From Acidobacteriota bacterium (GTDB lineage: Bacteria; Acidobacteriota; Terriglobia; Acidiferrales; UBA7541), in NCBI GenBank assembly GCA_003223215.1, contig QHYH01000114.1, positions 1 through 64,000 on the forward strand: 64,000 nt of DNA, given 5' to 3'. The notes beneath the pieces were generated by a model. That model did not search any database. It worked only from the letters and a program-made list of their open reading frames with translations, and was not told the origin of the DNA. Both the position numbers and the translations under genes were made by a program. Below, one piece after another: positions 1-64,000 of the stretch. Position 1 is the first letter of the stretch; every line of letters begins with the position of its first letter.

Positions 1-1299
1 GTCCGTGGTTTGATGCGACGGTTGCATCGACGCAATCACCTTGAGTTCCTTGAAGCGCTGGAAGTCCGTCGGGGCGACCACTTGGGCGTGCTCGATGCGG
101 TCGCGGCGGTCGCGCGGGCCGTTGGCCTTGAGAATCGCTTCGAAAACGTCGAGAGCAATGCGATTGGCGCGATCACCTATGGCATGAAAGTTCAGTTGGA
201 AACCTGCTTTGTCGCGCTCAATGGCCATGGCGCGCAATTTTTCTGGATCGTAGGTGAAAATGCCCGTCGTCGAGGGATCGTCGCTATAGGGCTCGAGCAT
301 TGCGGCGGTGCGGGAGCCGAGAGCGCCATCGGTGACGGCTTTGAGCGCGCCGGTCTTGAGCCAAGGGTCCGTAGTACCGCCTTGCGCGCGCCTGTCTTGC
401 AAATCGTTCAGTGAAGCATTGAACGGCAACCATTCGGTGATACGGGCAGTAAGTTTGCCCTCTTCTTTCAATTGCTGATACACCTGAAAATCTTCCCAAG
501 CAGAATTGTCCTGCGCCGAGGTGACGCCGTTGCGTGCAACATTCGCGAGCACGATTTCAATTCCGCGGCGGCGCTCTTCCACGGAAGGGTCAGGTATTCG
601 CACTCTGACCAGAATCATCGCGGCCGATTCTTTCAGCATACCCGTAGGTTCCCCGAGACCATCGTGCTCGATCTCGCCACCTGACGGATTCGGAGTGGAC
701 TTGTCGATTTCCGCCTTCTTCAGCGCCAGCGAATTGGCCACCGCCACGTGGCCGGAGATGTGCGTGAGGATGACGGGGTTATTCGGCGCGACGGCATCGA
801 GCTCCTGGCGATTCGGGAACCTCTTGTCCGGCCAAAGCGTGTGATCCCATCCACTGCCGGTGATCCATTCTCCTTCTTTGTGATGCGCAACCGCTTCGGC
901 CAAGCGCTTCTGCATTTCCTGTACGGAAGTGACGCCCCGCAATTCAACTGCCAGCGCGTCGGCCCCGGCGCTGCCCAAGTGCACGTGCGCGTCGTTAAAG
1001 CCGGGCATGACAAAGAGACCGTTGAGGCGAACGGTTTCTGCGCCCTCCTGGCTTCCGCCGCAGTCAAGCAGTACATGATCTAACTTTCCAATGCAGGTGA
1101 TCTGCCCATCCTCGACAGCCATGGCTTCGGCCCACGGGTTCGCTGGATCGTTCGTGTAAATCCGGCCGTGAGTGTAGAAGACGGTGTGCTTTGGCTTCTC
1201 CTGCGCCGCTAAATGCGGGCACAACGGCAGAACGCACAAAGTCGCTGCCAAAGCAAAACCATCACAAGCGAACCCGAGACGCGTCGCGCCCGCATTCAT
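1..1299 (-). CDS. Amidohydrolase family 3 (YtcJ-like), 3' end cut by window
   Basis: A metal-dependent amidohydrolase of the YtcJ type, probably secreted or membrane-attached. My translation gives an N-terminal hydrophobic stretch ending LAAQ, then the metal-binding motif PGFNDAHVHL near residue 95, and later HAIGD and RIEHAQ, the order expected for this family. 433 codons are present; relatives are about 550 residues, so the C-terminus lies outside the window. The start ATG overlaps the stop of the upstream M20 peptidase gene as ATGA (1296-1299), which indicates translational coupling. The substrate cannot be told from sequence; relatives act on cyclic or acyl amides. Family confident, function open. 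Confidence 0.85.
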   Translation of the reverse strand, partial: MNAGATRLGFACDGFALAATLCVLPLCPHLAAQEKPKHTVFYTHGRIYTNDPANPWAEAMAVEDGQITCIGKLDHVLLDCGGSQEGAETVRLNGLFVMPGFNDAHVHLGSAGADALAVELRGVTSVQEMQKRLAEAVAHHKEGEWITGSGWDHTLWPDKRFPNRQELDAVAPNNPVILTHISGHVAVANSLALKKAEIDKSTPNPSGGEIEHDGLGEPTGMLKESAAMILVRVRIPDPSVEERRRGIEIVLANVARNGVTSAQDNSAWEDFQVYQQLKEEGKLTARITEWLPFNASLNDLQDRRAQGGTTDPWLKTGALKAVTDGALGSRTAAMLEPYSDDPSTTGIFTYDPEKLRAMAIERDKAGFQLNFHAIGDRANRIALDVFEAILKANGPRDRRDRIEHAQVVAPTDFQRFKELKVIASMQPSHQTTD

Positions 1300-2576
1300 C
1301 GAGATTTCGCCTCTTCGAGCCCGGCGATTCCAAGAACGGTCAGCAACGCGCGTTTCAAGCCCGCCTCCCGGCCAGCCGCGTCGTACCACTCCTGCAGGGA
1401 ATGCGCTCCGCCGCCCGTTCCGCCCGCGCCAATAGAGATGGCATCGATTCCCAGGGAAAGCGGGATATTCGCGTCTGTAGAGGACCGTTCCGTTCGGGAC
1501 TGGTTGCCGATGAATTCATCTGCCGTGCGCAAGGCCGCCAGCAGCGGTGAATCGGGCGAAAGCTCGCCGCCTGGCCTGCTTCCAAGCAACTCCACTTTCC
1601 ATTCGAGAGCCCCTTTGGAGCGGTCGCGCGGCGGCTCCATTTCGTCGCGCACGCCTGCGGCGATGGAATCGCGAAGCGCGGCTTCGAGCCGGCGCAATTC
1701 CTCCTCGTTTTCCGAACGAATGTCCACTTTGATTTTAGCCTCGTAAGGCACGGAATTGACCGACGTTCCGCCTTCGATCTGGCCAAGGTTGAAGGTGGTG
1801 CGTGGGTTGGCCGGTACTTTTGTGTTGATAAAGCGCATCGAGCCGCGAATCAAAGCGTTGATGGGATTGGGCATGCCGAAGTCCGACCAGCTATGCCCGC
1901 CGGGGCCGGTGATCATAGCTTCCAGGCGCCGGGAGGCCAGCGCCTTGGTCGTGACGTGATCCGTGCCGGAGCCGTCGAGCACGACCACCGCTTTCAATTT
2001 TTTCCCGTACGTCTCGACCAACTCGCGCATTCCGCGCAGATTCCCTTCCCCCTCTTCTCCCACGTTTCCCACAAGCAAAAGGGTGCGCTCGGGTTTGATG
2101 TGAGCAAATTCGAGCGCTCGCGCAATGGCGACAAGTGCCGCAATGCCGGAGCCATTATCGGAAATGCCCGGCGCCGTCATGCGGTTGCCGTTGCGATGGA
2201 CTTTCACGTCCGTGCCAGCAGGGAAAACCGTATCAAGATGTGCGGAAAGCATCACAATTTCATTTTCGGTTGCACCGCGCAACTCCCCAATGACGTTGCC
2301 GATCTTATCGACGCGCGCTGGGAGGCCGCTTTCCGAGAGCAATTCGCTCACGGCACTGGCGCGCGCTTCTTCCTGAAAGGGCGGCGCGGGAATCTCCGTT
2401 AACCTCGCTTGCGCATCGTTGATCCAGGAAAGATTGCGATCAAACCATTCGAGGGCGGCGCGCACCTGCACGCTTTCGGCGAGCCGGGGACCCGCGGCCA
2501 GACGACGCGCATGGGACGGAGCGGCGGAGCGAACCGGCATAAATAGAAGAATAGCGCAAACGAAGGCACGTTTCAT
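1296..2576 (-). CDS. Secreted M20 family zinc peptidase
   Basis: A 426-residue M20 metallopeptidase that hydrolyses an amide bond with a two-zinc centre. Ligand motifs are complete: SAHLDT, GISDNGSG, the acidic pair in GNVGEEGEGN, a later LDGSG, and a C-terminal GGAHSLQEW histidine. The chosen start (2576) begins MKRAFVCAILLFMP, a signal peptide ending near SHA; an in-frame start at 2636 would add 20 residues before the signal and overlap the upstream gene, so I reject it. It is coupled by ATGA to the following amidohydrolase, which suggests the two act on related amide or peptide substrates outside the cytoplasm. Confidence 0.87.
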   Translation of the reverse strand: MKRAFVCAILLFMPVRSAAPSHARRLAAGPRLAESVQVRAALEWFDRNLSWINDAQARLTEIPAPPFQEEARASAVSELLSESGLPARVDKIGNVIGELRGATENEIVMLSAHLDTVFPAGTDVKVHRNGNRMTAPGISDNGSGIAALVAIARALEFAHIKPERTLLLVGNVGEEGEGNLRGMRELVETYGKKLKAVVVLDGSGTDHVTTKALASRRLEAMITGPGGHSWSDFGMPNPINALIRGSMRFINTKVPANPRTTFNLGQIEGGTSVNSVPYEAKIKVDIRSENEEELRRLEAALRDSIAAGVRDEMEPPRDRSKGALEWKVELLGSRPGGELSPDSPLLAALRTADEFIGNQSRTERSSTDANIPLSLGIDAISIGAGGTGGGAHSLQEWYDAAGREAGLKRALLTVLGIAGLEEAKSR

Positions 2577-2611
2577 CGTCGGCCCGACTATCTTGTCTCG
2601 CCCGTATTGTC

Positions 2612-3874
2612 TCAACGGGATGCCGGCTCCGTGCAAAGTGCTTGGATCTCGGCATCGGTAAGTACGCGTGCGGATTGCTTGGCAGCCTCGAGGATCCGGC
2701 TGACGAGAGTGTCATCGGCGGGAATCTGGTGGCGCGCGAGCCAATAAAGAACGTTGGATTTGCCGCTCATGGGGCCGATTTCAATCACCTGCTCCATGCC
2801 GAACAGGTGGGCGGGCACGCCGCTGTAAACCGCGTCGGCCAGGCGATGATCGTGTTTCTGAATCGCTTTGATGATTGCAGCCGCATGCACCCCGGTTGCG
2901 GTGCGAAACGCGTCGTGGCCAATCACGGGGTAGTTGGGAGGAATGGAAGTCTTCGTGGCACGGGCAACTTTCTCGCAGTAATACCTGAGGTTGGAAAGGT
3001 CGCGGTCAATCAGGCCCGCGAGCCGCAGATTCACGAGCATGAGTTCCATGGGCGTGTTGCCGACACGCTCGCCGAGCGCATTGGCGGCGGCGTGGACCTG
3101 ATGCGCGCCTGCGGCAACCGCGGCAAAGGAATTGGCGATGGCCAAGCCACGATCGTTGTGACCATGCCAATCGACGCGAATTTTTTCGCCCGAAGGCTTC
3201 ACGACTTCCTCGACGACGAATTTGACCAGGTTGAAAGCGCCCGTTGGCGTCGCGTGGCCCACGGTGTCGCACAGAACAACGGCTCGGGCGCCGTTACCAA
3301 TCGCCGTGGAATATAAGCGCTTCACTGTTTCCGGATCCGTCCGCACGGTATCTTCGGTCACGTACATAGACGGCAGGCCATGTTCGACCGCGAACTTCAC
3401 CGCCTTTTCGGTGGTGCGCTGGAGATGGTCGACGGTCCAGTCTTCGACCAAACGCCGGATGGGGCTCGAACCAAGGAACGTGGCGGCTTCGATCGCGATT
3501 CCTGCGCGCTCGGAAATCTCCACGATGGGACGAATGTCGTTTTCGTGCGTTCGCGCGGCGCAGTTCGGCTTGATCTTCATTCGGTTGGCGGCAATTTCAC
3601 GCGCCAAAGCTTCGGTATGTGCCGCCGCGCGCGGCCCGGCGCCCGGGAGGCCGATATTGACGGCATCGATGCCGAGCGACTCCATTAGGTGCAGGATTTC
3701 CAGTTTGTCTTCAATGCTGGGATCGAAAACGGAAGGATTCTGCAACCCATCGCGAAGCGTTTCGTCATCCAGGAGCACCGGTGTGCCCGCAGGAATCTCG
3801 GGCGGGGTGGCCGTATTCCAGTCGTAGATCCATTCGTTTTGCAGCATACGTCTTTGACTGCTCCCGGACGCCAC
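2612..3874 (-). CDS. Homocitrate/isopropylmalate synthase family enzyme (DRE-TIM)
   Basis: A 420-residue DRE-TIM acyltransferase or lyase that makes or breaks a C-C bond between acetyl-CoA and an oxo acid. The motif LDDETLRDGLQ lies near residue 37, the metal histidines in DWHGHNDRG near 235, and NALGERVGNTP follows. The C-terminal part has a GMEQVIEIGPMSGKSN stretch like the GKHSG region of NifV/homocitrate synthases, and there is no room for the LeuA regulatory domain, so I do not call it leuA. The start is GTG, sharing one base with the preceding stop (TAGTG); MLQNEW nine residues later is an alternative start. Confidence 0.75.
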   Translation of the reverse strand: MASGSSQRRMLQNEWIYDWNTATPPEIPAGTPVLLDDETLRDGLQNPSVFDPSIEDKLEILHLMESLGIDAVNIGLPGAGPRAAAHTEALAREIAANRMKIKPNCAARTHENDIRPIVEISERAGIAIEAATFLGSSPIRRLVEDWTVDHLQRTTEKAVKFAVEHGLPSMYVTEDTVRTDPETVKRLYSTAIGNGARAVVLCDTVGHATPTGAFNLVKFVVEEVVKPSGEKIRVDWHGHNDRGLAIANSFAAVAAGAHQVHAAANALGERVGNTPMELMLVNLRLAGLIDRDLSNLRYYCEKVARATKTSIPPNYPVIGHDAFRTATGVHAAAIIKAIQKHDHRLADAVYSGVPAHLFGMEQVIEIGPMSGKSNVLYWLARHQIPADDTLVSRILEAAKQSARVLTDAEIQALCTEPASR

Positions 3875-4116
3875 TAGTTTCGCAACGTGTAGCTTTGTGG
3901 CTGCTGCGCGGGATCAGGGCGATACAGCGTCTTGCAAAACTCGCACCGATAGATCTCCGCGTTCGGCCCGATATGCTCGGCCACCTCTTTGGGGTAGTCG
4001 TACCAGCGCTTCAAATGACCGGCACAGAGTTTGCCCTTGTCATCTTTCTCGTCGCAAGCACGCTGCTTGGGCTTGCGGGTTTTGATTTTGGGGGTGGCTG
4101 CCGATTCTTCTGCCAT
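3874..4116 (-). CDS. Small four-cysteine (zinc-ribbon-like) protein
   Basis: An 80-residue protein with a lysine-rich N-terminus, then two cysteines (in RACDEKDDKGKLC) and a CxxC pair (YRCEFCKTLY), enough for one zinc ribbon. I do not recognise a named family. The start at 4116 is supported by GAAAGGG about five bases upstream; the longer frame from 4143 has none. The gene sits between an aldehyde dehydrogenase and a DRE-TIM enzyme with gaps of 10 bases and an overlap of 1, so it is part of that transcription unit. A role in nucleic acid or protein binding is only a guess. Confidence 0.65.
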   Translation of the reverse strand: MAEESAATPKIKTRKPKQRACDEKDDKGKLCAGHLKRWYDYPKEVAEHIGPNAEIYRCEFCKTLYRPDPAQQPQSYTLRN

Positions 4117-4126
4117 GAAGCCCTTT

Positions 4127-5698
4127 CTACCAACCGTGGTCACGGAAAAAAGTTTTCAGCCCGGCGCGAACATTGCTGAGCTTTGCGCTGATGCCGCCGG
4201 AGAACTCGAACCGCAGGAAGGCGTCCGCCGCCTGCTCCAGCTCCCTGCCATAACGATACCACCACGGCTTTTCCTTCCGCGGCAGGCGGTCGACATCGAT
4301 GTATTTCGTTTGCGCCATTTCCAGAATTCCCGCGCGGCCGTGCGTGCGGCCCCAGCCGCTCGCGCCACTTCCGCCATGAGGAGCCTCGGCAATCGCAAAG
4401 CAGCTGATGGCGTCATTGACCATGACTGCGCCTGCACGAATTCGCTCGGCGATCGATTGTCCTTTCTTCGCATCTTTCGTCCACACACTGGCAGCCAGGG
4501 CAAATGGCGAATCGTTGGCGTGACGGATGGCTTCCTCGGCACCCTTCACGGTTTGCATGGCCAGAATAGGTCCAAACGTCTCTTCCTGAAATAGATTCAT
4601 GCTGGAATCAACGTCCGTAACCACGGTAGGCTCGAAGAAGTTCGGCCCGAGATCGGGACGCGGATTGCCGCCGCATAAAACTCGCGCGCCCCGCGCCACC
4701 GCGTCTTCGATTACATCGCTCATTCGTCGCACGTGTTGCGGCCGGATCAAAGGTCCAACATCGGTCGCGGGATCGCTGCCCGGGCCGAGGTGCAGCTTCT
4801 TCGTTTTCTGAACACAGAGCTCTGCAAATCTTTGCGAGACCGCTTCCTCGACGAACAGCCGCTCGACCGACAGGCAAGCCTGCCCGCAATTCGTGTAACT
4901 GCCCCAAACGGCGGCGCTCGATGCCGTTTCGAGGTCTGCATCGGCAAGAACAATCATGGCGTCCTTGCCACCCAGTTCGAGGACCGTCGGTATGAGTTTC
5001 TTTGCACAAGCTTCTGCAACCTGCCGCCCGGTCCCGACGCTTCCGGTGAAAAGAACTTTATCGGGGCCCGACTCGACGAGCGCCTGCCCCACTTCTCCTC
5101 CACCCTGAACCACGGCGACGAGGTCTTGCGGGAAGCCGGCGCTGCGAAAAAGCCTTTCGATCAGCTCTCCGCATCGCGGCGTAAAGTCACTCGGCTTCGA
5201 GACGACCGCGTTCCCGGCTGCGACGGCAGGAATAATCTGGCTCATCGGAATCGCTAGCGGATAGTTCCACGAGGAAATAATGCCGATCACGCCGAGCGGT
5301 TCATACACCAGATGCCCGGACTTGGCCTTTGCGGCACTGCTGTGATGCGGTACGCGTTCCCGGCGAAGCGCCGCGGGCGCTTTCTTGGACCAATACTCTG
5401 CCGAATCGAGCGCGACAAAGATATCCGCGAAGACGGCTTCCACACGCGGCTTTCCCGATTCGCCGACAACGGCGTCCGCCAGTTCGTTGCGGGAAGCCAT
5501 CAAGCATTCGCGAAGCTTCCTTAAACGCCGGCAGCGTTCGCGCACGGGAACTTTCGCCCATTCCTTTTGTGCCGCTCGCGCAAGCACGACCGTCCGCCCA
5601 ACCATCTCCGGCGGAGTCCTTCCAATATGTGCCAGGACTTTCCCCGTGGCGGGGTCGATCGAGGGCAGCATTTCGATAGGGATGGCCGTGGCAGCCAT
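4127..5698 (-). CDS. NAD(P)-dependent aldehyde dehydrogenase
   Basis: A 523-residue aldehyde dehydrogenase that oxidises an aldehyde to a carboxylate. Visible elements are the cofactor-binding SSWNYPLAIPM and SKPSDFTP, the catalytic glutamate in VLELGGKDAMIV, and the catalytic cysteine in TNCGQACLSVERL. The C-terminus extends about 40 residues past the usual end, with an aromatic FLRFEF..FFRDHGW tail that could contact membrane, as in fatty-aldehyde dehydrogenases. I chose ATG 5698 because the upstream 35 residues of the open frame look non-coding and family N-termini match from here. Confidence 0.88.
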   Translation of the reverse strand: MAATAIPIEMLPSIDPATGKVLAHIGRTPPEMVGRTVVLARAAQKEWAKVPVRERCRRLRKLRECLMASRNELADAVVGESGKPRVEAVFADIFVALDSAEYWSKKAPAALRRERVPHHSSAAKAKSGHLVYEPLGVIGIISSWNYPLAIPMSQIIPAVAAGNAVVSKPSDFTPRCGELIERLFRSAGFPQDLVAVVQGGGEVGQALVESGPDKVLFTGSVGTGRQVAEACAKKLIPTVLELGGKDAMIVLADADLETASSAAVWGSYTNCGQACLSVERLFVEEAVSQRFAELCVQKTKKLHLGPGSDPATDVGPLIRPQHVRRMSDVIEDAVARGARVLCGGNPRPDLGPNFFEPTVVTDVDSSMNLFQEETFGPILAMQTVKGAEEAIRHANDSPFALAASVWTKDAKKGQSIAERIRAGAVMVNDAISCFAIAEAPHGGSGASGWGRTHGRAGILEMAQTKYIDVDRLPRKEKPWWYRYGRELEQAADAFLRFEFSGGISAKLSNVRAGLKTFFRDHGW

Positions 5699-5813
5699 AA
5701 TCGGGATTCTAACCGATTTTCTGCTTCGGCGAGAGCAAACCGCACCGTGAAGACCGTGAACCGCAAACCAGGGCGATTCACACGGCGATTGGCAAGGCAT
5801 CACGAAGAATCTT

Positions 5814-6596
5814 CTAAGGGTCTCCGATGCGCCAGGCCTCTTCGTGCTGCACCTCGACCATCACCAACCCCTGCGACGGAACGGTGGGGCCGGCCTTCGC
5901 GCGGTCCTTGATTTCGTAGAGACGGTCAATGTCTTCGGGTTTGAGCCTTCCTCGCCCCACCTCCAGCAGCGTGCCCACCATTTTCCGCACCATGTAACGA
6001 AGAAAGGATCGGCCGCTCACCGTGAAGACGAGCTCTTCTCCGTCCGCCGAGCGTGCGAGTTCCGCGGCATAAATTTCGCGTTCGGTGGAACGCTCGCGAT
6101 CCCCGTCCTCCGAATCTGCCGAAGCGGCAAACGCAGTGAAGTCATGCGTTCCGATAAAACGAGCCGCTGCGTCACGCATGGCATCTTCATCGAGCGGAAA
6201 CGGATAGTGCAAGACGTAGCGCCAGAGCGATGGCGGCACGACTTTTCCTCGATACAAGCGATAGCGGTAGGTTTTGCGTCGCGCCGACCAGCGCGCATGA
6301 AAGTCCGGCCCGACCTCTTCCGCCGCCACAATGCGAATCGTCGGGGGCAGCAGCGCGTTTAGCGCGCGCTGGAATTCCTCGGCCGACAGCGCCGATTGAG
6401 TTTTGAAGCTGGCTACCTGGCCGAGCGCATGTACGCCTGCGTCCGTTCGTCCCGCGCCGTGCAGAAAAACTCTTTCTTGCGTCACACGCTCGAGCACATT
6501 GACGATTTCCCCTTGAACGGTCGGCTTGTTCGACTGCATCTGCCAGCCGTGGAAATCCGTGCCCTCGTAGGCAATGGTGAGCTTGAAATGACGCAT
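5814..6596 (-). CDS. truA: tRNA pseudouridine(38-40) synthase TruA
   Basis: A 260-residue enzyme that isomerises uridines 38-40 in the anticodon arm of tRNAs. The catalytic aspartate is in GAGRTDAGVHALGQ near residue 52; YEGTDFHGWQ near residue 10 and SFLRYMVRKMVGTLLEVGRG near residue 200 are family hallmarks. Length is normal. It lies 25 bases downstream of pyrE on the same strand, probably co-transcribed. Confidence 0.96.
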   Translation of the reverse strand: MRHFKLTIAYEGTDFHGWQMQSNKPTVQGEIVNVLERVTQERVFLHGAGRTDAGVHALGQVASFKTQSALSAEEFQRALNALLPPTIRIVAAEEVGPDFHARWSARRKTYRYRLYRGKVVPPSLWRYVLHYPFPLDEDAMRDAAARFIGTHDFTAFAASADSEDGDRERSTEREIYAAELARSADGEELVFTVSGRSFLRYMVRKMVGTLLEVGRGRLKPEDIDRLYEIKDRAKAGPTVPSQGLVMVEVQHEEAWRIGDP

Positions 6597-6621
6597 CAGG
6601 GCGAGAGAAGGTTAGATCCGG

Positions 6622-7239
6622 CTAAAGCGCCGTGCGCGCAAAGCGGCTGCCCGGCTTCAGGGCAACGCTGCCCTGTCGGCAGAGCGGACAATCTTCCGGC
6701 TCATGGTGGGTGAGGGGCATTTGCAGCAGCGACTGCGCTTCGACGTCGAAGTCGATCGCTCCGCCGCTGCGGTCGATCAGCGCCCCGGCGCCCATCACGC
6801 GCCCGCCGGCCTCTTCCACAACGTGAATGGCTTCCATAGTCGAGCCGCCGGTGGTCCACACGTCTTCTATCACCAGGACGTGCTGGTTCGGTCGGACCTC
6901 AAACCCGCGGCGCAGCGTCATCATCCCGCTGGCGTCTCGTTCTACAAACAGGGCCGGCACTCCTGCGCCCATCTCGGTCTTTGGGTCAGGCAATGCTCGC
7001 GCCACTTCCTGCCCGATGATGAGGCCCCCGATGGCCGGCGAGACCACCGCGTCCACGCGAACATCCGAAAACAGCTCCGCCAGGGCTTGCCCGAGCTTTT
7101 CCGCAAACCGCGGGTATTGCAGCACGAGCGCGCATTGCACATAGGTTCCACTGTGCCGTCCGCTAGACAGTTCGAAATGCCCGTGGCGGATGGCGCCGGC
7201 GGTCTCGAACATCTTCAGGATTTCTTCGCGCTTGAGCAT
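6622..7239 (-). CDS. pyrE: Orotate phosphoribosyltransferase
   Basis: A 205-residue enzyme of pyrimidine synthesis that joins orotate to PRPP to give OMP. The PRPP-binding loop VLVIEDVWTTGGST is near residue 120, preceded by FELSSGRHSGTYV near the N-terminus. The C-terminal CPLCRQG pair of cysteines occurs in many long-form PyrE proteins. A sigma70-like promoter lies 46-84 bases upstream; truA follows. Confidence 0.95.
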   Translation of the reverse strand: MLKREEILKMFETAGAIRHGHFELSSGRHSGTYVQCALVLQYPRFAEKLGQALAELFSDVRVDAVVSPAIGGLIIGQEVARALPDPKTEMGAGVPALFVERDASGMMTLRRGFEVRPNQHVLVIEDVWTTGGSTMEAIHVVEEAGGRVMGAGALIDRSGGAIDFDVEAQSLLQMPLTHHEPEDCPLCRQGSVALKPGSRFARTAL

Positions 7240-7284
7240 GGCCTCAGCTAATCGTCAGCGACTCCTAAACGTCGAACTGTCAGC

Positions 7285-7326
7285 AGCCTAGCGGTCGTGC
7301 CTTTTATTGTCAAGAATTGTCAAGAA
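7285..7326 (-). promoter_or_regulatory. Candidate pyrE promoter with duplicated -35 box
   Basis: On the minus strand TTGACA (7313-7308) is followed after 17 bases by TAGGCT (7290-7285). The ten-base unit TTGTCAAGAA occurs twice in tandem (7307-7326, plus strand), so a second TTGACA lies ten bases further upstream; it has no good -10 of its own. The predicted leader to the pyrE ATG is about 40 bases. Confidence 0.5.
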
Positions 7327-7450
7327 TAGACGGCCCTGTTAGACTCGGTCTGCCCGGTCCATGCGTGTCTTTGTTTGTGGTGGCTTTCCCGTCCGAATCG
7401 GGGGCAGGCGCGGGCCAGTTCGATCTTGCTAACCCCAAAAAACGGTTCAC

Positions 7451-7471
7451 TTGTTTCCAAGAGTGAAACAA
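7451..7471. promoter_or_regulatory. Inverted repeat upstream of the TolC-like gene, candidate operator
   Basis: TTGTTTC (7451-7457) and GAAACAA (7465-7471) form a perfect 7-base inverted repeat with a 7-base spacer, 110 bases upstream of the TolC-like start codon. Size and symmetry fit a dimeric repressor site such as a TetR-family operator, but no regulator gene is adjacent. Binding is inferred only. Confidence 0.35.
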
Positions 7472-7580
7472 ATAAAAGCAAAGCTCGCGAAACAAATTCC
7501 ATTGTGTGAACGTTTTACAGATTGAGCCCTTTAAGTTCAAATTCAAATCCCTTGGGGGAATCACGAGGGTAAGGAGCGCT

Positions 7581-9668
7581 ATGACTTCGCTACGCAGGAC
7601 CCTGGCTGCATCTGGAGCAACGCTGTTGGCCCGACCGCTGATGGCGCTAATTCTCGCGGCGACGCTTGTGGGGGGACCTGCCTCCCCGGCGTATGCGCAA
7701 GCCGCACCGCAAAATCCGCCGCCTGCGCCTGCTCCGCAAGCCGCGCCAAGTGCTGTGAACACTCCCATTTCGCTCGGTACCGCCAAATACCATTTCTCGC
7801 GCGCGCCGCGGCCTTTTCCCAATCTGTTTGCGCCCTACCGCGCGATTAAGGTCCCGCCAAGCTCCGTCGTCAACTCGCCGCGCATCGAGCAGTTCATCCA
7901 CGACAACAAGCTCGAAATCTCTCTTCAGGACGCAGTGGAACTCGCTTTAGAAAACAGCGTGGATATTGCGGTGCGGCGCTACTATCCATGGATCGCAGAC
8001 GTAGGCATTCTCAAAGCGTCCTCTGGACCTAATTCTTCGGGTTATGGGATACCCGGCGCTGCCATCCCTGGTTCTTCCGCGAGCCTCAATCCTTTCGCGT
8101 TTATCATCAACTCGTACGACCCTCTGTTGACCTCAACGGTTTCGCTCGACGATCGCACGCAACCCATCAACAACCCCTTCACCTCGGGATCGGGAGTCGT
8201 CGGCGCACTTCGGGCCTCCCCCCTCTTCATTCACAGCGACACGTACAATACGCAGTATTCCCAGTATTTCCCAACCGGAACGAGCATGACCGTTACCTAT
8301 GACAACACGCGATCATCCAGCGATCCCACGGCCAACTTTTTTAATCCCTTCGTGCAGTCGTCCATCTTCGTTAGCTTCAGCCAGAATTTGCTGAGCGGTT
8401 TTGGCCTGACCGTGAACCGTCGCAATATCATCATCGCGAACAACAACCGCAAAATCGCCGACCTTGATTTCGCGCAGCAGGCTATCACTAGCGTCACGAA
8501 TACCATCAACGCCTATTGGGAACTCGCCTACGCCCACGAGAATGTTAAAGTCCAGCAGCAAGCCGTTGCTGTTTCCGAAAAGCTGTATAGCGACAACAAA
8601 AAGCAGCTCGAGATCGGCACGATGGCTCCGCTGGATGTCACGCGCGCGGAGTCCGAACTCGCCACCAACCAACAGAACCTCATCGTCGCACAGACTGTCC
8701 AGTTGACAGATGAACAGACCTTGAAAAATGCGATTACCCGGAATCCGCTTGATCCCAAAGTCGTCAACGTCGAAATTATTCCCACTGATAAGCCAGCGGC
8801 CCCGGCACAAACCGAAGCCCCAAGCTTCGAGGAGGCGTTGAAGGAAGCTTACGCGAAGCGGCCGGATCTCCTCGAACAGGTGTACAACCTGAAGAACGCT
8901 GCCCTCGACGTGAAAGCTACGCACAACGCGCTGCTCCCGACCGCGACGCTCAGTGCCCAATACGGAACCGTGGGACTCGCGGGAAACTCCAAACCTCTGC
9001 CCACAATACCCGTTGCAGGAGCTCCAGTGGTCGACGCCAACGGTAATCCCGTCCCGGGTCTGTTCCTCCCGAGTCTCGCTCGTGCCTCAAACGTAACCAA
9101 CTTCGCTGGCTTCAGCGATGCCATGAAGATGGTGCTTCACAACGACTTTCCGGACTATGCTGCGCAAGTCAGCATCACCATTCCGATTCGCAACCGCTCG
9201 TTGCAGGCCGACAATCAGCGCTCGCAGCTCGTCCAGCGCCAGATCGAGATGGAAGTGCAACAATTGAAGAACGCCGCCTTGCTGGACGTGCGCAACACCT
9301 ACATCGCCTTGGAACAGGATCGCGCGCGTGTGGCTGCCGCCTCCAAGGCGAGTGAATTGCAACGCCAGACTTTTGAGGCCGAGCAGAAGAGGTACCAACT
9401 GGGTGCATCGACCGTTTACCAAGTGATCTTGACCCAGCGCGACTATATCACCGCCCAGGGCACGGAGCTCCGCGCGCTTGCTGATCTGCTTGAAGCCAGG
9501 GCCAACTACGAGCGCGCCGTTGGCAAGACCTTGGAAGTCAATCACGTCACCGTTGCCGACGCCGAAGGCGGCGCAATCGACCGCGAAACGCTCATCCCAG
9601 GAACATTGCACGGCCAGGTCGTTGGTGTGGACAAACTCTTCTCCGGCACCAATGCCGGCCAGAAATAA
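7581..9668 (+). CDS. TolC-like outer-membrane efflux protein
   Basis: A 695-residue outer-membrane factor that forms the exit duct of efflux pumps or type I secretion. The start ATG 7581 has AAGGAG five bases upstream; a signal peptide follows, ending SPAYAQA. After a proline/alanine-rich linker come two OEP repeats: YWELAYAHENVKVQQQAVAV with SEKLYSDNKKQLEIGTMAP near residue 350, and the second set with EAEQKRYQLGASTVYQVIL near residue 600. It is much longer than E. coli TolC because of a beta-rich N-terminal extension, common in related Acidobacterial proteins. No membrane-fusion or inner pump gene is adjacent. Confidence 0.9.
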   Translation: MTSLRRTLAASGATLLARPLMALILAATLVGGPASPAYAQAAPQNPPPAPAPQAAPSAVNTPISLGTAKYHFSRAPRPFPNLFAPYRAIKVPPSSVVNSPRIEQFIHDNKLEISLQDAVELALENSVDIAVRRYYPWIADVGILKASSGPNSSGYGIPGAAIPGSSASLNPFAFIINSYDPLLTSTVSLDDRTQPINNPFTSGSGVVGALRASPLFIHSDTYNTQYSQYFPTGTSMTVTYDNTRSSSDPTANFFNPFVQSSIFVSFSQNLLSGFGLTVNRRNIIIANNNRKIADLDFAQQAITSVTNTINAYWELAYAHENVKVQQQAVAVSEKLYSDNKKQLEIGTMAPLDVTRAESELATNQQNLIVAQTVQLTDEQTLKNAITRNPLDPKVVNVEIIPTDKPAAPAQTEAPSFEEALKEAYAKRPDLLEQVYNLKNAALDVKATHNALLPTATLSAQYGTVGLAGNSKPLPTIPVAGAPVVDANGNPVPGLFLPSLARASNVTNFAGFSDAMKMVLHNDFPDYAAQVSITIPIRNRSLQADNQRSQLVQRQIEMEVQQLKNAALLDVRNTYIALEQDRARVAAASKASELQRQTFEAEQKRYQLGASTVYQVILTQRDYITAQGTELRALADLLEARANYERAVGKTLEVNHVTVADAEGGAIDRETLIPGTLHGQVVGVDKLFSGTNAGQK

Positions 9669-10021
9669 CTCGCAGCAAGCTGCGGGGATAAACTTTGCGT
9701 CCCGGGGCGGGCCGATCTAGACACGATGACCTTCTGCCCTCTCCACTACGTGGCGGCACTTCGTCGCCGGCAGCCCTAGCGTTGCCGCTCGCCAGCGGGT
9801 TCTGCCACAATTCGATATCCCCATACGCGAGAGAACCCGCAAGGCTAGCGCCCCACGTTACAATCCCCGTGCATGCCATGTCAGGCTTGTGTGCCGATTC
9901 TCGCCGGTGCCGCAGGTGTTTGCAGGTGTTGTCGAAGCTTGCCCGTCCTCTACCTTTCGCATAGCATTGGTGGTGTAGACGTCCTACGCATTGGCTCGCG
10001 CACTTGAGGAGAAGCTCCGGA
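9669..10021. other. Non-coding interval between tolC-like and mutase genes
   Basis: 353 bases without a credible gene; a 177-codon frame on the minus strand crosses both flanking genes and resembles nothing. A short CGCAG/CTGCG stem just after the TolC-like stop has no T-run, so it is a poor terminator. The 15-mer CCGGCAGCCCTAGCG at 9767-9781 recurs at 49844-49858. A GAGGAG at the right edge is the mutase ribosome site. Confidence 0.6.
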
Positions 10022-11740
10022 ATGAGCGATAAGCCAAAAGCATCGACAGAGACCTTAACGCCCGCCGAAACTTCCGCCCCGCACCGCCAGCCCTCGGGCA
10101 AAGAACTCGACTGGGAGAGGAACATTCTTCAGCCGACTTTGGCAAAGAGCCCCGAAAGAACTCACCATTTCACAACCACCTCCGGTCATCCGACTCGCCG
10201 CCTTTACACGCAAGCCGATTTGCCGAACTGGGATCCCGACCGCGATTTAGGCATGCCTGGTGTTCCCCCCTATACTCGCGGAATCCATCCCACGATGTAC
10301 CGCACGCGCCTCTGGACGATGCGCCAGTTTGCGGGCTTTGGCACCGCGGAAGACACCAACGCTCGTTTCCGCTACCTCCTTTCGCAAGGCCAAACCGGCC
10401 TCTCCACAGCCTTCGACCTACCGACTCTGATGGGTTATGACTCTGACCATCCGCTCTCGGAAGGAGAAGTCGGGAAATGCGGCGTGGCCATCAGCTCCCT
10501 CGCCGACATGGAAGTGCTTTTTGACAAAATCCCGCTGGCGAGCGTAACCACCTCCATGACCATCAATTCGCCGGCGGCGGTCATCTGGGCGATGTACCTG
10601 GCGGTGGCGGAGAAGCAGGGTGCGGATTGGAGGAAAATCTCTGGCACACTGCAGAACGACATCCTCAAAGAGTACATCGCGCAAAAGGAATACATCTACC
10701 CGCCCGAGCCTTCCATGCGGTTGGTCATCGACACCTTTGAATTCGGCGTCAAAAACACTCCCAAGTTCAACACCATTTCGATCAGCGGCTACCACATCCG
10801 CGAGGCAGGCTCCACGGCGATTCAAGAATTGGCTTTTACCCTGCGCGACGGACTCGAGTATGTCGAATGGGGAATGCGTCGCGGCCTTGAGGTGGACCAA
10901 TTTGTACCCCAGCTTTCCTTTTTCTTCAACGCGCACAATGATTTCTTCGAGGAGATTGCTAAGTATCGTGCCGCGCGGCGCATCTGGCATAAGGCCATGG
11001 TCGAGCGCTTCCAATCGAGCAATCCGCGCTCCTGGGGGCTGCGCTTCCACACCCAGACAGCGGGCTGTTCGCTCACGGCCCAGCAGCCGTACAACAACGT
11101 CGTTCGGACGGCCATTCAAGCGCTTGCTGCGGTGATGGGCGGCACGCAATCCTTGCACACCAACTCTCTTGATGAAGCTTGGGCTTTGCCGACAGAGTTT
11201 GCCGCCACGATTGCCCTGCGCACCCAGCAAATCATCGCGCACGAAACCGGCGTAACCAATACGGTCGACCCGCTCGGCGGGTCTTACTTCGTGGAAACGC
11301 TCACGAACGAGGTCGAGCGCGGCGCTTGGGACCACATCGAACGAATTGACGCCATGGGGGGTATGGTTGCGGCCATCGAGCGCGGTTACCCACAGCGCGA
11401 GATCGCGGAAGCCTCTTACCGGTACCAAATGGCGGTGGAAAAAAAAGAAAAAATCATCGTGGGCGTGAACGATTTTATTTCGGAAGAGAAGCCGCTCGAG
11501 ATCCTGCAAATTGACGAGACGGTCGCGCGGCGCCAGGCCGAGCGCCTCCGTAAACTCCGCGCCGAGCGTTCGCAAGCGGAGGTGGAGCGCCGACTTGGCG
11601 CGCTGCGCAACGCCGCCAAGGGCAACGAAAATCTCATGCCGTTCATTTTCGATGCCGTGAAGGCCTACGCAACGTTGGGAGAAATTTGCGACGCCATGCG
11701 CGACGTGTTCGGCACCTACGAAGAAGTCGCCATCACCTAG
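10022..11740 (+). CDS. Isobutyryl-CoA mutase-like large subunit (methylmalonyl-CoA mutase family)
   Basis: A 572-residue adenosylcobalamin-dependent mutase catalytic subunit, without the B12 domain, which is the next gene. Family motifs include [10 protein letters not shown] and [20 protein letters not shown]. At the two positions that read the substrate carboxylate in methylmalonyl-CoA mutase (Tyr89 and Arg207 of the Propionibacterium enzyme) this protein has Phe103 (RQFAGF) and Gln221 (EYIAQKEY); Phe/Gln is the pair described for isobutyryl-CoA mutase IcmA, also about 566 residues. Ala130 argues against 2-hydroxyisobutyryl-CoA mutase. I therefore infer isobutyryl-CoA to butyryl-CoA interconversion. 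Start at ATG 10022, with GAGGAG ten bases upstream. Confidence 0.85.
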
Positions 11741-11743
11741 CCC

Positions 11744-12145
11744 ATGCCGGAAAAGAAGATAAGGGTTCTGATTGCTAAGCCCGGGTTGGACGGCCACGAC
11801 CGCGGCGCCAAGGTGATTGCGCGGGCGCTACGCGATGCCGGCATGGAAGTCATCTACACGGGCCTGCGCCAGACTCCAGAGATGATTGCTTCTGCTGCGC
11901 TTCAGGAAGACGTCGACGTCATCGGCCTCTCCATTCTCTCGGGCGCGCATAACACGATTTGCCCGCAGCTTATGAATCTTCTGCGAGAAAAAGGCATGAG
12001 TGATGTCACGGTCCTGGTCGGCGGCATCATTCCTGAAGCCGACATCTCCGGCTTAAAGAAATCGGGCATCGCCGAGATTTTCCTCCCCGGCACTTCCACG
12101 CAAGAGATCGTAGACTTTATCCACAAGCGCGTTCCGCAGGGCTGA
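11744..12145 (+). CDS. Cobalamin-binding small subunit of the acyl-CoA mutase
   Basis: A 133-residue B12-binding flavodoxin-like subunit. It carries the histidine-on motif [16 protein letters not shown] near residue 14, with [10 protein letters not shown] and VLVGGIIP for the nucleotide tail. It begins three bases after the large-subunit stop, so the two are made together, as with IcmA and IcmB (136 residues). Split mutases are also found in archaea for methylmalonyl-CoA; the partner's active-site residues decide the substrate. Confidence 0.93.
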
Positions 12146-12314
12146 GCGCCGAAATGAATCCACGGCGGACCTCCAACCGATGCGACTTCGTGACGAGGTG
12201 GCGCAGCAGGCGCTAAATTGCCGTTTACGAAGGCCTTTATGACCATTCTCGGCACAATTTCTGGCCTTCTTTGGATCACGTCTGCTCCCCTGGCCGGCCG
12301 CAAGTGTGTCGCGC

Positions 12315-13388
12315 TTAGCGCTTTTCCCTATCACGATACATTTGCCGTACGCCGCGCATGAGCCGTTTGATTCGCTGCCTTTCGTTTTGTCTTGCTTCTG
12401 GGTCGATCTTGCGCTCGAGAAATTCCAGTTCGCGTTGAACTTTCCGCCAGTTTTCGAGCCGCCCCAGATCGAGCGCACCTGTTTGGATGGCCGCTTGCAC
12501 CGCGCACCCCGGCTCTCTTCCGTGGGTGCAATTGGTGAACCGGCAGCACGCCGCAAACGCTTCGATTTCCGCAAAAGTTTGGGAGATTCCTTCGTTTGCG
12601 TCCCAGAGCTGCAATTCGCGCAGCCCCGGCGTGTCCATGAGCAGCGCGCCGCCTGGTAAGGCAAACAGTTGCCTCGCGGTCGTGGTGTGCCGTCCCCGGC
12701 TGTCGGATTCGCGCACCTGCTCGACTTCCTGGAGGTCACGCCCCAGCAAACGGTTGACGATCGTGGACTTTCCCACTCCCGAGGAACCCAACAGGACCAG
12801 CGTTTGCCCTCGGCCCAAATATCTCACCAATTCTTCGAACCCTTGTGCGGTCTTTGCGCTGACTGCGCATACCGGGACGCCCCTGCCAACTTTCTCGATT
12901 TCGTCTACTTTTTCTTCAAGACACTCGCAGGCATCCGCCTTGTTCAAGATGATCACGGGCTTCGCGCCGGACTCCCAGCATTGCGCCAGATACCTCTCGA
13001 CGCGCCTGGGGTTGAAATCACCGTCGAGTGCGGAAACGAGCAGGGCCGTATCCACATTCGCGGCGATCACTTGTTCGGCAGGCTTCTTCCCCGCCATCTT
13101 CCGCACAAACTGGCTGCGGCGAGGCAGCACTTCGCGAATCATCGCAGCACCGCCCTGGTCCTGAAGCTCGGCGGCGACCCAGTCGCCCACAGCAGGCCAA
13201 TCCGCCCCTTCTTCCGCTGCCAAGCGCAGCTTGCCTGTTGCTTCTGCCGCCGACTCGCCAAAGTTACCGGCAACACGCCAAACTCCTCGACTCTGCGCGA
13301 CGACTCGTGCCGGGACTGCCTTCTCGCGATCCATAGCGCGCCAGATTGCTTCGAAGTAGCTATTCCATCCCCAATGAAAAATCGACAC
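12315..13388 (-). CDS. rsgA: Ribosome small-subunit GTPase RsgA
   Basis: A 357-residue circularly permuted GTPase that acts in late 30S maturation. An OB-fold-like N-terminus is followed by the permuted G motifs: NKAD (G4), GSSGVGKSTIVNRL (G1) and DTPGLREL (G3). A C-terminal zinc knuckle has Cys-Cys-His-Cys spacing around CCRFTNCTHGREPGC. I chose GTG 13388, which has GGGAGGAT seven bases upstream, over GTG 13415. A promoter-like pair and a hairpin lie far upstream, giving a long leader. Confidence 0.93.
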   Translation of the reverse strand: MSIFHWGWNSYFEAIWRAMDREKAVPARVVAQSRGVWRVAGNFGESAAEATGKLRLAAEEGADWPAVGDWVAAELQDQGGAAMIREVLPRRSQFVRKMAGKKPAEQVIAANVDTALLVSALDGDFNPRRVERYLAQCWESGAKPVIILNKADACECLEEKVDEIEKVGRGVPVCAVSAKTAQGFEELVRYLGRGQTLVLLGSSGVGKSTIVNRLLGRDLQEVEQVRESDSRGRHTTTARQLFALPGGALLMDTPGLRELQLWDANEGISQTFAEIEAFAACCRFTNCTHGREPGCAVQAAIQTGALDLGRLENWRKVQRELEFLERKIDPEARQNERQRIKRLMRGVRQMYRDREKR

Positions 13389-13579
13389 GGCAGTATCCTC
13401 CCGCGGCAATGACACGACACACGGCCGCAGCTAGTGCCCAAGCAAAGCAGCCCTTATTGGAGTGAGTAAGAGATGCGGGGAAGGTGTGATTCCGTCAGTT
13501 AGTTCAGTGGAGCCGCGGAGGCACACCCACCCGCCGGAACTTCGGTGAGCGTTCGCACAGGCGCCTCCTTGACGGAATT

Positions 13580-13643
13580 GAGCAAGCCAGCAATGAAAGC
13601 TTGCTCCGATTCACATCCTAACGGGAGAACTGGGTCCCGTCAA
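13580..13643 (-). promoter_or_regulatory. Candidate rsgA promoter and structured leader
   Basis: On the minus strand TTGACG (13643-13638), a 17-base spacer and TAGGAT (13620-13615) form a good sigma70-type promoter. The initiation site would be about 220 bases before the rsgA start. Just inside the leader, GAGCAAGC (13606-13599) and GCTTGCTC (13587-13580) make an 8-base stem with an 11-base loop. The rest of 13416-13683 holds nothing I recognise. Confidence 0.4.
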
Positions 13644-13683
13644 TTCTTTTGCTTTTTCGTCTTTTTCGTCTTGTATTTCTCAG

Positions 13684-16578
13684 TTACTGTACCAGCCTGC
13701 CTTCGGCATCCCGGATTTCCATCTTGCCAAGATTCAGCTTCTTCATTTCGTCTTCGATCTTGGCCTTGTCTCCCACCGCCAGGACCACGATCTTATCCGG
13801 GTGAATGTATTTCTGCGCCATCGCTTGCGCTTGCACGGGGCTCACGGCATCGACCTCTTCCGGCAATTTCGAGAAATAGTCCAGCGGCAAATCGTAGATG
13901 AAGAGTTCGGCAAACGTCCCGGCAGCTTCGGTGCCTCGTTCAAACCGCCCGGGCATGGACCGCGTGATGGAATCTTTCGAGAGCTTCATCTCGTCCGCGT
14001 TCATCTGCGTGTCACGCATGCGACGCAGTTCGTTGAATATCTCCGACGTCGCCGGCGCCGTCACATCTGTCCGCACTGCCGAATACGCGAGAAACGGACC
14101 CGGCTGCCGGTGATAAGCGAAGGTTGAACCCGCTCCGTATGTGTAGCCATGGGCCTCACGCAGATTCATGTTGATGCGGCTCGAGAACAATCCGCCCAGT
14201 TCGGTATTCATCACTTCGAGCGGCACATAGTCCGGAGTCGAGCGTGCTGCTCCAAGCTCATAGCACTCCAGGGCGGTTTGGGGAGCACCCGGCCGGTCGA
14301 CGAGAATCAGGCGCGCATCGCTGGTCTCGAGCGTTCCGAACGCCGCGCCCGCGGGCTTTCCCTCCTTCCACCCACCGAACTCCTTCTCGAGCAGGGGTTT
14401 CAGTGTCTCGAACTTGATGTTTCCGGCAATGACGAGCGCCGCGTCATTCGGGAAATAATGGTCCTGCCAGAACTTCAGCAAGTCGTCCCGCGAAATCGTT
14501 TTGAGTGATTCCGCCGTCCCAATGTCCGGGTATCCGTAAGGGTGATGGGGCCCATACAGCGCCGTCCTCATCACGCGGGTCGCCACGGTGAAAGGATCAT
14601 CCTTTTCCTGCACCAGCGCGGCTTCTCGCTCTCTTCGGACGCGCTCGATTTCGGCATTGGGAAAAGTCGGGTGCAGTGCAATGTCGGCCAGTAATTCGAA
14701 GGCATCGGGAAAGCTCCGTGTGAGGGCCAGGGTGCCAACGATGGAACTGTCCATTGAAGATCTAGACCAAAGCGCGGCTCCCAGGTCTGCGGCGCGATCG
14801 GCAATCTGCAAAGCACTGCGCGTGGTCGTTCCCTGCTGCAGCATGCGCGACGTGAAGCTTGCGAGGCCCGGTTTGCCCGCAGGGTTCGCGCCGCTTCCCG
14901 AACGCAACACCAGAGCCGCTGCCACCAACGGCAGCCCCGGGCGCTCGTTGTAGAGGACGCTCAAACCATTGGAAAGCTTGAGTTCCTGCGGGACCGGCAA
15001 ATGCAGCGGGCTCGCGGGGCCAGGTTTTGGCGTTTCCTTCCGCCACTCCGCATCCGGATTCACAGGCTCGCCGCCCACCTTTGCGGTGTCCTTGGCTTCC
15101 GCTTTCGGCGTCGGCACTTCCGACCCAAGGTCCGGTTTGCCGGGCACGCCGTATACCACCACACGCTGGTTGCTGCTGAGCTGCGTCTGGGCAAAAGCCT
15201 TCAGTGATTCCACGGACGCGTTTTCATAGCGCGCAATGTCTGCGGCAAGAAAATCAGGCGTTCCAAGGTAATGGTTGTAGCTGTTCAAGCGATCCGCAAC
15301 GCCGCCAGATCCTCCCAGTGTTTCGAGCCCTTCGATAACGCGCGACTCGAGTACGTTTCGCGCGCGCTGCAACTCTTCTTCCGTCGGGCCATTGGTGCGG
15401 AATGCCTCGAGTTCCGTGTTGACGGCTTTTTCGAGGTCTTCCGGCTTCACTCCCGGGCGCGCGGTCGCCTGCACCTGAAACTCCGAACCCAGCATCAGCG
15501 ATTGCTGGTTGGCCGCTACATCCAGCGCGATCTGCTTTTCGTAGACGAGCTTCTTGTAAAGCCGGCTGGACTTCCCGCCTCCCAACACCGTGGCGGCAAG
15601 GTCCGCCTCCGCATCACCCGGCTTGAAAATGGGCGAGGTGAGCCACGCCTCGTACACCCGCGGGAGTTGCACGTTGTCTTGAATGACGGCGCGGCGCTCG
15701 GAAGTGATCGGCGGGGTTTTGGCGGTGATCCTCGGCACATTGTCGCCGCGCTTGAGTGGGCCAAAATACTTTTCCACGAGTTCTCTGGCACGCTCCGGCT
15801 GAAAGTCACCCACAATAGCAAGGCTGGCATTGTTGGGGGCGTAGTACAGCCTGAAGAAATTCCTCACATCTTCCAGCTTTGCGGATTGGATGTCCTCATG
15901 CGAACCCATGACGTCGCCGTAATACGGGTGGCCCTTGGGATAGAGCAAATGGAACATTCCCTCTTCCACGATTCCATAAGGCGCGTTTTCCATGCTTTGG
16001 CGACGCTCGTTGCGCACAACGTCCTGTTGGTTGGAAAGGTTGGCCTGATCCAGCTTGTCGGGCAGATACCCCATGCGGTCCGATTCCAACCAGAGCGCCA
16101 ACGCCAACTGGTTCGATGGAAGAGTTTCGTAGTAGTTGGTGCGGTCGAAATCGGTGGTGCCATTGATATCGCTCGCTCCCGCAGCTTCCAGAAAATGGAA
16201 GTGCGCATTTCCCGGGACGTGACGCGAACCTTCGAACATCATGTGCTCGAAAAGATGCGCGAAGCCTGTGCGGCCGGGCAATTCGTTCGCAGGCCCTACG
16301 TGGTACCACAGATTGACCGCCACCAGCGGCAGCCGGTGGTCTTCGGAAAGGATGACGTCCAGGCCGTTCTCGAGCTTGTATTTTTCGAACTTCAGCTGCG
16401 GGGTTTCAAGCGGCGCGGGCTTGGCGGCAGGTTTCTTTGTCTGCGTCGGGGCCGGAGCCTTTTTTGCGCCCGACGCCGTGGATTGCGCCGGGGCCGCCTG
16501 CTGCGCGGCGGACGGGATCGCGAAAATCCAAAACGCCGCGGCTCCGAGCGACAAGACACTCTTCGAATAGGCTTTCAT
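13684..16578 (-). CDS. Secreted two-domain M16 family metallopeptidase
   Basis: A 964-residue pitrilysin/insulinase-family zinc peptidase. Start 16578 has AAAGGAA just upstream and begins a signal peptide ending SAAQQ, followed by an Ala/Pro/Lys linker to about residue 55. The first M16 domain has the inverted zinc motif HLFEHMMFEG near residue 110. The second half (from about residue 530) repeats the fold but lacks HxxEH: the equivalent place reads GLASFTSRMLQQG, so it is the structural, inactive half. The arrangement is common in periplasmic processing peptidases. A TATAAT at 16670-16665 (minus) is a possible -10; the -35 is weak. Confidence 0.92.
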   Translation of the reverse strand: MKAYSKSVLSLGAAAFWIFAIPSAAQQAAPAQSTASGAKKAPAPTQTKKPAAKPAPLETPQLKFEKYKLENGLDVILSEDHRLPLVAVNLWYHVGPANELPGRTGFAHLFEHMMFEGSRHVPGNAHFHFLEAAGASDINGTTDFDRTNYYETLPSNQLALALWLESDRMGYLPDKLDQANLSNQQDVVRNERRQSMENAPYGIVEEGMFHLLYPKGHPYYGDVMGSHEDIQSAKLEDVRNFFRLYYAPNNASLAIVGDFQPERARELVEKYFGPLKRGDNVPRITAKTPPITSERRAVIQDNVQLPRVYEAWLTSPIFKPGDAEADLAATVLGGGKSSRLYKKLVYEKQIALDVAANQQSLMLGSEFQVQATARPGVKPEDLEKAVNTELEAFRTNGPTEEELQRARNVLESRVIEGLETLGGSGGVADRLNSYNHYLGTPDFLAADIARYENASVESLKAFAQTQLSSNQRVVVYGVPGKPDLGSEVPTPKAEAKDTAKVGGEPVNPDAEWRKETPKPGPASPLHLPVPQELKLSNGLSVLYNERPGLPLVAAALVLRSGSGANPAGKPGLASFTSRMLQQGTTTRSALQIADRAADLGAALWSRSSMDSSIVGTLALTRSFPDAFELLADIALHPTFPNAEIERVRREREAALVQEKDDPFTVATRVMRTALYGPHHPYGYPDIGTAESLKTISRDDLLKFWQDHYFPNDAALVIAGNIKFETLKPLLEKEFGGWKEGKPAGAAFGTLETSDARLILVDRPGAPQTALECYELGAARSTPDYVPLEVMNTELGGLFSSRINMNLREAHGYTYGAGSTFAYHRQPGPFLAYSAVRTDVTAPATSEIFNELRRMRDTQMNADEMKLSKDSITRSMPGRFERGTEAAGTFAELFIYDLPLDYFSKLPEEVDAVSPVQAQAMAQKYIHPDKIVVLAVGDKAKIEDEMKKLNLGKMEIRDAEGRLVQ

Positions 16579-16695
16579 CAAAGTTCCTTTCGACTGGACA
16601 CAGATTGAGCTTAACCGCTGGACCACGCTCGCAGGTTGCTTGAGGAACCCATCCCTAGCTTACCATTATAAGGCCCCTCTTTCTTTTCCTTCCGA

Positions 16696-16725
16696 GTGCA
16701 GTGCAGTGCAGTAGTGTGCAGTGCA
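16696..16725. repeat. Short tandem GTGCA repeat
   Basis: GTGCA occurs three times head to tail (16696-16710), then after GTAGT twice more (16716-16725). It lies between the EthD-like gene and the M16 peptidase gene, both transcribed leftward, and just upstream of the M16 promoter region. Slippage could make it length-variable. Confidence 0.7.
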
Positions 16726-16745
16726 AGGTCGTTTTGCCCGACGCG

Positions 16746-17057
16746 CTACAACTTAATTTCGCTGATTTGGATGACGGGCTGGATGTTCGTGTAATTGGGA
16801 ACATCGCTCATGATTTCCTGCGAGTGCGGCCCAAAAGCGGATTGAAACGCTTCCACAGAATCGAATTGCAGCTGTCCGATCGCCAGATAGGGAGCGGGAG
16901 AGCCGGGCGTCGCGCCGGCGATTCCATGCTCTACGGCGACGCCCTCGAGCGCTGGTCCCAGCAGCCTGCGTACCAAAGGGATATGTGTGTCGCAGTAGTA
17001 GCGGATGTCAAAATAGCCGCCAGAGGTGTTCGGATACACGACGGTGACTTTGATCAT
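16746..17057 (-). CDS. EthD family protein
   Basis: A 103-residue dimeric alpha+beta-barrel (ferredoxin-like) protein. It starts MIKVTVVYP and has the family's DIRYYCDTHIPLVRRLLG and an FDSVEAFQSAFG helix. EthD itself is needed for ethyl tert-butyl ether degradation by an unknown role; most relatives are uncharacterised. The start has GAGGGAG five bases upstream. It stands alone in its unit. Confidence 0.85.
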   Translation of the reverse strand: MIKVTVVYPNTSGGYFDIRYYCDTHIPLVRRLLGPALEGVAVEHGIAGATPGSPAPYLAIGQLQFDSVEAFQSAFGPHSQEIMSDVPNYTNIQPVIQISEIKL

Positions 17058-17258
17058 GGTCTCCCTCGGTCGTTTTTCCCGTAAGGCCTCGAATTAGACT
17101 GCTCTGAGAGGTCCGCGTCAAGCTTAACCACGCTTTGCTACCGCCCCGGCATGGGTTCCGGTTCGCGCGACGCGCGCAAACCACGTATACTGTGAGCCAA
17201 GGCTAAGTAGCATCTATCTTATGAGTATCCAACGCCCGACATGGCGTGAGGCTATAGC

Positions 17259-18935
17259 GTGGCCGGTTCCGTCCTGAAAACTGCCGCAAATCGCAAATCT
17301 CCCGACTTCGAAAAGAACACCCGCCGCATCGTCGATCTCCTCACGGAAATTAAGAATGAGGAAGAACAGATTCGCCAGGGCGGCGGCCCCAAGGCAATCG
17401 AGGCCCAGCACAAAAAAGGCCGCCTGACGGCGCGTGAGCGCATCTCGAAGCTGATCGATCCCAACTCGCCATTCTTCGAGCTCGGCATTTATGCGGCGTT
17501 TGAAATGTACGAAGAGTGGGGCGGCGCGCCTTGTGCCGGCACGATCACCGGGCTCGCCAAAGTTTGCGGTCGCACTTTCATGATCATCGCCAACGACGCC
17601 ACCGTGAAAGCCGGCGCGTTTTTTCCCATGACCGCGAAAAAAGTGATTCGCGCTCAGAATATCTCGATCGACAATCACATTCCGACAATTTATCTGGTCG
17701 ATTCCGCGGGCGTGTTTCTTCCGTTGCAGGAAGATGTTTTTCCTGATACCGACGACTTTGGCCGCGTCTTTCGCAACAATGCGATCATGAGCGCTATGGG
17801 CATTCCGCAGATTACCGCCATCATGGGCATGTGCGTGGCGGGAGGCGCATATCTTCCGGTGATGTGCGATCACATCCTCATGACCGAAGGGTCGGGACTG
17901 TTTCTCGCCGGTCCCGCGCTGGTGCAGGCCGCCATCGGGCAAAAGTCGTCCGCCGAAGATCTGGGCGGCGCGAAAATGCATTCGCAAATCAGCGGGACCG
18001 TGGATTTTCGTGAGCCGGATGACCAGGCGTGTCTTGATCGCATTCGCGCGCTCGCGGATAAGCTGGGAGCGCCGAATCCCTCGCCATTCAGCCATGTGCG
18101 GCCGCGCGACCCGCTTTATTCCGCCGAGGAAATCTACGGCATTTTTTCCAGCGATCCGGCGAAACAGTATGATACGCACGAAATCATCGGGCGCATCGTG
18201 GACGCCGGTGAATTCGACGAGTATCGAGCCGAATACGGCGAAACGCTGCTCTGCGGCTATGCGCGAGTTGGCGGGTGGGCAGTTGGTCTTGTCGCCAACC
18301 AAAAGAAGCACGTGCAAACGCAGGCGCGCGGATCGGACCAAAAACGCATGGAATTTGGCGGAGTAATTTATACCGAATCGGCCGAGAAAGCCGCTCGCTT
18401 CATTATGGACTGTAACCAGAACCGTATCCCACTTGTGTTTTTGCACGATGTGAACGGCTTTATGGTCGGCAAGGACGCCGAGTGGAGCGGCATCATCCGC
18501 GCGGGCGCGAAAATGGTCAATGCCGTGGCCAACAGCGTGGTCCCCAAGATTGCCGTGATTTGCGGTGGCAGCTTCGGCGCCGGACATTACGCGATGTGCG
18601 GGAAAGCGTATGATCCCCGGTTCATTTTTGCCTGGCCCACGGCGCGCTACGCGGTGATGAGCGGCGATTCCGCGGCCGGCACACTCGTGGAAATCAAGCT
18701 CAAACAACTCGAGCGCGAAGGCAAGAAAGTCGACGAAAAGCAAAAGAAAGAACTGTACGAATCCGTCCGCGCAACCTATGAACACCAAAGCGATCCTCGC
18801 TACGCGGCAGCACGGCTGTGGGTAGATGCCATTATCGATCCTGCCCATACGCGCGAAGCATTGATCTGGGCGCTCGAAGCGGCGTCACTCAATCCCTATA
18901 TCCCGGAATTCAAAACAGGGGTGCTTCAGACATGA
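17259..18935 (+). CDS. Acyl-CoA carboxylase carboxyltransferase subunit, methylcrotonyl-CoA type
   Basis: A 558-residue carboxyltransferase beta subunit. The two crotonase-like halves include VDSAGVFLPLQEDVFPD near residue 155 and GGSFGAGHYAMCGKAYDPRF near residue 440. The PLQ-x-x-VFPD stretch is typical of methylcrotonyl-CoA carboxylase rather than propionyl-CoA carboxylase. Downstream HMG-CoA lyase and hydratase genes support leucine breakdown. The biotin carboxylase/biotin carrier subunit is not in the window. GTG 17259 is the first start in this frame, since TGA lies at 17247; TATACT about 70 bases upstream may be a -10. Confidence 0.88.
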   Translation: MAGSVLKTAANRKSPDFEKNTRRIVDLLTEIKNEEEQIRQGGGPKAIEAQHKKGRLTARERISKLIDPNSPFFELGIYAAFEMYEEWGGAPCAGTITGLAKVCGRTFMIIANDATVKAGAFFPMTAKKVIRAQNISIDNHIPTIYLVDSAGVFLPLQEDVFPDTDDFGRVFRNNAIMSAMGIPQITAIMGMCVAGGAYLPVMCDHILMTEGSGLFLAGPALVQAAIGQKSSAEDLGGAKMHSQISGTVDFREPDDQACLDRIRALADKLGAPNPSPFSHVRPRDPLYSAEEIYGIFSSDPAKQYDTHEIIGRIVDAGEFDEYRAEYGETLLCGYARVGGWAVGLVANQKKHVQTQARGSDQKRMEFGGVIYTESAEKAARFIMDCNQNRIPLVFLHDVNGFMVGKDAEWSGIIRAGAKMVNAVANSVVPKIAVICGGSFGAGHYAMCGKAYDPRFIFAWPTARYAVMSGDSAAGTLVEIKLKQLEREGKKVDEKQKKELYESVRATYEHQSDPRYAAARLWVDAIIDPAHTREALIWALEAASLNPYIPEFKTGVLQT

Positions 18936-19037
18936 TCCACACAACGTTTGATCTAGGCCACCGGCCTTTCTTGGGCGTGGCTCATTTACCTTTACCCTGT
19001 CCCGCGCCTCTGTGTTCCGGGACGGTCAACACAACAG

Positions 19038-19958
19038 ATGTCTTTCATCGTCACACAAAACATGGCTGAATCTATAAAACTGGTCGAATGCCCCCGGGAT
19101 GCATGGCAGGGACTGCAAGAATTCATTGCCACGGAGTACAAAGCCGAGTATTTGAAGGAGCTCGTGGTCGCCGGCTTCCGCCACATTGACGCGGTCAGCT
19201 TTGTTTCACCCAAGCATGTCAAGCAAATGGCGGACAGCGAAGAGGTAATGGCTAAACTCAACTCCGCCCTTTCCGCAGATACCGTGCCGCCGGAAATCAT
19301 CGGAATCGTCGTCAATGAAAAAGGATTCGAACGTGCCTTGGCCACGCCGGGCGTGACCACCATCGGCTATCCGTATTCCATCTCCGCGTATTTCCGTCGC
19401 GCCAACGCTAACATGACGCGGGCGGAATCTCGCGCGCTGGTCGAAAAACTGAAAAAGGAAACTGCGGCGGCTAATCGCGGCTTGGTCGTTTATATTTCGA
19501 TGGCCTTTGGCAACCCTTATGACGAGCCCTGGGGGCCGGAGATCGTTGCCGATACCTTGGAGTGGCTCAAGGACATCCGCGTTCGCACGGTTTCTCTGGC
19601 CGACACGGTTGGCACGGCCACGCCGCAACTGGTCGGCGACCTCTTCCGTCAGGTGAAAGATCATGTTGCGGGAATCGAACTCGGAGTTCACTTGCACAGC
19701 CGGCCGGAAAATGCGGAAGAAAAAGTCCTGGCGGCTTACGAAGCCGGATGCCGCCGCTTTGACAGTGCCCTTACCGGCCTCGGCGGCTGTCCGTTCGCCG
19801 GCGACAAGCTGGTGGGCAACATCCCGACCGAGAATGTGCTCGAGGCGCTACGCAAGACGGGCGCCGATCCCGGCATCGAGGCCGGGCGGCTCTCCAAAGC
19901 CCTCGCCATGACCAGTGAAATTCGCGCAAAATACGCCCATGCTCCACTCGTGAACTGA
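19038..19958 (+). CDS. Hydroxymethylglutaryl-CoA lyase
   Basis: A 306-residue DRE-TIM lyase that splits HMG-CoA to acetoacetate and acetyl-CoA, the last step of leucine degradation. Present are the N-terminal catalytic Arg-Asp (VECPRDAWQG, where most relatives have GPRDGLQ), VSFVSPKHVKQMAD, SLADTVGTATP, the metal histidines in GVHLHSRPENAEEKV, and the catalytic cysteine loop GLGGCPFAG near residue 247. The start could also be ATG 19062; neither has a clear ribosome site. It sits between carboxylase and hydratase genes of the same pathway. Confidence 0.9.
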   Translation: MSFIVTQNMAESIKLVECPRDAWQGLQEFIATEYKAEYLKELVVAGFRHIDAVSFVSPKHVKQMADSEEVMAKLNSALSADTVPPEIIGIVVNEKGFERALATPGVTTIGYPYSISAYFRRANANMTRAESRALVEKLKKETAAANRGLVVYISMAFGNPYDEPWGPEIVADTLEWLKDIRVRTVSLADTVGTATPQLVGDLFRQVKDHVAGIELGVHLHSRPENAEEKVLAAYEAGCRRFDSALTGLGGCPFAGDKLVGNIPTENVLEALRKTGADPGIEAGRLSKALAMTSEIRAKYAHAPLVN

Positions 19959-19973
19959 GAGGAGATTTGACTC

Positions 19974-20759
19974 ATGTATTCCACGCTTCTTCTTGATATC
20001 TCCGGCGCTGTCGCCACCATTACCCTGAATCGTCCCGACAAGCGCAACGCCATCTCCGCGACGATGATGGCCGAGTTGCAAACCGCGCTCGATGACATAG
20101 AAAAAAGTCATGCGCGCGTAGCCATTCTCACCGGAGCAGGCACGGCGTTTTGTTCCGGCATGGACCTGGAAATGCTTGCCGCGATTGCGGGTCAGTCGCC
20201 TGCGGAAAATCAGGAGGATTCCCGGCGCATGGCGAAAATGTTCCGCCGCATCTGGAGCTTTCCGCGGCCGACGATCGCCGCGGTCAATGGCGCCGCTCTC
20301 GCAGGCGGCTGCGGAATTGCCACGTTGTGCGATTTCACGCTGGCGGTTCCCGAGGCGAGGTTTGGCTATACGGAAGTCAAAATCGGATTTTTGCCGGCCC
20401 TAGTCTCCGTTTTTCTGATTCGTCAAATCGGAGAGAAGCGCACCCGGGACCTGCTGCTCACCGGGCGGATCATGGAAGCGGAGGATGCCAGGGCCATCGG
20501 CCTGGTCAATGAAATCGTTGCGGCGGAAAAGCTTCTTACGCGATCGAGGGAGCTTGCCGACCTTTTGATTGCCGCGAGCCCCGCAAGCCTCTCGCGCGCG
20601 AAACGTTTGATGACCTCCGCGGCGGCGCCCGCCGTCGACCACGACCTCGAGCGCGCGATCCTCGAAAATGCGCGCATTCGCTGCACCCCCGATTTCAAAG
20701 AAGGCCTCGCTTCTTTCCTGGAAAAACGCAAACCGGTCTGGCAAGGCAAGCCGGAATAG
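19974..20759 (+). CDS. Enoyl-CoA hydratase family, probable methylglutaconyl-CoA hydratase
   Basis: A 261-residue crotonase-fold hydratase. The oxyanion-hole segments are FCSGMDLEML and NGAALAGGCGIATLCDF. The second catalytic glutamate is kept (GYTEVKIGFLPALVS), but the first position is glycine; that pattern and the FLPALVSVF stretch match Pseudomonas LiuC-type methylglutaconyl-CoA hydratases. GGAG lies upstream, 15 bases after the HMG-CoA lyase stop. It would turn methylglutaconyl-CoA, made by the carboxylase, into HMG-CoA for the lyase. Confidence 0.87.
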   Translation: MYSTLLLDISGAVATITLNRPDKRNAISATMMAELQTALDDIEKSHARVAILTGAGTAFCSGMDLEMLAAIAGQSPAENQEDSRRMAKMFRRIWSFPRPTIAAVNGAALAGGCGIATLCDFTLAVPEARFGYTEVKIGFLPALVSVFLIRQIGEKRTRDLLLTGRIMEAEDARAIGLVNEIVAAEKLLTRSRELADLLIAASPASLSRAKRLMTSAAAPAVDHDLERAILENARIRCTPDFKEGLASFLEKRKPVWQGKPE

Positions 20760-20773
20760 GCAGAGAGAATCGC

Positions 20774-21211
20774 ATGCTCGAATATCACGATGCGAAGGTG
20801 CGTGTTCGCTATGCGGAGACCGACCAGATGGGCGTGGTCTATCACGCGAATTTTCTGGTGTGGTTCGAGGTGGGCCGCGTGGAATTGATGCGCGCGCTGG
20901 GCGTGGAATACAAAAAGATGGAAAAGGAAGACGACTGCCACATCGTGGTGGCCGACGTGCACTGCCGCTATCATCACTCCGCGCGCTACGACGAAGTCTT
21001 GCGCATTCGCACGCGCATCGCGGAGTCGAAGAACCGCGTGGTGGTGTTTTCCTACGAAGTGATCCGCGATGCGGACGGTCAAGTGCTGGCCAACGGCGAA
21101 ACCACACATGTGATTTGCGGAAGCAACGGACGTCCAAAACTTATGCCGGAAAAATATAGAAAGATCATGGTTGCGGCAGGCGTGCCTGAACCGCATCGGA
21201 GCCGCCCATGA
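20774..21211 (+). CDS. Hotdog-fold acyl-CoA thioesterase (YbgC/4HBT type)
   Basis: A 145-residue single-hotdog thioesterase. The catalytic aspartate lies in YAETDQMGVVYHANFLVWFE near residue 17, the YbgC/4-hydroxybenzoyl-CoA thioesterase signature. It starts 14 bases after the hydratase gene and its stop overlaps the hutH start (ATGA), so all five genes from 17259 look like one unit. It may release CoA from a pathway intermediate; the substrate is not predictable. Confidence 0.9.
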   Translation: MLEYHDAKVRVRYAETDQMGVVYHANFLVWFEVGRVELMRALGVEYKKMEKEDDCHIVVADVHCRYHHSARYDEVLRIRTRIAESKNRVVVFSYEVIRDADGQVLANGETTHVICGSNGRPKLMPEKYRKIMVAAGVPEPHRSRP

Positions 21212-22731
21212 GCGTTTTGTTGACGGGCAACGATCTGACCTTTGCGCAACTCTATGCCGTGGCCCTCGGAGGCGAAGACACGGGACTGGCGCCCGCGTCT
21301 TTCGAAAAGATGAATGCCTCCCGCGCGGCGGTGGAACGCCTTCTGGCTTCCGGCGCAACTGCATATGGGATAAATACCGGCTTTGGGAAGCTCGCGTCCG
21401 TGCGCATTTCTCCCGACGAGGTGCGCCAACTGCAAGTGAATCTCGTGCGCTCACACGCGAGCGGCGTCGGCCCATCGCTCGGCGAAGCCGAAACCCGGGC
21501 GATGATGCTGTTGCGGGCCAACGCCTTGGCGAAAGGACTGAGCGGCGTGCGGCCGCGTGTCGTGGAAACGCTGTGCCAGATGTTGAACGGGAAAGTGCAC
21601 CCTGTCATTCCGTCGCAAGGCTCGGTCGGCGCCTCCGGGGACCTCGCCCCTCTGGCGCATCTGGCGCATGTGATGATTGGCGAGGGGCAGGCGAGGTTTC
21701 GCAACGAAACTTTGCCGGGCGGCGAAGCCATGAAGCGCGCCGGCATCGCTCCGATCGAGTTGCAGGCGAAAGAAGGACTTTCGCTGCTGAACGGCACGCA
21801 GGGAATGCTGGCGCTTCTGAGCCTCGCGTTGCAGCAAGCCGACATTCTCGTGGACACTGCCGATGTGGCCGCGGCACTGTCGCTCGATGCCCTGCGCGGC
21901 AGCCCCGGCGCCTTCGACAGAAGAATCATGCACGCGCGTGCCTATCCCGGGGCTGCCACGACGGCCCGCAACCTTGCGCGTCTGAACGAAGGGAGCCAGA
22001 TTCGCGAATCGCACCGGGCGGCGGAGACAGATCCGCGCGTGCAGGATGCCTACAGCGTGCGCTGCACGCCGCAAGTGCACGGCGCGGTGCGCGACGCGCT
22101 CGGGCAAGCGCGAGAAATTGCCGCGGTGGAGCTGAACAGCGCGACGGACAACCCATTGGTGTTCGTGGGCGATGGCGCGGCGGGCGACATCATCAGTGGC
22201 GGCAACTTTCATGGTCAGCCACTGGCGATGGCAGCCGACCAAGTGGCAATTGCAATCGCCACCCTGGGCGGCATTGTCGAGAGGCGGGTCGAGCAAATGA
22301 CTAATCCTTTAACCAGCATGTTGCCCGCATTCCTCGCGCCGGAGCCAGGACTGAATTCCGGGTTTATGATTGCGCAGGTGACCGCCGCGGCGCTGACCAG
22401 CGAGAACAAAGCGCTGGCGACACCGCACTCGGTCGATTCGATTTCTACTTCCGGGAACCAAGAAGATTACGTCTCCATGGGAATGAGCGGGGCGCGGCGG
22501 CTCGAGGGGATGCTCAAAAACCTGCGAAATACGATTGCGATTGAGCTGTTGTGCGCCTGCCAGGGGGTGGACCTGCTCGCGCCGCTGAAAACCGGAAACC
22601 TGGCCATGAAGGCCTATGAAGCGGTGCGCTCGAAATCGCGCATGCTGTCCGTGGATCGGCCCCTCGCGGCGGATATCGAAGCCGTGTCCGCCTTGATTGC
22701 CGAGGGAGCCATTGCTCGAGCCCTCGACTGA
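21208..22731 (+). CDS. hutH: Histidine ammonia-lyase
   Basis: A 507-residue lyase that converts histidine to urocanate and ammonia. The Ala-Ser-Gly triad that cyclises to the MIO prosthetic group is in GSVGASGDLAPLAHL near residue 144; YGINTGFGKLAS near residue 53 carries the catalytic tyrosine. QEDYVSMGM near residue 410 is also typical. It is translationally coupled to the thioesterase gene. No other hut genes are in the window, so it is separated from the rest of the histidine pathway. Confidence 0.95.
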   Translation: MSVLLTGNDLTFAQLYAVALGGEDTGLAPASFEKMNASRAAVERLLASGATAYGINTGFGKLASVRISPDEVRQLQVNLVRSHASGVGPSLGEAETRAMMLLRANALAKGLSGVRPRVVETLCQMLNGKVHPVIPSQGSVGASGDLAPLAHLAHVMIGEGQARFRNETLPGGEAMKRAGIAPIELQAKEGLSLLNGTQGMLALLSLALQQADILVDTADVAAALSLDALRGSPGAFDRRIMHARAYPGAATTARNLARLNEGSQIRESHRAAETDPRVQDAYSVRCTPQVHGAVRDALGQAREIAAVELNSATDNPLVFVGDGAAGDIISGGNFHGQPLAMAADQVAIAIATLGGIVERRVEQMTNPLTSMLPAFLAPEPGLNSGFMIAQVTAAALTSENKALATPHSVDSISTSGNQEDYVSMGMSGARRLEGMLKNLRNTIAIELLCACQGVDLLAPLKTGNLAMKAYEAVRSKSRMLSVDRPLAADIEAVSALIAEGAIARALD

Positions 22732-22773
22732 CCCGGCCGGCCGAGCCTTCGAGTCCTCTCCAATGCCAAAAAG

Positions 22774-23679
22774 CTACTTGGGTTTCGTCGTGAGGAGTTC
22801 GAGCTCGTCGAGCGTGCGCGGCCAATCTTCACCGAGAAGGCGAGAGAGAGCACGGTCGGCGAGGAGTTTTCCGCCGGTCTGGCACGCGGGGCAGTAATTG
22901 GTTTCATTGGAGGCGTAACGGATGCGCTGGACCTTCGTTCCGCAACGCGGGCACGGCTGTTTGTAGCGACCGTGAACGGCCATGCCTTCGCGAAAGGCGG
23001 TGACGTTTTCGGGGAATCTTCCTCCTGCTTCCCGGCGGAGGCGCTCGGTCCAACGCGCAAGGGTTGTGCGCGCAGCCTCAAAAAGGCGATCTATTTCCGG
23101 GGCTGCGAGTTTCCGGGTAAACGCAAGAGGCGAAAGTTTTGCCTCGAACAGGATTTCGTCGGAGTAGGCGTTGCCGATGCCGCTGAAAAGACGCGGGTCG
23201 GTGAGGGCGCGCTTCAGCGTGTGATTTGCCGAGAGTAGAACGGCAGCGAATTGCTCCGAGTCGGAGACGAGAACCTCAATGCCACCGGGGTCCAACTCGC
23301 GAAGTCCAGCCTTGCCCGAAACAACATGGAGCGAGGCGCGTTTTTGGGAGCCAGCCTCGGTCCAGAGAAGCGATCCCACGGGAAAGTCAAACGCCGCGAG
23401 GCCCCGGGGCGGGGAGCCCTTCACGCCGCGGGCCCGCCAGTGAAGTCTGCCCGCAATCATCAAATGCAAAACGAGCCAGAGGTCGCCTTCGAGGCCAATG
23501 CAAATCCGTTTCCCGACGCGGCGTAAACGCAGGACTTTTTTGCCGGTGGCGCCGCCGAGCGGGGGCGTCGCTGTACGCAACAGAAACGGGCTAACGACGC
23601 GCACGCGTTCCAGCGTTTGACCGAGAATGCGCTTCTCGAGCGCTTCGATGTAAATGGTGATGTCCGGCAACTCCGGCAT
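22774..23679 (-). CDS. Fpg/Nei family DNA glycosylase
   Basis: A 301-residue base-excision glycosylase/AP lyase. The N-terminus is [10 protein letters not shown], with the catalytic Pro2-Glu3 kept but Asp for the usual Glu6; the helix-two-turn-helix reads [16 protein letters not shown], and the zinc finger has four cysteines (PCPRCG, YCPACQ). A second, more canonical MutM begins at 63493, so this copy is probably a divergent Fpg/Nei paralogue. AAGGAT lies before the start. It converges with hutH, 42 bases apart. Confidence 0.9.
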
Positions 23680-23717
23680 GGGATCCTTCGAGCATCCTCA
23701 GGATAACGCTGCAGCAA

Positions 23718-24794
23718 CTACGGATGGTGGAAATGAGGGAGGACTTTTTCGCCGAACAGACGAGCCTGCTCGAGGCGGTCGTCGCCCCAGAGTTCCAGCA
23801 TCATCTGGGTGCAGCCCGCGGCGCGATATTCCTCGAGTTTTTCGATGCACTGTTTTGGCGAACCCGCGATGGGACAAACCTTCTCGAGCGTCGAATCGGA
23901 GAGGGCGCGCGCAGCGGCTTTGCGGCCGCCTTTTTCCATAGCGTCGGCGATGGGCTCGATTTCTTCGCGCGTTAGCCCGGCGCACTCCAGTAGTGTGTCC
24001 GCCGAGCCCTTGATGTTTTGCACTTTGTTGGCGAGGTACATGGCGGCCATTTCGCGGGCTCCTTCACGAGCGGTTCTTGGATCTTCGCCGACGCTGCCAA
24101 TCACCACACAACCAAGATCGAGCTGAGAGGCGTCGCGGCCGGCCTTCTTCGCGCCATCCTCCATGACTTTGCGCGAATACCTGGCAAATTTCGGCGTGGT
24201 GATGCTTGCGGTGAGCAAGCCCTGCGTCATGGCGCCAGCGAGCCGCTGCAGGACCGGGCCGGTGGCGCCAACGTAAATCGGCGGCAGCCAGCGCGGCGCG
24301 CGCGCGTCGGATTTCAGGGCCGGTGCAAAGGCCTGAAACGCTTTGCCTTGATACTTCACCTCGTTGCCGGAGAGCATGCCCTTGATAATCTCGATGCTTT
24401 CGCGCATCACGGTGGCCGGTCCGACGTCCCTGCCCTTCTCGCCTTCGCCAATTTCCTTCATAAAGATCTTCGATGCGCCGAGACCGAGAAGAAAGCGTCC
24501 CTCACCGGCAGCTTCCTGGAGGATGCGCGCCTCCATGGCAATCTGCACCGGATGACGGGTGTAGGGCGAAATGATGCCCCAGGCGATGACGATTCTTTTT
24601 GTTTCGCGCGCAATGATGGCCGTCGCGGCGGTGGAGGAACGCGCCTCCATCGAGTGCTTGCGCCACCAGGGGTAAGCCTCTGCCAGCCAGAAGACGTCGA
24701 AGCCGGCAGCGTCACACGCCTGCGCCATATGCACGGTCTCGTCGAGCGGCTCCATACTCAATTGCAGAACGCCAATTTTGAACGGAAGACTCAT
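23718..24794 (-). CDS. Luciferase-like flavin/F420-dependent oxidoreductase
   Basis: A 358-residue TIM-barrel oxidoreductase of the luciferase-like family, related to methylenetetrahydromethanopterin reductase. Signatures are FDVFWLAEAYPW near residue 33, RFLLGLGASKIFMKEIG near residue 115 and PPIYVGATGPVLQRLAG near residue 180. The window also encodes cofG and npdG, so F420 is available and is the likelier cofactor, though FMN cannot be excluded. The ribosome site AAGGAG is four bases from the ATG. Confidence 0.87.
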   Translation of the reverse strand: MSLPFKIGVLQLSMEPLDETVHMAQACDAAGFDVFWLAEAYPWWRKHSMEARSSTAATAIIARETKRIVIAWGIISPYTRHPVQIAMEARILQEAAGEGRFLLGLGASKIFMKEIGEGEKGRDVGPATVMRESIEIIKGMLSGNEVKYQGKAFQAFAPALKSDARAPRWLPPIYVGATGPVLQRLAGAMTQGLLTASITTPKFARYSRKVMEDGAKKAGRDASQLDLGCVVIGSVGEDPRTAREGAREMAAMYLANKVQNIKGSADTLLECAGLTREEIEPIADAMEKGGRKAAARALSDSTLEKVCPIAGSPKQCIEKLEEYRAAGCTQMMLELWGDDRLEQARLFGEKVLPHFHHP

Positions 24795-24979
24795 CGCTCC
24801 TTTTTAGGCTCGCTCAGGAGCCATCATCACGCACTGTTCCTCCTTGCCAGGTGGGCCGTAAAGCCTCTTCGTGGTCCTCCGCTGAAGTAGGGCGGCTGTG
24901 GGAGGAACCCACCGAAGCCATCTCGGGAAAACAAACCGAGAGGCCGTAGGAATCCTCGCCGCTTGCGGCGGGGAGGATG

Positions 24980-25462
24980 TCAACAAATCATTTCCCTATA
25001 GCAGTCGTTGGAGCAAAAGCCTTCCCGATCGTACAAGCTTATGGCGCCAGGCTCGGAATGAAGCCACACTCTCCCCACGCGTCGAGCCTTGGCAAAGGCC
25101 AGGATCTTTCTGAGCATGCGACGGCCGAGTCCCTTGCGCCGCCAATCGACCGCCGTGTACATGCCCATCAAGTACGCCTCCTTTCCTGAGAGATTGCCCC
25201 GGTAGGGAGGACGCGCGTAAAAGGCGAGGCCTCCGCACGCTACCGCTTGACCTCGAATCTTGCCGATGAATCCCACATATCGTCCGGCCTTCAATTCCCT
25301 GTGAAAGTACCGCCGGATCGCGCCCATCAGCTCTTTCCCCTCGGTTTTACTGTGCACGTTGCCGACTTCTTTCAGTAGCGCCATTCTCATCTCGACCAAT
25401 GTGGCGATGTCTTGGCGCTCCGCCCTGCGAACCAGCATCTTTGGCTCGTACTTTTTTGGCAT
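24980..25462 (-). CDS. GNAT family N-acetyltransferase
   Basis: A 160-residue acetyl-CoA-dependent acyltransferase. The acetyl-CoA loop is MYTAVDWRRKGLGRRMLRKI near residue 110, followed by VWLHSEPGAISLYDREGF. I chose ATG 25462 (MPKKYEP) because GAGAGGG precedes it; the frame opens earlier at a TTG (25495). It is the last gene of the leftward run that begins with the Mo-hydroxylase, 48 bases after the reductase gene. The substrate is unknown. Confidence 0.87.
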   Translation of the reverse strand: MPKKYEPKMLVRRAERQDIATLVEMRMALLKEVGNVHSKTEGKELMGAIRRYFHRELKAGRYVGFIGKIRGQAVACGGLAFYARPPYRGNLSGKEAYLMGMYTAVDWRRKGLGRRMLRKILAFAKARRVGRVWLHSEPGAISLYDREGFCSNDCYREMIC

Positions 25463-25510
25463 CGGAGCCCTCTCTCTCGCAATAGGCATCGGCAACCCTG
25501 AAAGAAGTAT

Positions 25511-26437
25511 TCAAGGGTCGGTCCAGGAATGTTCGAGCCCTTTGATCAATTGCCACATGGCCCGATTCAGGGGAGTCGGCACTCCGGTCTTCTTTCCCCA
25601 TTCCACAATCGCGCCGTTCATGAAGTCGACCTCGGTTTGCCGTTTGGCCAGCACGTCCTGCAGCATGCTGGCGTGGTGCTTGCCCGGAGCGCTTGCCCCC
25701 CTTTCCACCAGCTCGCGCGGGTCGCCGTGAAGTTCGATTCCCAGAGCCCTGGCCACAGCTTCCCCTTCCGCGATGAGGTCGTTGAAAAGCGCTCCGGTCG
25801 AAGGGAGGCGAGTGGCGGCGCGATGGTGGAGGAGCGTAAGGGCGCCCACGGGATTTGTCGAGGCGTTGAAGATCAGCTTCGTCCATTGCGCGCCCCGTGC
25901 GTCTTCGAGCGGGATAACCTGCATGCCGCCGCGATTGAGCAGGCCCGCAAGGCGCTCGACAAACTCATAGGGCGTGTTCGTGGGCTCGAAGGGCCCGATC
26001 CAGGTGTCGCCGTTGATGTCAAAGCCGACGTGTCCCGGTCCGATAAGATGGCCTGCCGGAAACGTCGTTCCGCGAATCACGTATCGGACATGCTCGGCAA
26101 GAATCTCTTCGTTGCCAACGCCGTTCTGCACCGAGCACACCGCGCTGGCTAGACCGAAGATGTGTTTCGTTTGCTCGATCGCACGGCGCGTGTGCGTGCT
26201 TTTCGTGGCAACAATGCCAAGATCGCAAGCCGGAATCTGTGAGACGTCCGAGGTCGCCTCGAGGTGCACCGTAAAATCCGCCGCGCCGCTGATGCGCAGG
26301 CCGCGCTCATGAATGGCGCGAACGTGCTCTTTGTTCACGTCGTAAGCGTAGACTTCGACTTCTTCCAGTCGTGCAAGATGCGCCCCGAAGATGCTGCCAA
26401 TCGCGCCGCAGCCGACGATGCAGACCTTCACGCTCAT
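25511..26437 (-). CDS. Ketopantoate reductase (PanE/ApbA) family protein, copy 1
   Basis: A 308-residue NADPH-dependent 2-oxo acid reductase of the PanE family. The N-terminal Rossmann motif is VCIVGCGAIGSIFGAH; the lysine in IVATKSTHTRRA and the asparagine in SVQNGVGNEEI fit the family's active site, as does KLIFNASTNPVGAL. Its start overlaps the previous stop as ATGA. A paralogue in the same run (30742-31689) shares the layout and motifs such as IGPFEPT and EDARGAQW. Two copies inside a catabolic-looking run argue against a pantothenate role. Confidence 0.85.
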   Translation of the reverse strand: MSVKVCIVGCGAIGSIFGAHLARLEEVEVYAYDVNKEHVRAIHERGLRISGAADFTVHLEATSDVSQIPACDLGIVATKSTHTRRAIEQTKHIFGLASAVCSVQNGVGNEEILAEHVRYVIRGTTFPAGHLIGPGHVGFDINGDTWIGPFEPTNTPYEFVERLAGLLNRGGMQVIPLEDARGAQWTKLIFNASTNPVGALTLLHHRAATRLPSTGALFNDLIAEGEAVARALGIELHGDPRELVERGASAPGKHHASMLQDVLAKRQTEVDFMNGAIVEWGKKTGVPTPLNRAMWQLIKGLEHSWTDP

Positions 26438-27126
26438 GCGGCCTCCGATGCCGCAAGTCCTGCGAGCTCAGCCGCAAGCAAATCTGGCCGAGAAAGGAAG
26501 GGACAGTGCCCACCGGGAATCTCGATCGGTTCGACGCCGAGCAACCTCCGGCTGGCTCCCCGCGACCATCGAGGGTTGAAGGTCCGGTCTTCGGCACAAA
26601 CGATGGATTGGCTGGGCACGGCGGGCCATTTCTCAAGCGGTGGTGCTTCCGTAGCCACGCGGCTAGAGGCTTGCGGGCGCAGGTGCCTGATGGCCTCTTC
26701 GGCGAGCGTCCGATCGCAATCGTGGAAGAGGTAGTCGAGTGCATCCTGGCGATTCCGAGACGGATCTTTCCCGGGCCAGTCCGGCTGGAACATGTCGCGT
26801 TCTTCCCCGCGGAAACGGTCGAACAAGCTCCTCCCGAGCTTGGGGATGGCCGCCGCAAGAAACACCAGCAGCTCGACAGGGCGGCGAGAAGCCACGACCG
26901 GGATCACCATTCCCGCCATCGAGTGACCAACCAAAATGGGCGGCTCATCGAGATTCGCGAGTGCGCTCACAACCGCATCGGCATATTCGTTCGCACCGGC
27001 GGCCGCATCGCTCAATGGCAAATCCATGGCGACGACACGGTGGCCACCCGCGCGCAACAAAGGGATCACCTTGTGCCAAACCCAGGCATCCTGGCAAGAA
27101 CCATGGACCAACGCGAAAACGCTCAT
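26434..27126 (-). CDS. Alpha/beta hydrolase, methylesterase/hydroxynitrile lyase-like
   Basis: A 230-residue alpha/beta hydrolase. The oxyanion segment VHGSCQDAWVW follows the start directly, the nucleophile serine is in GHSMAG, and a C-terminal acid (CAEDRTF) and histidine (GGHCPFLSRP) complete the triad; this spacing resembles plant-type methylesterases. I chose ATG 27126 because it overlaps the upstream stop as ATGA; a longer frame to 27231 lies inside the upstream gene. It would hydrolyse an ester or C-C/C-N bond in the pathway of this operon. Confidence 0.88.
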   Translation of the reverse strand: MSVFALVHGSCQDAWVWHKVIPLLRAGGHRVVAMDLPLSDAAAGANEYADAVVSALANLDEPPILVGHSMAGMVIPVVASRRPVELLVFLAAAIPKLGRSLFDRFRGEERDMFQPDWPGKDPSRNRQDALDYLFHDCDRTLAEEAIRHLRPQASSRVATEAPPLEKWPAVPSQSIVCAEDRTFNPRWSRGASRRLLGVEPIEIPGGHCPFLSRPDLLAAELAGLAASEAA

Positions 27127-28289
27127 GCTCTGCTCGAAACCTCCGCCCCGGAGTAGAACTTCCACGGCACGCTCGCGAGGCATTCGCCCTCTTTCTTGCC
27201 AATGCGGTAGGTGTCTTGCGTATAGAGACACACCTGGCCGTTTTGATCCACAACCTGCGGATGGAAACTACAAACCATGTTTTCCCGGAGCGCGATCCGC
27301 GTATTCGCCCCGATCGCGGGATGTTCGATCATGGTCAAGCCGATGGAATGGCCGGTGAGATGGCCGAGCGCGAAGCCCGCGCGCTCGAACACATCGGCGG
27401 CGGCTTTGTGAACATCGCAGGCCAGAACACCGTCGTGCATCTTTAGTCGGGCTGCTTCCATCGCTTCCGGATAAACGTCGCTCATGGCGCGCGTGCGTGT
27501 GCTGGGCTGACCTTCGATGAGCGCCCGAGAAAATTCCACCCAGTAGCCGGCCTCACCGGTAACTTCGAGGGAGTACAGCAGCAAATCATCGGCGGCCACC
27601 TTGCGAAGCGAAGGAACCTTAAAGTGCGCTTCCGCTTCTCCGCCCGTACCGCTCAAGACGATGTTCATCATTCGCGGCCCGGCGCCGCGCGCAAAGAAAC
27701 GCCCGACCGCCGGGGCCATGATTTCCGCCTCGGTCTTGCCGGGCCGATAGGATTTCAAGAGCGCAGCGAACCCGTCGAGGATGATATCCATTGCATCGCG
27801 CACGCCTGCCAGCTCTTCCTCGCTTTTCACGGCGCGTGCCATATCGAATTGAAAATCAAAGGGAACAAGCTCGAGCGATCCTTGCTGAAGTTCGCGATAA
27901 TCCCGCACGGCCATGATGAAGTCCAGTCCGTAAACGCCGACGCGCTTCCACCTCTTTTCTTCGATTTTTTCGCGCAGCCATTTGCCAGGAATCTCCGCCC
28001 AGACCTGGTCGCGAACCCAAGGAGCCTTTTTGTCGCCGATCCAACGGGCCTCCCGAGGAAAGACGAGCGTGGGCTCACCGGATAGCGGCAGCAGAACGTA
28101 CACATAGCGGTGCACGATTTCAAAACCGGACACGTAGCGGACGGCGCCCTCAAAACCCGTGTACTGGTTTCCGCAAATAATAAGAGCAGCAAGGTGGTCG
28201 GCTGCCATGGCCGCGCGGATATTCGCGTAGCGGCGGTCGATCTCCTTTTGCGTGGGCCTCAGCGGCTTCGTCTGACCCTCCCTATCCAT
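27123..28289 (-). CDS. M24 (creatinase/aminopeptidase P-fold) protein with altered metal site
   Basis: A 388-residue two-domain pita-bread-fold protein. In active M24 metallopeptidases five ligands (Asp, Asp, His, Glu, Glu) bind two metals. Here the histidine is kept (GHLTGHSIG), but the Asp positions read Glu (SLEVTGEAGYWVEF), the first Glu region reads MVCSFHP and the last reads CLYTQDT with Gln. This points to a metal-free enzyme, as creatinase is, or loss of activity. ATG 28289 gives an 8-base overlap with the upstream gene; ATG 28322 is possible. A canonical paralogue is at 29570-30745. Confidence 0.8.
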   Translation of the reverse strand: MDREGQTKPLRPTQKEIDRRYANIRAAMAADHLAALIICGNQYTGFEGAVRYVSGFEIVHRYVYVLLPLSGEPTLVFPREARWIGDKKAPWVRDQVWAEIPGKWLREKIEEKRWKRVGVYGLDFIMAVRDYRELQQGSLELVPFDFQFDMARAVKSEEELAGVRDAMDIILDGFAALLKSYRPGKTEAEIMAPAVGRFFARGAGPRMMNIVLSGTGGEAEAHFKVPSLRKVAADDLLLYSLEVTGEAGYWVEFSRALIEGQPSTRTRAMSDVYPEAMEAARLKMHDGVLACDVHKAAADVFERAGFALGHLTGHSIGLTMIEHPAIGANTRIALRENMVCSFHPQVVDQNGQVCLYTQDTYRIGKKEGECLASVPWKFYSGAEVSSRA

Positions 28290-29562
28290 GCGCACCGCAA
28301 ATCTCCGCGGCCGCCAGGGCATAAATTTTTGCGGTGTTGACGAGCGTCTCGACGGCTACTTTTTCTCCTTCCGCGTCGCGCGGCCCGCTCGACGGCCCAT
28401 AGTTCAACGTTTCGATGGCAAAGCGCGTCATCACCGAGGCATCGGAATCCCACAAGACCGTATTGTGCTTGGCAGGCGTGCCCAGAACGCGCTCGTGGCA
28501 GGCTTCCACGGTTTTGACCAGCAGGTGATCTTTGGAGATCTCCGCCCCGGGAACGGAAACAAACGTTTCGTACTCCACCTCGTAGTCCGGGTGTCTCTTG
28601 CGAAGCTCGAGAACCAGTTGCTTGATCGCGATGCGCACCTCTTTGAGTGGCATCGTGGGAGGCACGCGCACATCGAGAAAGACGTCGGTGCGTTCCGGAG
28701 TGCGACTGACGCGCCAGGGAAAGCCGCCGCGGATGCAGCCAACGTTGACGACGCCAGGCTGACCATGGTACGCCGCTTTGTTTTCCCAAGCGGCAATCCA
28801 ATCGTAAATGGCTGGCAAGATTTCCTTCATGCGAAACACCGAGTTCAAATCTTGCTTGCCGCGTGTGAAGCCCGTATGCACGTAGTGGCCATGTACCGAG
28901 AGGCGCACCCACACCGTCCCGTAATGACCCAGGACCAGCTGCAGATCAGTAGGTTCGCCGAGGAGGCACATGTCGGGCAGCACCCCGTGGCTCACGAGAT
29001 GATGCGTCCCCACGCCGTAGCCGCGAAATTCCTTGCCGACGAATTCGTCGCTCCACTGCGTCTTCTCGATTTCGCCAACCACGGCAGCGACAAGCAGGTC
29101 GCCTTCGAGCTTCATGCCTGCGCGCTTCAGCGCCTTTATGGCTTGCGTATAGCAAACCAGCGCGCCCTTCATGTTGTAGATGCCGAGTCCGTAGATGAAC
29201 CCGTTCTTGATGATGGCTTTTGGTTTGTAACCGATCCCCGTTAAAAACTCTTCGCGCCCGGTGTTCGAAGTATCCATGTGGCCGTTGAACATCAGGCTCT
29301 TGCCGTTGCCCGTGCCTTCCCAGAGCCCCAGCACATTCGCGCGTCCCGGTTCGACCTCTTGCCAGGTAACTGTCAGTCCCGCCGCCTCAAGCGCAGCGCG
29401 GATGTAGCGCCCCATTTCCAGCTCTTCGCCCGTGGGACTCGGAATGTTGACGACGTCCGAGCACATGGCAACGAGTTCGTCTTCGCGAATCTGCCCGAGG
29501 ATCGCCTTGGTCAAATCCTCATTCACCCTGTCGGTTTTCCCTCGCACGGATGATGTCGCCAT
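28282..29562 (-). CDS. M20-like amidohydrolase (ArgE/DapE relative) with altered ligands
   Basis: A 426-residue protein of the M20 deacylase family. The first ligand motif NGHMDTS is intact near residue 96, but the bridging aspartate motif reads GIYNMKGA (Asn for Asp), the acidic pair reads VGEIEKTQ, and I cannot find the usual C-terminal histidine: the segment is NYGPSSGPRDAEGEKV. The dimerisation (lid) domain GHYGTVWVRLSVHGHYVHTG is clear. It may bind metal weakly or use another mechanism. It lies between the two M24 genes, seven bases after one and overlapping the other. Confidence 0.8.
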   Translation of the reverse strand: MATSSVRGKTDRVNEDLTKAILGQIREDELVAMCSDVVNIPSPTGEELEMGRYIRAALEAAGLTVTWQEVEPGRANVLGLWEGTGNGKSLMFNGHMDTSNTGREEFLTGIGYKPKAIIKNGFIYGLGIYNMKGALVCYTQAIKALKRAGMKLEGDLLVAAVVGEIEKTQWSDEFVGKEFRGYGVGTHHLVSHGVLPDMCLLGEPTDLQLVLGHYGTVWVRLSVHGHYVHTGFTRGKQDLNSVFRMKEILPAIYDWIAAWENKAAYHGQPGVVNVGCIRGGFPWRVSRTPERTDVFLDVRVPPTMPLKEVRIAIKQLVLELRKRHPDYEVEYETFVSVPGAEISKDHLLVKTVEACHERVLGTPAKHNTVLWDSDASVMTRFAIETLNYGPSSGPRDAEGEKVAVETLVNTAKIYALAAAEICGAHG

Positions 29563-29569
29563 CCTGGCC

Positions 29570-30745
29570 TCACAAACGAAAATCGTCGGGGTACGAGCAA
29601 AGCTTCTCGCAGCCGCTCTCGGTCACAAGAAAATTGTCTTCCAGGCGCAAGCCGCCACCGCCTTCCCAGTACACACCGGGCTCGATGGCCAACACCATAC
29701 CGGAACGCATGGTACCAGGAGCTGCCTGATGGGAATACGGCGGCTCGTGCGCCCGAGCGCCCACGCCGTGAGCAACGGGATGCGATGGCTGGCCCGGATA
29801 ACCCGCAGCCGCAATCCCTTTCCGCAGGATGCGATCAATGTCCCCGAGCGGCGCGCCTTCTCGAACACACGCGATTCCATCGGAGAAAATCTTCAGGAGT
29901 TGGTCGAGCAAACGGTTGTATTTCCCGGTAAGCCGCCCTGGACAAATATTTTTCGTGAGATCGGTCCAATAGCCGTCGGCGCAGACCCAGATCTCCACCA
30001 GCGTCGGCTCATTCTCGACCACCGGACGATGGCTGGTTGCCGTGAAGGTCGCGATGCCCTTCCCAGACCAGACCAGCGTGAACGCCCGCGCCATCGCGAC
30101 TTTTCCGTTGTAGCCGACCCCCACCGTGTGGATGTGGCCCTCGATCATGGCCGCCACTTCGCTTTCTTTCATTCCTGGCCTGATGTTCCTGCGCGCGTAT
30201 TCCATGCCGATCGAGGCCAATTCATTGGCAAAACGCATGCGCTCGATTTCTTGCGCGGTTTTGATCATGCGCACTTCGGCAAGCAGCGGTGCAGCGTCGA
30301 TGACTTCGCGGCAACGCGAACGAAACGCATCGTAATAACCCTGCCAGTAAACCGTCGGCTCCCCCACCATGCGATCGCAAATCTGTGAAAACTGCGAAAG
30401 CTCGATCCCCACGCGGGCATCGAGCTTCCGTTCCCGCAGAACATCGACCGCCATTTCGACGGCGCGCACCATGGGCGGGCGCGGGTCTTTCGCGTCGTAG
30501 AAATGGAAGAAGCGAACGTCTTTGTTCCACGCCGTGCGCTGCGCTTCGCGGAATTGTGGCTCGATGACCAGAAGCGTTGGATCGCCGTCGCGCGGAAAAA
30601 TAACCAGGTCATATCCCTTCATGGTCCAGTAGTTCGTCAGGTAAAGAATGTTGTCAGGCGCGCGGACCACCAGCGCATCGAGATGGTGCTGCTCCAGCAT
30701 CTCCCGCACGCGCTGCCACTTCTTTTCGTCGACGGGATAGCTCAC
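29570..30745 (-). CDS. M24 family Xaa-Pro-type peptidase/hydrolase
   Basis: A 391-residue M24 protein. The N-terminal creatinase-like domain starts with LDALVVRAPDNILYLTNYW; the catalytic domain keeps most metal ligands: Glu or Asp in LVEIWVCADGYWTDLTK, His in HPVAHGVGARAHEPP, Glu in MVLAIEPGVYW and Glu in LRLEDNFLVTE. It may be an aminopeptidase P or a hydrolase of another C-N bond. Its start overlaps the stop of the PanE-like gene by ATGA. Together with the altered paralogue it frames the M20-like gene. Confidence 0.87.
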   Translation of the reverse strand: MSYPVDEKKWQRVREMLEQHHLDALVVRAPDNILYLTNYWTMKGYDLVIFPRDGDPTLLVIEPQFREAQRTAWNKDVRFFHFYDAKDPRPPMVRAVEMAVDVLRERKLDARVGIELSQFSQICDRMVGEPTVYWQGYYDAFRSRCREVIDAAPLLAEVRMIKTAQEIERMRFANELASIGMEYARRNIRPGMKESEVAAMIEGHIHTVGVGYNGKVAMARAFTLVWSGKGIATFTATSHRPVVENEPTLVEIWVCADGYWTDLTKNICPGRLTGKYNRLLDQLLKIFSDGIACVREGAPLGDIDRILRKGIAAAGYPGQPSHPVAHGVGARAHEPPYSHQAAPGTMRSGMVLAIEPGVYWEGGGGLRLEDNFLVTESGCEKLCSYPDDFRL

Positions 30746-31689
30746 TTGGCAACCGCCTTTTCGTTGCCTTGGTAGGTCCAGGAAACCTCCTTGGCCTTGA
30801 TCAGCCGATAAAGGGCGGTATGCAGCGGCGCGGGGATCCCTGCCCGTTGCGCCTCACGGGCAATGGCCCCGCCAAGAAAATCGACTTCCGTTTCAAGCTT
30901 GTGACGGATGTCATAGAGCATCGAGGGCGGATGATCCGTCCGGGCGCCGACCTTGTTCATCTCCCAGGGGTCTTCGTAGAGCTTCACACCCAGGCCTTCA
31001 GCAACTCGTTTGCCTTCTTCGATCAAAGCATGCAGCAGATGTCCGAGATCGCTGAATTGTCCTTCTTCGGCAAAGTGGAAACTGTGTGGAAGCTCGGCAA
31101 GCGCCGCGACCGCATTCACTGAGGAATTGAAGATGAGTTTCGACCATTGTGCGGGACGGGCATCCTCTAAAGCCACCGCTTTCAATCCTGACGAATTAAT
31201 CAGGGCCGCGGCTTCCTCGACCAAGGAGAATGGCGTTTTTGTCGGTTCAAATGGCCCCATCCATGTGGCGGTATCCAGCTCATAGCGCACATGCGTATCG
31301 CTTACGCGCGTCCCGCTCATGAACGTCGTCCCGCGCATAACGCAGGTTTGCGCCATTTCGGCGACGACTTCTTCGCTGCCCAGGCCGTTTTGTGAAGAAA
31401 GGATAGCCCCCGTCTTGAAAAGATGAGCGACGGGAGCAACTGCGTTTCGCGTTTGCGTCGCCTTCGAGGCAACGATTCCGAAATCAAACTGTGGCAATAA
31501 GGAGGGATCATTCGTCGCCCGGAGACGCGCGTGCAATTCATGGGTGCCGGACACGCGCAACCCATCCTGGTTGAGTGCCCTGGCATGCTCCGCGCGCCGC
31601 ACAAAGGCCCACACTTCCGTCACACCCGCCAGATGCGCGGCATACAGGCTACCAATGGATCCGCAGCCAATGATGCACACGCGCTTCAT
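30742..31689 (-). CDS. Ketopantoate reductase (PanE/ApbA) family protein, copy 2
   Basis: A 315-residue NADPH-binding reductase, paralogous to the 25511-26437 product. It has the Rossmann motif VCIIGCGSIGSLYAAH, IVASKATQTRNA, SSQNGLGSEEVV, GPFEPTKTPFSLVEE and KLIFNSSVNAVAAL. It is the first gene after the Mo-hydroxylase block (44 bases) and overlaps the M24 gene by four. A 2-oxo or 2-hydroxy acid substrate is the family expectation; the true one is unknown. Confidence 0.85.
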   Translation of the reverse strand: MKRVCIIGCGSIGSLYAAHLAGVTEVWAFVRRAEHARALNQDGLRVSGTHELHARLRATNDPSLLPQFDFGIVASKATQTRNAVAPVAHLFKTGAILSSQNGLGSEEVVAEMAQTCVMRGTTFMSGTRVSDTHVRYELDTATWMGPFEPTKTPFSLVEEAAALINSSGLKAVALEDARPAQWSKLIFNSSVNAVAALAELPHSFHFAEEGQFSDLGHLLHALIEEGKRVAEGLGVKLYEDPWEMNKVGARTDHPPSMLYDIRHKLETEVDFLGGAIAREAQRAGIPAPLHTALYRLIKAKEVSWTYQGNEKAVAK

Positions 31690-31733
31690 CTAAGTTTTTC
31701 CTGACATCGCGGGAGAATATCAAAAATGACTCG

Positions 31734-34271
31734 CTACCGTGAGGCGGTGCGATGCTCGACACGAACCATCGCCGCGTAGCCGCCGCTTTCCGCCTTTCGC
31801 AGCGCGTGAAAGAGCGAATCCCCGGTGTTGTGCGAATCGTCGATGATCACGCCGCTCGGATAAAGTGCGTCCTGAAGCGCCGCGCAAATCGTGTGCACCG
31901 GAGCCGCGCCGCCTTCGCCCATGCCTTTCGCCCCGTTCAGCGTGAAGGGCGAGGGCGATTCCATGTGAGCGTAGAGGAGCTCCGGCATGTTCATCGCTGT
32001 GATAGGCGTGTAATCGCTGAACGTCGCGGTCAGCAGGTTGCCGTCGGAATCGTAGGCGCAATTTTCGAGCAGCGCTGCGCCGATGCCGTGCGCCGACGCT
32101 CCGTGCACCTGCCCTTCGACAATCCGCGGATTTACCGCTTTGCCGCAATCGTCCACGCAGGCATAAGCCAGGATCTTTGGTTGGAAGGTCTCCCGGTCCA
32201 CTTCGACGACCGCCGCATGGATTTGCGCCGCATAAGTCAGCGTGAGATTGCCGTACTTGCGCTGGACGTCGGGGATTTCGAAATTCGCATGAAAAACGTG
32301 GCGGCAGTTGAGTGTAATGTCCCAAAGTGATTTCGGCATCCCGGCATTGTTCACGTTGACCAGGTTCGCCAGCGCCCAGTAATTGATGGCTTTTTGCGTT
32401 CCTTTGGCACGAACTTCAGGTCCTTGGGCGCCGATGCCGAACTCCAAGTCTTTTTCCTTGGCTTCGAGTTTCCACGCCGCAAGCCTGCTCAATTCCTTGC
32501 GCAGCTTCATCGCAGCGCCGTGAATCGCGGTGAGCCCCGTTACGGCAAACTGGCTCGCGTACGTCCCCGTGTGACCGGTATACGCGTTGTGTGCGGTATC
32601 AAAGCCCGGCCGCACGTTCACAAGATCGGGTGTGATGCCGAGCGCGTCCGCGACTACCTGTGCCGCCGCTGTCTCGTGTCCTTGCCCCTGCGGCACCGAA
32701 CCCATGCTGACGACCACTTCTCCGTAGATATCCAGCTTGACGATGCCGACTTTGGACTGCCCCGAGAACGGTGCGTCGGGATTGATGATGCGCGCTTGTC
32801 CGAAATTATTAGTGCCCGAATCAAGCGTCGAGCCAATCCCGAGGCCAACCCAGCGCCTTTCGCTCCGCGCCGCAGCCTGTTTCTTCTTCCACCCGTCCCA
32901 ACCGATTAGTCTCTTCGCCGCCTCGAGCATGCTCGCGTAATCGCCCGAGTCATACACGCACCCGTTCGGCGTCTTGTATGGCATTTCGTTTTTGCGAATG
33001 TAATTGCGCACTCGCATCGCATCGGCCGGTATTCCCAGCGCCTGTCCGCAAATATCAATCACGCGCTCCATAAACCACAGGTGCTGCATCCGCGAGTAAC
33101 CGCGATTCGGCCCGACAGGACACTTGTTTGTAACCACCTGATGCATATCGATGCGGATGTTTTTCAGCCGGTACGTGGCAGGAAGCACTTGTGCCCAAAT
33201 CACGCAGCCGAGCGGCTCATACCGCGGAAACCCGCCGCAATCGTCAACGTGTTTCGAATCGATTGCCAAAATAACGCCGTTCTGGTCCAGCGCCACGCGC
33301 GTGTCGAGAAACACACGTTCGTTGCCGTGCGCGCTCGCTTGCATGTGCTCGATGCGCGTCTCGACCCACTTCACCCCACGCCCGCCCGCTTTGCGCGAAG
33401 CCAGAGCACAAACCGCCATGTACGGATAGCTTGTAATCTTGATCCCGAAGCCGCCGCCAATGTCGAAACTCTTCATGTGAATCTGGTCGATGCGCACGCC
33501 GAGCGCCGGTGCCAGAAACTGCGACGCAAAGGACGGAAACGTGTTGTTGCAGTGATACTCGATGTCGCCGGAGCGCGGGTCCCAGTTCGCCATGATGACG
33601 TTGCACTCGAGCGGCGTGCTCGAAAAACGATGAAAGTGCAATCGGCCGATGTGCACGACGTGGGCGGCCTGCTTGAAGGCTTTTTCGACGTCGCCGTATT
33701 CAAAAACGCCGTGCCAGTTGCGGTTCGTGCCCATGGCAGGGTGCAGGAGACTCTCGTCCTTCAGCGCGTCTTCTGCGCTAACAACAGCCGGCAATGGCTC
33801 GTAATCAACTTCAACCAGTTCCCCGGCGTCCTCCGCGGCAAGCCTGGTCTCCGCAACCACGGCAGCCACCGGTTCACCCTGAAACACAACTTTGTCCACC
33901 GCCATTGGATAATCGGCAATTTTCTGCGCGCCGCCGGGTCCAATCTCGATGAACGGCTGGACTTGCTTCTTGATTTCCGCGCCGGTCAACGTGCAAACAA
34001 CTCCGGGGAACTTCTCGGCCTTCGAGACATCAACCCGCGAGATTTGGGCATGCGCGTAAGACGACCGGATAAACCGGATATGCAGCATCCCGGGCATTTT
34101 TTCATCGTCAACGAAAATGCCCCTCCCGCGCACAAGGCGGCTCTCTTCCTTGCGCCGAATCGGCTGGCCCACCCACTTCGCGGCCGCGGTTTTCGTGCCA
34201 TTTGTGGAAGAGCTATGCGCCGCGGCGCGCGCCGGCTTCTTTTTACTCATCCTATTTGATTTGCGGGCCAT
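31734..34271 (-). CDS. Molybdenum hydroxylase large subunit (xanthine dehydrogenase/CoxL family)
   Basis: An 845-residue molybdopterin-cytosine-dinucleotide-type catalytic subunit that inserts water-derived oxygen into a C-H bond. SFDIGGGFGIK and PQGQGHETAAAQVV bind the cofactor; the catalytic glutamate is in KGMGEGGAAP near the C-terminus. The active-site loop reads CPVGPNRGYSRMQH: neither the AYXCSFR of form I CO dehydrogenase nor the AYRGAGR of form II, so CO oxidation is not supported. Small-subunit, FAD-subunit and CoxG genes lie just upstream in the same direction. ATG 34271 is preferred to the TTG one codon earlier. Confidence 0.9.
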   Translation of the reverse strand: MARKSNRMSKKKPARAAAHSSSTNGTKTAAAKWVGQPIRRKEESRLVRGRGIFVDDEKMPGMLHIRFIRSSYAHAQISRVDVSKAEKFPGVVCTLTGAEIKKQVQPFIEIGPGGAQKIADYPMAVDKVVFQGEPVAAVVAETRLAAEDAGELVEVDYEPLPAVVSAEDALKDESLLHPAMGTNRNWHGVFEYGDVEKAFKQAAHVVHIGRLHFHRFSSTPLECNVIMANWDPRSGDIEYHCNNTFPSFASQFLAPALGVRIDQIHMKSFDIGGGFGIKITSYPYMAVCALASRKAGGRGVKWVETRIEHMQASAHGNERVFLDTRVALDQNGVILAIDSKHVDDCGGFPRYEPLGCVIWAQVLPATYRLKNIRIDMHQVVTNKCPVGPNRGYSRMQHLWFMERVIDICGQALGIPADAMRVRNYIRKNEMPYKTPNGCVYDSGDYASMLEAAKRLIGWDGWKKKQAAARSERRWVGLGIGSTLDSGTNNFGQARIINPDAPFSGQSKVGIVKLDIYGEVVVSMGSVPQGQGHETAAAQVVADALGITPDLVNVRPGFDTAHNAYTGHTGTYASQFAVTGLTAIHGAAMKLRKELSRLAAWKLEAKEKDLEFGIGAQGPEVRAKGTQKAINYWALANLVNVNNAGMPKSLWDITLNCRHVFHANFEIPDVQRKYGNLTLTYAAQIHAAVVEVDRETFQPKILAYACVDDCGKAVNPRIVEGQVHGASAHGIGAALLENCAYDSDGNLLTATFSDYTPITAMNMPELLYAHMESPSPFTLNGAKGMGEGGAAPVHTICAALQDALYPSGVIIDDSHNTGDSLFHALRKAESGGYAAMVRVEHRTASR

Positions 34272-34297
34272 CAAAGGTCTCGTCTCTCGTGCTTAGA

Positions 34298-34741
34298 TTA
34301 GGCAAGCGCCTGCTGAAGCCCATCAATCAGTTTCTGCACGTTTTTCTTCCCCAGCGGCTCGAGCAAACCTCCGGCCAGCGAAATCACCCGACCCAGCACG
34401 CTCGATTGCCCCGACCATTTCACTTTCGTCTGCCCGCCCGGCAACTCTTCGAGTTGAAACCGCGCGCGAATCGTCGCCGAGCCTCCCGGCACCTCGCCTT
34501 TCCCTTCGTACGCCGCTTGCCGCGGCTTCTCCTCGTCGACCAAGGTCATCTTTACCGCGGCCGTCCCGCGAATATGCGAAATGCCCACGCTCAGTTTCAC
34601 CAGAAAATTCTTTGGATCCACAACCTCCATGCTTTCAAAATCCGGAAGCAGCGGACAAAAGCGCTTGGGGTCCACCAGGAACCCGTAGACTTCTTCCGGC
34701 GTTTTCTGCACCGTGAACTCGCCGGCGAGCTTGATCTCCAT
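34298..34741 (-). CDS. CoxG-like SRPBCC protein
   Basis: A 147-residue START/SRPBCC-fold protein of the CoxG group. It begins MEIKLAGEFTVQKTPEEVY and shows the LPDFESMEVV and GLLEPLGKKNVQKLIDGL segments common to CoxG. CoxG in carbon monoxide oxidisers anchors the enzyme to the membrane and helps quinone reduction; a similar role for this Mo-hydroxylase is an inference from position, between small- and large-subunit genes. Confidence 0.88.
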   Translation of the reverse strand: MEIKLAGEFTVQKTPEEVYGFLVDPKRFCPLLPDFESMEVVDPKNFLVKLSVGISHIRGTAAVKMTLVDEEKPRQAAYEGKGEVPGGSATIRARFQLEELPGGQTKVKWSGQSSVLGRVISLAGGLLEPLGKKNVQKLIDGLQQALA

Positions 34742-34744
34742 CGC

Positions 34745-35236
34745 CTACCGTTTCTCCATTTCCGCGGCGGCCATGCGAATGGACTTGAAAATGTTCTGAT
34801 AACCGGTGCAGCGGCAGGTATTGCCGGCGATGCCCTTCCGGATTTGCTCGTCGGTCGGCTTGGGGTGTTTCTCGAGAAGCTGCACCGTGGAAAGGAGGAT
34901 CCCCGGCGTGCAGTAGCCGCACTGCAACCCGTGGCATTCCGCAAAGGCTTCCTGGACCGCATCGAGCTTGCCGTCAATCCCGAGCCCTTCGACCGTCGTA
35001 ATTTCGCCGCCATCCGCCATCGGCGCGAACAGCGTGCACGATTTCACGGTGCGCCCGTTCAGAATCACCGTGCAAGCGCCGCAGTAGGACGTGTCGCATC
35101 CAACATGCGTGCCCGTCAGATTCAGATGCTCGCGCAAAAATTCCACCAGCAGCGTTCGCGGCTCGACCTCCGCTTCGCGCGCTTTTCCGTTCACGCGAAC
35201 GCGTACAAGAATTTTCTTAGCGTCCGGCATATTCAT
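34745..35236 (-). CDS. Molybdenum hydroxylase 2Fe-2S subunit (CoxS-like)
   Basis: A 163-residue electron-transfer subunit with two 2Fe-2S clusters. The N-terminal plant-type cluster uses [17 protein letters not shown] and a later cysteine (KSCTLF); the C-terminal cluster uses [10 protein letters not shown] and [10 protein letters not shown]. It overlaps the FAD-subunit gene by 20 bases. Either ATG (35236 or 35230) could be the start. Confidence 0.95.
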
Positions 35237-36119
35237 GCCCCGCTGGGACGGATTCCCCTCGCGCGCGCCGTGCCGCTATGCCGATGGCGCGCTTGACCAG
35301 CGTTCCCACTAACACCCGCTTGTAATCTGCCGAGCCGCGCATGTCGCTCTGTGGATCTGCAGCCGCTCGCGCGGCGTCCACGGCCGTCCGAATGCTCTTC
35401 TCATCGAGCGTCTTCCCGCGCAACGCCACCTCCGCTTCTTTCGCGCGAATCGCCGTAAGCCCCACGCAGCCCAAAACAATGCGTGCGTCTCTGCACAAGT
35501 GGTGGTCTTCGAGAGTAAGCTCGACCGAAGCACTCGCGGTGGGGTATACCGGCGCCGTGCGCTTGAACGCCAGGTGTGCGCCGCCGCTGCCCTTAGGCGG
35601 AAGCTTCACATGGACTCCGCTGATCAGTTCATCGTGGGCCAGCACCGTCGTGTACGCATCCTTGATGAAGGCTTCGAGCGGCACGGTGCGCTCGCCCCCC
35701 GGGCCAAAGCAAATGACGGAGGTCTCGAGCGCCATGAGCGCTGTTCCCCAATCGCCGCTCGGGTCGGCTTCCGCCAACGAGCCGCCGATCGTTCCCTGGT
35801 TGCGGACCTGTATGTCTGCGATCCCCGCCGCGCAATCGTGAAGGATGGGAATTGTGGAAGCGACTCGAGAGTCTTCGATTTCAGCATGGCGTGCGAGCGC
35901 GCCGAAACGCAGCTCCCCGTTGGACCTCTCGATGCCGTTCAGCCCGGAAATGAGATGGATATCGACGAGCGCGCCCGGTCGCGCCATGCGCATTTTCATC
36001 AGCGGAATCAAGCTCTGGCCCCCGGCAATGACACGTGCTTCCTCGCCAAGCTCCCGCAACAGCGTCACGGCTTCTTCTAGCGAAGCGGCGCGATGATACG
36101 AAAATGGGGCGGCGTACAC
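35217..36119 (-). CDS. Molybdenum hydroxylase FAD subunit (CoxM-like)
   Basis: A 300-residue FAD-binding subunit that passes electrons from the iron-sulphur subunit to the acceptor. FAD motifs are [17 protein letters not shown] near residue 30 and IRNQGTIGG-like [20 protein letters not shown] near residue 105. The start is GTG. It is the first gene of the leftward run of about eleven genes; the next gene upstream ends 139 bases away. Confidence 0.94.
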
Positions 36120-36258
36120 GTTAGATTCCGCTCTTCCTTTGGCGCAAAGGCAAACGCAGCAGTTCGCTGCGAGTGTGGGTGCTCCACTCCAGCGCCGTCA
36201 TTCTAGTTCGCTCGAAACCGCGTAGCAAGGCGGCCCGGGCAAAAAAGCGAACACAAGC

Positions 36259-36750
36259 TCAGTTGCTGTTTTGCGCCCGCAGAAATCCCAGCGTCATTCC
36301 CGCCAGTGACACAATCACCAGCGCCGATCCCGCAACCGCCAGCGCACGGGGCTCAGACCCGTGGTTCAGCGTCTCGAGAAGCACTCCCAGCGGAAAAAGA
36401 AACGAACCCAGCACCAGCGCCGTCGCCAAAAGCATTTTCACCTGCTCGCTGAAGCTCACGCGGTCAAGCCCAATTCCCAAAACAATCAAAAGCATCGCGA
36501 GTCCAATCCAATGTCCATGAACATCGACGTGTCGGTCGTAGTCGTACTTCCGTTTCCGATACTGCTCGAGGGCGCTTTGCGCAGCTCGAGCATTGCGTTC
36601 CGCCGCGGCGCTAAAGCTTGCCGTCAACGATCTGCCGATGCCGTCGAGTTCTTGATGCTCCGCAAAAACCGCATACCACCCTCCGTAAATCATCCCGAGC
36701 AGCGCCAGGGCCATTCCTCCGACGATCAGCAAACGCCGCCCCGCGCTCAT
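36259..36750 (-). CDS. Membrane protein, single HxH module
   Basis: A 163-residue membrane protein I cannot assign to a named family. One transmembrane segment (residues 5-27) is followed by a roughly 45-residue polar stretch with a conserved histidine (AEHQEL), then VDVHGHWIGLAM at the head of the second segment and two or three more segments. The same module occurs twice in the protein encoded just upstream, whose stop overlaps this start as ATGA. The paired histidines suggest metal or haem binding; function unknown. Confidence 0.72.
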   Translation of the reverse strand: MSAGRRLLIVGGMALALLGMIYGGWYAVFAEHQELDGIGRSLTASFSAAAERNARAAQSALEQYRKRKYDYDRHVDVHGHWIGLAMLLIVLGIGLDRVSFSEQVKMLLATALVLGSFLFPLGVLLETLNHGSEPRALAVAGSALVIVSLAGMTLGFLRAQNSN

Positions 36751-37814
36751 CCTCTTGCTCCCATCGAAACAGATCCGGCATCCATCTCCCCGGTGTATCG
36801 CACGATTCCGATCCACATCGCCAGCAGCGCCAAAATCACCAGTAGTCCGCCCGCATCGGCAATCCCGCCGGCGAGAAGCCCGAGCCGCAACTCCAGCAAA
36901 ACGAACACCGGCAGCACCAGCGAACCGAGCAGCAACAGCCAGGCCCAATTTCGTTTCCACGATTCACACAGGCGCACATAACCTTGAAAAAAACCGAGCA
37001 GCATCGCCAGCAACCCGAACTCGATGGCGTGCGCATGCGCCGCGATATTCACGGCTTTTTCACCCGCCAATTCTCCATACTCCCCCACAGCCGTGTCCAC
37101 GGCAGTCCCATTCCTTGCGGCTGCCGTACTGGTCATCTCCGAGAGCAGCGAGTAATCCAGAGCCTCGTGCCGATAGAGATCAACTCCCGCGTAGTAGGCC
37201 CCATGAAGAAAGCCCAATAGCACGAGCCCGAGCCCGCCAGCGAAGAGAACGCGTCCAGCCATGCTGCGATCCGCGAGCAGGCCGTCTTCTTTTGCTGCCC
37301 ACTCTGGCCGGCGGAAGCGTCGGGCAACTCCAAATAGATAAGCAAGGGTGGCGAGAATGACGAGTGCGCCGCCGAAGTCCGCGAAAATACTGGCCCAGCC
37401 GATGGCTTCGAGCGGGCTGTAAGCGAGGCCAACGTAGTGGATCAGGAAGACGCCGACGGGCAGCAGCCACGCGCCAAAAAGGAACGTCCATGCAAGGTTC
37501 TTTCTTGTGCTTTCCCGAAGCGCCACCCACGGCTCGAAGAGCGCCAGCATCAGCGCCAAATACCCGAACGCAATCATGTGGACGTGGGTGTCCACTTTCG
37601 TTCCGCGGTTTTCAAGGAAACTCCCAACCGCTTGAAAACTCAAGGCGACCGCCCGCGCATCCCCCGCCACCGCCGCGTGTGCCGCCGACGATAAACTCTC
37701 TCCCACCTTCGCGGCATTCTGGTGCAAAACAAAAACCGCGAAAATGTCGCCGAAGAGCATCCCCACGAGAATGAGCCCGATGCCGCCAAGCACCAGCAGC
37801 CGCCGTGCGCTCAT
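36747..37814 (-). CDS. Membrane protein with two tandem HxH modules
   Basis: A 355-residue polytopic protein made of two copies of one module (about residues 1-170 and 185-350). Each has an RxLLxxGGxGLxLxG-type first helix, a histidine in the following loop (VLHQNA; YRHEAL), an H-x-H at the start of helix 2 (VDTHVHMIAFG; IAAHAHAIEFG), and later LLPVGVFL or LVLPVFVLLE and GGALVILA or GGLLVILA. I know no named family with this plan. ATG 37814 is preferred to the longer frame at 37886. The third copy is the next gene. Confidence 0.72.
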   Translation of the reverse strand: MSARRLLVLGGIGLILVGMLFGDIFAVFVLHQNAAKVGESLSSAAHAAVAGDARAVALSFQAVGSFLENRGTKVDTHVHMIAFGYLALMLALFEPWVALRESTRKNLAWTFLFGAWLLPVGVFLIHYVGLAYSPLEAIGWASIFADFGGALVILATLAYLFGVARRFRRPEWAAKEDGLLADRSMAGRVLFAGGLGLVLLGFLHGAYYAGVDLYRHEALDYSLLSEMTSTAAARNGTAVDTAVGEYGELAGEKAVNIAAHAHAIEFGLLAMLLGFFQGYVRLCESWKRNWAWLLLLGSLVLPVFVLLELRLGLLAGGIADAGGLLVILALLAMWIGIVRYTGEMDAGSVSMGARG

Positions 37815-37975
37815 TGGCCGAAACGCACTCTCGGCGTCTATCCCTACAACCGTTCCAAGACGCCCAGAATCCACCATCAAGGCCATCCCCAGCTGTCGCG
37901 CACTTTTCGATGAACAGCGGCCCGGCTAGCGATTTCTCCGCAGCCGGACCATGGAACGAAGATGATAAGACACTT

Positions 37976-40900
37976 CTAAAAATTGAACTTCAACGCCAAT
38001 TGAATCTGGCGTGGGTTGAAGACGGCCCGGGGCGTGCCATAAAGCGGATTTGGCGAGCCCTCGCGGAAGCCGGAAGGCGTTGCCGGGCAGCCAAATGCCG
38101 CAGGATTGAACGGGCAAAAATCAGAGGCGCCGTAAACCGTATTAAAGAAGCGTACGTTCAGAGTATTCCCGAGGTTAAACGCTTCGGCGATGAACTCGAG
38201 GCTGCGCTTTTCCTCGAAAGTGAACTTGCGTGCAAGGCGCACGTCAACCGAGCGGAAATTATCGCCGACAAAGGTATTCCGCGGCTCGATGCCCGCGCGG
38301 TCGTTGTTGCCGAAGATGTCGCCATTCGCGTCAAACCCGGCAAACTTCGAAAAACGCTGCGGCGACTGAACGGTCACGATCAGCCCCACCAGGAAATCCC
38401 GCGCGAAGATGTTCCAGGTGTTTGGCGTCGTCACGGTTCCATTCAGCACCAGACGGTTGCGAACGTCATCCGAAGAAAGGGCCCGTTCTTCGCGGAAATT
38501 CAGGCTATCTTGCGGGATAAGCACAAAACTCGGGTTCGGCCCGTCATCAATCGTCTTCGACCACGTATAGCTGAGACCATAAGAAAAGTTGCGCGTAAGC
38601 CGCCTGTTGACGTTGATGAGCAATCCGTCGTATTGCGAATCCCAACGGGACGTCGCCTCAAAGTACACGGCGATCGGGAATGTGCGCACGCCGGGATTGA
38701 ACGCGCAGGGTGGCTGCTGGCTACCCGCCGGCGGAATCAGCGGGCAGTACTCGTCCTTCGATCCGCTACGACCCTGCGAGTCATGCAATGTGGCAACCTG
38801 TTGCACGTCCGGCTGATTTACATTGTAGAAGCTGCCGAGATGCACCCCGCGGACATGCAGTCCGCTGATGCTCACGGTCGTGTCTGGCAGCGGCTCGAAT
38901 TCGAGCGCCAGGCTGGCCTGAATGCCGTAGGGGTTTTGATGATTTTGCACGAACCGCACAATCACCGAAGGTCCGAAAAACGCGCACGTCGAAACAGGGA
39001 TGCACGGCCCGGTGGTCGTCCCGGTAAATGGGGAAATCGTCGTCGCGTCAGGGTAAGTACCGCTGTCGAGCAGCTGGCCCATCGCAAAATTCGTAAGCAT
39101 CGGCGAACTGGCAAACGCGAACAGCTCGGTCTTGGCGTTCAGACTATCTTCAAACGGGCGTCCGGGGTACTTACCATTGTCGAGTTGCGCGACATTGGGA
39201 GTGCCGCCGCATGAAGGAATCTGACAAGCCAGCAAGGGGGCAGGAATAATCCCGTGGAAGAGTCCAAATCCGCCACGCAACACCACATTTTTCCTTGTCC
39301 CTACTTTGTAGGCTGCGCCAAGACGCGGGTCGAAGTTTTTCCACTGCGTCGACAGTGCGTTCGAAGGCCAAGTCTCCCACTCCCAGCGAATTCCGCCGTT
39401 GAGCGTGAGATTGCCCGTGGCTCGCCATTGATCCTCGATGTAGAGCCCGTTGTAAGTATGATTCATCGATCCTTCCGCCGCATTGCGAATCGCCGAACTG
39501 ATGCGTCCTCCCGCGTAAACGGAAGCAAAATTAGGTAACGCCGGTTCGTTGTAATTTGGCGCTTGGAACCGCTCGAAGAAGACGACGTTAGGATGCTGGC
39601 ACCCCGCCGGCCCTGGACCACCGGGGTCGTTTGCTGGAGAAGCGCATACGAGACCTGTCGAAGAATTATCATTCGCGTGGTCATTACCGAGGTAAGCGCC
39701 GAGGCTCGGAAAATCCGCTTCGAAGGGATAGAACAGCGGAAACGACTCCGTCGTCTTTACGAAGTTGTAGTTTCCTCCGAAGCTGACGGTGTGCTTGTCG
39801 AAGTTGCGCGTCACGTTGTCGACCAACTCAAACCGCGACTCCCGGTAAAAATCAGGATTTCCCCGATTCACGCCGAGCGTGAAGGTGTTCGAAAGCTCCA
39901 GGTGCGGCTGCGTGGTCACGGTGGGGAAATCAAAAGACCGCCGGGCAAACTGCACGCGCAATTCGTTCACCAGCTTTGGATGAATCACCGAAGTCAGCGT
40001 GCCCGCAATCGACTGATCGCGGTAAAAGTTGTTCTTAAAAGCCGAAGGCAGGTCAAATCCATCGTTCAAGGGGGACTGATTCAACAAACGCCCGTCGTTC
40101 ACGAAATAACGCACGAACAACTGCTCGTTGGGGTTAAAGCCGTGGTCGATGCGCACGAAGCCGTTGTCCGTATCATTGCTGCGGAGAACGCCGCCTAGAC
40201 GCGGCTCTGCCGGCAGACCGTACACTTGGGTCTTCAATTCGTCGATGAACTTGATGTTCGCGAGAACTGCGGAGTTGTAAAACGGCGATTCCCCGCGACG
40301 CTGCAGTTCATAATTGGTGTAAAGAAAAGTCTTGTCTTTCTGGATCGGCCCGCCAATCGCACCGCCGAACTGGTTCTGTCGCAACGTGTGCGCGCCGGTA
40401 GCTTGCAGCAAATTGACGGCATCCATCTTGTCGTTGCGGAAATATTCGTACAGCGTGCCGTGCCATTCGTTGGTGCCGCTGCGCGTGATGATATTCACGA
40501 TGCCGCCGACCGCGCGCCCAAATTCAGTGGAATAATCCGTGTTAATTACGCGGAACTCTTGCACCGATTCTTGCGGCGGCGTGCCGCGCTGGATGCCCGA
40601 AGCCGTGGACACGTCATCAGCCCCGTCCACGGCGATAAAGTTGTAGTGAATGTTCTGCCCAGCAAACGAAAGTTTCGTCACTGGCTCGACGATCACGTCC
40701 GTGCTTCCCGACGTTGTGTCCCCGATTTGCACCGCCGGAGAAAGCAGCGCGAAATTAATGAATTCGCGCCCGTTTACCGGCAGGTTCACAATCTGGTTCT
40801 GCGTGACGACCGTACTGACCTGCGTTCGCGTCGGTTCTTGAAGCTCCGAGGTCGCCTCCACTTCTACTTTTTCGGCAACGCCTCCCGGCGTCAGCGTAAA

Positions 40901-41236
40901 GTCCAATTCCGCCGCTTGCCCAACTTGCAGGGTAATCGTCTTTGCTTGTTTGCCAAAGCCGACGAACACCGCAGAAACAGCGTATTCACCCGCAGGAAGC
41001 GCAGGGATCGTATACTCGCCGGCATCCGATGCTTCGACCGAACGGGAGAATCCTGTAGCCGTGTTTGTGGCCGTCACGCTGGCCTTGCCTACAGATCCCC
41101 CCGAGGAATCGACGACCTTTCCAGAGAGAGTCGCATTTACCGCTTGCCCGTACGCGGTTGAACCCTGGCAGCACGCGAGGCCCACAATCACCAGGACAGC
41201 AAAAACCTGCAAGCACACAAGGTTCTTTCGGCTCAC
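37976..41236 (-). CDS. Oar-like TonB-dependent receptor with carboxypeptidase-regulatory domain
   Basis: A 1086-residue outer-membrane beta-barrel. A signal peptide (to about residue 31, TAYGQ) is followed by an Ig-like regulatory domain (LSGKVVDSSGGSVGKASVTA), a plug (GQNIHYNFIAVDGADD, QEFRVINTDYSTEFGRAVGG) and a barrel ending in the aromatic LALKFNF. Acidobacteria carry many such proteins, thought to import large substrates or act in adhesion; the ligand is unknown. The start is GTG behind a G-rich site. A strong promoter candidate lies 34-63 bases upstream. Confidence 0.93.
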   Translation of the reverse strand: MSRKNLVCLQVFAVLVIVGLACCQGSTAYGQAVNATLSGKVVDSSGGSVGKASVTATNTATGFSRSVEASDAGEYTIPALPAGEYAVSAVFVGFGKQAKTITLQVGQAAELDFTLTPGGVAEKVEVEATSELQEPTRTQVSTVVTQNQIVNLPVNGREFINFALLSPAVQIGDTTSGSTDVIVEPVTKLSFAGQNIHYNFIAVDGADDVSTASGIQRGTPPQESVQEFRVINTDYSTEFGRAVGGIVNIITRSGTNEWHGTLYEYFRNDKMDAVNLLQATGAHTLRQNQFGGAIGGPIQKDKTFLYTNYELQRRGESPFYNSAVLANIKFIDELKTQVYGLPAEPRLGGVLRSNDTDNGFVRIDHGFNPNEQLFVRYFVNDGRLLNQSPLNDGFDLPSAFKNNFYRDQSIAGTLTSVIHPKLVNELRVQFARRSFDFPTVTTQPHLELSNTFTLGVNRGNPDFYRESRFELVDNVTRNFDKHTVSFGGNYNFVKTTESFPLFYPFEADFPSLGAYLGNDHANDNSSTGLVCASPANDPGGPGPAGCQHPNVVFFERFQAPNYNEPALPNFASVYAGGRISSAIRNAAEGSMNHTYNGLYIEDQWRATGNLTLNGGIRWEWETWPSNALSTQWKNFDPRLGAAYKVGTRKNVVLRGGFGLFHGIIPAPLLACQIPSCGGTPNVAQLDNGKYPGRPFEDSLNAKTELFAFASSPMLTNFAMGQLLDSGTYPDATTISPFTGTTTGPCIPVSTCAFFGPSVIVRFVQNHQNPYGIQASLALEFEPLPDTTVSISGLHVRGVHLGSFYNVNQPDVQQVATLHDSQGRSGSKDEYCPLIPPAGSQQPPCAFNPGVRTFPIAVYFEATSRWDSQYDGLLINVNRRLTRNFSYGLSYTWSKTIDDGPNPSFVLIPQDSLNFREERALSSDDVRNRLVLNGTVTTPNTWNIFARDFLVGLIVTVQSPQRFSKFAGFDANGDIFGNNDRAGIEPRNTFVGDNFRSVDVRLARKFTFEEKRSLEFIAEAFNLGNTLNVRFFNTVYGASDFCPFNPAAFGCPATPSGFREGSPNPLYGTPRAVFNPRQIQLALKFNF

Positions 41237-41269
41237 TCCACACCCCCTGCGGAAGGAAAGACTCCGTCG

Positions 41270-41299
41270 AGCCTATTCCCGCCGTTGTTGGCCTGTCAA
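41270..41299 (-). promoter_or_regulatory. Candidate promoter of the Oar-like receptor gene
   Basis: On the minus strand TTGACA (41299-41294), an 18-base spacer and TAGGCT (41275-41270). The same -10 hexamer is seen before pyrE. The leader to the GTG start would be about 30 bases. Confidence 0.5.
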
Positions 41300-41481
41300 G
41301 ATACCGGCATATTCGAAAAACTCAGCTTCAAAAATTTGCCCCTTGCCGCTAGATTGAGACCAGCTGCTTTGCGGAAGGCCTTTGACAGAGGGTGGATAGC
41401 GCCGTCGTCGGAGCGCGTTGTCGCGCGTTGCCAATCCGCTGACCGCCGCTAGCGCGGCCATGAGCAAAAACAGGTGATCGA

Positions 41482-42156
41482 ATGACCAGAAAAATAGGCA
41501 TTCTTGGTGGGACCGGGCCGGAAGGCTCAGGGCTGGCCGCCCGCTGGGCCGCTGCCGGTGAACACGTCGTAGTTGGTTCGCGCGACGCGAATCGCGCGGC
41601 GGAAACTGCAAAGCTGCTTCGTGCGCGCCTCGGGTCGAACACAAAGATGGAAAGCGCAGACAACCCTGCCGTTGTCGGACAGTGCGAAGTCGTTGTGCTT
41701 ACCGTTCCCTTCACGGGCCAGGCTGCCCTCTTGAAACAACTCAAGCCTTACTGGAGGCCTGGCCAAATTCTGATTGACACGACGGTTCCGCTTGCCGCAG
41801 CGGTCGGCGGCGCACCATCCCGAATGCTCGGCGTATGGCAAGGCTCGGCCGCTCAGCTGGCCCGTGAACTTGTCCCCGAGTCGGTGGCCGTCGCAGCCGC
41901 GTTTCACAACGTGAGCGCGGAATTGCTCGCGCAAACTGGCTCGATCGATTGCGACATCCTCGTCTGCAGCGACGACGACCTGGCAAAGCGAGTGGCAACC
42001 GAACTGGCAGAGAAACTTCCAGGTGCCCGCGCTGTAAACGGCGGCAAACTCGAAAACGCCCGCATCGTCGAATCCATAACGGCCTTGCTGATTGGTTTGA
42101 ACATCCGCTACAAAGCGCATTCTGTCGGCATTCGCTTCACCGGCTTGCCCCTGTAG
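41482..42156 (+). CDS. npdG: F420-dependent NADP oxidoreductase
   Basis: A 224-residue enzyme that exchanges hydride between coenzyme F420 and NADP. The Rossmann motif KIGILGGTGPEGSGLAARWA at the N-terminus and VVGSRDANRAAE for the phosphate of NADP match; AAFHNVSAELL and a C-terminal HSVGIRFTGLP are family features. It is convergent with cofG across 185 bases, and together they indicate an F420-using organism. AGGTGATCG precedes the ATG. Confidence 0.9.
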   Translation: MTRKIGILGGTGPEGSGLAARWAAAGEHVVVGSRDANRAAETAKLLRARLGSNTKMESADNPAVVGQCEVVVLTVPFTGQAALLKQLKPYWRPGQILIDTTVPLAAAVGGAPSRMLGVWQGSAAQLARELVPESVAVAAAFHNVSAELLAQTGSIDCDILVCSDDDLAKRVATELAEKLPGARAVNGGKLENARIVESITALLIGLNIRYKAHSVGIRFTGLPL

Positions 42157-42341
42157 CTCGCGACGGAGTTTCCTCCACTGTAGGTCATGTGGGGTGCGCC
42201 AGCCCCGCTGCCCCGCTGCCGCTTTTGCTTGACTGCCTCACGCTTCGGGGACGACCCAGTTTTTCTGCATAGTCCCGATCATCGACGTTCAAGCAATGCC
42301 TGGCCATTCCGAGCGTGGCGAGCCGTCTGCATTCTCCGTCC

Positions 42342-43517
42342 TTACTGCGCTGCGAATCCGTCCGCCGCAGCTAGCGCGTTCATTTTTTGCCGCACTCGCG
42401 CCGAGACAAAATGTTCCCGTGCGACGAATTCCGGATACAGCGCCAGCCTCTCGCGCAGCACGAACCCTCTGGCCTCGGTTTCTTCTTGCAACTTCGAAAT
42501 CTGCGGCCACGCCGCCTCCGGATTGATGAAGTCTTTGGTCACAGGCGAAATCCCGCCCCAATCGTTGATCCCCGCGTCGAGCAATCGCGGAAAGTCCTCG
42601 TAGCTTAAATTCGGCGGCGCTTGCAGATTCATCTCCGCACCAAGAATCAACCGGGCAACCGCAAGCGTTCTTAACATTTCCTCGAGTGAAGGCTCAACGT
42701 GATGGGCCATCGGAATCTGCGGCTTTGCGCGAAAGTTCTGCACGATCACTTCCTGAATGTGACCGTACTTTTCATGCATCTTGCGGATCGCCAGCAGCGA
42801 GTCGATCCGTTCCTCCATCGTTTCGCCGATCCCGATCAGAATGCCGGTCGTGAACGCGATCGAGCGCTTCCCGGCTTCTTCGATCGTGCGCAGTCGCAGC
42901 GAAGGAACTTTGTCCGGCGCATTCGCATGCGGTAGGCCGTCGCGCATCAGCCTCACACTGACGTTTTCCAGCATCAGGCCCACACTGGCGTTCGATTCCT
43001 TGAGTTTGTCAAGCGCCGCGCCGTCCATCACGCCGGGATTCGCATGCGGCAAGAGCCCGGTGCGCTCGAGCACCAGCTCGCACATGGCCGCCAAATAATC
43101 CAGCGTACGTCGATAGCCTTGGCCCCGCAGAAATTCCCGCGCTTCTCGGAAAATCCGCTCCGGTTGATCTCCCAGGCTGAACAGTGCCTCCTTGCAACCG
43201 GCGCGCCGCCCTTCTTCGGCCATCGCCAGCACTTCGTCCGGCGTCATAAAGTGCGCGCCCGGCTGCCCAGGATCCTTCCGAAACGTGCAGTAGGAACAGT
43301 AGTCGCGACAGAGTGTCGTCAGCGGAATAAATACTTTCTTCGAGTAGCTGACGGCCCTGCCTTTCCCCTTTTCGCGCAAGTCGCCGGCCGTAGCTAGCAG
43401 TTCGTCGAGCGAAGTTGTTTCGGCTAGCCCCAGCGCCTCTTCGCCGCTCACACCTTGCCCCCGCCGCGCCCTTTCGAGCGCCGCCTCCGCCTTTCGCCTT
43501 GCTGTCCCTTGCGTCAC
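42342..43517 (-). CDS. cofG: 7,8-didemethyl-8-hydroxy-5-deazariboflavin (FO) synthase subunit CofG
   Basis: A 391-residue radical SAM enzyme that, with CofH, builds FO, the chromophore of F420. The iron-sulphur cluster cysteines are in CRDYCSYCTF near residue 70. EALFSLGDQPE, GLLPHANPGVM and FTTGILIGIGET are CofG motifs. It carries about 40 extra N-terminal and 30 extra C-terminal residues relative to the shortest CofG proteins. CofH and the later F420 genes are not in this window. Confidence 0.92.
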   Translation of the reverse strand: MTQGTARRKAEAALERARRGQGVSGEEALGLAETTSLDELLATAGDLREKGKGRAVSYSKKVFIPLTTLCRDYCSYCTFRKDPGQPGAHFMTPDEVLAMAEEGRRAGCKEALFSLGDQPERIFREAREFLRGQGYRRTLDYLAAMCELVLERTGLLPHANPGVMDGAALDKLKESNASVGLMLENVSVRLMRDGLPHANAPDKVPSLRLRTIEEAGKRSIAFTTGILIGIGETMEERIDSLLAIRKMHEKYGHIQEVIVQNFRAKPQIPMAHHVEPSLEEMLRTLAVARLILGAEMNLQAPPNLSYEDFPRLLDAGINDWGGISPVTKDFINPEAAWPQISKLQEETEARGFVLRERLALYPEFVAREHFVSARVRQKMNALAAADGFAAQ

Positions 43518-44064
43518 CTAAACCCGCATGCGCCCTTCAGCCCTCATCCAGCCCGCCTTTGCAGAGGGCAGAATCTATCGTGCTCCTACCCTTTGAAAAT
43601 CGCCACTGGCCAGCCTCGTCGCGGAAACACGCCTGCCCTGCTATTTCTCTTGATACTGTATCAACCTGGACCGAAGAAGCTGCCACCACAACCCAAACAA
43701 CGTTTTTGCCCGGGTTGTCAGGATCCCTTGAATTCCTTTCCGGCCGGTGGGCCGATCGCTCACAGCCGAAGAGCTATGGATTTGCAAAAAAGCCGGCGCT
43801 GTTCCCGGCATCTTCCCTAAAACACTGGTCCCGACCGGAATGGTTCTCCCAACGGAGTTCTGGGATAAGGCGGGTTATTGCCTTATCTTTGGCCTACTGG
43901 CCAGCGGCGGTTCCGGCTTCTCCGAACAGCGCGCTCGATGCGCTCCGCAACGTCAAGACAAATGGGCAGCTGAAGCTCCGTAGATTACCCGAAGACGCGG
44001 GAGAGCAACTCGCTGCGCTTGGCTCCGCTCGGTGGGGCAGCAATGGTTGAGCGAGGGGGGGCAG
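43518..44064. other. Non-coding interval between cofG and the winged-helix regulator
   Basis: 547 bases lie downstream of one leftward gene and upstream of another. Several frames of 70-120 codons cross it, but none has a ribosome site or a recognisable protein; one contains an isolated hydrophobic stretch followed by QRFCPGCQ (about 43650-43730), which could be the remnant of a small zinc-ribbon membrane protein. I see no terminator or RNA gene. Confidence 0.5.
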
Positions 44065-44775
44065 TTATGAGGCCAATTCCGGGAGGAATTTGAGTGGTAC
44101 CAGCGCGGTCTTGCCGTAATGTTCGCCTTCGAGGATGCGGACAAGGCAACGGGACGCCGTTTCCTGGACTTCTAGAATCCTTACGGATGTCCCTTTGGGG
44201 ACCAAAAACACCTTTTGAGCGGCAATTAGGAGTGACAATCCAACATCGTCGTTTGCGGCATCGAGTTTTTCTCGTTCGGCGGCGGACTCCTCGTTCGAAG
44301 AGACCAAAACGAAAGTTGGTTTACCTTCGGTAGAGACCCGGGCTACGCGCCCGACCGAGATTGAAGCAGCCGCAGACTTTGTATTTGACGGAGAGAGGGG
44401 TGGGGTTGCTTGCGGAGCGGATGATGGCTGCTTGGCTGGCTGCTTAACGGTACCAATAAACCGGTAACCGCGCTTGGGGAGAGTTTCGATGAATCGCGGA
44501 TTCTCCTTGTCATCACACAGCGCCAGGCGCAGCTTCTTGATAGCGGTGTTGAGGCTGTGGTCAAAGTCCACAAAGGTGTCCGCCGGCCAAAGCCGTTTCT
44601 GAAGCTCTTCGCGGGCGACGACTTCTCCCGGATGTTCCAAGAGCATGGCGAGAACCCGAAACGGCTGGTCTTGCAGCCTGATTTTGTGCCCCGCCCTATA
44701 CAGCTCGCCAGCGCGAAGATGCACTTCGTAGGTGTTAAAGCGCACTACATCCGTTGATTGGCTGCCTCGCGTCAC
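44065..44775 (-). CDS. Winged-helix (OmpR/CadC-type) transcriptional regulator with C-terminal SH3-like domain
   Basis: A 236-residue DNA-binding protein. The N-terminal trans_reg_C winged helix covers residues 10-110: QPFRVLAMLLEHPGEVV, LWPADTFVDFDHSLNTAIKK and FIETLPKRGYRFIG. A Pro/Ser-rich linker follows, then a roughly 60-residue segment (FLVPKGTSVRILEVQE..CLVRILEGEHYGKTALVP) that reads like a small SH3-type barrel. There is no receiver domain and no membrane segment, unlike CadC. The target is unknown. Confidence 0.85.
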   Translation of the reverse strand: MTRGSQSTDVVRFNTYEVHLRAGELYRAGHKIRLQDQPFRVLAMLLEHPGEVVAREELQKRLWPADTFVDFDHSLNTAIKKLRLALCDDKENPRFIETLPKRGYRFIGTVKQPAKQPSSAPQATPPLSPSNTKSAAASISVGRVARVSTEGKPTFVLVSSNEESAAEREKLDAANDDVGLSLLIAAQKVFLVPKGTSVRILEVQETASRCLVRILEGEHYGKTALVPLKFLPELAS

Positions 44776-45121
44776 TCAAACCCCTCTGTGTGGGACGAAT
44801 ATAGCACCACGGCACCAAGCCGCGGCACAAGGAGTTCCTCCCGTCCGCCACCCATCATGATTTGTTAGTGCTCCTGGCCGTTCGTTCGCTTCAAAAGACA
44901 CGTAGCTTCGGGCGCGCTGCGTCCTGGGCTGAAGAGTTCGCGTGAGACTCACGACTTTAGGGGCCTCCTGGGGTTTTCGCGAAAAGCAGATCCCTCGCTT
45001 CGCCCAGAATGACACCTAGCGCAAAGCCGCCAAGTCCCGTTTGGTTTGCGACTTACCGTCGCCTTTCAGGCGACGGAGTGATCACGAAAATGGCCCTTTT
45101 CAGGATCAAATCAGAATCACC
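44776..45121. other. Intergenic region upstream of the winged-helix regulator
   Basis: About 350 bases without a credible gene. A 79-codon minus-strand frame beginning MSFWAKRGICFS is only the translation of the dispersed repeat listed at 44978-45013. No convincing promoter is seen for either flank. Confidence 0.6.
44978..45013 (-). repeat. Dispersed intergenic repeat of the 'GAAGCGAGGGATCT' family
   Basis: Read on the minus strand the segment contains GTCATTCTGGGCGAAGCGAG followed by GGATCTGCTTTTCGCG. This is one of the short intergenic repeats that annotation pipelines often mistranslate as small proteins in many bacterial phyla. Function unknown. Confidence 0.65.
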
Positions 45122-45499
45122 ATGACAGGGATGTTGGCGCTGGCCCTTATGGCAGCGACCGAAACGGCGTGAGCGCAGGAGCCCTTGCTCGTGAATATTC
45201 CCTTCGCATCCGCGGCACGGAGGATGGCGCTTCCGGCAGGCGAGTACCGGGTTCAGAAAGTGGCGTATGACTCTTCGGTTTTGTTGATTCAACGTACGGA
45301 CCACGCTGCCGCGACGGTTGTGACGTCGTTCGCGGCGCAGGCCAACGCGAAGCAAGCTCAGTCAAAATTGCTTTTCCATCGCTATCGCAACCGCTACTTC
45401 CTTTCCCAGATCTGGATAGCAGGCTCCGCGCGAGGCAGCGAGCAACGAGATGCCGGAACAGGTCACGATTGTTGCCCGCCTCATCGTACCCAAGCCTAG
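45122..45499 (+). pseudogene. Decayed gene for a small secreted protein
   Basis: ATG 45122 opens a signal-peptide-like MTGMLALALMAATETA, interrupted by TGA at 45170-45172. The same frame continues AQEPLLVNIPFASAARRM, PAGEYRVQKVAYDSSVLLIQ and RYFLSQIWIAGSARG before drifting. The expected ending, PEQVTIVARLIVPKP, is found in the +1 frame from 45450, so there is also a frameshift or deletion near 45440. I recall intact Acidobacterial relatives of about 140 residues with this LPAGEYRV..LSQIW pattern. A start at TTG 45185 would give only a fragment. Confidence 0.65.
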
Positions 45500-45624
45500 T
45501 TCCCTTCCAGAACGAGGGCGGCAACCCCACGGGAATCCGGAGAAGCCCCTTCCGGATTCCCGTTTGTTTCTTCATCTGTATGCTTCCACCAAATCGGCAG
45601 TCATTGACAAGTCCAGAGAGAACA

Positions 45625-46080
45625 TCATTTTTCTGCGCGGGCCAAGTACAAACAACCGAGGAGCGCAAAGACAAGCGCTCCAACGCCCATGAACAGCGCA
45701 CTTTGACTTAACGCACCCGCCGGCCAAATCTCATGCTCTGAGAGAGCAGCCATAGCCGATTCAATGTGGCCTGGCGCGAATACTATCCAGAGTCCTGCCG
45801 CAGCCACGCTCCAGTAACTGACCTTCCTGACTAGCGAAATCGACCGGGTCGCTCGTTCCACGGCCATTTGCTTGCTCGCAAGTTGTGCCTTCCACCAGAG
45901 AAAGTCGGGGTCAGGCAGCACAGCGGCAGCTCGCTGGTCTGTCAGCAAGAATTGCGATACCGCCACCGTGTCTGCGCAAATCGCGCAAGTGGCCACATGC
46001 TTCGCAAGGTCAGCATCCCAAGCGCCGCGACGCAAGGACTCGATGATTTCCGTTTGCTTTTCGCAAGAAAATCGGTTCAT
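45625..46080 (-). CDS. Anti-sigma factor-like zinc-finger membrane protein
   Basis: A 151-residue protein beginning with an anti-sigma zinc motif, His-x3-Cys-x2-Cys (KHVATCAIC) with an upstream Cys in FSCEKQ. It has two transmembrane segments (about residues 88-105 and 125-147). Its gene starts two bases after the ECF sigma gene on the same strand, the usual layout for a sigma factor and its membrane-bound inhibitor. Confidence 0.83.
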   Translation of the reverse strand: MNRFSCEKQTEIIESLRRGAWDADLAKHVATCAICADTVAVSQFLLTDQRAAAVLPDPDFLWWKAQLASKQMAVERATRSISLVRKVSYWSVAAAGLWIVFAPGHIESAMAALSEHEIWPAGALSQSALFMGVGALVFALLGCLYLARAEK

Positions 46081-46082
46081 GG

Positions 46083-46658
46083 CTACGCTTTGCCTCCCAT
46101 TCGCGAACGCTCCCCCAGCATGCTCGCCAATTCGCGGCGCGCGCGAAATAGCAACACGCGAATACTCGCTACCTTTAGTCCCGTCAGGCGAGCAATCTCT
46201 CTGTGGTCGAAGCCTTCCACATGGGCGAGCCAGAGCAGCTGACGATCACGGGGTTTTAAGTGCTCAAAAGCCTGGCGGACATCCGTGCGCGTTTCAGCAT
46301 CACGTGCACAGGGTTGAGCGGCGGCGCTCACGGTGTCGGGAACTTCTCTCGTGCGCCATCGATCACGCAACAGATTCGTGGCAATCTTGAAGAGATAACT
46401 CCTGCTTTCTGCCGCATTCATTTCCGGCAACTTGGCCGCCAGAAAACGGCAGTAACTCTCCTGCAGCAAATCATCCGCAACGTCTCGGCGTCGCGATACC
46501 CGCAGAAGATAGGCCCACAGCGAACGGTTGGTCCGGCCGTAGAAAACGCGGAAGGCCTCCCGGTTCAGGGTCGGCTGGGCGGCCGGGCACCCAAGCGAGT
46601 CGGCCGCGGGCTCCGCAAGCTCGATGCTAGCCGAGCGAACTTGTGGCCAAATACGCAT
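46083..46658 (-). CDS. ECF-type RNA polymerase sigma factor
   Basis: A 191-residue sigma70-family factor. Region 2 is YLLRVSRRRDVADDLLQESYCRF (given here in parts: DVADDLLQES is the core) and region 4 has LKPRDRQLLWLAHVEG with a helix-turn-helix DHREIARLTGLKVASIRVLL. It is followed by the zinc-finger anti-sigma gene and preceded, three bases away, by a small membrane protein gene, so the three form one unit. Confidence 0.9.
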   Translation of the reverse strand: MRIWPQVRSASIELAEPAADSLGCPAAQPTLNREAFRVFYGRTNRSLWAYLLRVSRRRDVADDLLQESYCRFLAAKLPEMNAAESRSYLFKIATNLLRDRWRTREVPDTVSAAAQPCARDAETRTDVRQAFEHLKPRDRQLLWLAHVEGFDHREIARLTGLKVASIRVLLFRARRELASMLGERSRMGGKA

Positions 46659-46661
46659 GCA

Positions 46662-47111
46662 TCACGGACGGTGCTCGGTGCTCTCGGTCAGCAACCCGAA
46701 CGACTTCGACAGGTAGTAGGACAAGGCCGCCGACAGTCCGAAACCGACGCCCAGGCTGAGAAGGATGGTGCCGAATACGAGGAAGCCTTCTTCGGCGCCG
46801 TATATTCTGCCGCGCAGAAACAAGAGCGCGAAGGCAAGCAAGATAAGAACCACGCTGGCCTGTGCCGCACCCAGAATCCGTCGATAGGGCGTCCTTTGTT
46901 CCATGGTCAGGGATTCCAAGAAGCGTTTCCCCGCGTCGCTCTGGACATAGGCCAGCAATTCCTGGCCGGAGCCAAACTTTTCGAGTAGCTTGGTTTGCAG
47001 CCCTGCTTGCAACTGCGTGGTTTTGTAACGGCGGATCGTCGAGAATATGGTCCAAATCACAAATCCTATCAAGCTGAAGAGAATCGGAAAGAGGATAACT
47101 TCCTCGGACAT
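46662..47111 (-). CDS. Small membrane protein, first gene of the ECF sigma unit
   Basis: A 149-residue protein with three predicted membrane segments (about residues 4-22, 85-100 and 112-132) around a polar middle, QTKLLEKFGSGQELLAYVQS. I do not recognise a characterised family; similar proteins sit near ECF sigma genes in Acidobacteria as I recall. ATG 47111 is preferred because AAGGAG lies seven bases upstream; the frame opens 18 codons earlier. It could sense or transmit the signal for the sigma factor, but this is inferred from position. Confidence 0.72.
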   Translation of the reverse strand: MSEEVILFPILFSLIGFVIWTIFSTIRRYKTTQLQAGLQTKLLEKFGSGQELLAYVQSDAGKRFLESLTMEQRTPYRRILGAAQASVVLILLAFALLFLRGRIYGAEEGFLVFGTILLSLGVGFGLSAALSYYLSKSFGLLTESTEHRP

Positions 47112-47465
47112 GGTTAGCTCCTTGTTTAGTGCCAGGTTGCACGTGAACCTCGGTTGCTCGTCCACCCCTTATAACGCCTGAAGGGGAAAATGGTTAACAG
47201 AACCGGGGCTCAAGCCGGGTGTGGCCGCACGAGAAGAGCTATCACCACGTATGTCCCCGGGACGGCGATGGCAAAGCTTGAGGGGAAAGGGGTTGCGGGA
47301 GGAGCAAGGGCATCGTCGAAATGATTCCCGGTTTCATGTGTCTGCAATTCCGACGCGCCAAAATCCACATTCACCTTCATTCACCTTACTCCGCCTTCCC
47401 AGGGAATCTCCTTAGGCGTAAGCTGTCGCGAGGTTTCGGAGAAACATCCCAGTCGGGAGGCAGTT
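47112..47465. promoter_or_regulatory. Divergent intergenic region with a promoter candidate for the sigma unit
   Basis: 354 bases between divergent genes. On the minus strand TTAACC (47197-47192), 17 bases and TTATAA (47174-47169) could drive the small membrane protein/sigma/anti-sigma unit. On the plus side GGAGG (47456-47460) is the ribosome site of the propeller gene. ATTCACCTT occurs twice near 47380 with no evident meaning. Confidence 0.35.
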
Positions 47466-48599
47466 ATGAAAGCAAGCTGGCGAGAGATTATGTGGACTTA
47501 CGGCCAATTGGCGGTGGCCCTGGCGGCGGGGGCCGTGGTGCTGGGCGCGGCGATCGTGTCACCGCGCACGGCGGCGGGAAACAAAGAGAGCACGATAGAT
47601 CGTGCCCTTACAACAGATGGAAAAACCGCCGGCACACACGCCGGCGCTACCAAAGAAACCGGGAGCGGTGTTGGCGAGCTGAAGGTCAGCATCAAGGAGT
47701 GGGATGTGCCAACCAGAGGAGCGCATCCCCACGATCCCGCCGTCGGCATGGACGGTGCGCTGTGGTTCACCGAACAGATGCAAAACAAAATCGGACGGCT
47801 CGATCCGGGAAGTGGCGCGTTCAAGGAATTTCCCTTGAAGGTGGACAACTCTGGTCCGCACGGCCTGGTTGCCGATTCTGCGGGCAATATCTGGTTTACA
47901 GGAAACTTTGCTCATTACATCGGTAAGCTCGACCCGCAAACTGGCGAAGTCAAGGACTACAAAATGCCCGACAAGAAGGCCGAAGATCCGCACTCGTTGG
48001 TTTTTGACTCCGACGGCATCCTTTGGTTCACCGTGCAAGTCGGTAATTTTGTCGGGCGGCTGGATCCCGGAAGCGGAAAGGTCGAGTTACAAACGGTTCC
48101 GACGGGCAACGCTCACCCCTACGGAATTCAGGTCAACAGCCAAGGCGTGCCATTCTTCTGTGAATTCTTTACCAACAAGCTCGCCAGCATCGATCCCAAG
48201 ACGATGGCCATCCGGGAGTATCCCCTGCCGGAAGGAGTGCGCCCCCGAAGAATGGCCATCGACGCGGAAGACCGCGTCTACTTCACGGATTTCGAGCGCG
48301 GGCATCTGGGCCGCCTGGACCCCAAGACCGGCGACGTAAAAATGTGGAATTCACCCGGCGGTCCGACATCGAATCCGTACGGCATCGCCATCACGCCTGA
48401 CGGGATGGTTTGGTACAGCGAATCCGGGGTGAAACCGAACACGATGATCCGCTTCGATCCCAAGGCAGAAACCATGGCCCGCACCGAAATTCCCTCCGGC
48501 GGCGGAACGGTACGCAATATGGCTGCAACGGCAGACGGACGGGTGTATATTGCTTGCAGCGGAGTGAACAAAGTGGGTGTGGTCGTACCTGCCCGCTAA
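47466..48599 (+). CDS. Virginiamycin B lyase-like beta-propeller protein
   Basis: A 377-residue exported protein. A hydrophobic N-terminal helix (residues 12-32) acts as signal or anchor. From residue 75, seven or so repeats of the GxxWFT type follow (DGALWFTEQMQNKIGRLDP, GNIWFTGNFAHYIGKLDP, DGILWFTVQVGNFVGRLDP, DGMVWYSESG), as in Vgb, which linearises streptogramin B. Most family members outside antibiotic clusters are of unknown function, so resistance should not be assumed. GGAGG precedes the start. Confidence 0.85.
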   Translation: MKASWREIMWTYGQLAVALAAGAVVLGAAIVSPRTAAGNKESTIDRALTTDGKTAGTHAGATKETGSGVGELKVSIKEWDVPTRGAHPHDPAVGMDGALWFTEQMQNKIGRLDPGSGAFKEFPLKVDNSGPHGLVADSAGNIWFTGNFAHYIGKLDPQTGEVKDYKMPDKKAEDPHSLVFDSDGILWFTVQVGNFVGRLDPGSGKVELQTVPTGNAHPYGIQVNSQGVPFFCEFFTNKLASIDPKTMAIREYPLPEGVRPRRMAIDAEDRVYFTDFERGHLGRLDPKTGDVKMWNSPGGPTSNPYGIAITPDGMVWYSESGVKPNTMIRFDPKAETMARTEIPSGGGTVRNMAATADGRVYIACSGVNKVGVVVPAR

Positions 48600-48641
48600 C
48601 CGCCCTTCCAAGGCAGCACCTCATTTGCCGAGGAGGAACCG

Positions 48642-48818
48642 ATGTCCGGACCAGCCGTTAAGCCGCAGGAACAAACCTGTCAGGGCATTTCGCGCGTAGA
48701 CGAACCCTGCGACAAAGTCGCTCAGCAATATTGCGAGCGCTGCAGCCAGTGGTTCTGCCGCACGCATTTCCCCGACCCCGAGTGGCATCCCTGCGCACCC
48801 GAGCAGGGCCACGTCTGA
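48642..48818 (+). CDS. 58-residue Cys/His-rich zinc-binding protein
   Basis: A very small gene with a strong ribosome site (AGGAGG, six bases before ATG). The product has six cysteines and three histidines: CQGISR, EPCDKV, YCERCSQWFCRTHF and EWHPC. The Cys-x2-Cys..Cys-x2-His spacing resembles B-box or AN1-type zinc fingers. It lies 42 bases after the propeller gene and may be co-transcribed. The function is unknown; a binding role is all that can be said. Confidence 0.7.
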   Translation: MSGPAVKPQEQTCQGISRVDEPCDKVAQQYCERCSQWFCRTHFPDPEWHPCAPEQGHV

Positions 48819-48910
48819 AAATTCCTTCAGGGCCCGCCGAACCTCATCTATGCATCGGCCTGCCAAGCCCGCGCGAACGTAGGCAAATTGAACAAGCACA
48901 GAACGTCTCG

Positions 48911-48950
48911 ATTCTTGACGCAAACGAAGACATTCGTTAGCGTCAAGAAT
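48911..48950. repeat. 40-base near-perfect palindrome
   Basis: The left arm (48911-48928, starting ATTCTTGACGC and ending AACGAA) and right arm (48933-48950) are 18 bases each, pairing with a single mismatch around a four-base loop GACA. There is no T-run on either side, so it is not an ordinary intrinsic terminator. It lies 94 bases before the SAM hydrolase start. Confidence 0.85.
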
Positions 48951-49044
48951 GCGGAGCGCGTTACTGCGCGCGGGTGAACCGCGCGACGCGAGGAACGCGT
49001 CTTCGCAAGCGCGAATCGCGCAACTTCGCTGACGAGAGAGCTCC

Positions 49045-49839
49045 TTGGCCAACGCGATCATCACTCTGACGACGGACTACGGTACGAGCGACCATCTGGC
49101 CGGCACGCTGAAGGGCGTCATTCTCAAGATCAATCCCGACGCGACCATCGTGGACGTCACTCACAACGTCACGCCGTTTGACCTGCTCGACGGCGCGCTG
49201 GCGATTGGCTCGGCATATTCCTATTTTCCGCCGAAGACCGTTCACGTCGTCGTCGTCGATCCCGGCGTCGGTACCGAGCGACGGCCGCTGCTGGTCAGCG
49301 CGGGCAATCAATACTTCGTCGCGCCGGACAATGGCGTTCTCTCCGTGGTCTATGAACGCGAAGCGGAGGGCCTGGTGGTGCGCCACGCCAACGCCGAACA
49401 CTATTACTTGCAGCCGGTCAGCAAGACGTTTCATGGCCGCGACATTTTCGCGCCCGTGGCGGCGTGGCTCACGAAAAACTGGCAGAGCTCGAGCATGGGC
49501 GAGCAAATTGAGGATTACAAGCGCTTCGCCCTTCCCCGTCCCAAACCAGCCGATGGCGCTCTCAAGGGTGTCATCCTGCGCGCCGATACGTTTGGCAACT
49601 TGATCACCAATTTCCGCCAGGAGGATTTGCCGGAGAGCGCCCTGAGCGGCGGCGCCATCCAGTTGCAAGCCGGAACCCAGGCGGTTACTCGCTTCGTCGA
49701 AACGTTTGCGCAGGGCAACGGCGCTGAGCCGTTTGCGTATCTCGGCTCCGGCGGCTTCATCGAAATTGGCCTCAACAGAGGCAATGCCGCCCGTACTCTG
49801 GGCCTAAACCGCGGCACCCCCGTCATCCTCACCAAATAG
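49045..49839 (+). CDS. SAM hydroxide adenosyltransferase (SAM hydrolase, DUF62 family)
   Basis: A 264-residue enzyme that splits S-adenosylmethionine into adenosine and methionine using hydroxide, related to fluorinase and chlorinase. Family motifs are ITLTTDYGTSDHLAGTLKGV at the N-terminus, VVVDPGVGTERRPLLV near residue 70, KTFHGRDIFAPVAAWL near residue 127 and ADTFGNLITNF near residue 180. The start is TTG, with GAGAGAG as a possible ribosome site; relatives begin at the same point. The halogenase-specific loop was not evident to me. Confidence 0.88.
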   Translation: MANAIITLTTDYGTSDHLAGTLKGVILKINPDATIVDVTHNVTPFDLLDGALAIGSAYSYFPPKTVHVVVVDPGVGTERRPLLVSAGNQYFVAPDNGVLSVVYEREAEGLVVRHANAEHYYLQPVSKTFHGRDIFAPVAAWLTKNWQSSSMGEQIEDYKRFALPRPKPADGALKGVILRADTFGNLITNFRQEDLPESALSGGAIQLQAGTQAVTRFVETFAQGNGAEPFAYLGSGGFIEIGLNRGNAARTLGLNRGTPVILTK

Positions 49840-49898
49840 ATCCCCGGCAGCCCTAGCGCCGCCCTCAGCCGCCGCTTCGCGCCTCGTTGGGGAGTCTC

Positions 49899-51983
49899 TC
49901 AAGCTGACGGGTGTTTGAGAATCTCAGCTAGCTCATGCAGCCGAGTCGAATCCGCCGGGCTTTTCGCCGTGGCCGCGTCTTTTTCCAACGATGGCGCCAT
50001 GCCCTTTAACTTCGCCACTTTGCTTCGGCTCAGGTGCGAACTCTCTGCGCTTTGCATGGCCTGCCGTAGCGCGGCGATTTGTTGTGCGGGCAAAGCCGCG
50101 GACCGTTCCAATTGATCGACATAGGCCTTCGCCACGACCAGTTTTGCGGGCCACGCGATCTTTTGCTGATTCTGCACATTCAACTCCGCCACGCGAACCG
50201 TCTTGGCCGCATCGATCTCGTTCTGCGTCAGGAACTTGCTCGGCGACAATTCAAACACGTCCAGGCCGCGCGCAATCTCCGAACCGTAGATGTAGCCGTT
50301 GTACCAATAGGCCGACCACTCGCCGCCGAGCACCAGCATCTTCGATTCAACCGGCCCACGGTCGAAGTAGGCAATCTCGAAAGGGTTCTCCGGATCGGTG
50401 AAGTCCATCACCGACACGCCGCCCTGATACCACCCCTGCACCTCAATATCGCGGCCGGGAATCGGAACGAGCGAGCCATTGTGCGCAACGCAATTCTCGG
50501 TGTCGCCCTGGGCGGCGGGCATCTTGTAGTAGTTCGCGAAACTCAGCTTGTCGTCCTTCAGATGAAAGATGGCATCGGCGCCCCACTTGTTCGGATCGTT
50601 TGGCCGGCAGCGCGCGCCCAGTCCCCCGCCCCACTCGTCGGTAAACACGACTTTGTCCCCATTGTTCGAGAACGAAGCCGAGTGCCAATAGGAATAGTTC
50701 GGGTCGTTCACCGCATCGACGCGCTTTGGATGCACCGGGTCCTTGATGTCCAGCACAATTCCGTTTCCGGAGCACGCGCCCGCTGCCAACCCAATTGCCG
50801 AGTACACGGTGATGTCGTGGCACTGGTCTGTGTCCTTCGGTTTCTCTGCGCCTTTCCTGCCGTGAGTGCCCCCGTTATTCAGGCCGTTCATCGCACCGGT
50901 TCGCGGATCGATGAACAAGCGCGGGCTGGACACGACCTTTGCCTCTTGCGGCGCAGCCAGCGGAACCTTAATCACTTCAATGCGAAACAGCGCCGTATTC
51001 GGGTCCTTGTCCGGCGCTTCGCCAGAACAGCCCGGCAGTTCTTCCGGCTGACGCACAAACGAGGTGCCCGAGACGTAGATATAAGCGTTGTCTTTGTCGT
51101 TTGGATCCAGCACCAGAGTGTGCGTGTGCGATCCGCGGCATGTCTGCACTGCCGCCACCTGTTTCGGGTTGCGGATGTCGGAAATGTCGAAGATTCTCAC
51201 GCCGCGGAAACGCTCCTTTTGCGCTGCCGGAATGCGAGGTTTCCTTTCTTTGTCCTTGTCTTCGCCTGCCGGCGGCGGAGGCTCCGGCGGAAATCCTTGG
51301 ACGCCGCAATCCAGCCGTCCATTCGGCATCTCGACCGACATGAACAGCAGGTTCTTGTACACCGACACGTCGCCCTGCCCGCCAGGACACACCATGGAAG
51401 TCACCAACCTCGCGCTCGAAGGATCAGAAATGTCAAAGATGTTCACGCCATAAAAGTTTCCCAGAAACAGGTGGTTGCCCTGGAACGCGATGTCCGAGTT
51501 CCCGAAAGCCAGCTGTGCGATCGCCAGATGCATTTCCTTCGGAATCTTTGCTGTCATGTTGCCGATGCCCATTTGGCCGATCACCTTCTGGACTTTCGGA
51601 TCATCGGGATCACTGGCGCCCAGTTGAAATGCGTCGGGCTTCCTGACCAGCGCCAGGTGCTTCATGCCCATCGTGGCTTCGCCGGCGTCATACAACCCCG
51701 GCGCCAGCTTGGCGCGCGGATCGTTCACATCGGAGCCAGTCATCCCCGGCGGGAGCGCCGGTGCGGGTTCGGGAGCAAAGGGATTCGCGTTCTCGTCGTC
51801 CCCGTTCTGCTTTTCCTGATCTTTATCTTTGTCCTTGTCCGCGGATTGCTGTGAGGTCGCGTGAGCCGGCGGAGGGGTTCGAGGCGTTTGGCCTTGCGCC
51901 TGTGCCTCGACTCGGCTCACACAGAAACAGAAAAAGAGTGCCGCCACCACCATACGAAAAGAACCTTCGGCCAATCGGTTCAT
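49899..51983 (-). CDS. Secreted LVIVD-repeat protein
   Basis: A 694-residue exported protein. A signal peptide ends near VEAQA, then comes a charged Pro/Lys/Asp linker (residues 30-75). The body contains LVIVD-type propeller repeats: YGVNIFDISDPSSARLV, RGVRIFDISDIRNPKQVA, GIVLDIKDPVHPKRVDA and GGVSVMDFTDPENPFEIA. A C-terminal helical region of about 100 residues follows. The role of LVIVD proteins is not established; a beta-propeller at the cell surface is expected. Its start overlaps the stop of the DUF305 gene as ATGA, so the two are coupled. Confidence 0.85.
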   Translation of the reverse strand: MNRLAEGSFRMVVAALFFCFCVSRVEAQAQGQTPRTPPPAHATSQQSADKDKDKDQEKQNGDDENANPFAPEPAPALPPGMTGSDVNDPRAKLAPGLYDAGEATMGMKHLALVRKPDAFQLGASDPDDPKVQKVIGQMGIGNMTAKIPKEMHLAIAQLAFGNSDIAFQGNHLFLGNFYGVNIFDISDPSSARLVTSMVCPGGQGDVSVYKNLLFMSVEMPNGRLDCGVQGFPPEPPPPAGEDKDKERKPRIPAAQKERFRGVRIFDISDIRNPKQVAAVQTCRGSHTHTLVLDPNDKDNAYIYVSGTSFVRQPEELPGCSGEAPDKDPNTALFRIEVIKVPLAAPQEAKVVSSPRLFIDPRTGAMNGLNNGGTHGRKGAEKPKDTDQCHDITVYSAIGLAAGACSGNGIVLDIKDPVHPKRVDAVNDPNYSYWHSASFSNNGDKVVFTDEWGGGLGARCRPNDPNKWGADAIFHLKDDKLSFANYYKMPAAQGDTENCVAHNGSLVPIPGRDIEVQGWYQGGVSVMDFTDPENPFEIAYFDRGPVESKMLVLGGEWSAYWYNGYIYGSEIARGLDVFELSPSKFLTQNEIDAAKTVRVAELNVQNQQKIAWPAKLVVAKAYVDQLERSAALPAQQIAALRQAMQSAESSHLSRSKVAKLKGMAPSLEKDAATAKSPADSTRLHELAEILKHPSA

Positions 51984-52771
51984 CGTCTCTCCTCCGATGC
52001 TTTTTTCTCCAGCAGTCCCTGCATGATCCGGATCTCGGCCCTTTGCCCCGTGTCCACATCGGTCGCGAAGTTGAATAGCTCGGCATCCTGACCGGCGCCC
52101 GCGGTGTCGAACAAATCCTTCACCATGATCAGCGCGCCGTTGTGGTGTTGAATCATCCCGGTTAGAAACAAGTGGTCGAACTCCCCGCCCTTCGCTTTCC
52201 GCAGCGCTTCCATCTGCTCCGGCGAAAGCATACCGGGCATAAGCCCCATCGCCCCGTGCGACATATTCGACATATCCATTCCTGGCGTGGCCCCAACACC
52301 TTGAGAAGGGCCTGCGCCCGAAGAAGTCGTCCCCGAGGAGGCTGCCGCAGACGAGCTAGCCATGGTGACTGCCTCCCCCCGCGCCGCGAGCCAACGCTTC
52401 ATAAATTTGATCTCATCCGACTGCGAGCGGCTGATGCGCGCCCCGAGCAACCGCAATTCCTGATTGTCGGTGTGCGACACGATCAGCGCGGTCATCTCGA
52501 TGGCCTGGGCATGATGCATGATCATGCCGTGCATAAACTCCGCGTCCGCTTGCGAGAAGGGCGGCAGCATGCCCGCCGTGGCAGGCGGCAGCGTCTTGCT
52601 CGGCTTGCCCGGCGCACCCGGCTGCACAACGACCGGCTTGGCCGGTTCTGTCTGCTGTGCCCATGCAACAGGCCCCAAAAGCATGGTCGAGCACAAAAGG
52701 CCCCAGGCGCACCAGTAGAAAGCTGTCGAGGAGAGGCCCAGAGGATGGAGAGATGCATGCCTTGCCTTCAC
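51980..52771 (-). CDS. Exported DUF305 protein with two HHxxA motifs
   Basis: A protein of about 263 residues with a hydrophobic signal (TAFYWCAWGLLCSTMLLGPV) and two copies of the DUF305 motif: FMHGMIMHHAQAIEMTALI near residue 80 and LFLTGMIQHHNGALIMV near residue 225, separated by a Ser/Gly/Met-rich insert. Methionine- and histidine-rich DUF305 proteins are often linked to copper; that link is inference here. The frame is open up to 52939, but the residues before GTG 52771 do not look like protein, so I place the start there with low certainty. Confidence 0.75.
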   Translation of the reverse strand: MKARHASLHPLGLSSTAFYWCAWGLLCSTMLLGPVAWAQQTEPAKPVVVQPGAPGKPSKTLPPATAGMLPPFSQADAEFMHGMIMHHAQAIEMTALIVSHTDNQELRLLGARISRSQSDEIKFMKRWLAARGEAVTMASSSAAASSGTTSSGAGPSQGVGATPGMDMSNMSHGAMGLMPGMLSPEQMEALRKAKGGEFDHLFLTGMIQHHNGALIMVKDLFDTAGAGQDAELFNFATDVDTGQRAEIRIMQGLLEKKASEERR

Positions 52772-53032
52772 GATTGCCACGCAGCATAGACCAGGAGCAC
52801 GCGCTATGGCAACGCTATAAGGTAATAAGGGTAGCCCCCGGCGTATGCCGGGAACAGGCACCGCGATCATGACAGCGAGCGCGGGATAGACGACCATGTG
52901 CGGAGCGTCGAAGAGGTGGCCGCGGGCGTCGTTAAGCATGGCGTCCCAACTGGGACGGGCGCGAGGACGCCGAGGAAGCTCAGCGTGCCTCGCGCGTCAA
53001 CCGGGCAGTGGCTTTGCGTTACGAAGACTTTC

Positions 53033-54361
53033 CTAGGCAGCGGCTGGCGCCGGTTGTTTCCGCCTGTGCCAGTAACCCAATGCCGCGAACAGAAGGACCG
53101 CAGGCACGCCGGTCAATCCGCAAGCGATAAAGAAAATGCCGTAGGCGTGAATGAGGCCGTGCCTGGTGCTCAGGCTTTCGACCGCAGCACCGGAAAATCC
53201 CTTCAAGATCTTTCCCAGCCAGGCGTAGGTTGAACTCAAGAGCGCATACTGCGTGGCGGTGTATCCCAGATTGGTGAGACTCGACATGTACGCGACAAGC
53301 GCAACGCCTGCAAAGCTGATGCCGAAGTTGTCACCCACCATGACGAGCGCGAAGAGAGGAATGCTCGTGCCCGCGAACGCGAGAGTCGCATACGCGGCAA
53401 TCGCGGCTGCCTGCACAATGCCCCCGATGACGAGCGCGCGCATGAAGCCAAGCTTCAGCGAGCAGAATCCGCCCGCGGCGATGCCTGCAAACGTAGCGAT
53501 GAGTCCGATTGAGCCGCGCACCGCTCCGACCGTTTCCTTCGAAAGACCGATGTCATGGTAGTAGGGATTCGACATCGGACCCATGATGAAGTCCGGCAAC
53601 CGGTAGAGGCTGATTGCCGCTAACATCACAAGCGCGAGCCAGCCATGTGCACGGAAGAAAGCGATGAACGGTCCCACAACAGCGTCGAAGAAACCGCGCG
53701 GCGTCCAAAGCGGCGCTTCGCGCTCTTTTTCATCCAGCACCGCATCCGCGCGCTCCGGTTCCTTCGCAAACCAGGTCGTGATCATTCCAACGGCCATACA
53801 TGCGCCGTAGATACCGTAGGACATGCGCCAGCCCACGGTCGCTGCCACGATGAGGATAACGGAATCCGTAGCCAGGAGCGCCATGCGGTAGCTGAACTGA
53901 TAGGCAGACGCGAGGAGGCCTTGTTCTTCTCCGTCGTCTGCCGATTCAATTCGCCAGGCATCGACCACAATGTCCTGTGTCGATGAGGCAAACGCGACGA
54001 CGAGGGCAAAAGCGCCAAGCCGGCCGAGCCCAGCTTTCGTGCCAGTTCCGCCCATAGCGCACAGCGCCAGCCCGACGACGATCTGCGAGAACATCATCCA
54101 TCCGCGCCGATGTCCAAGCCGTTTAAACAACGGCAAGTCGACGCGATCCATCAAGGGCGCCCACAGAAACTTCAGCGAATATGCAATGCCCACCCAGGAA
54201 AGAAACCCGATCGCCGTCAGGGAGGTGTGTTCATCGCGCAGCCAGTAGCCGAACGTATTGCCGACCAAAAAAAAGGGAAGGCCTGAAGAAAACCCGAGCA
54301 ACAACATCGCAAGCGTTTTGGGCCGCAGGTAATCGGCGATCCGGTGCTTGTGCGGACTCAC
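53033..54361 (-). CDS. AmpG-like muropeptide permease (MFS)
   Basis: A 442-residue major facilitator protein with about 12 membrane segments. LLGFSSGLPFFLVGNTFGYWL near the N-terminus (listed only as its core GFSSGLPFFLVG), FLWAPLMDRVDLP, AFASSTQDIVVDAWRIE and the mid-protein LPDFIMGPMSNPYY match AmpG, which imports cell-wall fragments for recycling. The start is GTG. A DUF305 gene follows after about 260 bases; no beta-lactamase or recycling gene is adjacent. Confidence 0.87.
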   Translation of the reverse strand: MSPHKHRIADYLRPKTLAMLLLGFSSGLPFFLVGNTFGYWLRDEHTSLTAIGFLSWVGIAYSLKFLWAPLMDRVDLPLFKRLGHRRGWMMFSQIVVGLALCAMGGTGTKAGLGRLGAFALVVAFASSTQDIVVDAWRIESADDGEEQGLLASAYQFSYRMALLATDSVILIVAATVGWRMSYGIYGACMAVGMITTWFAKEPERADAVLDEKEREAPLWTPRGFFDAVVGPFIAFFRAHGWLALVMLAAISLYRLPDFIMGPMSNPYYHDIGLSKETVGAVRGSIGLIATFAGIAAGGFCSLKLGFMRALVIGGIVQAAAIAAYATLAFAGTSIPLFALVMVGDNFGISFAGVALVAYMSSLTNLGYTATQYALLSSTYAWLGKILKGFSGAAVESLSTRHGLIHAYGIFFIACGLTGVPAVLLFAALGYWHRRKQPAPAAA

Positions 54362-54537
54362 GCCTTCATTGTCTACCGGAGCCTACCCTAAGGGTCAAGG
54401 CTTTCGGATGTGCCTGTTTCGAGATACGAAAGTTTGGTCAGTGGGGTAGCTGAAATCTGCCTCGATTCCTCGGCCGCAAAATAGGCGGCCTCGGAATGAT
54501 AAATCTTTCCTTTGGCTCGAGCTTGCTGGAAAGAAAA

Positions 54538-54579
54538 GCGGCGGCCCTTCGACTCCGCTCAGGACAAGCAAGCCGCCGC
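54538..54579 (-). repeat. Dispersed intergenic repeat with terminal inverted arms
   Basis: Arms GCGGCGGC (54538-54545) and GCCGCCGC (54572-54579) enclose a core that reads CTTGTCCTGAGCGGAGTCGA on the minus strand. This core is the widely seen repeat that mistranslates as LVLSGVEG or FDSAQDK. It lies in the 243-base gap between the AmpG-like and CNNM genes, which otherwise shows nothing. Confidence 0.7.
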
Positions 54580-54604
54580 ACTCCAAATGGGTTTTCGCCC
54601 ACGG

Positions 54605-56014
54605 CTAGGAATCTCCGGCGGAGGATTTTTGGCTTTTGGCCATTTGGAGCATAACATCGGCGGTGTTTGCAGGCGCGCTTTCCGTTTCTGGCGGGCGGAC
54701 GCGCTGGATCTTTACGCGGGCGACACGCTTGCCATCCATTTCGACGACGGCAAACCGGTAATTGCCAAAATCAAAACTCTCGCCGCCCTTAGGAATGAAG
54801 CCAAGTTGATCGAGAACGAAACCGCCGACGGTGGCGTAAGCAGGATCCTCGGGCAGCGTGATGTTGTATTGCGCGTCGAGGTCGCGCACGTTGAGGGCGG
54901 CGTCAAAAATCATCGCCCCGTCCGCAAGCGGGAACGGCTTTTCCACCACGTCAAACTCGTCGTGAATTTCGCCAACCATCTGTTCGATGATATCTTCGAT
55001 GGTCACCAGGCCGAGAATGCTGCCGAATTCGTCGACGACCATGGCCAAACCGACGCGGCGCGTGCGCAATTCGAGAAGCAATTCGCTGGCAGGCTTGGTT
55101 TCGGGGACAATCAGGACTTCGCGCAGAACGCGCCGCAAATCAAAAGAAGGCGCGGGAAGGTTTTCTTCGAGGCGTCGCTCGCGGTCAAGAAGCACCCACA
55201 TCATGTCCTTGATGTGCACGAACCCGAGAATGTGGTCGGGAGAGTCGCGGTAAACGGGAATACGCGAGCGCTGCGTGGTGGCAAACGCACGCATCACGTC
55301 ATCAAGACTGGATTCGATGGGCAAAGTATGCATGTCCGGACGAGGCACCATGATTTCGCGGACCTGGATTTGCGACAGTTCGATGGCGCTGAGAATGAAT
55401 TTTTCCTCGCCGGCGGCGAGCAGCCCACGCTCGCGCGCCTGCTGGATCTGGATTTGCAACTCCTCGGTCGAGTGCGCGACGCCGTGCGCTGGAGGAACGG
55501 AGACCCCCAAAGCTTTCACGATGGCGCCGGAGACGCCGTCGAGCAGACTGATAAGCCAGCGAAAGGTGTTGAGAAACCAGCGAAACGGCACAGCCACGAG
55601 CAAGGCCACGCGTTCGGCGCGTGCCAGGCTCACGGTCTTCGGGACGAGCTCCCCCATGACCACGTGAAGGCCACTGAGAAGCGCGAAGGCACAGGCCAAG
55701 GCGATGCCGTGGGCCAGCAGAACCGAGTGTGCGCCGGGTTTACCAGGCCACAGGACCTGGAGCTCCTTCGCAAGTGTGACTTCGCCAAGCGCGCCGATGG
55801 CCAGGCTGGTCAGAGTGATGCCGAGTTGAACGCCGGAAACCACCCGGTGCAGATCGCCCAGTAAACTTTCGACGACACGGGCGCGCAAGCTGCCTTTGAC
55901 CACGAGCTGGCGGATGCGCGACAAGCGCACCGCGACGAGGGAAAACTCGGTCGCGGCGAAGAAACCGTTGAGCGCCACCAATGCCAACACGCCGATTAAG
56001 CGCACGACGAACAT
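54605..56014 (-). CDS. CNNM/CorC (hemolysin) family transporter with CBS domains
   Basis: A 469-residue membrane protein. The N-terminal DUF21/CNNM domain (residues 1-200) has FFAATEFSLVAVRLSRIRQL and GELVPKTVSLARAERVALL; two CBS domains follow (VREIMVPRPDMHTLPIE, SRIPVYRD; later VGLAMVVDEFGSILGLVTIE), and a C-terminal CorC_HlyC domain ends with KRVARVKIQRV. Relatives take part in magnesium or cobalt efflux. I chose ATG 56014; the frame opens 63 codons earlier in non-coding-looking sequence. AAGGAG lies 14 bases upstream. Confidence 0.9.
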   Translation of the reverse strand: MFVVRLIGVLALVALNGFFAATEFSLVAVRLSRIRQLVVKGSLRARVVESLLGDLHRVVSGVQLGITLTSLAIGALGEVTLAKELQVLWPGKPGAHSVLLAHGIALACAFALLSGLHVVMGELVPKTVSLARAERVALLVAVPFRWFLNTFRWLISLLDGVSGAIVKALGVSVPPAHGVAHSTEELQIQIQQARERGLLAAGEEKFILSAIELSQIQVREIMVPRPDMHTLPIESSLDDVMRAFATTQRSRIPVYRDSPDHILGFVHIKDMMWVLLDRERRLEENLPAPSFDLRRVLREVLIVPETKPASELLLELRTRRVGLAMVVDEFGSILGLVTIEDIIEQMVGEIHDEFDVVEKPFPLADGAMIFDAALNVRDLDAQYNITLPEDPAYATVGGFVLDQLGFIPKGGESFDFGNYRFAVVEMDGKRVARVKIQRVRPPETESAPANTADVMLQMAKSQKSSAGDS

Positions 56015-56162
56015 GGCAACGAAACTTCTCCTTTTAGCTCTTCTTGAGATTGTAGCAGGAGAAATGCGCGATGCTTGCCGGCGTGTTTCATGAGAAACCG
56101 GAGGGGGAAAGCGGCAGAAACGTTTTTGCCCAGGCACCTTTTTTCGAAAAGATGCAATCAGA

Positions 56163-56195
56163 TTTGAAAAGGGAGGGTGTTTGAAAAGGGAGGGT
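56163..56195. repeat. Direct 16-base duplication upstream of the ABC operon
   Basis: TTTGAAAAGGGAGGGT occurs at 56163-56178 and again at 56180-56195, one base apart. The second copy runs into the TTGACA of the promoter candidate. It may be a regulator site in tandem or a simple duplication. Confidence 0.8.
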
Positions 56196-56224
56196 TGACA
56201 CATGGCTTCCCGAGTTTTTAGGAT
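56195..56224 (+). promoter_or_regulatory. Candidate promoter of the ABC transporter operon
   Basis: TTGACA (56195-56200), an 18-base spacer and TAGGAT (56219-56224), giving a leader of about 50 bases to the ATPase ATG. It resembles the other promoter candidates in the window (TAGGCT or TAGGAT as -10). Confidence 0.5.
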
Positions 56225-56283
56225 ATTGTTTCACTGCTACGCATTGAGTGAAGCATTCGACAGTTCTCCAAATTGAAAAAATC

Positions 56284-57276
56284 ATGATTAAAGTAAGCGA
56301 GCTGACAAAAAGGTATGCACGCACGACGGCTGTCGATCACATCTCGTTCGAAGTCGAGAAGGGCCAGATCGTAGGCTTTCTTGGCCCGAACGGAGCCGGC
56401 AAAACCACGACCATGCGCATGCTGACGTGCTTTTTGCCTCCAACGTCAGGCGCGGCTTCGGTCGCGGGCTTTGACGTCCTCGAACAACCCATGGAGGTAA
56501 AAAAGCGCATCGGGTATCTCCCGGAGATGCCGCCGTTGTACCACGAGATGCGCGCGACGGAATATCTGATGTTCGTGGGGAAGCTGAAAGGGCTGGCGGG
56601 CACGGACCTGCGGCAGCGCGTCGACACGGCCTGCGAGCGTTGCGCGATTACCGATATGAAGGACAAGCTGCTCGGCAAACTATCGAAAGGCTACCGCCAG
56701 CGCGTCGGTTTGGCACAAGCGATTCTGCACAATCCCGACGTACTCATTCTGGACGAACCCACGGCGGGACTCGATCCGAAGCAAATCAATGAGACGCGGG
56801 ATCTGATCAAGAGTCTTGCTGGCGACCATACCATCATTTTGAGCACGCACATTCTCCCGGAGGTCGAGCAGACCTGCCAGCAGGTGATCATTATCAACAA
56901 AGGAAGACTGGTAGCGACGGACTCGGTGAGCAACCTGCAAAGCCGCGCCCGCGGAGCGGAGACCATGCTTGTGGAGGTCGGCTCGCGAGACGGAGCGCTC
57001 GATACGGAGGCGGTCCGCGAACAGCTCGAGAAGGTTGCCGGAGTGAGCCGCGTGACGTTCAAGGGAAAACGCCCGCAGGGAAGCACTTTTGAAGTAGAGA
57101 ACCGCAAAGGCAGTTTCGCGCGGGGCGACCTCGCCCGCGCGGTGGTCGCGGCCGGCTGGGACCTCAATGAAATGCGGCCCGCGTCGGTGAGCCTGGAGGA
57201 AATCTTCCTGCAACTGACGGGCGAGCAATCGCAAACGCCGCCAGAAAAAGCCAAGGTAAAGGAAGCAGCGCAATGA
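56284..57276 (+). CDS. ABC transporter ATP-binding protein (GldA/CcmA type)
   Basis: A 330-residue ATPase for an ABC-2 exporter. Walker A is GPNGAGKTT near residue 39, the signature LSKGYRQRVGLAQAI near residue 135, Walker B VLILDEPTAGLDP near residue 155, and the switch histidine in ILSTHI. The C-terminal 100 residues are the extension seen in GldA-like proteins. Its stop overlaps the permease start as ATGA. ATG 56284 is preferred to a GTG at 56248. No ribosome site is clear. Confidence 0.93.
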   Translation: MIKVSELTKRYARTTAVDHISFEVEKGQIVGFLGPNGAGKTTTMRMLTCFLPPTSGAASVAGFDVLEQPMEVKKRIGYLPEMPPLYHEMRATEYLMFVGKLKGLAGTDLRQRVDTACERCAITDMKDKLLGKLSKGYRQRVGLAQAILHNPDVLILDEPTAGLDPKQINETRDLIKSLAGDHTIILSTHILPEVEQTCQQVIIINKGRLVATDSVSNLQSRARGAETMLVEVGSRDGALDTEAVREQLEKVAGVSRVTFKGKRPQGSTFEVENRKGSFARGDLARAVVAAGWDLNEMRPASVSLEEIFLQLTGEQSQTPPEKAKVKEAAQ

Positions 57277-58004
57277 AAAACATCTGGGTCATTTGCCAAA
57301 AGGAGCTGCGAAGCTACTTTGTTTCGCCCGTCGCATACATCCTGTTCATCATGTTCGCCCTGATTTTTGGCTGGTTCTTCTGGAACATGGTGGGCGCGTT
57401 CATTTTTTACAGCATGGAGTCGCAGATGCGCGGGGAAATGTTTCCCATGAACGTCAACGACCAGATCGTGCGGCAATTGCTGGGCAATATGAACGTCGTG
57501 AATCTGTTTTTTGTGCCGCTTATGACCATGCGCCTGTTTGCAGAAGAGAAGCGCAATGGCACGATCGAGCTGCTGGCGACCTCTCCGATCCGCGACGTGG
57601 AAATCATTCTTGGAAAGTGGCTGGCTTCGGTTCTTCTTTACGCCGCGATGCTATTCGTGACGGGCCTGAATTTTGCGTTCCTCTTCAAGTACGGCAATCC
57701 GGACTGGAAGCCCATGGCCGTAGGGTATCTCGGCGTGCTGCTCCAGGCTGCGGCGCTGCTTGCGCTTGGTACTTTTATTTCCACGCTGACAAAGAACCAG
57801 ATCATTGCGGGCACCGCCACGTTTGGCGTGTGCCTGCTCATTTTCGTGCTGGGCTGGGTGGGCGGCTATCAGTCGGGAACGTGGGCGGATGTGGTCACGT
57901 ACATTTCCACGACCACGCACATGGATTCGTTTGTGAAAGGGGTCATCGATACGAAGGACGCTATTTATTACCTCAGCGTGATCTTCCTGGGGTTGTTTTT
58001 GTAA
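57273..58004 (+). CDS. ABC-2 type permease (GldF-like)
   Basis: A 243-residue integral membrane permease with six segments. It starts NIWVICQKELRSYFVSPVAY, typical of GldF/NosY-type permeases, with FFVPLMTMRLFAEEKRNGTI in the coupling region. It partners the ATPase before it and the GldG-like protein immediately after it (no gap between stop and start). Confidence 0.92.
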   Translation: MKNIWVICQKELRSYFVSPVAYILFIMFALIFGWFFWNMVGAFIFYSMESQMRGEMFPMNVNDQIVRQLLGNMNVVNLFFVPLMTMRLFAEEKRNGTIELLATSPIRDVEIILGKWLASVLLYAAMLFVTGLNFAFLFKYGNPDWKPMAVGYLGVLLQAAALLALGTFISTLTKNQIIAGTATFGVCLLIFVLGWVGGYQSGTWADVVTYISTTTHMDSFVKGVIDTKDAIYYLSVIFLGLFL

Positions 58005-59381
58005 ATGAACCTTCCACTGCTCCAGGCGAGACAGACGAAATATGTGGCTTATGTGACGCTCTACATTGCCGTGGTGGTGGCCATTATCACCGTGGCGAAT
58101 GTCCTGGGCGACCGCTACAACAAAACTTATGATGCAACCGCGAACAAGCGCTACAGCCTCTCCGAGCAAACCGCGAAAATTGTGAAGGGCCTCAAGGAGC
58201 CGGCGACGATTTATTACTACGACCGGCCGACCGGATTCAGCCATGCCAAAGACACGCTCGAGCAGTACTCGAATCTTTCCCCCAAGGTCCATGTGCAATA
58301 TGTGGATCTCGAGAAGAATCCCCTGGCGGCACGAGCGGCAGGGGTTAAGAGCCTGGGGACGGCCGTCGTTGAGATTGGCACGCGCAAGGAGGAAGCCAAC
58401 GGGCTGACCGAGGAAGGCATCACCGGGGCTTTCATTCGGGACCTCAAGTCGAACAAGCGCACGATCTGCTTCGTCACCGGCAGCGGCGAACATCAGATCG
58501 ACGAAACCGGCAGCGACGGATATTCGCGGTTCAAGGACTTGCTCGGGAAAGAGGCCTACGAAACAAAGTCGATCAATCTGCTCGGCAAAGCGGAAGTTCC
58601 CACTGACTGCACCGTGCTTGTGGTAGCGGGGCCGAAGTCGGATCAACAACAACCGGAAGTGGACGCGATCAAGAAATATGTCGAAGACGGCGGGCGCGCC
58701 ATGTTCCTGCTCAATCCGCCGCTGAAAATGGGGCGCACGGAAATTGCCGACAACGACGCGCTCTCGAAGGCTCTCGAAAGCTGGGGAGTCACGCCGGACA
58801 AAGACTTGATCCTGGACCTCAACCCCATCGGCCAGCTCGCAGGTCTCGGCTACCAGGATGCATTAGTGACGCGCTACGACTCGCACGAAATCGTGAACAC
58901 GATGAAGGGCACCGCTACAGCGTTCCCCTATTCGCGGTCCCTCGAAGTCAAGAACGGAGACAAGACGACGGTTGACAAGCTGTTCGAATCCTCCGAGAGC
59001 AGCCTGGCAACGGAAAAGCTAGATACGCCGCGCATCAACGCGAGCGACCCCAAAAACAAGAAAGGCCCCCTGACCCTGGCCGCTGCCGGCTCCTACCGGA
59101 CCGGTAAGGAGAATTCACAGGGGCGCTTTGTGGTCGTCGGCAGTTCGGATTGGGTCGCGAACGCGTTTCTTCCGTTTAACGGAAACCGGGACCTGGCAAT
59201 GAATGCCATCAACTGGCTGGCCTCGGATGAAGAGCTGATTTCCATCCGGCCGAAAGACCGGGACATCCGGACCATCACCATGACGCGGTCGCAGCTCAGT
59301 TGGGTGGGCATTACCAGCCTGGGGATCCTGCCGATCGGGATCGCGGTTGCGGGAGTCTGGGTATGGTGGCGGAGAAGGTAG
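58005..59381 (+). CDS. GldG-like ABC transporter auxiliary protein
   Basis: A 458-residue protein with a membrane segment at each end (residues 12-33 and 432-453) and a large extracytoplasmic part between. YNKTYDATANKRYSLSEQTA, VHVQYVDLEKNP and RTICFVTGSGEHQID belong to the GldG/'ABC-type uncharacterised transport' family. In Bacteroidota GldAFG is needed for gliding; outside that phylum similar triads occur without gliding and have no settled function. Confidence 0.9.
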   Translation: MNLPLLQARQTKYVAYVTLYIAVVVAIITVANVLGDRYNKTYDATANKRYSLSEQTAKIVKGLKEPATIYYYDRPTGFSHAKDTLEQYSNLSPKVHVQYVDLEKNPLAARAAGVKSLGTAVVEIGTRKEEANGLTEEGITGAFIRDLKSNKRTICFVTGSGEHQIDETGSDGYSRFKDLLGKEAYETKSINLLGKAEVPTDCTVLVVAGPKSDQQQPEVDAIKKYVEDGGRAMFLLNPPLKMGRTEIADNDALSKALESWGVTPDKDLILDLNPIGQLAGLGYQDALVTRYDSHEIVNTMKGTATAFPYSRSLEVKNGDKTTVDKLFESSESSLATEKLDTPRINASDPKNKKGPLTLAAAGSYRTGKENSQGRFVVVGSSDWVANAFLPFNGNRDLAMNAINWLASDEELISIRPKDRDIRTITMTRSQLSWVGITSLGILPIGIAVAGVWVWWRRR

Positions 59382-59423
59382 AAGGCGCGGAGAAGCAGGC
59401 GAGAATATTTTCGGGAACGATTT

Positions 59424-60761
59424 ATGAAAGGTAGAGGACTGCTGGTCGCCGCGATAGTGCTCCTAGCACTGGGCGGCGCGCTATATTGGTCGAATCATCG
59501 AAAACCGCCTGCGAGCACCATAACGTCCGCGGCGGAATCGTCGCCGAAGATTCTGGACGTGAAGCCGGCGGACGTTACGGGCATCTCGATTTCAAAGAGG
59601 GGCGCCCCGGACCTGACGCTGGCCAAGAACGAGGCGGGCAAGTGGCAAATCACTGCGCCAAAACCATTGCCTGCGGACCAGGACTCCGTCTCAACCCTGC
59701 TTTCCAATCTGTCGCCGTTGAATTCCGACCGCCTGCTGGAAGAGAAAGCTGCCGACCTGAATGCCTACGGGCTGGCAAAGCCCGCGATGGAAATCGGCAT
59801 CACGGAGAAAAGCCAAAAATCAGAGGAATTGCTGCTCGGCGATGACACGCCGACCGGCAGCGGAGCTTACGCCGCGCTCGAGGGCGATCCGCGGGTCTTT
59901 ATTGTCGCGAGCTACCATAAAACCGGCCTGGAGAAGACGGAAAACGATCTGAGGGACAAGCGCCTGCTGACATTCGATTCGGAGAAGCTGAGCCGAGTCG
60001 AACTGACCGCCAAGAAACAAACCATCGAGTTCGGGCGAAGCAAAGACCAATGGCAGATCCTGAAGCCCAAGCCGCTGCGGGCGGATCAGACTGCGGTGGA
60101 GGACCTGGTGCGGTCGCTGGGCGATGCGAAGATGGAGCTGAGCGCGACTGAGGATGAGAAAAAGGACTTGCGCGCGTTTAACTCCGGCACGCCGGTGGGT
60201 ACCGCAAAACTCACCGACGTTGCCGGCACGGAAGAACTGCAAGTGCGCAAGAACAAAGACGACTACTACGCGAAACCCAGTGCCGGCACGGGAGTCTACA
60301 AGGTTTCAGCCTCCGTCGGCACATCGATGGACAAGAGCCTGGACGACTTTCGAAACAAGAAGTTGTTTGATTTCGGCTGGGCCGATCCGGAAAAAATCGA
60401 AATTCACGATGGCGCGAAGAGCACTTTTCTCACGCGCAGCGGCTCTGACTGGTGGTCCAACGGGACAAAGATGGATGAAGGGAACGTCGGCACGCTGGTG
60501 GCGGACCTTCGCGATCTGGCGGCGACAAAATTCCCAGACCATGGCTTCACGGCCCCTTCGATCGAGATCACCGTGACTTCCGACAGCGGGAAGCGCGTGG
60601 AAAAAGCGCAAATCGCAAAAAGCGGCGACGACTACCTGGCAAAACGCGAGAATGAGCCTGCGCTCTATGCTTTGAGCGCCACCGCGGTTAAGAATTTGCA
60701 AGATGCGGCGGCTGGCTTGAGGCCTGCCGCGCCAGCCAAACCGGAACCCAAGAAAAAATAG
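59424..60761 (+). CDS. DUF4340 membrane-anchored protein
   Basis: A 445-residue protein with one N-terminal membrane anchor (residues 5-22) and a repetitive extracytoplasmic region: the WQITAPKPLPADQDSVSTLL unit recurs as WQILKPKPLRADQTAVEDL. It matches the DUF4340 family, which is commonly encoded right after GldAFG-type genes, as here. It ends in a Pro/Lys/Ala-rich tail. Function unknown; it probably works with the transporter. Confidence 0.88.
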   Translation: MKGRGLLVAAIVLLALGGALYWSNHRKPPASTITSAAESSPKILDVKPADVTGISISKRGAPDLTLAKNEAGKWQITAPKPLPADQDSVSTLLSNLSPLNSDRLLEEKAADLNAYGLAKPAMEIGITEKSQKSEELLLGDDTPTGSGAYAALEGDPRVFIVASYHKTGLEKTENDLRDKRLLTFDSEKLSRVELTAKKQTIEFGRSKDQWQILKPKPLRADQTAVEDLVRSLGDAKMELSATEDEKKDLRAFNSGTPVGTAKLTDVAGTEELQVRKNKDDYYAKPSAGTGVYKVSASVGTSMDKSLDDFRNKKLFDFGWADPEKIEIHDGAKSTFLTRSGSDWWSNGTKMDEGNVGTLVADLRDLAATKFPDHGFTAPSIEITVTSDSGKRVEKAQIAKSGDDYLAKRENEPALYALSATAVKNLQDAAAGLRPAAPAKPEPKKK

Positions 60762-61018
60762 GCAGTCTTCACGAGGACGGCGAAATCGGGATCGCCCCGA
60801 AATGGCCAGCGGCGGTTCGGCTGCGATTCATCCGCGGCAAAGACGAAGCCCCAGGATGACCTGTCCATGGTGTTTCGCTACGGGGATCAGTGATCCGCCT
60901 GCGAGAACATGGGCTGGTTACGCCAGGCGAACCATGCCGTCCATTCCTTTTAGCGCGGTTGCACGCGCCTAAGGCCTACTCTAAACTAATTTTTTTCTCA
61001 CTTTACCCAGGAGTGCCA

Positions 61019-63478
61019 TTGCAAACTGTCGCCCGAGTCTTTTCCTGGATTCTTGGGTTCCTTGTCATTTTTGCCGGCGCGGCTGCGTGGTGGTTCGTCT
61101 ACCGGCCGTTGCCGCAGCTCGCCGGAAACATTTCGCTTCCTGGTCTCGAACGCGAGGTTACGGTCGACCGCGACGGCTGGAGCGTGCCGCACATCCGCGC
61201 CGCGTCGGTCGCGGACGTCGCCGAAGCGCAGGGGTACGTCATGGCGCAGGACCGCCTATGGCAGATGGACTTGCTGCGGCGCGTGGCGCGCGGGCAACTT
61301 TCGGAAATTCTCGGGCCCCGGACTCTTGCCATTGATAAAGATTTCCGCACGCTCGGGCTCGGCCGCGCCGCGGACCAGGAAGCGGCGAGGCTCGACCCAG
61401 AACCGCGCAAAATCCTCGAAGCGTACGCCCGCGGCGTGAACCAATTTATCGAGCAGCGCGTCGGCAACCTGCCGCTCGAGTTTTCGCTGCTTCGCTACAA
61501 GCCACAGCCCTGGAAGCCGGCCGACACGCTGGCGATTTCCGGCTACATGTATCGGACGTTGGCGGACACCCGCGAACGCGAGATGAACCGCGCCAAAGTC
61601 GCCGGGCGCGCAGGACCGGATCGCGCCAGGGACCTGTTTTCCCAGGAATCTGCGCTGGATCATTTTGTGATCGGCGATCCGAATGTGCCGAATGATGGGT
61701 CACAGCGTTCGGCGACCGATCCCGATGAGGATGATGATGATGACGACATACAGCCGGATACGGTTTTTAAAGCGGAGCTCGGCGGCGCAACCAGCGGGCC
61801 GGACGGAAACGCTCCCGATTTAACCTCGGCGTTAGCACAATCGGTTGAAAGGTTTCTGGCGGAATCCCGGAACGAAATTCGGCAAGGACTGGGCAGTAAC
61901 AATTGGGTTGTCAGCGGAGCGCACACGGCCACGGGAAAACCGCTGCTCGCGAACGATACGCACCTCGATCTGATGATGCCTTCCATTTGGTACGAAGTGC
62001 ACCTCACGGCCCCGGATTGGAACGTAAAAGGTCTTACTTTGCCGGGTGCGCCGATGGTCATCATCGGCCACAACGAGCGCATCGCGTGGGGATTTACCAA
62101 TAACGGCGCGGACGTGCAGGATCTTTACATCGAAACGTTGAATCCAGTTTCGCCCGACGAGTATCGCGTGAAGGGCTCGTGGGTAAAGGCGCAAATCATC
62201 GAGGAAACGATTTGCGTGAAGGGGCAGCCCGATGAGCGCTTGCCTGTCATGGTGACGCGGCATGGACCGGTCGTACGCCGCGAGGGAGAGGGGGGTTACG
62301 CGATGCGCTGGACGGCTACCGAGCCCGGCGGGTTGGTCAACAGCTACAACTGGCTCGGCAAGGCGCGCAACTGGAAGGAATTTCGTGAGGCGATGAAACG
62401 CGTGTGGGGGCCCGCGCAAAATGCGGTCTATGCCGACGTGGAAGGCAACATCGGCTACATCATGGCGGCGCGTGTGCCCATTCGAAAGAAGGGGCATGGC
62501 GAAGTGCCCGAACCGGGAGACACGGACGATTACGAATGGACAGGATACCTTCCGTTTGATCGGCTTCCGCAGGCGCTTAATCCTGAGAGCGGATTGATTG
62601 TCACCGCCAACGCGCGCGTGGTGGGGCCAAATTACAAGCCATACTTGACCGACCGCTGGGAGGAACCGTACCGCACGGCGCGCATCTATGATTTGCTGCA
62701 CGACCGCCGCGACTTGCGGCTGGAGGACATGTTGAAGGTCGAGACCGATACTTACAGCTACCCGCATGTGTTTCTCGCCGAGCAGTTGCTCGCCGCCGCG
62801 AAAACGGTGAAGCCGAAAGACCCGCGGACGCAGAAGCTGATGGATGGATTAACGGATTGGAACGGAATTGCCGATGCCAATTCGCCTGAGATTTCCTTTC
62901 TTCACAACCTGCGCCTTGCCGCGCTCAAGCTGATCCTGGAGCCGGTGCTCGGGGAGGAGGCCGGCCTCTACCAGTGGCGAAGCATGACGTTTCTGCAGAA
63001 AACGCTTACCGGCCGCCCTTCCAAATGGCTGCCGGCCGCCTACAAAAATTACGACGAACTTCTGGTTGCGGCGGCGGACTTGGCGGTAAAGAAGCTGGCC
63101 GAAGACAGCAGGAGCGAACACGTGGAAGATTGGGCGTGGAAGAACTTTGATTCGCTCGAAATGTTCCACCCGCTGGGACACGAGGGGTTTTTGAAAACGC
63201 TTCTGAGCATTGCGGGCAAGCCGCAATCAGGGACGGTTTATAGCGTGCGCGCCGCGACGAAGACGCATGGGCCGGCCATGCGCTTTGTGGCCAATCCTGC
63301 AAACTGGGACGAATCTATCCTGCTGATTCCTTCCGGCGAATCGGGTCAGCTGGGCAGCCGCCATTATGCAGATCAGTTTTCCTATTGGTACGAGGGGAAG
63401 CCGATTCTGGCGCGCTTTAGCGCGGCGGCTGAAGCCAAGGCGAAGAAGCACACGCTCATCCTGGAACCGGGTTCTTGA
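61019..63478 (+). CDS. Penicillin acylase family (Ntn-hydrolase) protein
   Basis: An 819-residue self-cleaving amidase precursor. One N-terminal membrane segment (about residues 7-27), then the alpha chain with REVTVDRDGWSVPHIRA and AQGYVMAQDRLWQMDLLRR. The predicted cleavage and nucleophile serine lie in GLGSNNWVVSGAHTATG near residue 290, preceded by an acidic run DPDEDDDDDD (about 61717-61747). NDTHLDLMMPSIWYEVHL and a GHNERIAWGFTNNG follow. The substrate is likely an acylated amine or acyl-homoserine lactone, not necessarily penicillin. TTG 61019 has AGGAG five bases upstream; the frame is open from 60890. Confidence 0.88.
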   Translation: MQTVARVFSWILGFLVIFAGAAAWWFVYRPLPQLAGNISLPGLEREVTVDRDGWSVPHIRAASVADVAEAQGYVMAQDRLWQMDLLRRVARGQLSEILGPRTLAIDKDFRTLGLGRAADQEAARLDPEPRKILEAYARGVNQFIEQRVGNLPLEFSLLRYKPQPWKPADTLAISGYMYRTLADTREREMNRAKVAGRAGPDRARDLFSQESALDHFVIGDPNVPNDGSQRSATDPDEDDDDDDIQPDTVFKAELGGATSGPDGNAPDLTSALAQSVERFLAESRNEIRQGLGSNNWVVSGAHTATGKPLLANDTHLDLMMPSIWYEVHLTAPDWNVKGLTLPGAPMVIIGHNERIAWGFTNNGADVQDLYIETLNPVSPDEYRVKGSWVKAQIIEETICVKGQPDERLPVMVTRHGPVVRREGEGGYAMRWTATEPGGLVNSYNWLGKARNWKEFREAMKRVWGPAQNAVYADVEGNIGYIMAARVPIRKKGHGEVPEPGDTDDYEWTGYLPFDRLPQALNPESGLIVTANARVVGPNYKPYLTDRWEEPYRTARIYDLLHDRRDLRLEDMLKVETDTYSYPHVFLAEQLLAAAKTVKPKDPRTQKLMDGLTDWNGIADANSPEISFLHNLRLAALKLILEPVLGEEAGLYQWRSMTFLQKTLTGRPSKWLPAAYKNYDELLVAAADLAVKKLAEDSRSEHVEDWAWKNFDSLEMFHPLGHEGFLKTLLSIAGKPQSGTVYSVRAATKTHGPAMRFVANPANWDESILLIPSGESGQLGSRHYADQFSYWYEGKPILARFSAAAEAKAKKHTLILEPGS

Positions 63479-63492
63479 TCACCCGCGCGCCG

Positions 63493-64000
63493 ATGCCCGA
63501 ATTGCCTGAAGTCGAAGCTGTGGTACGCACACTGCGCCCCCTCGTGCAAGGTCAGCGTATTCGCTGTGTCCACGTCTTTCATCCCATCGCCGTGAAGCCG
63601 CAGGAAGCATCGCGCTTGGCCGACCTGGCCACTAATCGTGCGATCCAGCGAGTGGACCGCAAGGGCAAATATGTGCTTCTGGCACTGGATCGGGGACTGC
63701 TTACCATGCACTTTCGGCTCGATGGCCAGCTTGTATGGTTTTTGGACCGAGCCGAATTGCTGGAACGTGCGAACCTCAAGGAGAATGGAGTTCACGTGGA
63801 TGTTGCGTTGGAATTCGCGAAAGGCGTACTTGGCTTCGCGGACCGTCGCCATTTTGGGCGCGTTTATGCCTGGGGCTGTTTGGAAGACAGTCCTGGGCTG
63901 ACTTCGCTCGGAATCGATGCACTGTCTAAGGATTTTGCCGGCCCGCGATTCCTTGAGCTGCTCGCCGCATCGGCGCGGCCGTTGAAAGATTTTCTGCTGG
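63493..64000 (+). CDS. mutM: Formamidopyrimidine-DNA glycosylase MutM, 5' part
   Basis: The first 169 codons of a MutM/Fpg glycosylase that removes 8-oxoguanine; the rest is beyond the window. MPELPEVEAVVRTLRPLVQG carries the catalytic Pro2-Glu3 and the canonical Glu6; the beta-hairpin lysine region VDRKGKYVLLAL and MHFRLDGQL match. It begins 14 bases after the acylase stop without a clear ribosome site. A divergent paralogue is at 22774-23679. Confidence 0.92.
   Translation, partial: MPELPEVEAVVRTLRPLVQGQRIRCVHVFHPIAVKPQEASRLADLATNRAIQRVDRKGKYVLLALDRGLLTMHFRLDGQLVWFLDRAELLERANLKENGVHVDVALEFAKGVLGFADRRHFGRVYAWGCLEDSPGLTSLGIDALSKDFAGPRFLELLAASARPLKDFLL

Follow-up and report, generated by a model that had tools for sequence, protein, structure and literature searches.

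A conserved ten-gene set around a molybdenum hydroxylase in Acidobacteriota and Thermoleophilia, and its possible catabolic role

The question raised by this locus is whether a leftward run of genes, in which a molybdenum (Mo) hydroxylase stands beside peptidase-family proteins and reductases, serves a single pathway, and what that pathway might be. The run lies in a 64,000-nucleotide stretch of an Acidobacteriota contig (hereafter the window; Table 1).

Operon and conserved core

An eleven-gene operon had been predicted at positions 24980-36119, and we found all eleven open reading frames there on the minus strand, transcribed in the order FAD, FeS, CoxG, MoL, PanE1, M24a, M20, M24b, alpha/beta hydrolase, PanE2 and GNAT, with Pfam matches above the gathering score for every family that had been named. 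The tight spacing described earlier was also apparent across the ten junctions, which comprise overlaps of 20, 4 and 4 bases, gaps of 3, 23, 44, 7 and 15 bases, and two mechanical overlaps of 41 and 109 bases. Taking in-frame downstream ATGs (residue 12 of M24b and residue 36 of the alpha/beta hydrolase) as the starts would reduce the last two to 8 and 4 bases, respectively, and the true start of M24b is likely downstream of the mechanical one. Third-codon-position GC of the eleven genes was 0.64-0.75, and a repeat search of the region returned nothing beyond short, weak matches. The description of the genes as duplicated holds for PanE1 and PanE2 (45% identical); between M24a and M24b, identity is just 23% across 236 residues.

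Table 1 Genes of the operon, the conserved core and the upstream flank in the window
Feature	Position	Strand	Match or remark
FAD subunit of Mo hydroxylase (CoxM type)	35217..36119	-	PF00941 1.4e-48, PF03450
2x[2Fe-2S] subunit (FeS) of Mo hydroxylase	34745..35236	-	PF01799 6.2e-30, PF00111
CoxG-like protein	34298..34741	-	PF06240 3.6e-24
MoL, molybdopterin subunit	31734..34274	-	MoCoBD_1/2, Ald_Xan_dh_C
PanE1, ketopantoate-reductase family	30742..31689	-	TIGR00745 199.7 bits, cut-off 141.35
M24a, creatinase/prolidase-fold hydrolase	29570..30745	-	PF00557 3.4e-38
M20-fold hydrolase, 5-nitroanthranilate aminohydrolase type (by sequence)	28282..29562	-	closest solved structure 5k8m
M24b, creatinase/prolidase-fold protein	27123..28322 (mechanical start)	-	alignment
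Alpha/beta hydrolase	26434..27231	-	PF12697; within operon, not conserved
PanE2, second ketopantoate-reductase-family enzyme	25511..26437	-	TIGR00745 218.6 bits, cut-off 141.35
GNAT acetyltransferase	24980..25495	-	PF00583; within operon, not conserved
LUX, F420-type luciferase-fold (LLM) oxidoreductase (candidate)	23718..24794	-	TIGR03555 F420_mer 147.3 bits, cut-off 348.7
Small membrane-like protein	36259..36750	-	ATGA overlap with 36747-37886
Membrane protein	36747..37886	-	no Pfam family; upstream of core

We compared 80 loci, 63 acidobacterial (24 with full flanks) and 17 actinobacterial. The conserved core comprises ten genes, FAD-FeS-CoxG-MoL-PanE1-M24a-M20-M24b-PanE2 plus LUX, so the predicted limits call for correction; they left out LUX, which closes the conserved unit and was found in 24/24 full-flank acidobacterial and 16/17 actinobacterial loci. 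Core gene order was identical in 23 of the 24 full-flank acidobacterial loci, with FAD first in all 24 and CoxG present in 23. The alpha/beta hydrolase and GNAT genes, which the original prediction had counted among the members of the route, are not conserved, each being matched in 1/63 acidobacterial and 0/17 actinobacterial loci; their recurrence is limited to one near relative, and the single acidobacterial GNAT match is partial (residues 10-68 only). At one further locus (L109), a GNAT-family gene that did not match the GNAT of the window lies before LUX.

The search for conserved neighbourhoods proposed with the original prediction supported a single conserved functional set, and the conservation reaches well beyond close relatives. 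For eight of the ten core proteins, relatives at roughly 46-66% identity are encoded together in Thermoleophilia, another phylum, where the same families are rearranged; cross-phylum conservation was weak for CoxG (26-28%) and FAD (31-38%), while MoL was 50-53% identical to its actinobacterial orthologues and at most 38% identical to the next paralogues. Co-occurrence also contradicts independent Mo and hydrolase halves. Among 299 Thermoleophilia genomes, M24b, M20 and MoL occurred together in 43 of the 63 carrying any of the three, ten of the 63 hold one only, and M24b and M20 were found together in 49 genomes compared to 9.9 expected, though Fisher p-values for co-occurrence take no account of shared ancestry. 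M24b and the PanE pair lay apart from the rest in three genomes, yet the whole set was present. M20 had led to 17 actinobacterial genomes, and the ten that were searched whole contained M24b in all cases and MoL in nine, G452 being without a MoL orthologue.

The distribution was patchy (6/396 genomes in the phylum sample). Searching plasmids with M20 and M24a gave distant homologues only (all records below 60% identity, matches listed 26-30%), and the same cluster was absent from both plasmid neighbourhoods examined. No description of such a cluster was met in a limited search of open-licence PMC full text.

Accessory genes extend the set at many loci. An FAA hydrolase gene (FAAH) lay beside the core in 28/63 acidobacterial and 16/17 actinobacterial loci, and an HMGL/isopropylmalate-synthase-like gene (HMGL) in 28/63 and 11/17; within the flanks examined, 10 of the 24 full-flank acidobacterial loci were without FAAH and 11 without HMGL. 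HMGL was present in 10/13 core-bearing compared to 2/23 other genomes of the genus, with none at E 1e-60 in 3/13 core-bearing genomes. The genome of the window carries both genes elsewhere (G000:C226), and around them tblastn met no other cluster gene, nine further ORFs at that locus (L134) belonging by Pfam to other families or none. Because FAAH and the HMGL-like enzyme join the set, a longer degradative route fits. A tryptophan-dioxygenase-like gene beside FAAH/HMGL raised the idea that the substrate is an indole or kynurenine, which we rejected as the gene is too rare (6/63 acidobacterial loci, and L136). The membrane protein upstream of the core was present in 20/24 full-flank acidobacterial loci, and homologues of its small neighbour, such as L037:2775-3263, are about 28-38% identical to part of it. 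Downstream genes for histidine ammonia-lyase, enoyl-CoA hydratase and Fpg were set aside, as across the 80 loci and the flanks examined the nearest relatives (L036-L038) alone had them next to the core.

Enzyme families and altered catalytic sites

The FAD, 2x[2Fe-2S] and Mo subunits all exceeded the gathering score, FeS has nine cysteines, including those of CGAC and CGYC, and MoL carries the catalytic glutamate motif GEGG at 786, as in the xanthine oxidase family. The suggestion that these enzymes open rings is contrary to established knowledge; Mo hydroxylases hydroxylate C-H bonds and do not perform ring opening. Both PanE proteins belong to the PanE/ApbA family, scoring above the cut-off with intact WxKLIFN and TEVDF motifs, which we take to be the catalytic lysine and glutamate motifs.

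The hydrolases have unusual sites. Neither M24 protein has the M24 metallopeptidase ligand set D, D, H, E, E. The M24a site (E251, D262, H326, E355, E369) is kept in two phyla and differs at the first ligand, where aspartate is replaced by glutamate (E251), while that of M24b, likewise conserved in both phyla, reads S251, E263, H325, H354 and Q369, such that four of five metal ligands are replaced and only H325 is kept. Under what we take to be the methionine aminopeptidase scheme, the positions of E263, H325 and H354 all serve one metal.

M20 matched 5-nitroanthranilic acid aminohydrolase (PDB 5k8m) at 5.7e-50, compared to 3.5e-22 for the next molecule in the PDB. The two share asparagine in place of the bridging aspartate (N130 in M20) and Gly-Glu-Ile in place of Asp-Glu-Glu (G163-E164-I165), residues kept in both phyla, and M20 has the same arginine that is alanine in PDB 5k8p. 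By its closest solved relative and these shared atypical residues, M20 is placed in the 5-nitroanthranilate aminohydrolase branch; the bridging aspartate and second glutamate of what we presume to be the canonical M20 site are both absent. Since non-canonical metal-site residues are conserved in two phyla, it would be a mistake to treat M20, M24a and M24b as ordinary peptidases, and the sequences suggest that M24a, M24b and M20 are non-peptidase hydrolases. Predicted models built from shallow alignments were poor (mean pLDDT 56.1 for M24b and 50.4 for M20), and structural claims are not built on them.

A candidate catabolic route and its alternatives

At about even confidence, we read the core as a catabolic module devoted to a single organic compound that contains nitrogen, for which an N-heteroaromatic or amino-aromatic structure is the most plausible; the direction of the module, its substrate class, order of steps and cofactor we infer as follows. 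The three-subunit Mo hydroxylase would put a water-derived hydroxyl or oxo group on the ring, and LUX, probably F420H2-dependent, would reduce the activated ring or imine by hydride transfer. M24a, M24b and M20, as non-peptidase hydrolases with M20 an aminohydrolase of the 5-nitroanthranilate type, would then open the C-N bond or bonds and release nitrogen. PanE1 and PanE2 would interconvert 2-oxo and 2-hydroxy acids, and the FAA hydrolase and the isopropylmalate-synthase/HMGL-like enzyme would split the carbon skeleton into central metabolites. Signs of catabolism are the MFS or Liv-type ABC transporters and GntR/FCD regulators at some actinobacterial loci, together with the patchy distribution.

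A more specific version is tentative, and we give it a low probability: an undescribed aerobic route for N-heteroaromatics in Acidobacteriota and Thermoleophilia that joins Mo-hydroxylation, F420-dependent ring reduction and hydrolytic opening, with M24b as a new kind of enzyme in which the dinuclear peptidase site of the pita-bread fold has turned into a mononuclear Glu-His-His(-Gln) metal site.

Within the same catabolic module, LUX could instead be an oxygenase that depends on FMN and cleaves the ring by oxidation, in the manner of TgnA and RutA, with F420 uninvolved; we consider this rather unlikely. F420 use by LUX is itself a guess, because LUX scores below the cut-offs of the curated F420 models in NCBIfam. 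Of the 13 genomes of the genus that bear the core, 11 have the synthesis gene cofG and 11 have cofD; in G023 (95% complete) the core occurs without cofD or a cofG over the cut-off, as would suit FMN, and G021 (73%) likewise has neither. cofD was not enriched with the core (11/13 vs. 14/23 genomes of the genus, p = 0.26), and on an Acinetobacter plasmid a homologue of M20 (27.5%) occurs with an LLM enzyme and a flavin reductase. Against FMN, however, the six best PDB matches of LUX are all F420-dependent methylenetetrahydromethanopterin reductase (Mer), cofG or cofG-cofD adjoins the operon in several genomes (cofG lies within the window at 42342-43517), and a flavin reductase was not met in the core.

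It is also improbable, in our judgement, that the genes make a small nitrogenous metabolite or cofactor, with the isopropylmalate-synthase-like enzyme building the chain, the PanE enzymes reducing, M20 deprotecting, and LUX and the Mo hydroxylase tailoring. The HMGL-like protein scored 332.7 bits with the 2-isopropylmalate synthase model and 284 with that of homocitrate synthase, both below cut-off, and CrtO-like FAD enzyme, GNAT and DegT aminotransferase genes at some loci would fit biosynthesis, as would peroxiredoxin (found, like CrtO-like and GNAT genes, at some actinobacterial loci) and the patchy distribution. Yet the subset of flanking ORFs that was tested by Pfam included no NRPS, PKS, ligase or carrier gene, Liv-type importer ATPases occur at one locus (L107), and degradation is the typical setting of both FAA hydrolases and Mo hydroxylases.

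Scavenging of amino acids or peptides, with M24 and M20 as true peptidases and the Mo enzyme oxidizing an aldehyde that arises downstream, is very unlikely: Pfam labels these proteins peptidase families, and Xaa-Pro dipeptidase and ArgE/DapE are among the NCBIfam matches, but all of these are below cut-off, and the replaced ligands of M24b and M24a and the non-canonical site of M20 argue otherwise. That independent operons lie together by chance is scarcely credible, for although the alpha/beta hydrolase and GNAT are local additions, the core order is exact in 23/24 loci and the genes co-occur in a second phylum even where unlinked.

If the core is a catabolic module, about twelve genes held together in two phyla point to a common compound and an unexplained degradation route. 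Both Acidobacteria and Thermoleophilia abound in soil, yet we know of few degradative pathways assigned in either. Proteins that family models call M20/M24 peptidases would be placed in a likely non-peptidase role, and the altered metal site of M24b, being conserved, is open to direct test with purified protein.

Comparison with known systems

Aerobic CO dehydrogenase (CoxMSL, CoxG) is built of the same subunits and likewise comes with a CoxG-like protein, and CODH_aero_grp5 is the best NCBIfam model of MoL, but the score of 492.4 bits is below the cut-off of 950, and where CoxL has the loop that we take to hold the copper-binding cysteine (AYRCSFR), MoL reads VGPNRGYSRMQ (NRGYSR at 390), without cysteine; on these two grounds we rejected this function. 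Ectoine hydrolase (DoeA/EutD) has the M24 fold and opens a ring instead of a peptide, and M24a matches its model; we rejected ectoine degradation on scores far under the NCBIfam cut-offs (75.6 bits vs. 575 for M24a and 36.2 vs. 613 for M24b), and further ectoine genes were not met in the cluster. Among solved structures those of Mer are nearest to LUX, and the Mer model is also its best match, but LUX falls short of the cut-off of that model and is located in the present cluster, outside one-carbon metabolism. The match of M20 to 5k8m is distant (173 bits over about 400 residues), and unlike in the 5-nitroanthranilate system, M20 is accompanied by M24, PanE and Mo-hydroxylase genes, with no 5-nitrosalicylate dioxygenase met in the cluster. 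The proposed route follows the same chemical logic as nicotinate fermentation in Eubacterium barkeri, which proceeds through a Mo hydroxylase, ring reduction, hydrolytic opening and deamination, a 2-hydroxy-acid dehydrogenase and a C-C lyase. The core differs in being without genes for enamidase, mutase and dimethylmalate lyase, such that the corresponding steps, if carried out here, would fall to enzymes from other families.

Extent and limits of the conserved gene unit

The eleven genes originally predicted at 24980-36119 were found on the minus strand, with their assigned families matched above Pfam gathering scores: the FAD, FeS and large (MoL) subunits of a molybdenum hydroxylase with a CoxG-like protein, two ketopantoate-reductase-family enzymes (PanE1, PanE2), two creatinase/prolidase-fold proteins (M24a, M24b), an M20-fold hydrolase (M20), an alpha/beta hydrolase and a GNAT gene. 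Their predicted tight packing was confirmed by the junctions, with overlaps of 20, 4 and 4 bases and gaps of 3, 23, 44, 7 and 15 bases, while the two larger overlaps of the mechanical ORF calls (41 and 109 bases) would fall to 8 and 4 bases if translation really starts at in-frame downstream ATGs. Third-position GC was 0.64-0.75 across the eleven genes. PanE1 and PanE2 share 45% identity, and both exceed the family cut-off with the expected Lys and Glu motifs intact. Since M24a and M24b are only 23% identical over 236 residues, that pair is, as judged from sequence, an old divergence rather than a recent duplication.

Conservation was assessed in the best 80 of 274 related loci (63 acidobacterial and 17 actinobacterial, as titled in their records). 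Long-stretch acidobacterial relatives and named GTDB records share the order FAD-FeS-CoxG-MoL-PanE1-M24a-M20-M24b-PanE2-LUX (hereafter the core), in which LUX is a luciferase-fold (LLM) oxidoreductase. All ten genes occurred in exactly this order in 23 of the 24 full-flank acidobacterial loci (those with at least 21 kb of sequence), the exception being L089, where CoxG was undetectable. The predicted operon limits were thus partly right: nine of its genes recur together, but LUX had been left out, and the alpha/beta hydrolase and GNAT genes scarcely recur (each matched in 1/63 acidobacterial and 0/17 actinobacterial loci). Because both were matched only in L035, which judged by its length is the same contig as G030:C177, these two seem to be local additions. 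In L109, LUX is preceded by a GNAT-family gene that does not match that of the window and has homologues among the ORFs of three more Gaiella-like loci (L104, L107, L108).

A TonB-type outer-membrane protein was present in 16 of the full-flank loci. The upstream membrane pair (36259-37886) is translationally coupled, carries His-x-His motifs within hydrophobic stretches and may accept electrons from the Mo hydroxylase at the membrane. In a groundwater acidobacterial contig (L083:11294-20859), M24b-PanE2-LUX could not be found downstream of M20. In its place are four ORFs of 635-639 aa, perhaps an insertion, that lack homologues in the remaining acidobacterial loci of the comparison. One draft genome (L022; G032:C262) has M20 in two pieces and an internal stop in M24b, reflecting either assembly error or decay.

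Features in the window beyond the predicted operon
Feature	Positions	Strand	Remarks
LUX, luciferase-fold oxidoreductase	23718-24794	-	outside the predicted operon; part of the conserved unit
Small partner of membrane protein	36259-36750	-	ATGA overlap with 36747-37886
Membrane protein	36747-37886	-	no Pfam family; precedes core in 20/24 full-flank acidobacterial loci
cofG	42342-43517	-	TIGR03550, 466 bits; ~6 kb upstream of operon

Recurrence in Actinobacteria and co-occurrence across genomes

The same families cluster in a different order in Solirubrobacterales- and Gaiella-like actinobacteria, together with an FAA hydrolase (FAAH) and an HMGL/isopropylmalate-synthase-like enzyme (HMGL). One locus (L112) reads LUX-M20-FAAH-M24a-HMGL-PanE1-PanE2-M24b-FAD up to the contig end, and L111 has nearly this order, with PanE1 moved and FAD-FeS-MoL following. 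Identity to the window proteins was 50-55% for M20, PanE1 and MoL, 55-61% for LUX, 46-53% for M24b, 52-60% for PanE2, 53-61% for FeS and 51-66% for M24a (75% in one short piece), whereas FAD (31-38%) and CoxG (26-28%) were far less alike between the phyla. Whole-genome searches of ten of the 17 actinobacterial genomes gave a single M24b match in each at E 1e-30. MoL was present at 50-53% in nine of them, with next paralogues at ≤38%; no MoL orthologue was found in the tenth (G452). M24b-PanE2-PanE1 formed a separate unit within the stretches read of three of these genomes (L139, L140, L141), that of L139 stopping at a contig end 0.7 kb past PanE1. In the Gaiella genome G456, M24b, PanE1, HMGL, M24a, FAAH, M20, LUX and the Mo subunits all lie within ~22 kb.

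Across 299 genomes of Thermoleophilia, the class of G456 (which contains L110), we detected M24b in 58 (E 1e-60), M20 in 51 (E 1e-80) and MoL in 50 (E 1e-170). The Mo hydroxylase and hydrolase halves, predicted to belong to one route, mostly occurred together: of 63 genomes with any of the three genes, 43 had all three, ten had two and ten only one (M24b in 6, M20 in 1, MoL in 3). M24b and M20 coincided in 49 genomes against 9.9 expected; the p-values (1e-38 to 1e-44) take no account of shared ancestry and should not be read at face value. Seven genomes entered the sample through having M20, and 37 carry all three without them. In an even sample of the window's phylum, the M24b orthologue occurred in just 6 of 396 genomes, the window's included, and its distribution within Acidobacteriota is therefore patchy.

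Catalytic sites and the cofactor of LUX

By a wide margin, the nearest solved relative of M20 was 5-nitroanthranilic acid aminohydrolase (5.7e-50, against 3.5e-22 for the molecule ranked next). Canonical M20 enzymes have a bridging Asp, which both proteins lack (Asn130 in IYNMKG in the window, VNCKG in the relative), and both read Gly-Glu-Ile in place of the canonical Asp-Glu-Glu. R287 aligns with the residue that differs between PDB 5k8m and 5k8p (Arg to Ala). H95, D97, N130, G163, E164, I165, E203 and R287 were invariant in readable sequences (66 acidobacterial, 17 actinobacterial). In M24a, aligned to an Xaa-Pro dipeptidase (PDB 1wy2), Glu251 replaces the Asp of the first metal-ligand position, and D262, H326, E355 and E369 are retained; these residues were identical in every readable sequence (61 acidobacterial, 15 actinobacterial).

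The five ligand positions of M24b, aligned to a protein of the aminopeptidase P family (PDB 7n02), hold Ser251, Glu263, His325, His354 and Gln369. The last four were invariant in 59-61 of 64 acidobacterial sequences (the rest did not cover them) and 10/10 actinobacterial ones, while S251 is Gly in four of those ten. Because E263, H325 and H354 occupy three ligand positions of one single metal in this fold, M24b has a putative mononuclear Glu-His-His site. Residues were counted in tblastn alignments, excluding identities below 44% (M24b), 50% (M24a) and 48% (M20) and counting sequences with identical first 60 aligned letters once. MoL has GEGG, and the CO-dehydrogenase loop is absent from its sequence.

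The best model for LUX was F420-dependent Mer (147.3 bits against a cut-off of 348.7), and Mer also accounts for the six closest solved relatives. Neither cofH nor cofD turned up in those genes of the window that were tested; this genome carries its cofD on a different contig (G000:C215). Within the genus, cofG shares the core's contig in five further genomes (G008, G012, G024, G030, G032), and another five have it on a contig apart from the core (G007, G010, G017, G026, G033). In L064 and L136, cofG-cofD adjoin the core. Core-bearing genomes of the genus had cofG in 11/13 cases versus 11/23 others (p 0.04) and cofD (E ≤1e-30) in 11/13 versus 14/23 (p 0.26), G012 having only a partial cofD match below cut-off. 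Neither gene was found in core-bearing G023 (95% complete). Given the likeness to Mer and the nearby cofG on one side, and G023 and the cofD comparison on the other, F420 use by LUX is likely rather than secured. A second luciferase-fold gene (L049:502-1584 and homologues) lies upstream of the core in 12/63 acidobacterial loci, scoring 104.2 bits with an FMN-type and 100.6 with an F420-type model, both below cut-off.

Associated genes and a candidate degradative pathway

FAAH and HMGL each adjoin the core in 28/63 acidobacterial loci (14 and 13 of the 24 full-flank loci, respectively) and in 16/17 and 11/17 actinobacterial ones. In the window's genome the two are direct neighbours on a different contig (G000:C226:36720-38929; 68-70% identity), where no other cluster gene was met among the neighbours compared. 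Within the genus, the HMGL orthologue occurred in 10/13 M24b carriers versus 2/23 non-carriers (Fisher p 6e-5; G009 and G016 being the two); G012, G017 and G023 have the core without HMGL, with FAAH on the contigs of G017 (L056) and G023 (L041), as matched by length. A tryptophan-2,3-dioxygenase-like gene (122 of 390.7 bits; L045:14594-15427) near FAAH/HMGL in L045, L056, L059, L071, L081, L091 and L136 may hint at a substrate of the indole type.

The chemistry of the enzyme families suggests a route in which the Mo enzyme would hydroxylate a ring carbon, LUX would transfer hydride, M24a, M24b and M20 would hydrolyse C-N bonds, the PanE pair would interconvert 2-oxo and 2-hydroxy acids, and FAAH with the HMGL-like enzyme would cleave C-C bonds. 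At actinobacterial loci, transporter genes of the MFS (L100, L102) and Liv-type ABC ATPase (L107) kinds, together with a GntR/FCD regulator (L111), lead us to favour degradation over biosynthesis.

On an Acinetobacter plasmid (L115; NZ_CP087337.1), an M20 homologue (27.5%) sits between insertion sequences in a cassette with LLM oxidoreductase, isochorismatase-family hydrolase, flavin reductase and MFS genes, which looks like another N-compound degradation cassette.

Among curated pathway-level models, the core proteins passed none, only a general PanE subfamily model, and we found no paper on such a cluster in open-licence full texts, a scope mostly outside the subscription literature. We consider it a catabolic cluster of known families with a pathway not previously assigned, in which two or three enzymes have family-atypical sites. 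Nicotinate fermentation is a reductive-hydrolytic route, and the proposed pathway resembles it in this logic but differs in its enzyme families.
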